From positions 1 through 23,833 of IMG/VR virus record IMGVR_UViG_3300040815_000828: a stretch of 23,833 nucleotides of DNA; one strand, given 5' to 3'. The position numbers and the translations under genes were made by a program. Source of the DNA: a virus. Below are positions 1 through 23,833 of the stretch, in pieces (the stretch's first letter is position 1; each line of letters starts with the position of its first letter). The notes below the pieces were generated by a model, which worked only from the letters and a program-made list of their open reading frames with translations, had not been told where the DNA came from and searched no databases.

Positions 1-2369
1 AACTTGATCGGATCGACGAAGAAAAGTCTGTCCATTACGAGGACGACGAAGATGAGGATGAAAAGGCAAAGCCTATTTCAGCCGCTGTAAAAGATGGTCT
101 AAAGCGTAAAGCTGATGAGCATAATGACAAGTATGGAGACAATCCAGCTAAGCGAGTAACATATGGGATGCTGTCTAAAGTGTTCCGTAGAGGAGTTGGA
201 GCGTATCACACTAACCCTCAATCTGTACGCCCTAATGTCAGGTCACCTGAACAATGGGCATATGCTAGAGTAAATTCGTTTCTATACGCTGTTCGTAACG
301 GTAAATACCGTTCAGGCAAACATGATACGGATTTACTTCCAAAGGGGCATCCTATGAGAGGCCCAAGGGAGGAAGGAAAGATGTACGAAGAACTTATGGG
401 TATTCTTTCTACTGAGGTAGAGAAAATAGAAGAAACTTCTGACTTTGTAAAGATTAAGGGAATGGCATCTACAACAGACGTTGATCGCTCTGGTGATATT
501 ATGCAGCTTTCCTGCTGGTCTCACGAAGGTCTGAAGTCTTATCAGAACAACCCAATTATTCTATTTAACCATAATTACGATAAGCCTATTGGTACGGCTA
601 CTAGCATTATGCCAGTGGACAATGGGCTAGAAATCGAAGCTAAGATTAGTAAGGCTGATCCGTATATCGCTAAACTGATCGACGACGGAATACTCTCTAC
701 CTTCTCTGTAGGGTTTAGAGTTAAAAGAGCAGACGTTAACAAGGAAACTGGTGGTCTGTATATCAAAGAAGCAGAACTATATGAAATTTCTGTAGTTTCT
801 GTGCCTGCTAATCAAGCGGCTAAGTTTGAAGTCGTTAAGTGTTTTAGTCCTGTAGAATTTGAGTCCTACAAAAAAGGACTAACTATGCCTACTGTTGGCA
901 ATAAGGTGGCAAACACCGCGAAAGGAAAGTTTGAAATGGATGAAAAAGAAATGAAAGATCTTATCGCTAAGCAAACTTCAGCAGCCGTAAAAATGGCCCT
1001 AGCTGAAAAAGAAGCTGCCGATAAGAAAGCCGCTGCTGAAGCGGCTGAAAAGCAAGCCGCTGAAGAAGCAGTACGTAACGCTGCTGTTGAAGCAGGCATG
1101 TCTGGTGCAGAGCGTCTTCTTGACGAAGTTAAGAAGTCTTTTGACGAAGGCCGTGCAGACACCATGAAAGAAATTGAAGAGCTTAAGAAAGCCCTTCACG
1201 ACCGTTCTGAAGAGGTTGCTGCTCTTCAGAAGTCTAAGCGTCAGTTCCTTGCACAAGGTTCTAAGAACTGGAAAGAGGCTCATGAGTCCGATATCCGTGA
1301 CGCTTATGTCCTAGGTGCTATTACCCAGAAGGGTTTTAACACTCAGTTCGGTAACGACGTTATCGAAAAAGTTAACACCGATTCCGGTGTTGAAATGCCA
1401 GCTGCTGCTAGCACGACTGTTTTTGAATCTATCGCTTCTACCGCTATTGAGCGCGACATTCAAAACCAGCTAGTACTTGCTCCTCTCTTCCGGGAGATTG
1501 CAATGTCTTCTGCTTCCATGATCATGCCGATCATGCCTGACGCAGGCTATGCAGAGTTCACCACTAACGCTGGTGCAACGCAAACTGCTGGCAAAGGTAA
1601 CATCGAAGCCCGTGGCGACGCCATTGGTGCTAACTCTGGTGTTGACCTAACTCAGAAAGTTCTTACCACACACAAGCTACTTTCTGTTACCTTCCTAGCT
1701 AACGACACTGAAGAGGATGCAATTCTTCCCCTTCTACCGCTACTCAACGAATCTCTAGTTCGTTCTCATGCCCGTGCTGTTGAGCACGCCATGATCGTTG
1801 GCGGAAGTGCCGATGCAACCAACACTGGTGGATTCAATGGCCTAATCAAGCGTGCCGTTGACATTCAGGCTCAGGGCGTTACCGGTGTTACCGCAACCAA
1901 CCAGAGCACGACTGCTTTTGCAACCGACGCTCTTACCACGGACAACCTACTTGGGCTTCGCAAGAACCTCGGCAAGTATGGCGTACGTCCTCAGGAAGTT
2001 GTATACCTTGTTAGCCAGCGTGCTTACTTCGAACTTCTCGAAGATGCAGAATTCGCTGATGCCAACATCGTTACGCCAACGCTTGCTACCAAGCTAGTTG
2101 GTGAAATCGGTACCGTATACGGCTCCCGCGTTATGCTCGTAGACGAGTATGCAGTTCCTGCTGTTAGCAAGTTCTACGCTGCTGCTGTTCACCCACGGAG
2201 CTTTGTTGTTCCGCGTCTGCGTGGTGCTACGCTGGAATCCCAGTATGTACCGCGTCTGCAGCATCGCGAACTTATCGCAACTCAGCGTCTTGGCTTTGAC
2301 CAGATCATTCCTGTTAGCGCCGCTAACCCGAATACCCCAATCTGTGCACGCCAGTACGCTGCTGCTTAA
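1..2369 (+). CDS. Fused prohead protease - scaffold - major capsid protein, 5' end outside window
   Basis: The frame is open from the left edge (first full codon at 3), so the true start lies upstream. Numbering from the in-frame ATG at 168: an acidic stretch then a small phage domain (to about residue 65, key words VFRRGVGAY and SGKHDTDLLPKGHP; I think DUF5824, unsure); an HK97-type prohead protease (about 90-225) with likely catalytic His135 in FNHNYDKPIG and Ser180 in STFSVGF; an alanine/lysine/glutamate-rich helical stretch (about 250-355) like a scaffold or delta domain; and an HK97-fold major capsid protein (about 365-733). The protease releases scaffold after prohead assembly; the capsid protein forms the shell. 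Fusion of all parts in one frame is unusual because capsid protein is needed in large excess; internal starts at 381 and 885 may solve this. The capsid part is richer in C-ending codons than the genes that follow, consistent with high expression. The upstream part could be a portal C-terminus, which the window cannot show. Confidence 0.9.
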   Translation, partial: LDRIDEEKSVHYEDDEDEDEKAKPISAAVKDGLKRKADEHNDKYGDNPAKRVTYGMLSKVFRRGVGAYHTNPQSVRPNVRSPEQWAYARVNSFLYAVRNGKYRSGKHDTDLLPKGHPMRGPREEGKMYEELMGILSTEVEKIEETSDFVKIKGMASTTDVDRSGDIMQLSCWSHEGLKSYQNNPIILFNHNYDKPIGTATSIMPVDNGLEIEAKISKADPYIAKLIDDGILSTFSVGFRVKRADVNKETGGLYIKEAELYEISVVSVPANQAAKFEVVKCFSPVEFESYKKGLTMPTVGNKVANTAKGKFEMDEKEMKDLIAKQTSAAVKMALAEKEAADKKAAAEAAEKQAAEEAVRNAAVEAGMSGAERLLDEVKKSFDEGRADTMKEIEELKKALHDRSEEVAALQKSKRQFLAQGSKNWKEAHESDIRDAYVLGAITQKGFNTQFGNDVIEKVNTDSGVEMPAAASTTVFESIASTAIERDIQNQLVLAPLFREIAMSSASMIMPIMPDAGYAEFTTNAGATQTAGKGNIEARGDAIGANSGVDLTQKVLTTHKLLSVTFLANDTEEDAILPLLPLLNESLVRSHARAVEHAMIVGGSADATNTGGFNGLIKRAVDIQAQGVTGVTATNQSTTAFATDALTTDNLLGLRKNLGKYGVRPQEVVYLVSQRAYFELLEDAEFADANIVTPTLATKLVGEIGTVYGSRVMLVDEYAVPAVSKFYAAAVHPRSFVVPRLRGATLESQYVPRLQHRELIATQRLGFDQIIPVSAANPNTPICARQYAAA
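365..383 (+). promoter_or_regulatory. Internal ribosome-binding site for a protease start at 381
   Basis: A long purine run containing AGGGAGG and GGAAGG lies directly ahead of an in-frame ATG at 381. A protein starting here (MYEELMGIL...) would begin close to the protease domain and lack the upstream domain. The sequence also has to encode protein (GPREEGK), so the match may be partly fortuitous. It is nonetheless as strong as the gene-start signals elsewhere in the window. Confidence 0.5.
873..887 (+). promoter_or_regulatory. Internal ribosome-binding site for a scaffold-capsid start at 885
   Basis: AAAGGA sits about seven bases before an in-frame ATG at 885 (MPTVGNK...), exactly at the end of the protease domain and before the scaffold-like helix. 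Initiation here would make scaffold plus capsid protein without protease and so supply extra capsid subunits. The signal and its position at a domain boundary are seen in the sequence; its use is inferred. Confidence 0.55.
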
Positions 2370-2379
2370 TTTACTTGGT

Positions 2380-2399
2380 GGGTGCCCTTCGGGGCACCC
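2380..2399 (+). terminator. UUCG-capped hairpin after the capsid gene
   Basis: A perfect 8-bp GC-rich stem (GGGTGCCC with GGGCACCC) closes a TTCG loop in the very stable C(UUCG)G form. It starts 11 bases after the capsid stop codon. No T-run follows, so it is unlikely to be an efficient intrinsic terminator. More likely it blocks 3' exonuclease decay or gives partial attenuation, keeping capsid mRNA above that of the neck genes. Confidence 0.7.
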
Positions 2400-2420
2400 C
2401 CTACCCCTTAAAGGATAGAC

Positions 2421-2993
2421 ATGGCTGACTTAGTTACAATTAACGCATATAAAGCATTTCGTGGTATCACCGGAACCACCGATGACACTAGACTTAATGT
2501 TATTGTTCCGTCTGTGTCTAACCTAGTCAAAAATTACTGTGGCCGTAGCTTTATTGACTATTATGCTTCCGACAAAGTACAAACCTTCAGTATTAAATGG
2601 CCGCAAAATGTAGTGTTTCTTAGCGAGATTCCTCTCGTCTCTATTACTAGTGTTAAAGAGTTTGAGTCCGAAACAGAAGGAGCAGCCTACATCACTCTTA
2701 CAGCAGATCAATATCGGTACGATACAAATCTAGATGCAGTTTATCGTATCGACGCAGGATATCGTAAAGATTTTCCACAAGGCATTAATAGTGTAGAAGT
2801 AACATATAAAGGTGGCTACAGCTCTCTCCCAGAAGATTTGAAGCTGGCCGTCATTGATCTTATTACTTACTATCTAAAAGAAGAACATAAACCCGAAAAG
2901 AATCACTCTAGCTTTACAATTCGCAATGTAAATGCAGAACCTGACTTTCCAGACCACATTAAACGTGTGCTAGACCTTTATAGAGATGGCTAA
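2421..2993 (+). CDS. Head-tail connector (gp6-like adaptor)
   Basis: A 190-residue protein of the phage gp6-like / phiE125 gp8-like connector group, which docks as a ring under the portal and prepares the head for tail attachment. The N-terminal half begins with a helix (residues about 5-40, with TTDDTRLNVIVPSVSNLVKNY then CGRSF), as in these proteins. A central beta region contains FLSEIPLVSITSV, and the C-terminal helix LKLAVIDLITYYLKEE is the typical end of the fold. The start is fixed by AAAGGA eight bases ahead of ATG. It follows the capsid gene as expected and overlaps the next gene by 8 bases, suggesting translational coupling. Family placement is from motif pattern and position. Confidence 0.8.
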   Translation: MADLVTINAYKAFRGITGTTDDTRLNVIVPSVSNLVKNYCGRSFIDYYASDKVQTFSIKWPQNVVFLSEIPLVSITSVKEFESETEGAAYITLTADQYRYDTNLDAVYRIDAGYRKDFPQGINSVEVTYKGGYSSLPEDLKLAVIDLITYYLKEEHKPEKNHSSFTIRNVNAEPDFPDHIKRVLDLYRDG

Positions 2994-4815
2994 CTCAAAT
3001 ATAAAGATATCAGGCTATGATGCTCGAATACAAGCAGTTATATTAAAAGAGCTTGAAAAAACAGTACAAAAGCTTACTGGAGCAGATACAGATGATGCTT
3101 TTATAGAATCTTTTATAGATCAAATAAGAAACGACGTTAAGGTAGGGACAGTAGGCACAAAAACAACACCCAACCTTATGCCGGTAGACTCAAAAGGTAA
3201 TCCTATTAGTTTTGATAAAGGATCTTTGTTAATTTCTCAACATGCCAACAATATAGAAAATCTTGTTCAGCAAATAAGTTTTATTTCAGACCCTAGTGGA
3301 GAAAAGTGGAAAAAAGTTTCTGGTACCTTAACTAGTATTTCTGGGGGTAAGGGTACTAAAGGTGTCCAGGCCGGCGGACCTTATACAGTAGAACGAAGAA
3401 AAGTAGATCCTACTAGAATTATTACTGCGTCTTCTGCATTATCTTTAGAAACTGAAGCAAACAAGGCTATACTAAAGAATGATGCAATAACATCTATTAA
3501 AGAAGGAATCTCAAACGGAAGTCTTCCAAGCTTAACATATACCCCAAAAGGCACACTTTATGCGGTAGATTACGAAATTACAGGGGTATCGGCAGGAGAG
3601 GATAATTCTAGATATATTGTTGTTTTGGTTATAGAAGCTAATCATTATTCAGTAGTAAATACTAGAGACCCCGCAAACTACACTGTTACAGTTAGACAAG
3701 GAGCAGCTTACGTTGCAGGTAGCTCTGGTGGTGGAATCGATATTGAGCATGGTATTGCTGATGCCTATCGACCTGCTAAAGAATATGTAGATAGGGTTGA
3801 AAATCTTGCAACTGCTGCATCTACATATTTAGATGAGCAAATTACGCGAAATCATAATAATCCAGAAATTGCAAAAAGTTTAAATAAAATAAAAAATTCT
3901 TTAGACGAATCTGTAAAAGAAATGCGTATACAGCTACAAGCATTGCAGCTTGCAACGCGTATGATTGGAGAAACTTTTCCTGATGCAACTTTTGACGAGT
4001 TAATTGCTTTCTATACAAATCTAGTAAGGCAAGGAAAAGATTTAGGATTTCATGTTGTATATCGAGACGCACAGAATAGTTTAACTTATAGAAATATTAA
4101 GGTAGATGCTAATATAGAGTTGCTTTTAAAGTCCGGTAAACTATTTTTCCCGGGTAGATCATATCTTAACCAGTTTAAAGGTAATTTAGAAAAGTACTTT
4201 AAAAATAGTCTTCCTAAGCTGCTTGTTTTTAAAAGATCTCCTTCTGCTATAAGTACTCATCTTATTAACGCATTAAGGGGTGTTCTTACTGGTAATGCAA
4301 AAAATAAGCACAAAAAATCTCCTTTGCTCCCTACAAAGTCATCCTATGCGTCGGGCAAAAACTTTGTTTCTTTTAATAAATCCAAGGGTATAAAAGGCGG
4401 TAAGCCAGCAAAAACACCTCCAAAAGTTTCAAAAGCGCCACCAAAAAGAGAAGCACCTGAATATCTTGGTGCACCACCTTCTACCCTTCAAAATACTGAT
4501 CTTTTAGCTCTTATAAACAAGGATATTAGGGATGCAGTTATTGATAACATGAAAAGGCCCGCACTTGAAAACAGAACTGGTAGGTTTGCATCTTCTGTTA
4601 AAATTTTGGGTATGACTCCTTATCAAAATAATTACATAGTAAGTTACGTCTATAGAAAGAATCCCTACTCAATATTTTCTACAACAGGTGGCAGAGCGCC
4701 TTGGAACACACCACCAAATAGAAACCCAGAAACTATTATACAAAAAGCTATAGTAGAACTAGCAAATAGGTATAATTTGACTGGTATGGGCTTCATAATG
4801 AAAGAAGGTATGTGA
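2986..4815 (+). CDS. Large neck / tail-completion-like virion protein
   Basis: A 609-residue protein between connector and tail terminator, the slot normally held by a tail-completion (HK97 gp10-like) protein of roughly 110-150 residues. Only the last ~105 residues look like that group: the words NMKRPALENRTGRFASSV and RKNPYSIFSTTGGRAPW are typical of phage neck/completion proteins. The rest is not recognised. It has an N-terminal mixed region, a probable coiled coil (about residues 260-330, rich in Glu, Lys and Leu) and a Lys/Pro-rich linker (about 466-500) before the C-terminal domain. It starts inside the connector gene with little Shine-Dalgarno signal and so probably depends on coupling. 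The structural role is well supported by position; the function of the ~500-residue extension is unknown. Confidence 0.6.
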   Translation: MANSNIKISGYDARIQAVILKELEKTVQKLTGADTDDAFIESFIDQIRNDVKVGTVGTKTTPNLMPVDSKGNPISFDKGSLLISQHANNIENLVQQISFISDPSGEKWKKVSGTLTSISGGKGTKGVQAGGPYTVERRKVDPTRIITASSALSLETEANKAILKNDAITSIKEGISNGSLPSLTYTPKGTLYAVDYEITGVSAGEDNSRYIVVLVIEANHYSVVNTRDPANYTVTVRQGAAYVAGSSGGGIDIEHGIADAYRPAKEYVDRVENLATAASTYLDEQITRNHNNPEIAKSLNKIKNSLDESVKEMRIQLQALQLATRMIGETFPDATFDELIAFYTNLVRQGKDLGFHVVYRDAQNSLTYRNIKVDANIELLLKSGKLFFPGRSYLNQFKGNLEKYFKNSLPKLLVFKRSPSAISTHLINALRGVLTGNAKNKHKKSPLLPTKSSYASGKNFVSFNKSKGIKGGKPAKTPPKVSKAPPKREAPEYLGAPPSTLQNTDLLALINKDIRDAVIDNMKRPALENRTGRFASSVKILGMTPYQNNYIVSYVYRKNPYSIFSTTGGRAPWNTPPNRNPETIIQKAIVELANRYNLTGMGFIMKEGM

Positions 4816-5264
4816 TGACAGAAAGAACCTATTCTACTAGGAGACAAGCTATAGCCAATGCTTTAAAAAATAAACTCTTAGAAATTAATGGAAGAGGTTC
4901 CTACGTTTCTAGAATTGCTGAGGCTTATACGCAGTTAAAATTTTATGATGATATTCATAATTTTCCGGCTATCTTTGTAATACCCGGAACTGAAACTCGA
5001 ACTTATCAAGCAGCAAACTATAGAGATAGATACTTAGATCTTAGAATTATGCTGTTTGTAAAAGAAGAAAATCCTTTAGAAGCCTGCGAAGGGCTTTTAG
5101 AAGATATTGAAACAGTAATTGAGACGAACGGTACCTTAGTCTATGAAGATAGAACAGGCACCACTCAAACTACTCACGATATAACGGTCCTTACTATCAG
5201 TACTGATGAAGGAACGTTAGACCCTATCTCTATTGGAGAGATAACTGTACGGGTCCATTACTAG
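4815..5264 (+). CDS. Tail terminator protein
   Basis: A 149-residue protein with the pattern of phage tail terminators (lambda gpU / SPP1 gp17 type), which cap the finished tail tube and provide the head-binding face. Visible features are an N-terminal helix (RRQAIANALKNKLLEI), a strand with FPAIFVIPGTETR, the alternating strand LDLRIMLFVKEENP followed by helix EACEGLLEDIETVIE, and a final strand with GEITVRVHY. I chose the ATG at 4815 because it overlaps the preceding stop as TGATG with GAAGG upstream; a GTG at 4812 is an in-frame alternative. Order connector, completion, terminator, tube fits siphovirus necks. Confidence 0.75.
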   Translation: MTERTYSTRRQAIANALKNKLLEINGRGSYVSRIAEAYTQLKFYDDIHNFPAIFVIPGTETRTYQAANYRDRYLDLRIMLFVKEENPLEACEGLLEDIETVIETNGTLVYEDRTGTTQTTHDITVLTISTDEGTLDPISIGEITVRVHY

Positions 5265-5290
5265 GAAACTAGTTAAAGGAGAAGTCTTAA

Positions 5291-6466
5291 ATGGCTATAT
5301 TTTTAAAACGCGATACTAAAGTGTATCTTGAGAAGTTCCTATCGGATGGTACTACTCCAGTAATCTGGGAAATCCCAGTTTTGGATGGTTTTTCGTTTTC
5401 TCAAGGTAACACGACTTCCGAGACAGTCCTTAATGAAATGGAAGATGCTTCTGGCAATTCGAGACGGGGGCGTCGTATGTTTAATGATGCACTAGCTCCT
5501 GCAGACTGGTCTTTTTCTACCTATATTCGACCATTTATTGCATCAGGAACAGGAACAGCAGATGACACGGCTAACCACCACGCTATTGAAGAAGCTCTTT
5601 GGGGCAACTTTGTTGGTACAGGGGCACTAACCGAAGCCTTGGGAGCCTATGATTATAGTCAAGCTAACTTTACGGCAGATACCTCTGACCTAAATATTAG
5701 CTTTGCTGGCTCTGGTAAAAGTACTCTTGGTACGTTTAATCTGTACTTTGTTATGGGTGCGTCTAATGCTGCTAGCAGCAACTATACCGCAAGTTCAACA
5801 CTAGAAATTTATAAAATCTCTAGCTGTGTTGTAAACGAAGCGACTATTAATTTTGATGTAGATGGCATTGCTATGATTGACTGGTCAGGAAATGGTAGCC
5901 TTCTAACAACAGAACCAGGCCTAAATGCTTCGGCTGCTATTGTAGAGGATATTACTAATACGGATAACTTTATTCGTAATAAACTTACTGCTCTTGCTAT
6001 GACAGCAGCAGACACCTCAACATTCCCAGGAGCTTCTAGTAACGGAGTTTATAATCTAACTCTAACAGGTGGCTCAATCACGCTTAGCAACAATATTACG
6101 TTTCTAACACCTGAAACGCTGGGAATTGTTAATCAGCCTATTGGTCATATTACAGGTAATAAGTCTATCAGTGGTAACTTTACTTGCTATGTAAGTAGCG
6201 GTACTGCTGGAGATTCTGGCTCTCTATTTGATGCTATGACCTCTACGGCAGCTCGTAGTGTTATTACAAATAGCTTTAATCTTACATTCAAGGTTGGCGG
6301 AACAACGGGCACACCTAGGTTTGAACTTAATCTGCCTACAGCACACCTTGAGATTCCAACAATTCAAAGTGATGATGTTATTGGTACCGATATTTCTTTC
6401 CACGGTCTACCATCGACAATTACAAGCAATGATGAAGCTACTCTGACTTATGTTGGAGCTGCGTAA
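5291..6466 (+). CDS. Major tail (tube) protein
   Basis: A 391-residue subunit of the tail tube, which stacks as rings around the tape measure. A strong AAAGGAGAAG signal precedes the ATG, consistent with high expression. The first ~215 residues show a tube-type beta pattern with an exposed loop (NEMEDASGNSRRGRRMFND) and strands such as DWSFSTYIRPF and ATINFDVDGIAMIDWSG. After a linker, residues about 255-391 repeat this general layout (KSISGNFTCYV, then NSFNLTFKVGG, then a closing strand with TDISFHGLPS). Two tube-like halves would resemble T5 pb6, where trimers mimic hexameric rings. Tube identity is firm from position and pattern; the duplication is inferred by eye. An intrinsic terminator follows. 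Confidence 0.8.
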   Translation: MAIFLKRDTKVYLEKFLSDGTTPVIWEIPVLDGFSFSQGNTTSETVLNEMEDASGNSRRGRRMFNDALAPADWSFSTYIRPFIASGTGTADDTANHHAIEEALWGNFVGTGALTEALGAYDYSQANFTADTSDLNISFAGSGKSTLGTFNLYFVMGASNAASSNYTASSTLEIYKISSCVVNEATINFDVDGIAMIDWSGNGSLLTTEPGLNASAAIVEDITNTDNFIRNKLTALAMTAADTSTFPGASSNGVYNLTLTGGSITLSNNITFLTPETLGIVNQPIGHITGNKSISGNFTCYVSSGTAGDSGSLFDAMTSTAARSVITNSFNLTFKVGGTTGTPRFELNLPTAHLEIPTIQSDDVIGTDISFHGLPSTITSNDEATLTYVGAA

Positions 6467-6483
6467 GGTTAAAAAAATTAATC

Positions 6484-6512
6484 TTGACAACAAAATTGTC
6501 ATAAGATAAACT
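6484..6512 (+). promoter_or_regulatory. Sigma70-like promoter ahead of the tail chaperone genes
   Basis: A perfect TTGACA (6484-6489) is followed after 17 bases by TAAACT (6507-6512, four of six consensus). An A-rich tract before the -35 box resembles an UP element. The predicted start, about 6518-6520, falls inside the left arm of the next terminator stem. It would drive the chaperone, tape measure and tip genes. Sequence match only. Confidence 0.5.
6485..6501. repeat. Dyad overlapping the -35 box (operator candidate)
   Basis: TGACAA and TTGTCA form a perfect 6-bp inverted repeat with a 5-base AT-rich spacer, overlapping the -35 box. It could be a binding site for a dimeric regulator or a weak RNA hairpin in read-through transcripts. 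No regulator gene is in the window. Confidence 0.3.
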
Positions 6513-6513
6513 T

Positions 6514-6547
6514 ATAGCATCTGGGTAATCTCAGATGCTATTTTTTT
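6514..6547 (+). terminator. Intrinsic terminator after the tail tube gene
   Basis: A perfect 10-bp stem (ATAGCATCTG, 6514-6523, with CAGATGCTAT, 6532-6541) closes an 8-base loop and runs into seven Ts (6541-6547). It has the standard form of a factor-independent terminator. It lies 47 bases after the tube stop codon and 16 bases before the chaperone start codon, so it would end most capsid/tube transcripts. Confidence 0.88.
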
Positions 6548-6563
6548 AACTAAGGAGATATTA

Positions 6564-6974
6564 ATGAGTAAACTATCGTCAATGTTGACAAACAAACTTG
6601 AAGCCTGGGTAGAAATGGAAGGCTTTGATGGTTTTGAGGTAAAAATTGCGTATGTATCGCGAGAAGAACTAAATAAAATTAGAAACTCAGTAACACGAGT
6701 TTCTTGGAGCCCAAAAACACGACAAAAAGAAGAAACAATTGATAACGAGCTGTTTATCAGCGAGTTTGTCAAAGCAGGTGTTCTAGACTGGAAAGGTCTT
6801 ACGCTACGCCACGCCGCTCGACTACTACCAATCGTAGTTCCCGAAGATGCCGACCTAGATGAGCTAATTGATTTTAGCCCAGAAGAAGCTGTGGCTCTTT
6901 CTAATAATTCCACTGTATTTGATTCGTGGCTAAATGATGTGATTTTTGATCTAGCCAACTTTCAAGGAAAATGA
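6564..6974 (+). CDS. Tail assembly chaperone (G-like)
   Basis: A 136-residue acidic protein in the position of lambda gpG, between tube and tape measure. Such chaperones bind the tape measure protein and recruit tube subunits, and are absent from the mature virion. The sequence is helical with an early beta segment (GFEVKIAYVSREELNKIR), a central GVLDWKGLTLRHAARLLP and an acidic region DADLDELIDFSPEEAVAL typical of this group. The start has a near-ideal TAAGGAG eight bases ahead of ATG. It is the first gene after the terminator/promoter region. Its last seven codons overlap the frame of the next segment, into which a minority of ribosomes should shift to make the longer GT form. Confidence 0.8.
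   Translation: MSKLSSMLTNKLEAWVEMEGFDGFEVKIAYVSREELNKIRNSVTRVSWSPKTRQKEETIDNELFISEFVKAGVLDWKGLTLRHAARLLPIVVPEDADLDELIDFSPEEAVALSNNSTVFDSWLNDVIFDLANFQGK
6955..6974 (+). promoter_or_regulatory. Programmed frameshift window (+1 or -2 class)
   Basis: The downstream frame opens at 6955, just after a TAG, and the G frame stops at TGA 6972-6974, so any shift must occur in these 20 bases. The change of frame is +1 (equivalent to -2). The best site is TTT C at 6960-6963: Phe-tRNA on UUU can re-pair with UUC one base later. An alternative is the AAA codon stalled before the UGA stop. No -1 heptamer of the lambda type would give the correct frame. Confidence 0.6.
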
Positions 6975-7350
6975 ACAAGCTCAGTGTATAGAACTCCTTG
7001 AAAAATATTTAAAAGATATAGATAGTCCGATAAAAAGGGAAACATATCTTAATATGTGTGAGCAAATGGGTAAAGAGCCTGATCCGGCAGAACTACCATT
7101 AGCTTATGAAGACCTTACGTATGATGCACAATTAGCATATAGTATTTATACTAAATTAGGTAGCCGAATTTACGGAGACGTCGGTTTTACTGGAAAAGAT
7201 TACACAAACCTCCCCATTCTCATCGAGGTACATAACATAATTGATCCTGAATATTTATTAATATTACTTAGTGTGCTAGATAGCCACTATATTAATAAAA
7301 GTCAGGCACAAATTAAAAAGATGCACGATGATATAAAAAAGAAAAAGTAA
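6964..7350 (+). CDS. Tail chaperone T segment, made as a G-T frameshift fusion
   Basis: This frame encodes the T part of the long chaperone GT, which would total 261 residues after the shift. T contacts the tape measure or tube subunits in lambda. The frame has coding character from the overlap on (QAQCIELLEKYLKDID, then PIKRETYLNM), well before its first ATG at 7054, and that ATG has no nearby Shine-Dalgarno sequence. There is no ATG, GTG or TTG between 6955 and 7054. Independent translation is therefore unlikely, and a simple call from 7054 would lose about 30 real residues. The segment ends in a lysine-rich helix and overlaps the tape measure start as TAATG. Confidence 0.75.
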   Translation, partial: KENEQAQCIELLEKYLKDIDSPIKRETYLNMCEQMGKEPDPAELPLAYEDLTYDAQLAYSIYTKLGSRIYGDVGFTGKDYTNLPILIEVHNIIDPEYLLILLSVLDSHYINKSQAQIKKMHDDIKKKK

Positions 7351-10300
7351 TGAAAATTCCTTTTAAGATATCTATGTTGTTCGAAGACCGCGGCCTAGCA
7401 AGGGCAGAAAAGCGGTCTGAAAGATATGCTAAAAACTTTGAAAGAGCTGAAGAAGCACAACGACGTGCTCAACGTACTCTTGAAAAAGGTGGTTTTTATA
7501 CAGAATCCGGTGGAGGCGGTGGAGGAGGCGGCGGCGGCGGAGCCAGCCCGCTAAACACCTATAAGACCCAAAGATCAACTATCGGTACCCGAGGTGCAGA
7601 TGCTAGAAACTTTAGTGGTCTAGCTGGTGCAGCTGGAGCAGGACAAGGTATTGTTGCTGCATATGCTACTCTCGCATCAACTCTATTTGCTGTTACTGCA
7701 GGTTTTCAGGCTCTATCTCAAGCTGCCCGAGTAGAACAGCTAACAGCAGGACTAGAAATTTTGGGTGCTAGAGGAGGAACGTCTCTTAAAGCTACCGCAC
7801 AAGGACTTAGAGAAGTTACAGATAATGCAATTAGTACGGCAGAAGCTATGAAAGCAGTGGCTTCTGCATCTGCTGCTGGTCTAGGTCAAGATGAGATAAA
7901 CAGGCTGGGTAGGGTAGCCAGAGGTGCTTCTCTTGCACTAGGTCGTAATCTTGGCGAGTCAATGGATCGCTTGACTCGTGGTGCGATTAAACTAGAACCG
8001 GAACTTTTGGATGAACTTGGTATCATGGTTCGTCTTGATGAAGCTGTAAAGCAGTACGCTTTAGAAAATAATAAAGTAGCCTCTTCTCTTTCGCTAACGG
8101 AGAGACGGCAAGCGTTTCTAAATGCGGTTTTAGAGGAGGGTGAGCGTAAGTTCGGAGAAATTGCAGATAATGCTGGAACAAATCCCTATGATAGACTTCA
8201 AGCAGCTGTTCAAGATTTTGGAACAAGTTTGCTTACTCTAGTTAACGGCCCCCTAAAGTTTTTTGTAAATATAGGTGCAGCAATTCCTGCTTTAATCTTG
8301 TTGCCTCTCATGAATACTATTAAAACTGCATCTTCTAAAATTTTTCCAACTTTTAGCTCGCAGATGGAAAATATGACGGGCAAAATAGAATCTCAACAGT
8401 TAGCTGTAAATAGTCTAAGAGGTGCTTTAGAAGATCAACAAGGTACAATGGAGTATGGAATATCTCTCCGCAAAAAGTTTATAGAAGATATGGATATTAT
8501 TGAAGCTTTAGATCAAGCTGGAATAGACGCAGATAAAATCGATCCTGCTAAGGCAACAACACAAACTCAACGAGATCAGATGCGTAAAGCTCTTTTAGAT
8601 GAAATTGCTTTTAGAGAAAAAGACATTGTTAATGTTTCTGCAGATAAAGTAGCCGCAGAAGAAGCTGTAATTAGAAAACTAAGGTCGGCCTTGGATACTT
8701 ATCATGACACCGAAGATATGTTAGGGGCTATTAATAGTAGGCTAATTACAAGAGTAGCAATTGAGAGCCGGTCAGCAATTTTGCTAGAAACAAACAAGCG
8801 AACTATACAAGATTACTATGCTACTGTTGAGGGTGGAGGAAGTGTTTTTAAAGCTCTTGGAACTGCTGTATATAGATTTTTTGGTAATGCAAGTACACAA
8901 ACTGCTATTCTAAAGCAAGAGCTTGTAGAAACAAATGGTGCTGCATTAACACTAGCGCAGCGTTTTAAGGTGCTTGCTTTTAGAGTTGATGGATATTTGA
9001 GTGCGGCTTGGAACTCTACTAAGCTAGTACTTAATGGGTTTTTAAGGCTTATTCCGATAATTGGAAATGTAACTATAGTTTTTGGGCTTATTACAGGTGC
9101 CCTAAACTTTATAAAAAGTGAGGCTCAAAAAACTTTTGAAGCTACTAGAAAAGAACTAGGTGAACTAGCAAAAAGCTCAGAAAAGGTGGGCATAGAGATA
9201 CAAAAAGCATTTGATGCTAGAAACTATACCCAAGGTTTTGAAGCAGCCATAAAAAATATGTCAGAAATTGTGGACAAGCTAGGCGATCTAGAGGCTGCTT
9301 CACAAAGAGCAACTAGCTATTTTGCATCACCTGCTTTTGTCGGAGGAACTTGGGCAGCAAAAACAATAAATAATTTAAAAAGAATAGGAGCAGAAGTTCT
9401 TGGGATAGGAACTGTTCCTACAGGACAGGCTTTAGCGGGTGTTAGTAATCAAGAAGCCGCTGCTTATAGCCAGCTTGTAGCAAGAGCATATGCCGTTTCA
9501 GCAGAGAAAGGCAGAGACTTAGAAATCGCTCTTAGCAATGCTAGTTTGAGGGGAGAAGACCTGTCTCAAGTAGCTAAAGATAACTTAGAAGAACTAACTG
9601 CTCTTGAGGGGGCGTGGAATAGTATTGGCGAAGCTGCAAAAAAAGCTGGAGAAGGTGTAAAGAAGTTTTATGGCCCTAGCTTTTTACAAACCACATATTC
9701 AGATGTTGCTAACAATCTGTCAGAAATTGATAAACAATTTAAAAACATTAGAGAGGCAGGATTAGATGATGGATCTATTTTTTCTGCCGTAAATGAATTG
9801 TTAAAAGGTGGAATGGAACTTGCTGGAGAGCTAGATAATTTAGCAGGTGGTGATACTTTCTTTAGAGAAACCTTTGATCAGATTTCTACTTTAGAAGCAA
9901 GAATTAATCAGCTAAGAAGAGACGGTGTAGATAAAAATAGAACTGCTATTGATAACTTAGTAAGACAAGCAGATGCAGCAAGACTAAATCTAGCTAGGGC
10001 ATATCAAGAAGGAAATTTTGAGCTTCAATCAGCTATAAAAAATACTGCACAATTTATTAAAGAAAAAACACTGGAAACCTTAAAAGCCGATCAAGAAGTT
10101 CTTAAGGTGCAAAAACAAATAGCGGATGTCGCGGAGAAAAGAATAAAAGTAGAAACTCAAAGAGAAAATTTGCGTAGATTTGGAACACTAAAAAGCCCTA
10201 GTAGAGGTGCTGCTTTACAGGCAGAAAGAGATGCTGCAGTTAGAAAGGCAGAAATAGAAAATGCAGAATCGCAATTAAGACTCGAAATTATTGATGCAGA

Positions 10301-12209
10301 ATATGATCTTGCTAGGTATAAATTACAAACTCAATTAGATATTATGAATCTAAGTGAGGTAAATCAAGCTGTAATTCCTCAAGCACAGCTTAACGCTGCC
10401 AATGTAGGAAATATTACAACAGCTTTTGATATGGACATTATGAACCAGTTACAAGATTTACGAACTAGACGACAAGATCTCATTCTCCGGGGGATACAGA
10501 CCCCAGAACTAGATCAACAAATTAAAGATTTACAACAAATATATGATGAAGGTGGAATAATCGGAGCTACTCTTTTACAACAACTAAAAGACAGCGATGT
10601 AGTGCTTAATACATTTGAAGAATTTAAAGAATATACTGGCCTAATTAGTAGCGAGGTTCAAGTAACAGCAAATAATTTGTATACTCAGTATCAGGCAAGT
10701 AGACTGATAGTAGGGGCTATGGATGCACAAGAACAAAAAACAGAAGCACTAAAAAGACTTACTCAAGATCAACTAGATCTGAGATTAGAAGAAGCAGGGC
10801 TTGCTCAAGATAAAATAGATGCTCTTGTTAGTGACTACGAAAACACAAAAAGAGCGGTAGCACTAGAAACGGAAAGAATTAAAAATGCAAAAGCTCTTAT
10901 TGAGAATGCTAAAAGAGAATATGATATTCGAAACAGCATTTTAGAAATAGTTAATAAAACTAATGAGGTATCTACTCAAAGAGGCGTAAGCGCTAGAGGT
11001 TTATTTACTAGACAAACGGCAAATGCACAAGTAGAGTATCTTAATACAATAGCAAATATTAACATAAAAAGAGCAGAATTACAAAATAGCTTAAGAACAG
11101 AGCAACAGCAGCTAACTATATTACAGACTGAAAGAGATGGGTATCTAGCACAGCAAGAAGCAGGAACACTAGAAAACATAGCTCTTCTTACAGAATCAAC
11201 TGAAAATTATAATATTCAGGAGCAAAAAGTTAACGGTTTAAACAGCGCTATTAATAGACTAGGAACCGAAAGTTCTCTTGCTTACGATGTACTAATAGCT
11301 AAGCAAAGACTGTATACTGCAGAGTTAGAAGCTGCAAGCCTGTCCAGCGTTATTTCTAGGGCACAAGAGGAAGCAGGAGCAGGATTAAAACTAGCAAGCG
11401 AAACTTTTGGTGTTAGATTTGCAGGGGCCTCTGAAGAATTTATGGCTCTATTAAACGACTTTTTGGCTCGTAATCCTGATATGAAAGTAGCAGATGTTCT
11501 TGCAGATGAAAATACAATAAATACCCTACGCAGATCTTCCCTAGAGTTAAAAGTATTAAATACACAAGCACAGGGCCTAAATAGTGTCGCAGATGCGGCA
11601 GCTAATAGTTTTGCAAACGCCTTCTCACAGATAATCCTAGGGACTATGAATGGTACCGAAGCCTTTAAAATGATGGCTATGTCAATTTTGCAAGAAATTA
11701 ATACAATGATTGTGCGAATGTTGATTTTGCAGTCCCTTATGCCTTTCTTTAAGGGAGGATCTGGAATCCAAGGTACCGATCTAGCAATGGACCCAAACTC
11801 TGTTAGTCTAATGGGACCTACTACAGTAATAAATCAAGGTGCGTTTAATCCTGCACCCATTAGTGTTCCAGGCTTGGCTATGGGCGGAATTATGAAGTAT
11901 GCTTCTGGTGGCGTTATGCCTGCAAATAGCATTGCAGGAACTGTTACCAGTCCAACATATCTTGTAGGAGAAGGTAAGTATAACGAAGCTGTAGTTCCTT
12001 TGCCTAATGGTAAACATATCCCAGTACAAATGCACGGAAGTTCCGGCGAAACAAATGTTGTTGTAAATGTAAATGTTTCGGATACCGGAACAACAAGTAC
12101 CCAAGAGGGAATGGACCCAGCAAAGCTAGGCCAGGCTATTTCTACCGCAGTCCAACGAGAACTCATGGCGCAGAAATCTCCCGGCGGCCTATTAAGTAAG
12201 TACGGATAA
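7350..12209 (+). CDS. Tape measure protein
   Basis: A 1619-residue protein, the longest gene here, directly after the chaperones as in siphoviruses. It spans the tail lumen, sets tail length and helps DNA cross the envelope. A charged N-terminus is followed by an 11-glycine run (residues 54-64), a Gly/Ala-rich hydrophobic segment (about 90-125), two more hydrophobic segments (about 304-324 and 563-588) that could cross a membrane, and long Glu/Lys/Gln-rich helical stretches to about 1390. The C-terminus has PFFKGGSG, YASGGVMP and YLVGEGKYNEAVVPLPNG, a common ending in tape measure proteins, then a beta tail. At about 0.15 nm per residue the length suggests a tail near 240 nm (inference). The start overlaps the previous stop by one base with no clear Shine-Dalgarno, so coupled translation is likely. 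Confidence 0.92.
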   Translation: MKIPFKISMLFEDRGLARAEKRSERYAKNFERAEEAQRRAQRTLEKGGFYTESGGGGGGGGGGGASPLNTYKTQRSTIGTRGADARNFSGLAGAAGAGQGIVAAYATLASTLFAVTAGFQALSQAARVEQLTAGLEILGARGGTSLKATAQGLREVTDNAISTAEAMKAVASASAAGLGQDEINRLGRVARGASLALGRNLGESMDRLTRGAIKLEPELLDELGIMVRLDEAVKQYALENNKVASSLSLTERRQAFLNAVLEEGERKFGEIADNAGTNPYDRLQAAVQDFGTSLLTLVNGPLKFFVNIGAAIPALILLPLMNTIKTASSKIFPTFSSQMENMTGKIESQQLAVNSLRGALEDQQGTMEYGISLRKKFIEDMDIIEALDQAGIDADKIDPAKATTQTQRDQMRKALLDEIAFREKDIVNVSADKVAAEEAVIRKLRSALDTYHDTEDMLGAINSRLITRVAIESRSAILLETNKRTIQDYYATVEGGGSVFKALGTAVYRFFGNASTQTAILKQELVETNGAALTLAQRFKVLAFRVDGYLSAAWNSTKLVLNGFLRLIPIIGNVTIVFGLITGALNFIKSEAQKTFEATRKELGELAKSSEKVGIEIQKAFDARNYTQGFEAAIKNMSEIVDKLGDLEAASQRATSYFASPAFVGGTWAAKTINNLKRIGAEVLGIGTVPTGQALAGVSNQEAAAYSQLVARAYAVSAEKGRDLEIALSNASLRGEDLSQVAKDNLEELTALEGAWNSIGEAAKKAGEGVKKFYGPSFLQTTYSDVANNLSEIDKQFKNIREAGLDDGSIFSAVNELLKGGMELAGELDNLAGGDTFFRETFDQISTLEARINQLRRDGVDKNRTAIDNLVRQADAARLNLARAYQEGNFELQSAIKNTAQFIKEKTLETLKADQEVLKVQKQIADVAEKRIKVETQRENLRRFGTLKSPSRGAALQAERDAAVRKAEIENAESQLRLEIIDAEYDLARYKLQTQLDIMNLSEVNQAVIPQAQLNAANVGNITTAFDMDIMNQLQDLRTRRQDLILRGIQTPELDQQIKDLQQIYDEGGIIGATLLQQLKDSDVVLNTFEEFKEYTGLISSEVQVTANNLYTQYQASRLIVGAMDAQEQKTEALKRLTQDQLDLRLEEAGLAQDKIDALVSDYENTKRAVALETERIKNAKALIENAKREYDIRNSILEIVNKTNEVSTQRGVSARGLFTRQTANAQVEYLNTIANINIKRAELQNSLRTEQQQLTILQTERDGYLAQQEAGTLENIALLTESTENYNIQEQKVNGLNSAINRLGTESSLAYDVLIAKQRLYTAELEAASLSSVISRAQEEAGAGLKLASETFGVRFAGASEEFMALLNDFLARNPDMKVADVLADENTINTLRRSSLELKVLNTQAQGLNSVADAAANSFANAFSQIILGTMNGTEAFKMMAMSILQEINTMIVRMLILQSLMPFFKGGSGIQGTDLAMDPNSVSLMGPTTVINQGAFNPAPISVPGLAMGGIMKYASGGVMPANSIAGTVTSPTYLVGEGKYNEAVVPLPNGKHIPVQMHGSSGETNVVVNVNVSDTGTTSTQEGMDPAKLGQAISTAVQRELMAQKSPGGLLSKYG

Positions 12210-12210
12210 T

Positions 12211-12549
12211 ATGGCATCATATGTAACTATAAGTTCTGTAGAATACCCTTTTGATAGTGGTATATCTATACAAAATACCCCCGCTAAGCGTGTCACAAAC
12301 TTTGGTGATGGCTACGCATTGCACATACCTGTAGGTCCCGTAGTTCGTACCTATAATGCAGCTTTTAGTAATAGAACTACTTCTGAGATAGAAACTATCG
12401 AAAGTTTTTTAGTAGCTCAAAAAGGGGAGGCATTTGATATTATTGTGCAGGGAGAAACAATTCATGTAGTAGCGCTAGAGTTTAGAAAAGCGTACCAGAA
12501 TGGAGAAATATATTCTTTATCTGCTACTTTTAAGGAGTATTTCAATTGA
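12211..12549 (+). CDS. Minor tail protein, lambda gpM-like
   Basis: A 112-residue tail-tip protein. The signature of the phage minor tail M group is clear: an N-terminal strand, then PAKRVTNFGDGYALHIPVG, a strand with YNAAFSNRTTSEIETIESFLVAQKG split over residues 50-72, and a final beta strand with SLSATFKEYF. These small proteins form part of the ring where the tube meets the tip (distal-tail role). The gene starts one base after the tape measure stop with only a weak ribosome site, implying coupling, and its stop overlaps the TTG start of the next gene. Confidence 0.8.
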   Translation: MASYVTISSVEYPFDSGISIQNTPAKRVTNFGDGYALHIPVGPVVRTYNAAFSNRTTSEIETIESFLVAQKGEAFDIIVQGETIHVVALEFRKAYQNGEIYSLSATFKEYFN

Positions 12550-14063
12550 GTATTTATTTTAATATTCCTGCTGGAACATACAATGGAAGAGCCGTATCTG
12601 CTACAACTGTTAAGGTAGACCGGGGATTTTCCGAAACTAATAGTATACGAGTTAGAGAAAGTACATTAGAAGACTTTCCTTTTCAACACATAAAAGTACA
12701 TGATATTAATGAACGAAATACTGATATTAAATTAACACTAAATATAAAAACAGAAAGTGAGTATCTTGATATTTTAAAGTATTTTGAAAGTTTAAAAGGT
12801 TGTAAAGCTATAACACTTAGATATCCTGATCCAATAGAGTACTATGGTAACAATTATAATACTCTTTGGTTTAACTTTAATGACACAACTTCTATGCGTG
12901 TAGGCAGGGATGGATCAGGAGGTGCTCCAGGAGTTGGAGATAGCGTAGGTCTTGTAGTTGATACATCAGTATGTGCTGGAGCCCCTCTTGAAGAATATAT
13001 GAATACTCAGCCTGAGTTGATTACGAATGGGACTTTTGATACGGATACGGATTGGACTAAGGGGACTAATGCGTCTATCAGCGGGGGTGTAGCTACACTT
13101 AACGTGGTTGGTGGCGCGTTTACATACATAGCCCAGCCTATCAGCTTCACTGAGAACGCTTGGTATGTGGTTACTCTGACCCTCAATGGCGATGCTGGCA
13201 ACGATGTCAGAATAATAGACGACGGCGGCAATGCTGGAGGGTTAACATCTCCGGCGTATGATGTCACACTTACAGGATCCAACCAGCAAGTCGAATATAT
13301 ATTTCAGGCTAACGCCAACAGCGACGAAATTCAGATTGCTCGAAGCGGCACGGGTGACTGGTCTTTTAGTGTTGACAACATCTCCGTCAAAAAGCTTCCC
13401 GGTTACTGCTTTGTCTCCGATGATGACTTAAACCGCCCTACACTACAATACGACGGTAGCAGATACTACTTAGACTTTGATATCACGGACAATCTTCAAG
13501 GTTCAGGAGGTGACTTGGATACGCTTGGATATCGGGCTGCAAGAACAACCTTTGCAAAAAATATGGTACAAGAAGGTAGCTTTCATATGTGGTTTGCTAC
13601 GGATATTGCAGGTCTGTATGTAGTAGCAAGTAATGATGGAAGCTTAAATACAACCTTATCTCAATTTGCTGGAGGTAATATAGGCTATGATACTAGTGAT
13701 GACTTTGGACTTTATGTAGATGGTGTAGAAACTACATTTGCAGATAGAAACGCAGCTCATGATGCCGTTAGGGGGCTAAATAAAACAGTCTGGGCTGATG
13801 GTGTAGATACAGCTACCTATGCTGCTTGGGCTAACTATAATTGGACAATCGGCTCGGAGTATAACTCTACGTGGGCAATGGATGGTCGGGTCTACAACTG
13901 GTTTTACACTTCAACTCGGGTTGAAGAAAATAAGATAGCGGAAATATCTGACGTTATGTCAAATACCGTACTCAGTAAAAAGATAATTATTACTCAGTGG
14001 TCTACTAGTATTCAAAAAGGTGGCTACGGTAATTTAAATGTGTCAGGGGAGCTTGTGTACTAA
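12546..14063 (+). CDS. Tail-tip protein with lectin-like domains (composite)
   Basis: A 505-residue protein in the tip block between M and L, not part of the minimal lambda set. The start is TTG at 12546 (AAGGAG eight bases upstream, overlapping the previous stop); no other start fits as well. Residues 1-115 look like a virion-anchoring domain (VHDINERNTDIKLTL, KGCKAITLRYPDP). From about 120 there is a concanavalin/LamG-like phage module (DSVGLVVDTS ... RPTLQYDGSRYYLDFDITD ... GLYVDG), split by residues 156-286, which look like a galactose-binding-fold carbohydrate-binding module (PELITNGTFDTDTDW, ISGGVATL, FSVDNISVKKLPG). The insert is far GC-richer than its surroundings. Both modules suggest binding to surface glycans. 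Domain types are from pattern recognition and the ligand is unknown. Confidence 0.65.
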   Translation: MSIYFNIPAGTYNGRAVSATTVKVDRGFSETNSIRVRESTLEDFPFQHIKVHDINERNTDIKLTLNIKTESEYLDILKYFESLKGCKAITLRYPDPIEYYGNNYNTLWFNFNDTTSMRVGRDGSGGAPGVGDSVGLVVDTSVCAGAPLEEYMNTQPELITNGTFDTDTDWTKGTNASISGGVATLNVVGGAFTYIAQPISFTENAWYVVTLTLNGDAGNDVRIIDDGGNAGGLTSPAYDVTLTGSNQQVEYIFQANANSDEIQIARSGTGDWSFSVDNISVKKLPGYCFVSDDDLNRPTLQYDGSRYYLDFDITDNLQGSGGDLDTLGYRAARTTFAKNMVQEGSFHMWFATDIAGLYVVASNDGSLNTTLSQFAGGNIGYDTSDDFGLYVDGVETTFADRNAAHDAVRGLNKTVWADGVDTATYAAWANYNWTIGSEYNSTWAMDGRVYNWFYTSTRVEENKIAEISDVMSNTVLSKKIIITQWSTSIQKGGYGNLNVSGELVY

Positions 14064-15259
14064 TGATATTAGACGTAAACAAACAAAGGTTAGAAGATGA
14101 TTATGTAGAACTATTTGAAATAACTACATCTAGTACTACTTTATACTATACTACGTATCATCAGTCCCTTATACTACAAGATAGAGATTCTCCTTTTACT
14201 AGAAGAACCTATACTTCTTTGCCTATTGATTTTTCTGGATTTGAACACAGATCAGAGGGAGCATATGCACGTCCTCAGGTTAGCTTTTCAAATGTACTAA
14301 ATACCCTTCCCGGTGTGCTGGGCACCGCAGATGAACTGCTAGGCAAAAAGATTACTAGACGGCGTACACTATATAAGTATCTTCCTAGTGATCAAACTAC
14401 TCCGGGAGGAACAGAAAGTTCTGCTCCAACAGAACTACCTCAACAAGTGTTTTACTTTGATAGAGTTACCGAAGAAAACCCAAATATTATCTCTTATGAG
14501 TTAACAACGGGATTTGACTTGGAAGGCGTTTCTGTTCCAAATAGATTTATTATTGCTAATAGCTGTAGTTGGTTATATCAAGGAAATGCCCAAGACTTAG
14601 ATTTAAATACAACAACTCCTCTTGGTGCCTGCACATGGAGAACTGATAATATTTTAGATGCGGATACAGATTTTGTAATTATGTACGATACTGCAAATAG
14701 AGTTCTGCTAAAAGAATCTGAAAGCGGTATACATAACAATGCTGCGGGTGCTATTGATATTGATACTCTAACACCACCTACAAGTGCTGTAGAAGATAAG
14801 CTATACTCTAGAGATAAGACAGTTACTTATGCTGATACACTAGCTACTACAACCATTCAAGAATACTTTCAAGCACTAAATACAGAGCTAGTAACTACAT
14901 TTAATATTGCTAACTTTAGACGTGTTAGGATGTATACAGCTTGGAACTCCAATACTATTTATAGGATATATAAAGAAGGCAGGGTATTTAACCCTTGCGT
15001 AATTTATAATAACAGAGTTTTTGTTGCGGTAAATAATAGTCAAGGTAAAGTACCTAATGCAGCAAATAGCGCTTACTGGGAACGTATTGATCTTTGTGGC
15101 AAAAAGCTTTCTAGCTGTGCAGCTAGATACAGTGTACGTAAATATCAATATACAGGAGAAGGGAGTAATATAGTTATTATTCCTTATGCAACACAACAAA
15201 CAGATTCAAAGGTATTACCATATGGAGGATTCCCCGCCGCTAAACGATATAATAGATAA
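14063..15259 (+). CDS. Minor tail protein, lambda gpL-like, with inserted binding module
   Basis: A 398-residue tip protein. The N-terminal part has the L-type beta pattern (FEHRSEGAYARPQVSFSN, then YFDRV and ISYELTTGFDLEGVSVPNRF). Four cysteines fit the metal-cluster set known from lambda gpL: Cys168 (NSCSWLYQG), Cys190 (GACTWR), Cys345 and Cys352 (DLCGKKLSSCAARY), followed by the family ending LPYGGFPAAKRY. By analogy they would hold an iron-sulfur cluster. Between the second and third cysteines lies an insert of about 150 residues. Its end (W294 to W339, with NSNTIYRIYKEG and SAYWERI) resembles a CBM5/12-type carbohydrate-binding module. A fifth cysteine (312) lies inside it. The start overlaps the previous stop by one base (TAATG). 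It overlaps the following K-like gene by 38 bases. Confidence 0.8.
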   Translation: MILDVNKQRLEDDYVELFEITTSSTTLYYTTYHQSLILQDRDSPFTRRTYTSLPIDFSGFEHRSEGAYARPQVSFSNVLNTLPGVLGTADELLGKKITRRRTLYKYLPSDQTTPGGTESSAPTELPQQVFYFDRVTEENPNIISYELTTGFDLEGVSVPNRFIIANSCSWLYQGNAQDLDLNTTTPLGACTWRTDNILDADTDFVIMYDTANRVLLKESESGIHNNAAGAIDIDTLTPPTSAVEDKLYSRDKTVTYADTLATTTIQEYFQALNTELVTTFNIANFRRVRMYTAWNSNTIYRIYKEGRVFNPCVIYNNRVFVAVNNSQGKVPNAANSAYWERIDLCGKKLSSCAARYSVRKYQYTGEGSNIVIIPYATQQTDSKVLPYGGFPAAKRYNR

Positions 15260-15953
15260 GGCTAAACTTTGGCTTAGATACGCACCAAGAGATAAAGAGC
15301 CTTGCGCCGTAGCATATTTACAAAAAGGAAAGCTACACTTAAAGGTGTTAGAAAATACTTCTACGGACCCCAAAAATTATTTTGTAGTAGATAAAGATTA
15401 TGTTAGGCTAAGTCTTACTGGAGAAATACTATATATTATTCACGCTCATCCTGATAACTGTATCCCTAGTGAATACGATATTGCAGCTTGTAACAGCATC
15501 AATATACCCTATATCGTGTTCAACCATAAAACACTAGAATACCAAACTATTTACCCACTAAATTATAAAACTCTTTCTGGTATTCCGTATGAGTTTGGAG
15601 TAGCAGATTGTTTTGAAACAGCAAGAAGCTGGTATCTAATGCACGGAGTACCCATACCCCCTAGAAAAGATTGGATTGACGATTGGTGGGAAGAAGGGTA
15701 TGATTATATTAAAGATTTAGATAAAAGTTGGCCTTTTGTAGAGAGTAAAGGATTAACATATGGTAGCTTAATTACTTTTAATATTCAACACGAAAAAGAG
15801 AATCATCTAGGTATTTATCTTGGACAAGATTGCTTTTTTCATCACGCAGTAGATAGGCTATCCTGCAAAGAAAATTTGTATCCTTTTTGGGGTAAGTTTA
15901 TAAAGAAGGTTTATAACTATGAAGGAAGTATTACTAAACGGTTTTTTGGGTGA
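15222..15953 (+). CDS. Tail-tip peptidase, lambda gpK-like (JAB/MPN + NlpC/P60)
   Basis: A 243-residue protein with two domains as in lambda gpK. The N-terminal JAB/MPN metalloprotease-like domain has Glu26 (KEPCA) and the motif His74-x-His76-Pro with Ser83 and Asp86 (HAHPDNCIPSEYD), matching the JAMM zinc site. The C-terminal NlpC/P60 domain has Cys130 (GVADCFETARSWY) and His195 (NHLGIYLG), the expected catalytic pair. The NlpC/P60 part probably cuts peptidoglycan during entry; the JAB part may act in tip processing. I chose the ATG at 15222 (AAAGG upstream, MEDSPPLND) rather than the in-frame ATG at 15186, since the latter adds 12 unconvincing residues and overlaps more of the L gene. The I-like gene overlaps its end by 35 bases. 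Confidence 0.85.
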   Translation: MEDSPPLNDIIDKAKLWLRYAPRDKEPCAVAYLQKGKLHLKVLENTSTDPKNYFVVDKDYVRLSLTGEILYIIHAHPDNCIPSEYDIAACNSINIPYIVFNHKTLEYQTIYPLNYKTLSGIPYEFGVADCFETARSWYLMHGVPIPPRKDWIDDWWEEGYDYIKDLDKSWPFVESKGLTYGSLITFNIQHEKENHLGIYLGQDCFFHHAVDRLSCKENLYPFWGKFIKKVYNYEGSITKRFFG

Positions 15954-16647
15954 TAAGTACGGTCGTCACTGGAAAATGAAAGCTGATAATATAAGAGATA
16001 TTTTTAATTGTATAGAGGCAAATAGACCTACGTTTAGAAAAACTATTTTAGACTTTGCTGAGTCTGGTGGAGACCTTTCTATTCAATACGGCGATATGGA
16101 CGTTGAGGACCCAGAAGAACTATTGTATAACATTGGGCCAGATACTGTAATTATAACACCACTTCCTGCGGGTGCTAAAGGTGGTAAAGCAAAACTATTA
16201 CTTGCTGCAATTATTGTAGCTTCTATGTTTGTTCCTGGGAGTGGTGCTATACTTACTAAAGGAGCGGCGGAGGGTGCTTCTGCTATAGCGGCTCTCAAAT
16301 CAGGAGCCTCATTAAAGTTTGCTGGAACACTGGCCGTAGCAACAGCTACAAATTTAGCTATGATTGGTATTATGGAAATTATGGCTCCTGACCCTTCTGT
16401 AGATGGTGCCGACGCAAATGAAGATTATTTGTTTGATAGTGCCGAAAATACAGTAGCAGAAAATAATGCTGTTCCAGTATTGTTTGGAGAAATGATTGTT
16501 CCAGGCGTACTAATTTCTACAGCAACAGTAGCTTCATTTACACCGTATGATAGTACTTCTGCAAACTTTACAACATCAACTACAGCCGCTACAGGCGGCG
16601 GCAGAGGCAGTCTCTCAGGAGATGCTGCTAGATTACATATGAGGTAG
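15919..16647 (+). CDS. Tail tip assembly protein, lambda gpI-like
   Basis: A 242-residue protein between K and J, the place of lambda gpI. The N-terminal ~90 residues have the ubiquitin-like pattern of the group (VLLNGFLGDKYGRHW, GGDLSIQYGDMD, DTVIITPLPAGAKGG). The middle has two hydrophobic, glycine/alanine-rich stretches (about residues 93-112 and 132-157) that could be membrane-active or packed in the tip. The C-terminal part (NAVPVLFGEMIVPGVLIS, then a Gly/Ser/Thr-rich tail) also matches proteins of this kind. lambda gpI is needed for tip assembly but is not clearly retained in the virion. AAGAAGG precedes the ATG by nine bases inside the K gene, so expression is linked with K and J. Confidence 0.78.
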   Translation: MKEVLLNGFLGDKYGRHWKMKADNIRDIFNCIEANRPTFRKTILDFAESGGDLSIQYGDMDVEDPEELLYNIGPDTVIITPLPAGAKGGKAKLLLAAIIVASMFVPGSGAILTKGAAEGASAIAALKSGASLKFAGTLAVATATNLAMIGIMEIMAPDPSVDGADANEDYLFDSAENTVAENNAVPVLFGEMIVPGVLISTATVASFTPYDSTSANFTTSTTAATGGGRGSLSGDAARLHMR

Positions 16648-16650
16648 AAT

Positions 16651-19600
16651 ATGCCATCAATTACTGGTACTAACAACACAAAAGCTGTTGTCTTTGATCT
16701 AATTAGCGAAGGTCCAATTACCTTGGTTGGAGGAGCTAGAGGCATTTACTTAAATAAAACGCCTTTAATAAACTCTACAACTTCTCCTGACTCGGGAATA
16801 TCTACGGTAAAAATTAATGAGACAGTTAGAGTAAATGCTGATGCAACAGTCTTAACCCTAGATACTTCTAGCTTAGTTGTCGGAGATGCTTTTCAAGACC
16901 AAGCAACTACAAATAATAAGATATTGGTGCATAGAGGAACGAAAGGTGGCACGCTGGCTGCTTCTAGTGCTGTAGTTCATGTTGCAGGAGAAGACCAGTC
17001 TACACTTACAACCTCAGCAGCTTTTTTTGAGTCTGCTTGGCTTGATATAGGTGGGGCTATTGATTTTAAGCCGAAGATAAGAATTACTGGCGGGGGCTTA
17101 GACGGAGAAGATTATGTTGGAGTTTTAATTAGCGTTACTAGTTCTACTGTAGCTGTTGTTAAGCCAAAGATTCCTCTAAAAGATGGGGAACTTTCTTCTC
17201 TTAATGGTGCAGCTATTGGCTTTGATTTAAAAACAACCTGTGATGTTTCAGAACCTATAAAAAATGATCCAGACCATCCCCGCTCCCGATATACTATTAG
17301 TAACTTTAGAGACCCTATTACTAATACTGCTCTACAAGATACTACAAATACTAAAGTAAGTATTGAAAATAAATCAGCAGCTGTAGAAACAAAAATTAGT
17401 CTTAGTAACTTTCCAGGAACAACAGCCTCTTTTTTAGGCGGAGGAGAAGCACAAAGTCCTCCTCCTTCTATACCCAAAGTTACTTCTGCTAGTACTGTAA
17501 GTACTTTTAACACCGACCTAAATCAATTAGCAAGTTTTTTTAATAGTAGTAGGTTAGATAAGTTCTGGGGTAAAAAAGATCTAGAATTTCCTGATGGAGC
17601 AGTAGGTAGTGGGGTAGCAATTACTAAAAGTAATTCTGACTTAGGCTTTACTAATAATGCTGATGATATTGATGAGCTTATTGTAACAATTAATTTTCCG
17701 TCTGGATTATTTACTGCACCTTCTGGAGCCTTTGGGGCAGTTTTTCAAATATTTTTTAAGTATAAAACAAGTGCTAGTCAAACAGATTTTACAACTGTTC
17801 AAGTTTTTGGCCCTACAACTAATGAAATTAGTAATGCAACAACGATTATTGCAAGAGGGGATAACTTTGGAACTTTCTATGAGAAAGGGCCTCCGGTTAA
17901 TGGAGAAGTTGAAGCAGCAAGTGAAATACCTATCGAATTTGACTTTAGATTTTCTATAGAAGACTTTAAACCCTTTACTGAGTTTCAGGTAGAGATAGTA
18001 AAAGTAACTCCTGATAGATTAAAATACGATAGTGGAAATCAAAATTTTATTGCAGATACAAAGTTAAAATCAATAACAACTATTATTACAGATAAACTAG
18101 CTTATCCTTTTTCTGGTTATGCTGCGATAGCTTTTAATAGCAAAACGTTTGCAGGAGAATTTCCAGAGCGTTCATACCATTGTAGAGGTATAGATGTTTC
18201 TATTCCTAAAAATTATTTTACTAGAGAAGAAATGACAGATGGTATAGCTAGGTATACTAGAGATGCTATAACAGGAGAAGAGCAAGAAGACTATCAACCT
18301 TGGGACGGCACCTTTAGAAGGGGTTATACAGACAATCCTGTGTGGAATCTAAGAGAAATACTAATTAATAAACGGTGGGGTCTTGGACATTGGGTCTCAG
18401 AAGACGATATAAATGATTATTCTTTATATTCTCTAGCAAGGTACTGTGATGAGCTAGTTCCCGATGGAAGAGGGAATCTAGAACCTAGGTTTACTTGTGG
18501 AGTTTATCTAACTAAGCCTACCGAAGCCTATAAGGTTATAAAAGATTTTTGTAGTATGATGTTTGCCTTGCCTTACTGGGTAGATGGTGAGTTTATCATA
18601 GAAGGGGATCGTAGAGGAGAGCCTGTATACACCTTTACTAAAGGCAATATTATTGACGGTATCTTTAACTATGAAGGTACAGGAAATAAAACAAGACCTA
18701 ATCAAATTATTGTAAGATTTAATGATAGGGATAATTTTTATGAGCAAGATATTGAATTAGTTGATGATGTTGATGATATGATTACAAAAAATCGTATTTT
18801 CAGCGAAGAAGTTGTTGCTTTTGGCGCGACTAGTAGAAGTCAAGCAATTCGATATGGTAAGTGGAAACTCCTAACTTCTAAGCTACAAAAAGAAGTTGTA
18901 TCTTTTAAAACAGGAGAAAATGCAGGCTTTCTTAAACCAGGTAGTATTGTAGCTATCCAAGATGCAGATAGAAATGCTGTTAGAAATTCTGGAAGAATAG
19001 TTTCTGCTACAACTTCAACAATAACCCTAGATAAAGCAGTTACCTTAGACACAGCACAAGAGCATACCTTGTATGTGCAAGCTGATGGAGCAGCAACCTA
19101 TCTAGCCCAAGAGAGTGCTACTATTTCAGGTACTAGTTATACTAGAGGAGACGTTATTTCTGGAGTTACTACTCAGGAAGCTGCTGAAGCACTGGTAGAC
19201 TCTGCTACAGGAGAACCTGTTGTTGTACAGTTTGTTCCTGATATGCACCTGCTAAGAAAAACTATAGCCTCGTCTTCTATCACTGGATCCCCTGTTAGTT
19301 CAATTACTATCGAAACAGGAGGTGCTACTCAAGAAACGACAGCTTTTACAACAGATTGGGTAACCTCTAGCCCTGAACTAGTTTGGGCAATTATCTCCAC
19401 AGAATCTGGTGCTCTTGTTGCTGGTAGTGCTAAGAATTACCGTGTACTATCAATTTCAGAAGATTCTCCAGGTACTTATGGTATTACAGCAGTAGAGCAT
19501 TTTAACTCAAAATTTGATATACTGGATGAAGAGTACTTGTCTGACCTTCCACTACAGATTCCTCGATACATAGATGTACCTCCTCCTAGAAACTTTAGTG

Positions 19601-21261
19601 GGTACTCCAAAAAGTCTTCTGTATCAGATTTTCAGGCTTCAAATGAAGTTAATCTAGTATTTAGCTGGGAGGTTCCTGTAGATACTGACGGCTCTCCTTA
19701 TGAAGAGTTTGCAGGATATAAAATTACACACATTGATCCTTTTGGTACTATAGAAGTTATTAATATTTCTTCTGGCAGTACTAATCATCAAATTAGAACA
19801 ACAACTTCAGGAACACACACTATTATTATACAAACAGTGTCGGGTTTTGGCCCTGTATCTAGACCTATTTTTACGACTGTATCTACAGACCCTAAAACGG
19901 GACTAACAAATGTTTTAGATGGACTACCGCTTGGAGGTACTATAACATCACCGCCAAAAATACAAGGAGACTCACTGTTTATTCCAGACGAGTACGAGTT
20001 TAAAACTGTAGCAGGTAAAAAAACTTATGTACAAGCAGACGAGCCGCCAGATCCTATAGAGGGTGGTGTATGGTACGAAACAGATACAGGAATTCAGTAT
20101 ATTGGTGTATCACAAACCGATCCTCCTTCTTGGGTAGCCCAAACGCAGGCTCCTGATCAGGTAGTGGTCGAACCCACAGAAGTTTCTACCTCTGTAATTA
20201 CTAGAACAGGTACGTCGGATACTATCTTTAGTAAGGTTCGGTATAACTATGATGGTACAGTAGATATTCTTCGTAGTGACGGAACAACTCAAGAACTAGA
20301 TGTTTATGACTGGGTAAGTCCTGCACCTACTGTATATACAGGGTTAACTTTTACTACATCAGGTAGTGGTACCTTGGCAGATTTTCATGTAACAAAAACG
20401 GATACGGCATACTATATTCACTTACAAAATGGAGGCTCCGGGTATAGTGTTAGCGATACTCTAACTGTTACAGGAACACAATTAGATGGTGCTACAACTA
20501 CAAATGACTTGACAATAACTGTAACAGGAGTTAACTCAGGAGCAATTACTACTGCTACTGTAGCTGGTACACCAACAACTGTTAATGCTAATGACTATTC
20601 TATTAAAGCTACAGTACTTACTAGCCCTGTATCACCTACTGCATTTTCTTCAGATTCTGATACCCGAGGCTCTTGGTTAACTCTTGCAGAATCTAGGATA
20701 TTTGGAATAGAAACTACAAGTAGTAGCACTACTTCGGGGTCTACTGAACTAGAAATTGCGCTATCTGATGACGGGGGTACGTCTACCTTAGCTGCAAACA
20801 ACATACAGCTAACAAACACTATAACAGCAGTTACTGAAACTGTTACTCTAAGTGGAGGAAACCTATATGACTTTGCAGCAGGAAATAACCAGCCTAGCGT
20901 TACAAAACTTATTGTAAGTTCTACAGGTACTGTACGTGCAATAATTACTGATGGCACAACAATCAATTACTCAGATTGGCTAAATCCAACTCAATTTGCT
21001 CCTGGAAATTATAAGGTAAGAGCAAGTGCTACCTTGCCAAATGGAACAGTTAGAACAGGAGCAGATTTTAGCACTGCAGGCTATACACTAACTAATGGCG
21101 TATCATGGACTTTTACCACACAAGATCCAGATACTGTACTTGATCTTGAACCTATGGTTAGTCCTAGGGCATCTTTTACTCTTACTGTTGAAATATCGGA
21201 TGACTCAGGAAACTTCCCCGGTACATCCACAACCTTTAGCGTTGTTCAGAAAGGACTATAA
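16651..21261 (+). CDS. Tip attachment / host specificity protein, lambda gpJ-like
   Basis: A 1536-residue central tip protein. The opening (NTKAVVFDLISEGPITLVGG, then IYLNKTPL) is the hallmark of gpJ relatives. Residues about 490-760 carry the conserved hub region (YHCRGIDVSIPKNY, WNLREILINKRWGLGHWV, SMMFALPYWVDGEFII), followed by AGFLKPGSIVAIQD near 770. A fibronectin type III-like domain lies at about 976-1078 (NLVFSWEVPVDTDGSP, AGYKITHIDPFG). Further on are GGVWYETDTGIQYIG (about 1135), a glycine-rich repeat module (about 1228-1309) also found in the next gene, and a beta-rich C-terminus likely to carry receptor specificity. gpJ trimers form the tip and bind the host receptor. GAGGT precedes the ATG, three bases after the I stop. 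Confidence 0.9.
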   Translation: MPSITGTNNTKAVVFDLISEGPITLVGGARGIYLNKTPLINSTTSPDSGISTVKINETVRVNADATVLTLDTSSLVVGDAFQDQATTNNKILVHRGTKGGTLAASSAVVHVAGEDQSTLTTSAAFFESAWLDIGGAIDFKPKIRITGGGLDGEDYVGVLISVTSSTVAVVKPKIPLKDGELSSLNGAAIGFDLKTTCDVSEPIKNDPDHPRSRYTISNFRDPITNTALQDTTNTKVSIENKSAAVETKISLSNFPGTTASFLGGGEAQSPPPSIPKVTSASTVSTFNTDLNQLASFFNSSRLDKFWGKKDLEFPDGAVGSGVAITKSNSDLGFTNNADDIDELIVTINFPSGLFTAPSGAFGAVFQIFFKYKTSASQTDFTTVQVFGPTTNEISNATTIIARGDNFGTFYEKGPPVNGEVEAASEIPIEFDFRFSIEDFKPFTEFQVEIVKVTPDRLKYDSGNQNFIADTKLKSITTIITDKLAYPFSGYAAIAFNSKTFAGEFPERSYHCRGIDVSIPKNYFTREEMTDGIARYTRDAITGEEQEDYQPWDGTFRRGYTDNPVWNLREILINKRWGLGHWVSEDDINDYSLYSLARYCDELVPDGRGNLEPRFTCGVYLTKPTEAYKVIKDFCSMMFALPYWVDGEFIIEGDRRGEPVYTFTKGNIIDGIFNYEGTGNKTRPNQIIVRFNDRDNFYEQDIELVDDVDDMITKNRIFSEEVVAFGATSRSQAIRYGKWKLLTSKLQKEVVSFKTGENAGFLKPGSIVAIQDADRNAVRNSGRIVSATTSTITLDKAVTLDTAQEHTLYVQADGAATYLAQESATISGTSYTRGDVISGVTTQEAAEALVDSATGEPVVVQFVPDMHLLRKTIASSSITGSPVSSITIETGGATQETTAFTTDWVTSSPELVWAIISTESGALVAGSAKNYRVLSISEDSPGTYGITAVEHFNSKFDILDEEYLSDLPLQIPRYIDVPPPRNFSGYSKKSSVSDFQASNEVNLVFSWEVPVDTDGSPYEEFAGYKITHIDPFGTIEVINISSGSTNHQIRTTTSGTHTIIIQTVSGFGPVSRPIFTTVSTDPKTGLTNVLDGLPLGGTITSPPKIQGDSLFIPDEYEFKTVAGKKTYVQADEPPDPIEGGVWYETDTGIQYIGVSQTDPPSWVAQTQAPDQVVVEPTEVSTSVITRTGTSDTIFSKVRYNYDGTVDILRSDGTTQELDVYDWVSPAPTVYTGLTFTTSGSGTLADFHVTKTDTAYYIHLQNGGSGYSVSDTLTVTGTQLDGATTTNDLTITVTGVNSGAITTATVAGTPTTVNANDYSIKATVLTSPVSPTAFSSDSDTRGSWLTLAESRIFGIETTSSSTTSGSTELEIALSDDGGTSTLAANNIQLTNTITAVTETVTLSGGNLYDFAAGNNQPSVTKLIVSSTGTVRAIITDGTTINYSDWLNPTQFAPGNYKVRASATLPNGTVRTGADFSTAGYTLTNGVSWTFTTQDPDTVLDLEPMVSPRASFTLTVEISDDSGNFPGTSTTFSVVQKGL
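20332..20579 (+). repeat. Glycine-rich module, copy 1 (in J)
   Basis: About 80 residues (YTGLTFTTSG ... GGSGYSVSDTLTVTGTQLDG ... NDLTITVTGVNSG ... VAGTP) with a clear second copy in the next gene. At DNA level the copies share a 16-base block at the start and CAATTAGATGGTGCTACAAC near 20478. It is probably a beta-structured adhesin or fibre module. Confidence 0.8.
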
Positions 21262-22604
21262 TGGCTTTAAATTATATAGAAGATCTAGCCTTAAATGTTA
21301 TACAAAACAATATTACAGATACTACTAGTCCTATTGTTCAAATAGGTTTTGCATATTTAGTTTTTGATACTGCAGTTGGTTTTAGACTAGTAGAGCCTGT
21401 TCGTGCTTTTAATACTGTCAGTGACTCTAATAGTGTTACTTATTTAATGGACCTAAACAATAAGGGCACCAACTTAGATGGTGTTAGTGACGTTGTCTCT
21501 GCCACAGTTGTCTTAGAAAATGATATTGCTAGAAAAATAACGGGTACTATACCACTAGGACAAAATGTTGTTAAGATCGGAAATAATTTTTATGGTATTC
21601 AAAACTATATTAGCCAAAATACCGTATCTCTAACTAGAAGCGATAATCCTCCTGTAGCAACTACATTTACCGAAGCAGACCCGACCGTTATAACAACAAC
21701 AGAAGCCCATGGCTTAGCTGTAGGAGATCAAGTTAGATTTAAATCTTTACACGCAACAACAGCACAAAACTATCCTAGTGGCAATGAATCTATAAATTCT
21801 GGTATAGCTCCTAATAAGTCTTATTATGTTTCTTTGACACCTTCTACAACTACTTTTTCTGTCTCATGTAATGAGCCATATACAGGGTTAACTGTTACAG
21901 GAGGTACAGGATCAGGAGCAGCTTTTAGTGTGCAAAAAGGAAATTCTGTATACCATGTAGGACTTGTTTCTGGTGGTGGTAGCTATACTGCTGCTGATAC
22001 ATTAACTATTACAGGAGATCAATTAGATGGTGCTACAACAGCAAATGATCTTACTATAACAGTAGATACCGTAGACTCAGGGATTATTACAGCATTTTCT
22101 GTATCAGGAACTCCAAGTTCCACTAATCCAGGTTTGATAGAAATAACAGCAGCAGGAACTGCTGTGTTACAAGTTCTAAAAGTTCAAGAGTTAAAAACCT
22201 TACTTTATGATATAGATCCAATTAATGATAATATTGTAGGAAAAATTACTAAAGTAGGAGATGGTAGTACAAATACTTATTCTTTAGAGCCTTATTTTGA
22301 TATTAAAGATATTAATGACAGAATTGATGCGTCTGCAAACACTACGGGAACGCTAGATGTAGCCGATGCAAATACTGCAATTATTGCTACTGGAAATATA
22401 GAAATACCTTCGGGAGAGTTTGCTCCTAGAGATAGCATTTTGGTTATGGCAGGCAGTAGTTCTAGAATTATAACTCGTGGCAGTGGTTTAGCTATGTACC
22501 TTTCTGGCTCTGATGTTGCTACTGCAACACTGTCTGCAAATGGTATTATGAGTATTGTATTTGAGAGTGCTAATAAGTGCTATATTACTGGAGATGTTTC
22601 GTGA
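21261..22604 (+). CDS. Tail-tip or receptor-binding protein downstream of J
   Basis: A 447-residue protein starting in a one-base overlap with J (TAATG, AAAGGA upstream), so it is probably made together with J. Residues 1-130 are an unrecognised domain that may anchor it to the tip. Residues about 132-204 resemble an FCCH-like module frequent in phage tail proteins (ADPTVITTTEAHGLAVGDQV, then NKSYYVSLTPSTTTFSV). Residues about 206-288 are the second copy of the glycine-rich module seen in J. The rest (about 300-447) ends in a beta-rich region with GNIEIPSGEFAPRDSILVMA. No enzymatic motif is seen. Position after J and shared adhesin-like modules suggest a tail accessory fibre or receptor-binding role (inference). 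Confidence 0.6.
   Translation: MALNYIEDLALNVIQNNITDTTSPIVQIGFAYLVFDTAVGFRLVEPVRAFNTVSDSNSVTYLMDLNNKGTNLDGVSDVVSATVVLENDIARKITGTIPLGQNVVKIGNNFYGIQNYISQNTVSLTRSDNPPVATTFTEADPTVITTTEAHGLAVGDQVRFKSLHATTAQNYPSGNESINSGIAPNKSYYVSLTPSTTTFSVSCNEPYTGLTVTGGTGSGAAFSVQKGNSVYHVGLVSGGGSYTAADTLTITGDQLDGATTANDLTITVDTVDSGIITAFSVSGTPSSTNPGLIEITAAGTAVLQVLKVQELKTLLYDIDPINDNIVGKITKVGDGSTNTYSLEPYFDIKDINDRIDASANTTGTLDVADANTAIIATGNIEIPSGEFAPRDSILVMAGSSSRIITRGSGLAMYLSGSDVATATLSANGIMSIVFESANKCYITGDVS
21877..22124 (+). repeat. Glycine-rich module, copy 2 (in the gene after J)
   Basis: Encodes YTGLTVTGGTGSG ... GGGSYTAADTLTITGDQLDG ... NDLTITVDTVDSG ... VSGTP, aligned along its whole length with the module at 20332-20579. 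The core DTLTxTGxQLDGATTxNDLT is nearly identical, while the first third is more diverged. Confidence 0.8.
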
Positions 22605-23044
22605 CAAAAAGAGGAACTCTTTTAAACTCTATAGCTTATAGTATGAGTAGCATACCACCAGATGTTACTCCAACCCTCTCTGCTGACTGGACTGACATAT
22701 CAAACGTAATTGTTGGTGTTGGGGCTGGAAACGTGGTAACTCTTAGTGATATAAATACTACTATATCAATATTTTATACTAAAACAGGAAGTACTAATGT
22801 TACTATAAAATATCGAAAAAATGGGGGATCTTATATTACTTTAAATCCAAGTACTAATATTTCTGTAAGCAATAATGATACTGTACAGTGGCAAGTAGAA
22901 ACAACTCAAACAACTAACCAAACCGGAACAATTACCGTAAAAAACTCTTCAGATAGTGATGCAACTCTAGGAACGTCCTTTAACTTTACTGTTGGTGTCT
23001 TTGAGGACGTCGGAGGTGGCGGCGGCGGAGGCATTGATCCATAA
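22601..23044 (+). CDS. Small beta-rich virion protein with poly-glycine tail
   Basis: A 147-residue protein not matched to a named family. I chose the GTG at 22601, which overlaps the previous stop as GTGA and has GGAG seven bases upstream; an earlier in-frame GTG at 22577 lacks such a signal. After a short N-terminus (VTKRGTLLNSIAYSM) come residues that look like one beta-sandwich (TISIFYTKTGSTNVTIKYRK, VSNNDTVQWQVETT, GTITVKNSS, TSFNFTVGVF). The protein ends in seven glycines plus IDP. As the last gene of the structural operon, just before the terminator, it is likely a tail-tip decoration or fibre-tip component. This is inferred from position and composition only. Confidence 0.55.
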   Translation: MTKRGTLLNSIAYSMSSIPPDVTPTLSADWTDISNVIVGVGAGNVVTLSDINTTISIFYTKTGSTNVTIKYRKNGGSYITLNPSTNISVSNNDTVQWQVETTQTTNQTGTITVKNSSDSDATLGTSFNFTVGVFEDVGGGGGGGIDP

Positions 23045-23045
23045 C

Positions 23046-23080
23046 AAAAACCCCGGAACCGAAGTTCCGGGGTTCTTTTT
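23046..23080. terminator. Bidirectional intrinsic terminator between converging genes
   Basis: A perfect 11-bp stem (AACCCCGGAAC, 23049-23059, with GTTCCGGGGTT, 23064-23074) is flanked by five As on the left and five Ts on the right, so both strands give a hairpin plus U-run. On the minus strand the loop reads TTCG, the very stable form, while on the plus strand it reads CGAA. It ends the structural operon and nrdB at once, and its right T-run overlaps the nrdB stop codon. Confidence 0.92.
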
Positions 23081-23833
23081 AGAATATGTCGTCCCAGTTT
23101 CCTGTTGTAGCCGCCTTAGCATATTCTGTAGGTCTATTCTCAAAGAAGTTGGTATGCTCAACTGCGTTAATCATAGCATCAATCCACGGTAGTGGATTTT
23201 TCTCTGCTTTGAAAATATTTTTAAGTCCTAACTGATTTAGCCTGCGACCTGCAATATATCTAATATATTCTTTAACTTCTTCTGGTCGGAGATTTTCTAG
23301 TTCACCGCCTTCAAAACAAAGGTCGATGAAAGCATCTTCTAGTTGTACAATTCGCTCAGCAATCGAGTAAAGCTGAGACTTTAGTGTGTCTGTCCAAAGA
23401 CTTGGATTTTCTTCAATATAGGTACGGAACATCTGAGTCATTCCTTCGACGTGCAGGTTTTCGTCTCGGATAGACCAAGATACAATCTGCCCCATATTTT
23501 TCATCTTGCCGTGCCTTGGAAAGTTTAGCAAGATTGCAAAAGAAGAAAATAGTTGTACGCCTTCGGTAAAACCACTATATACTGCTAGAGATTTAGCAAT
23601 ATCGGCAGGGGTATCCATAGTAAAATTTTCTAGATACTCGTGTTTATCTGCCATTGCTTTATACTTACTGAACATCTTATACTCGTCATCGGACAGGCCA
23701 AGAGTTTCAATAAGAAGAGAATACGCTTCAATATGCGTAGCCTCCATACTAGCAAATGCTGCCATCATCATGCGAAGCTCTGGCGCTTTGAATGTTGGCA
23801 AGTAGTGCTGGCAATAACCGCCAGCAACGTCTA
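23079..23833 (-). CDS. nrdB: Class I ribonucleotide reductase small subunit, partial (N-terminus outside window)
   Basis: NrdB carries the diiron-tyrosyl radical that lets NrdA reduce ribonucleotides to deoxyribonucleotides; phages use it to feed DNA replication. About 250 C-terminal residues are present and the frame is still open at the right edge (GGYCQHYLPTFKAPELR), so no start is given. The motif MEATHIEAYS holds iron ligands Glu and His and, four residues after the His, the expected radical tyrosine (codon 23721-23723). The Glu in GFTEGVQLF lies 34 residues before the Glu in RDENLH, the same spacing as ligands Glu204 and Glu238 of E. coli NrdB, and the last His ligand follows. The Asp ligand would be beyond the edge. 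The C-terminus NWDDIF is a short acidic/aromatic tail as used to bind NrdA. The gene faces the structural operon. Confidence 0.93.
   Translation of the reverse strand, partial: DVAGGYCQHYLPTFKAPELRMMMAAFASMEATHIEAYSLLIETLGLSDDEYKMFSKYKAMADKHEYLENFTMDTPADIAKSLAVYSGFTEGVQLFSSFAILLNFPRHGKMKNMGQIVSWSIRDENLHVEGMTQMFRTYIEENPSLWTDTLKSQLYSIAERIVQLEDAFIDLCFEGGELENLRPEEVKEYIRYIAGRRLNQLGLKNIFKAEKNPLPWIDAMINAVEHTNFFENRPTEYAKAATTGNWDDIF

Follow-up and report, generated by a model that had tools for sequence, protein, structure and literature searches.

The stretch of DNA analysed here (the window) comprises 23,833 bases and is the record of an uncultured virus. In it, head and neck genes lie upstream of, and on the same strand as, a junction between two tail genes. 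The gene before the junction encodes a T5 pb6-like major tail protein (5291-6466, plus strand; PHROG 3575, E = 1.4e-52) and belongs to the upstream transcription unit; the gene after it encodes a tail assembly chaperone (6564-6974, plus strand; PHROG 313, E = 3.6e-12) and is the first of the downstream tail unit. In the window, 97 nt separate the stop codon of the major tail protein gene from the chaperone start (6564), the ATG of which is preceded on the plus strand by a ribosome binding site (AAGGAG, 6552-6557). Two chaperone frames (6564-7350) overlap, the second being open from about 6952 and the first ending at 6974, and a programmed frameshift is likely in this gene pair; such frameshifts are common in tail chaperones. 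Downstream of the junction, tail genes follow without a further clear terminator until positions 23050-23074, where a terminator with T-tracts on both strands separates the tail genes from a convergent open frame on the minus strand (23079-23801), presumably akin to a ribonucleotide reductase small subunit, as judged by reading its sequence. At the other end of the window, a single frame of 733 aa (168-2369) matches the families of both the head maturation protease and the major head protein, which thus appear to be fused, in contrast to T5, in which protease and capsid are not fused.

The relatives of the window are IMG/VR contigs, and nucleotide BLAST against named phages returned nothing. 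Distant relatives in bacterial genome collections are few and come from metagenome-assembled genomes, of which several belong to marine Gammaproteobacteria; these records suggest that the phage group is marine.

The intergenic gap contains a compact element (6484-6547, plus strand) that consists of TTGACA-N17-TAAACT, one nucleotide, a 12-bp hairpin and a U-tract. The -35 box (TTGACA, 6484-6489) and the -10 box (TAAACT, 6507-6512) have the form and spacing of a sigma70-type promoter (TTGACA/TATAAT-like hexamers, 16-18 nt apart) and match 10 of 12 consensus positions, the -10 box alone matching 4 of 6; an A/T tract just 5' of the -35 box (6471-6483) may function as an UP element. The hairpin (6514-6541) has arms at 6514-6525 and 6530-6541, a UAAU loop and 12 base pairs including one G-U, and it runs directly into seven T (6541-6547), at which the upstream mRNA is expected to have its 3' end. 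A stable stem followed immediately by a U-tract, with covariation in relatives, is the form of an intrinsic terminator. The predicted transcription start, 7 nt past the -10 box, is A6519, which is 5 bp into the left arm of the hairpin. The original prediction had placed the start of a TTGACA-N17-TAAACT promoter at about 6518-6520, within the left arm of a strong terminator, and the hexamers, the stem and the T-tract are all present; the left arm, given as 6514-6523, forms part of a stem of 12 bp rather than 10.

An RNA initiated at A6519 would lack the base of the stem, as had been predicted, and would retain seven pairs rather than about five. The complete stem of the window folds with -16.9 kcal/mol; the RNA from 6519 would fold with -7.5 kcal/mol into a hairpin that ends 4 nt short of the U-tract. 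A start at 6517 would leave nine pairs (-14.0 kcal/mol) adjoining the U-tract, and a start at 6521 five pairs (-4.9 kcal/mol), so that the conclusion that the new RNA escapes termination hinges on which of these sites is used. A stem that is several nucleotides away from its U-tract is a poor intrinsic terminator. An RNA starting at 6519 and stopped at the U-tract would be about 29 nt long, and the reading of the junction as a small-RNA gene was rejected on account of this length; the junction matched no family in Rfam.

Within the window, the junction terminator has the highest score among plus-strand terminators in positions 1-20000, and the junction folds far more stably than shuffled sequences (z = -6.1). 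Sites that match the promoter consensus at 10 of 12 positions number only four on both strands of the same interval, the junction promoter being one of them, and promoter-like sites overall show no excess (43 observed versus 49.5 +/- 7.4 in shuffles). Because promoter-like sites are no commoner than in shuffles, coincidence in the window by itself is just moderately unlikely. The matter is decided by comparison: this geometry recurs with largely unrelated stems in every member of the clade described below, which confirms that the promoter-terminator element is real, and its conservation across relatives led to the rejection of chance alone.

Protein scans and alignment scans yielded about 185 loci, and 79 tail-protein loci were classed according to where the predicted start, taken as 7 nt beyond the -10 box, lies with respect to the stem. 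Four architectures were distinguished: A, with the start inside the left arm (15 of 79); B, with the promoter first and, 3-14 nt past the start, a complete stem (28 of 79); C, with the terminator first and the promoter after it (30 of 79); and D, with a terminator and no recognised promoter (5 of 79). The remaining locus (L176) was left unclassed, its junction being cut off by the end of the contig. In a maximum-likelihood tree of the 79 loci, architecture A, to which the window belongs, forms one clade with 100% SH-aLRT support, and architecture D also forms one clade.

All relatives that group with the window in clade A share one layout: an A/T tract, TTGACA or TTGACT, 17 nt, TANNNT, a hairpin that starts at or beside the end of the -10 box, and a T-tract. 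TTGAC and TANNNT are thus present in every member, and at each of the 15 tail-protein loci of the clade the predicted start lies within the left arm, 5-11 nt in, as it does at additional loci that were found via the chaperone. The base at +7 past the -10 box is A in 12 of 15 clade-A sequences and G in 2, a preference that fits initiation there and to which base composition and shared ancestry also contribute. The stem sequences are largely unrelated across lineages (for example L004, L005, L009, L019, L110, L112 and L114); compensatory changes affect each of positions 2-12 beyond the -10 box but leave promoter and geometry intact. The distance from the -10 box to the stem, measured after leaving aside outer A-T pairs that extend into the -10 box or the T-tract, stays between -2 and +1 nt (sd 1.2), whereas the distance from the tail-gene stop to the -35 box ranges from 9 to 23 nt; the distance from the stem to the chaperone start is also loose, its spread being inflated by start codons called too early in L007 and L004. 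The predicted promoter and the terminator are, on this comparison, conserved jointly and coupled geometrically. Part of the constancy may be inheritance, since the architecture arose once.

The complete stems of clade A comprise 12-17 bp (-15 to -21 kcal/mol), and the remnant hairpins predicted for RNA from +7 range from -0.4 to -11.8 kcal/mol, the weakest being those of L019 (-0.4 kcal/mol, nearly absent), L009 (-2.5) and L112 (-2.8). The remnant ends 3-7 nt before the U-tract in all clade-A sequences except the near-copies L046 and L116, in which it refolds 1 nt from the tract, weakly (-3.7 kcal/mol). The arrangement is specific to the junction: clade-A DNA (522 kb) contains 61 strong terminators, of which 17 have a promoter that starts within the stem, and these fused elements occur essentially once per genome, between the tail-protein and chaperone genes, with one weak exception (L197). 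Among controls, such terminators amounted to 0 of 35 in relatives of architectures B, C and D, one weak case among 66 in three T5-like phage genomes, and 0 of 7 in 50 kb of E. coli.

Architectures B and C interleave on the tree, with at least five forced changes around what is apparently the same promoter. A/T tracts akin to that of the window, AAAAATTTAAC or AAAAATAATTC, are found in A, B and C, and the similarity of this tract together with TTGAC suggests that the promoter is common to all three and that it is the terminator that has changed position relative to it. At architecture B loci (L126, L136, L150, L151, L165 and others) the promoter lies about 20-60 nt after the tail-protein stop, its spacer contains a recurring GGTC...GAC(T) (GGTT...AAC in L150), and the complete terminator is preceded by a first transcribed stretch that is similar between loci (ATG-AATAGAAAAAG); these junctions could be attenuators or antitermination units. 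In two relatives, G022 (L231-L232) and G023 (L234), many TTGACA-N17-TATAAT promoters are located in one genome part, and the structural-gene promoter often has TATACT, possibly indicating separate promoter classes.

A dyad over the -35 box of the window (TGACAA-CAAAA-TTGTCA, 6485-6501, plus strand) had been put forward as a possible further point of regulation. Similar dyads are present in L002, L003, L038 and the L046/L115/L116 group, but close relatives, L007 among them, have none at the -35 box. Inverted repeats of at least 5 bp were counted in 10 of 15 clade-A sequences, versus 2.8 expected from shuffled spacers, the sequences being related to each other and the repeats differing in place. 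A conserved operator was rejected on these grounds and on the lack of any such repeat in L007; some members may have a regulator site, which would not be a feature of the unit.

The most probable reading, to which we assign a probability of about two in three, is that the junction is a fused terminator-promoter at which the capsid and tail-tube unit ends and transcription begins anew for the tail-assembly unit. From the elements, their coupling and their conservation, all visible in the sequences, we infer the following course of events. RNA polymerase arriving from the tail-tube gene would transcribe the full hairpin of 12-17 bp and stop at the U-tract. Polymerase recruited to the embedded sigma70-type promoter would start 5-11 nt inside the left arm and make an RNA without the base of the stem; as its remnant hairpin would be weaker and usually too distant from the U-tract, termination would fail and transcription would continue through the genes for the chaperone, the tape measure and the tail tip. 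The purpose may be to express the tail-assembly genes at a lower level and independently, beside a very abundant tube protein. A more specific proposal, to which we incline slightly, is that the junction sorts its own transcripts, the start position inside the hairpin deciding which RNAs terminate, with selection acting on the geometry while the sequence is replaced.

Insulation followed by restart is the best reading because promoter and terminator are conserved together in a fixed geometry and because the remnant mostly lies 3-7 nt off the U-tract. The original prediction holds to this extent, the coupling being found in all 15 clade sequences, but truncation of the stem is not the sole arrangement in these phages, as the 28 of 79 loci with architecture B demonstrate. 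It is chiefly this architecture that calls for caution about escape by truncation: its full stem past the predicted start is evidently tolerated in sister phages, so that truncation would be sufficient and not necessary. Published reporters at the nlpD1 terminator upstream of penA in Burkholderia agree in principle with escape from a close-by promoter, since a promoter centred 134 bp upstream was fully blocked and the identical promoter centred 24 bp upstream was reduced slightly (PMC6045580). At lambda tR2 in vitro, 38 nt from the start, 33-39% of transcripts still terminated (PMC6978380), which implies that architecture B junctions may be leaky attenuators.

The complete stem 3-14 nt past the start in architecture B has the layout of the ampC/frd, lambda Q and AlpA targets, and it raises the alternative that RNA from the embedded promoter also mostly ends at the hairpin and is let through when tail genes are needed, by a Q- or AlpA-like factor or by growth-dependent antitermination as at ampC. 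This is unlikely for clade A, in which the new RNA would be without the stem base, the stopped product would measure only about 29 nt, the remnant mostly ends 3-7 nt short of the U-tract, being nearly absent in L019, and the junctions contain no conserved binding element that we could find, the dyad at the -35 box being patchy. An equally improbable account explains the overlap by capture rather than escape: host RNA polymerase would stay on the DNA after position 6547, slide back about 28 bp and restart, so that tail-assembly expression follows tube expression. Single-molecule work has shown that polymerase remains on the DNA once it has stopped at an intrinsic terminator and starts again at promoters close by, including upstream ones (PMC6978380, PMC11347151), and promoter and terminator adjoin in architectures A, B and C alike; but the reach of this process is hundreds of base pairs, which makes an overlap of 1-2 nt unneeded and leaves the near-fixed spacing from the -10 box to the stem unexplained, and an in vivo demonstration is lacking according to the same two papers. 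Such recycling may also work jointly with the fused terminator-promoter.

The element fits into a gap of about 80-110 nt across clade A, which would favour a simpler account in which lack of space forces a promoter and a leaky terminator to overlap and the start position in the stem is irrelevant to termination. The terminator-only relatives point the same way, their downstream genes managing with read-through, and the existence of five relatives with a terminator and no recognised promoter suggests that terminators at this junction may be leaky. Saving of space is nevertheless less likely still, for the flank lengths vary freely and the distance from the -10 box to the stem does not, and the stems have been replaced in several lineages with the register unchanged. 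That the remnant, a 7-bp hairpin at the extreme 5' end in the window, serves to protect the new mRNA is very improbable because this residual hairpin is not conserved, as its energies in L019, L009 and L112 show.

Among known systems the fused terminator-promoter most resembles frd/ampC of E. coli, in which the promoter of the next unit likewise lies at the end of the upstream operon and one intrinsic terminator is shared. There the whole stem is included in the ampC leader and ampC RNA is attenuated, whereas in clade A, also with its promoter upstream of the terminator of the previous unit, the predicted start is inside the left arm and the new leader would not contain a complete stem; this is the defining point in which clade A differs. 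At nlpD1/penA the terminator of the upstream gene similarly blocks a distant promoter and hardly an adjoining one, but that placement is mutational or engineered in a bacterium and the start was not mapped (PMC6045580), whereas the clade-A layout is fixed in phages. Targets of Q and AlpA have a promoter followed closely by an intrinsic terminator, as in architecture B, and depend on an antiterminator protein and a binding element, together with a sigma-dependent pause and a complete terminator downstream (PMC9371919); the likeness to the junction is one of layout, and a complete terminator downstream of the predicted start is found in architecture B but not in clade A. Post-termination recycling (PMC6978380) shares the feature of a terminator-adjoining promoter that the same polymerase can reuse, but it concerns reach along the DNA, and clade A concerns a start site inside the stem.

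Junctions between gene blocks of T5-like phages also combine a compact terminator with a host-type promoter, but the promoter usually comes after the terminator, with the start 65-90 nt past the stem base. The named T5-like phages that were examined have almost no gap after the tail-tube gene, hence no terminator-promoter unit there. At three other sites in T5-like phages (L250 at 9975, minus strand; L262 at 11158, plus strand; L256 at 16280, minus strand) the right arm of a terminator apparently contains the -35 box of a promoter, with the T-tract as its spacer (for example TTGCAAAGATTCTCTTTTTTCGTTATAAT), which would be another kind of promoter-terminator overlap. The sharing of a terminator with the promoter of the next unit is already known from frd/ampC; the start-in-stem layout may be new, a search of the open-licence literature having found no phage account of a start site inside a terminator stem, which is weak evidence of novelty.

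If the fused terminator-promoter operates as proposed, a phage module of about 60 bp would end one operon and start the next without a regulator, and it would be a ready part for synthetic circuits. The relatives provide a natural series, with starts before, inside and after the hairpin, in which the minimum distance between promoter and terminator is directly testable. For the phages themselves, such a module would be useful in setting the ratio of an abundant tube protein to scarce tail-assembly proteins.
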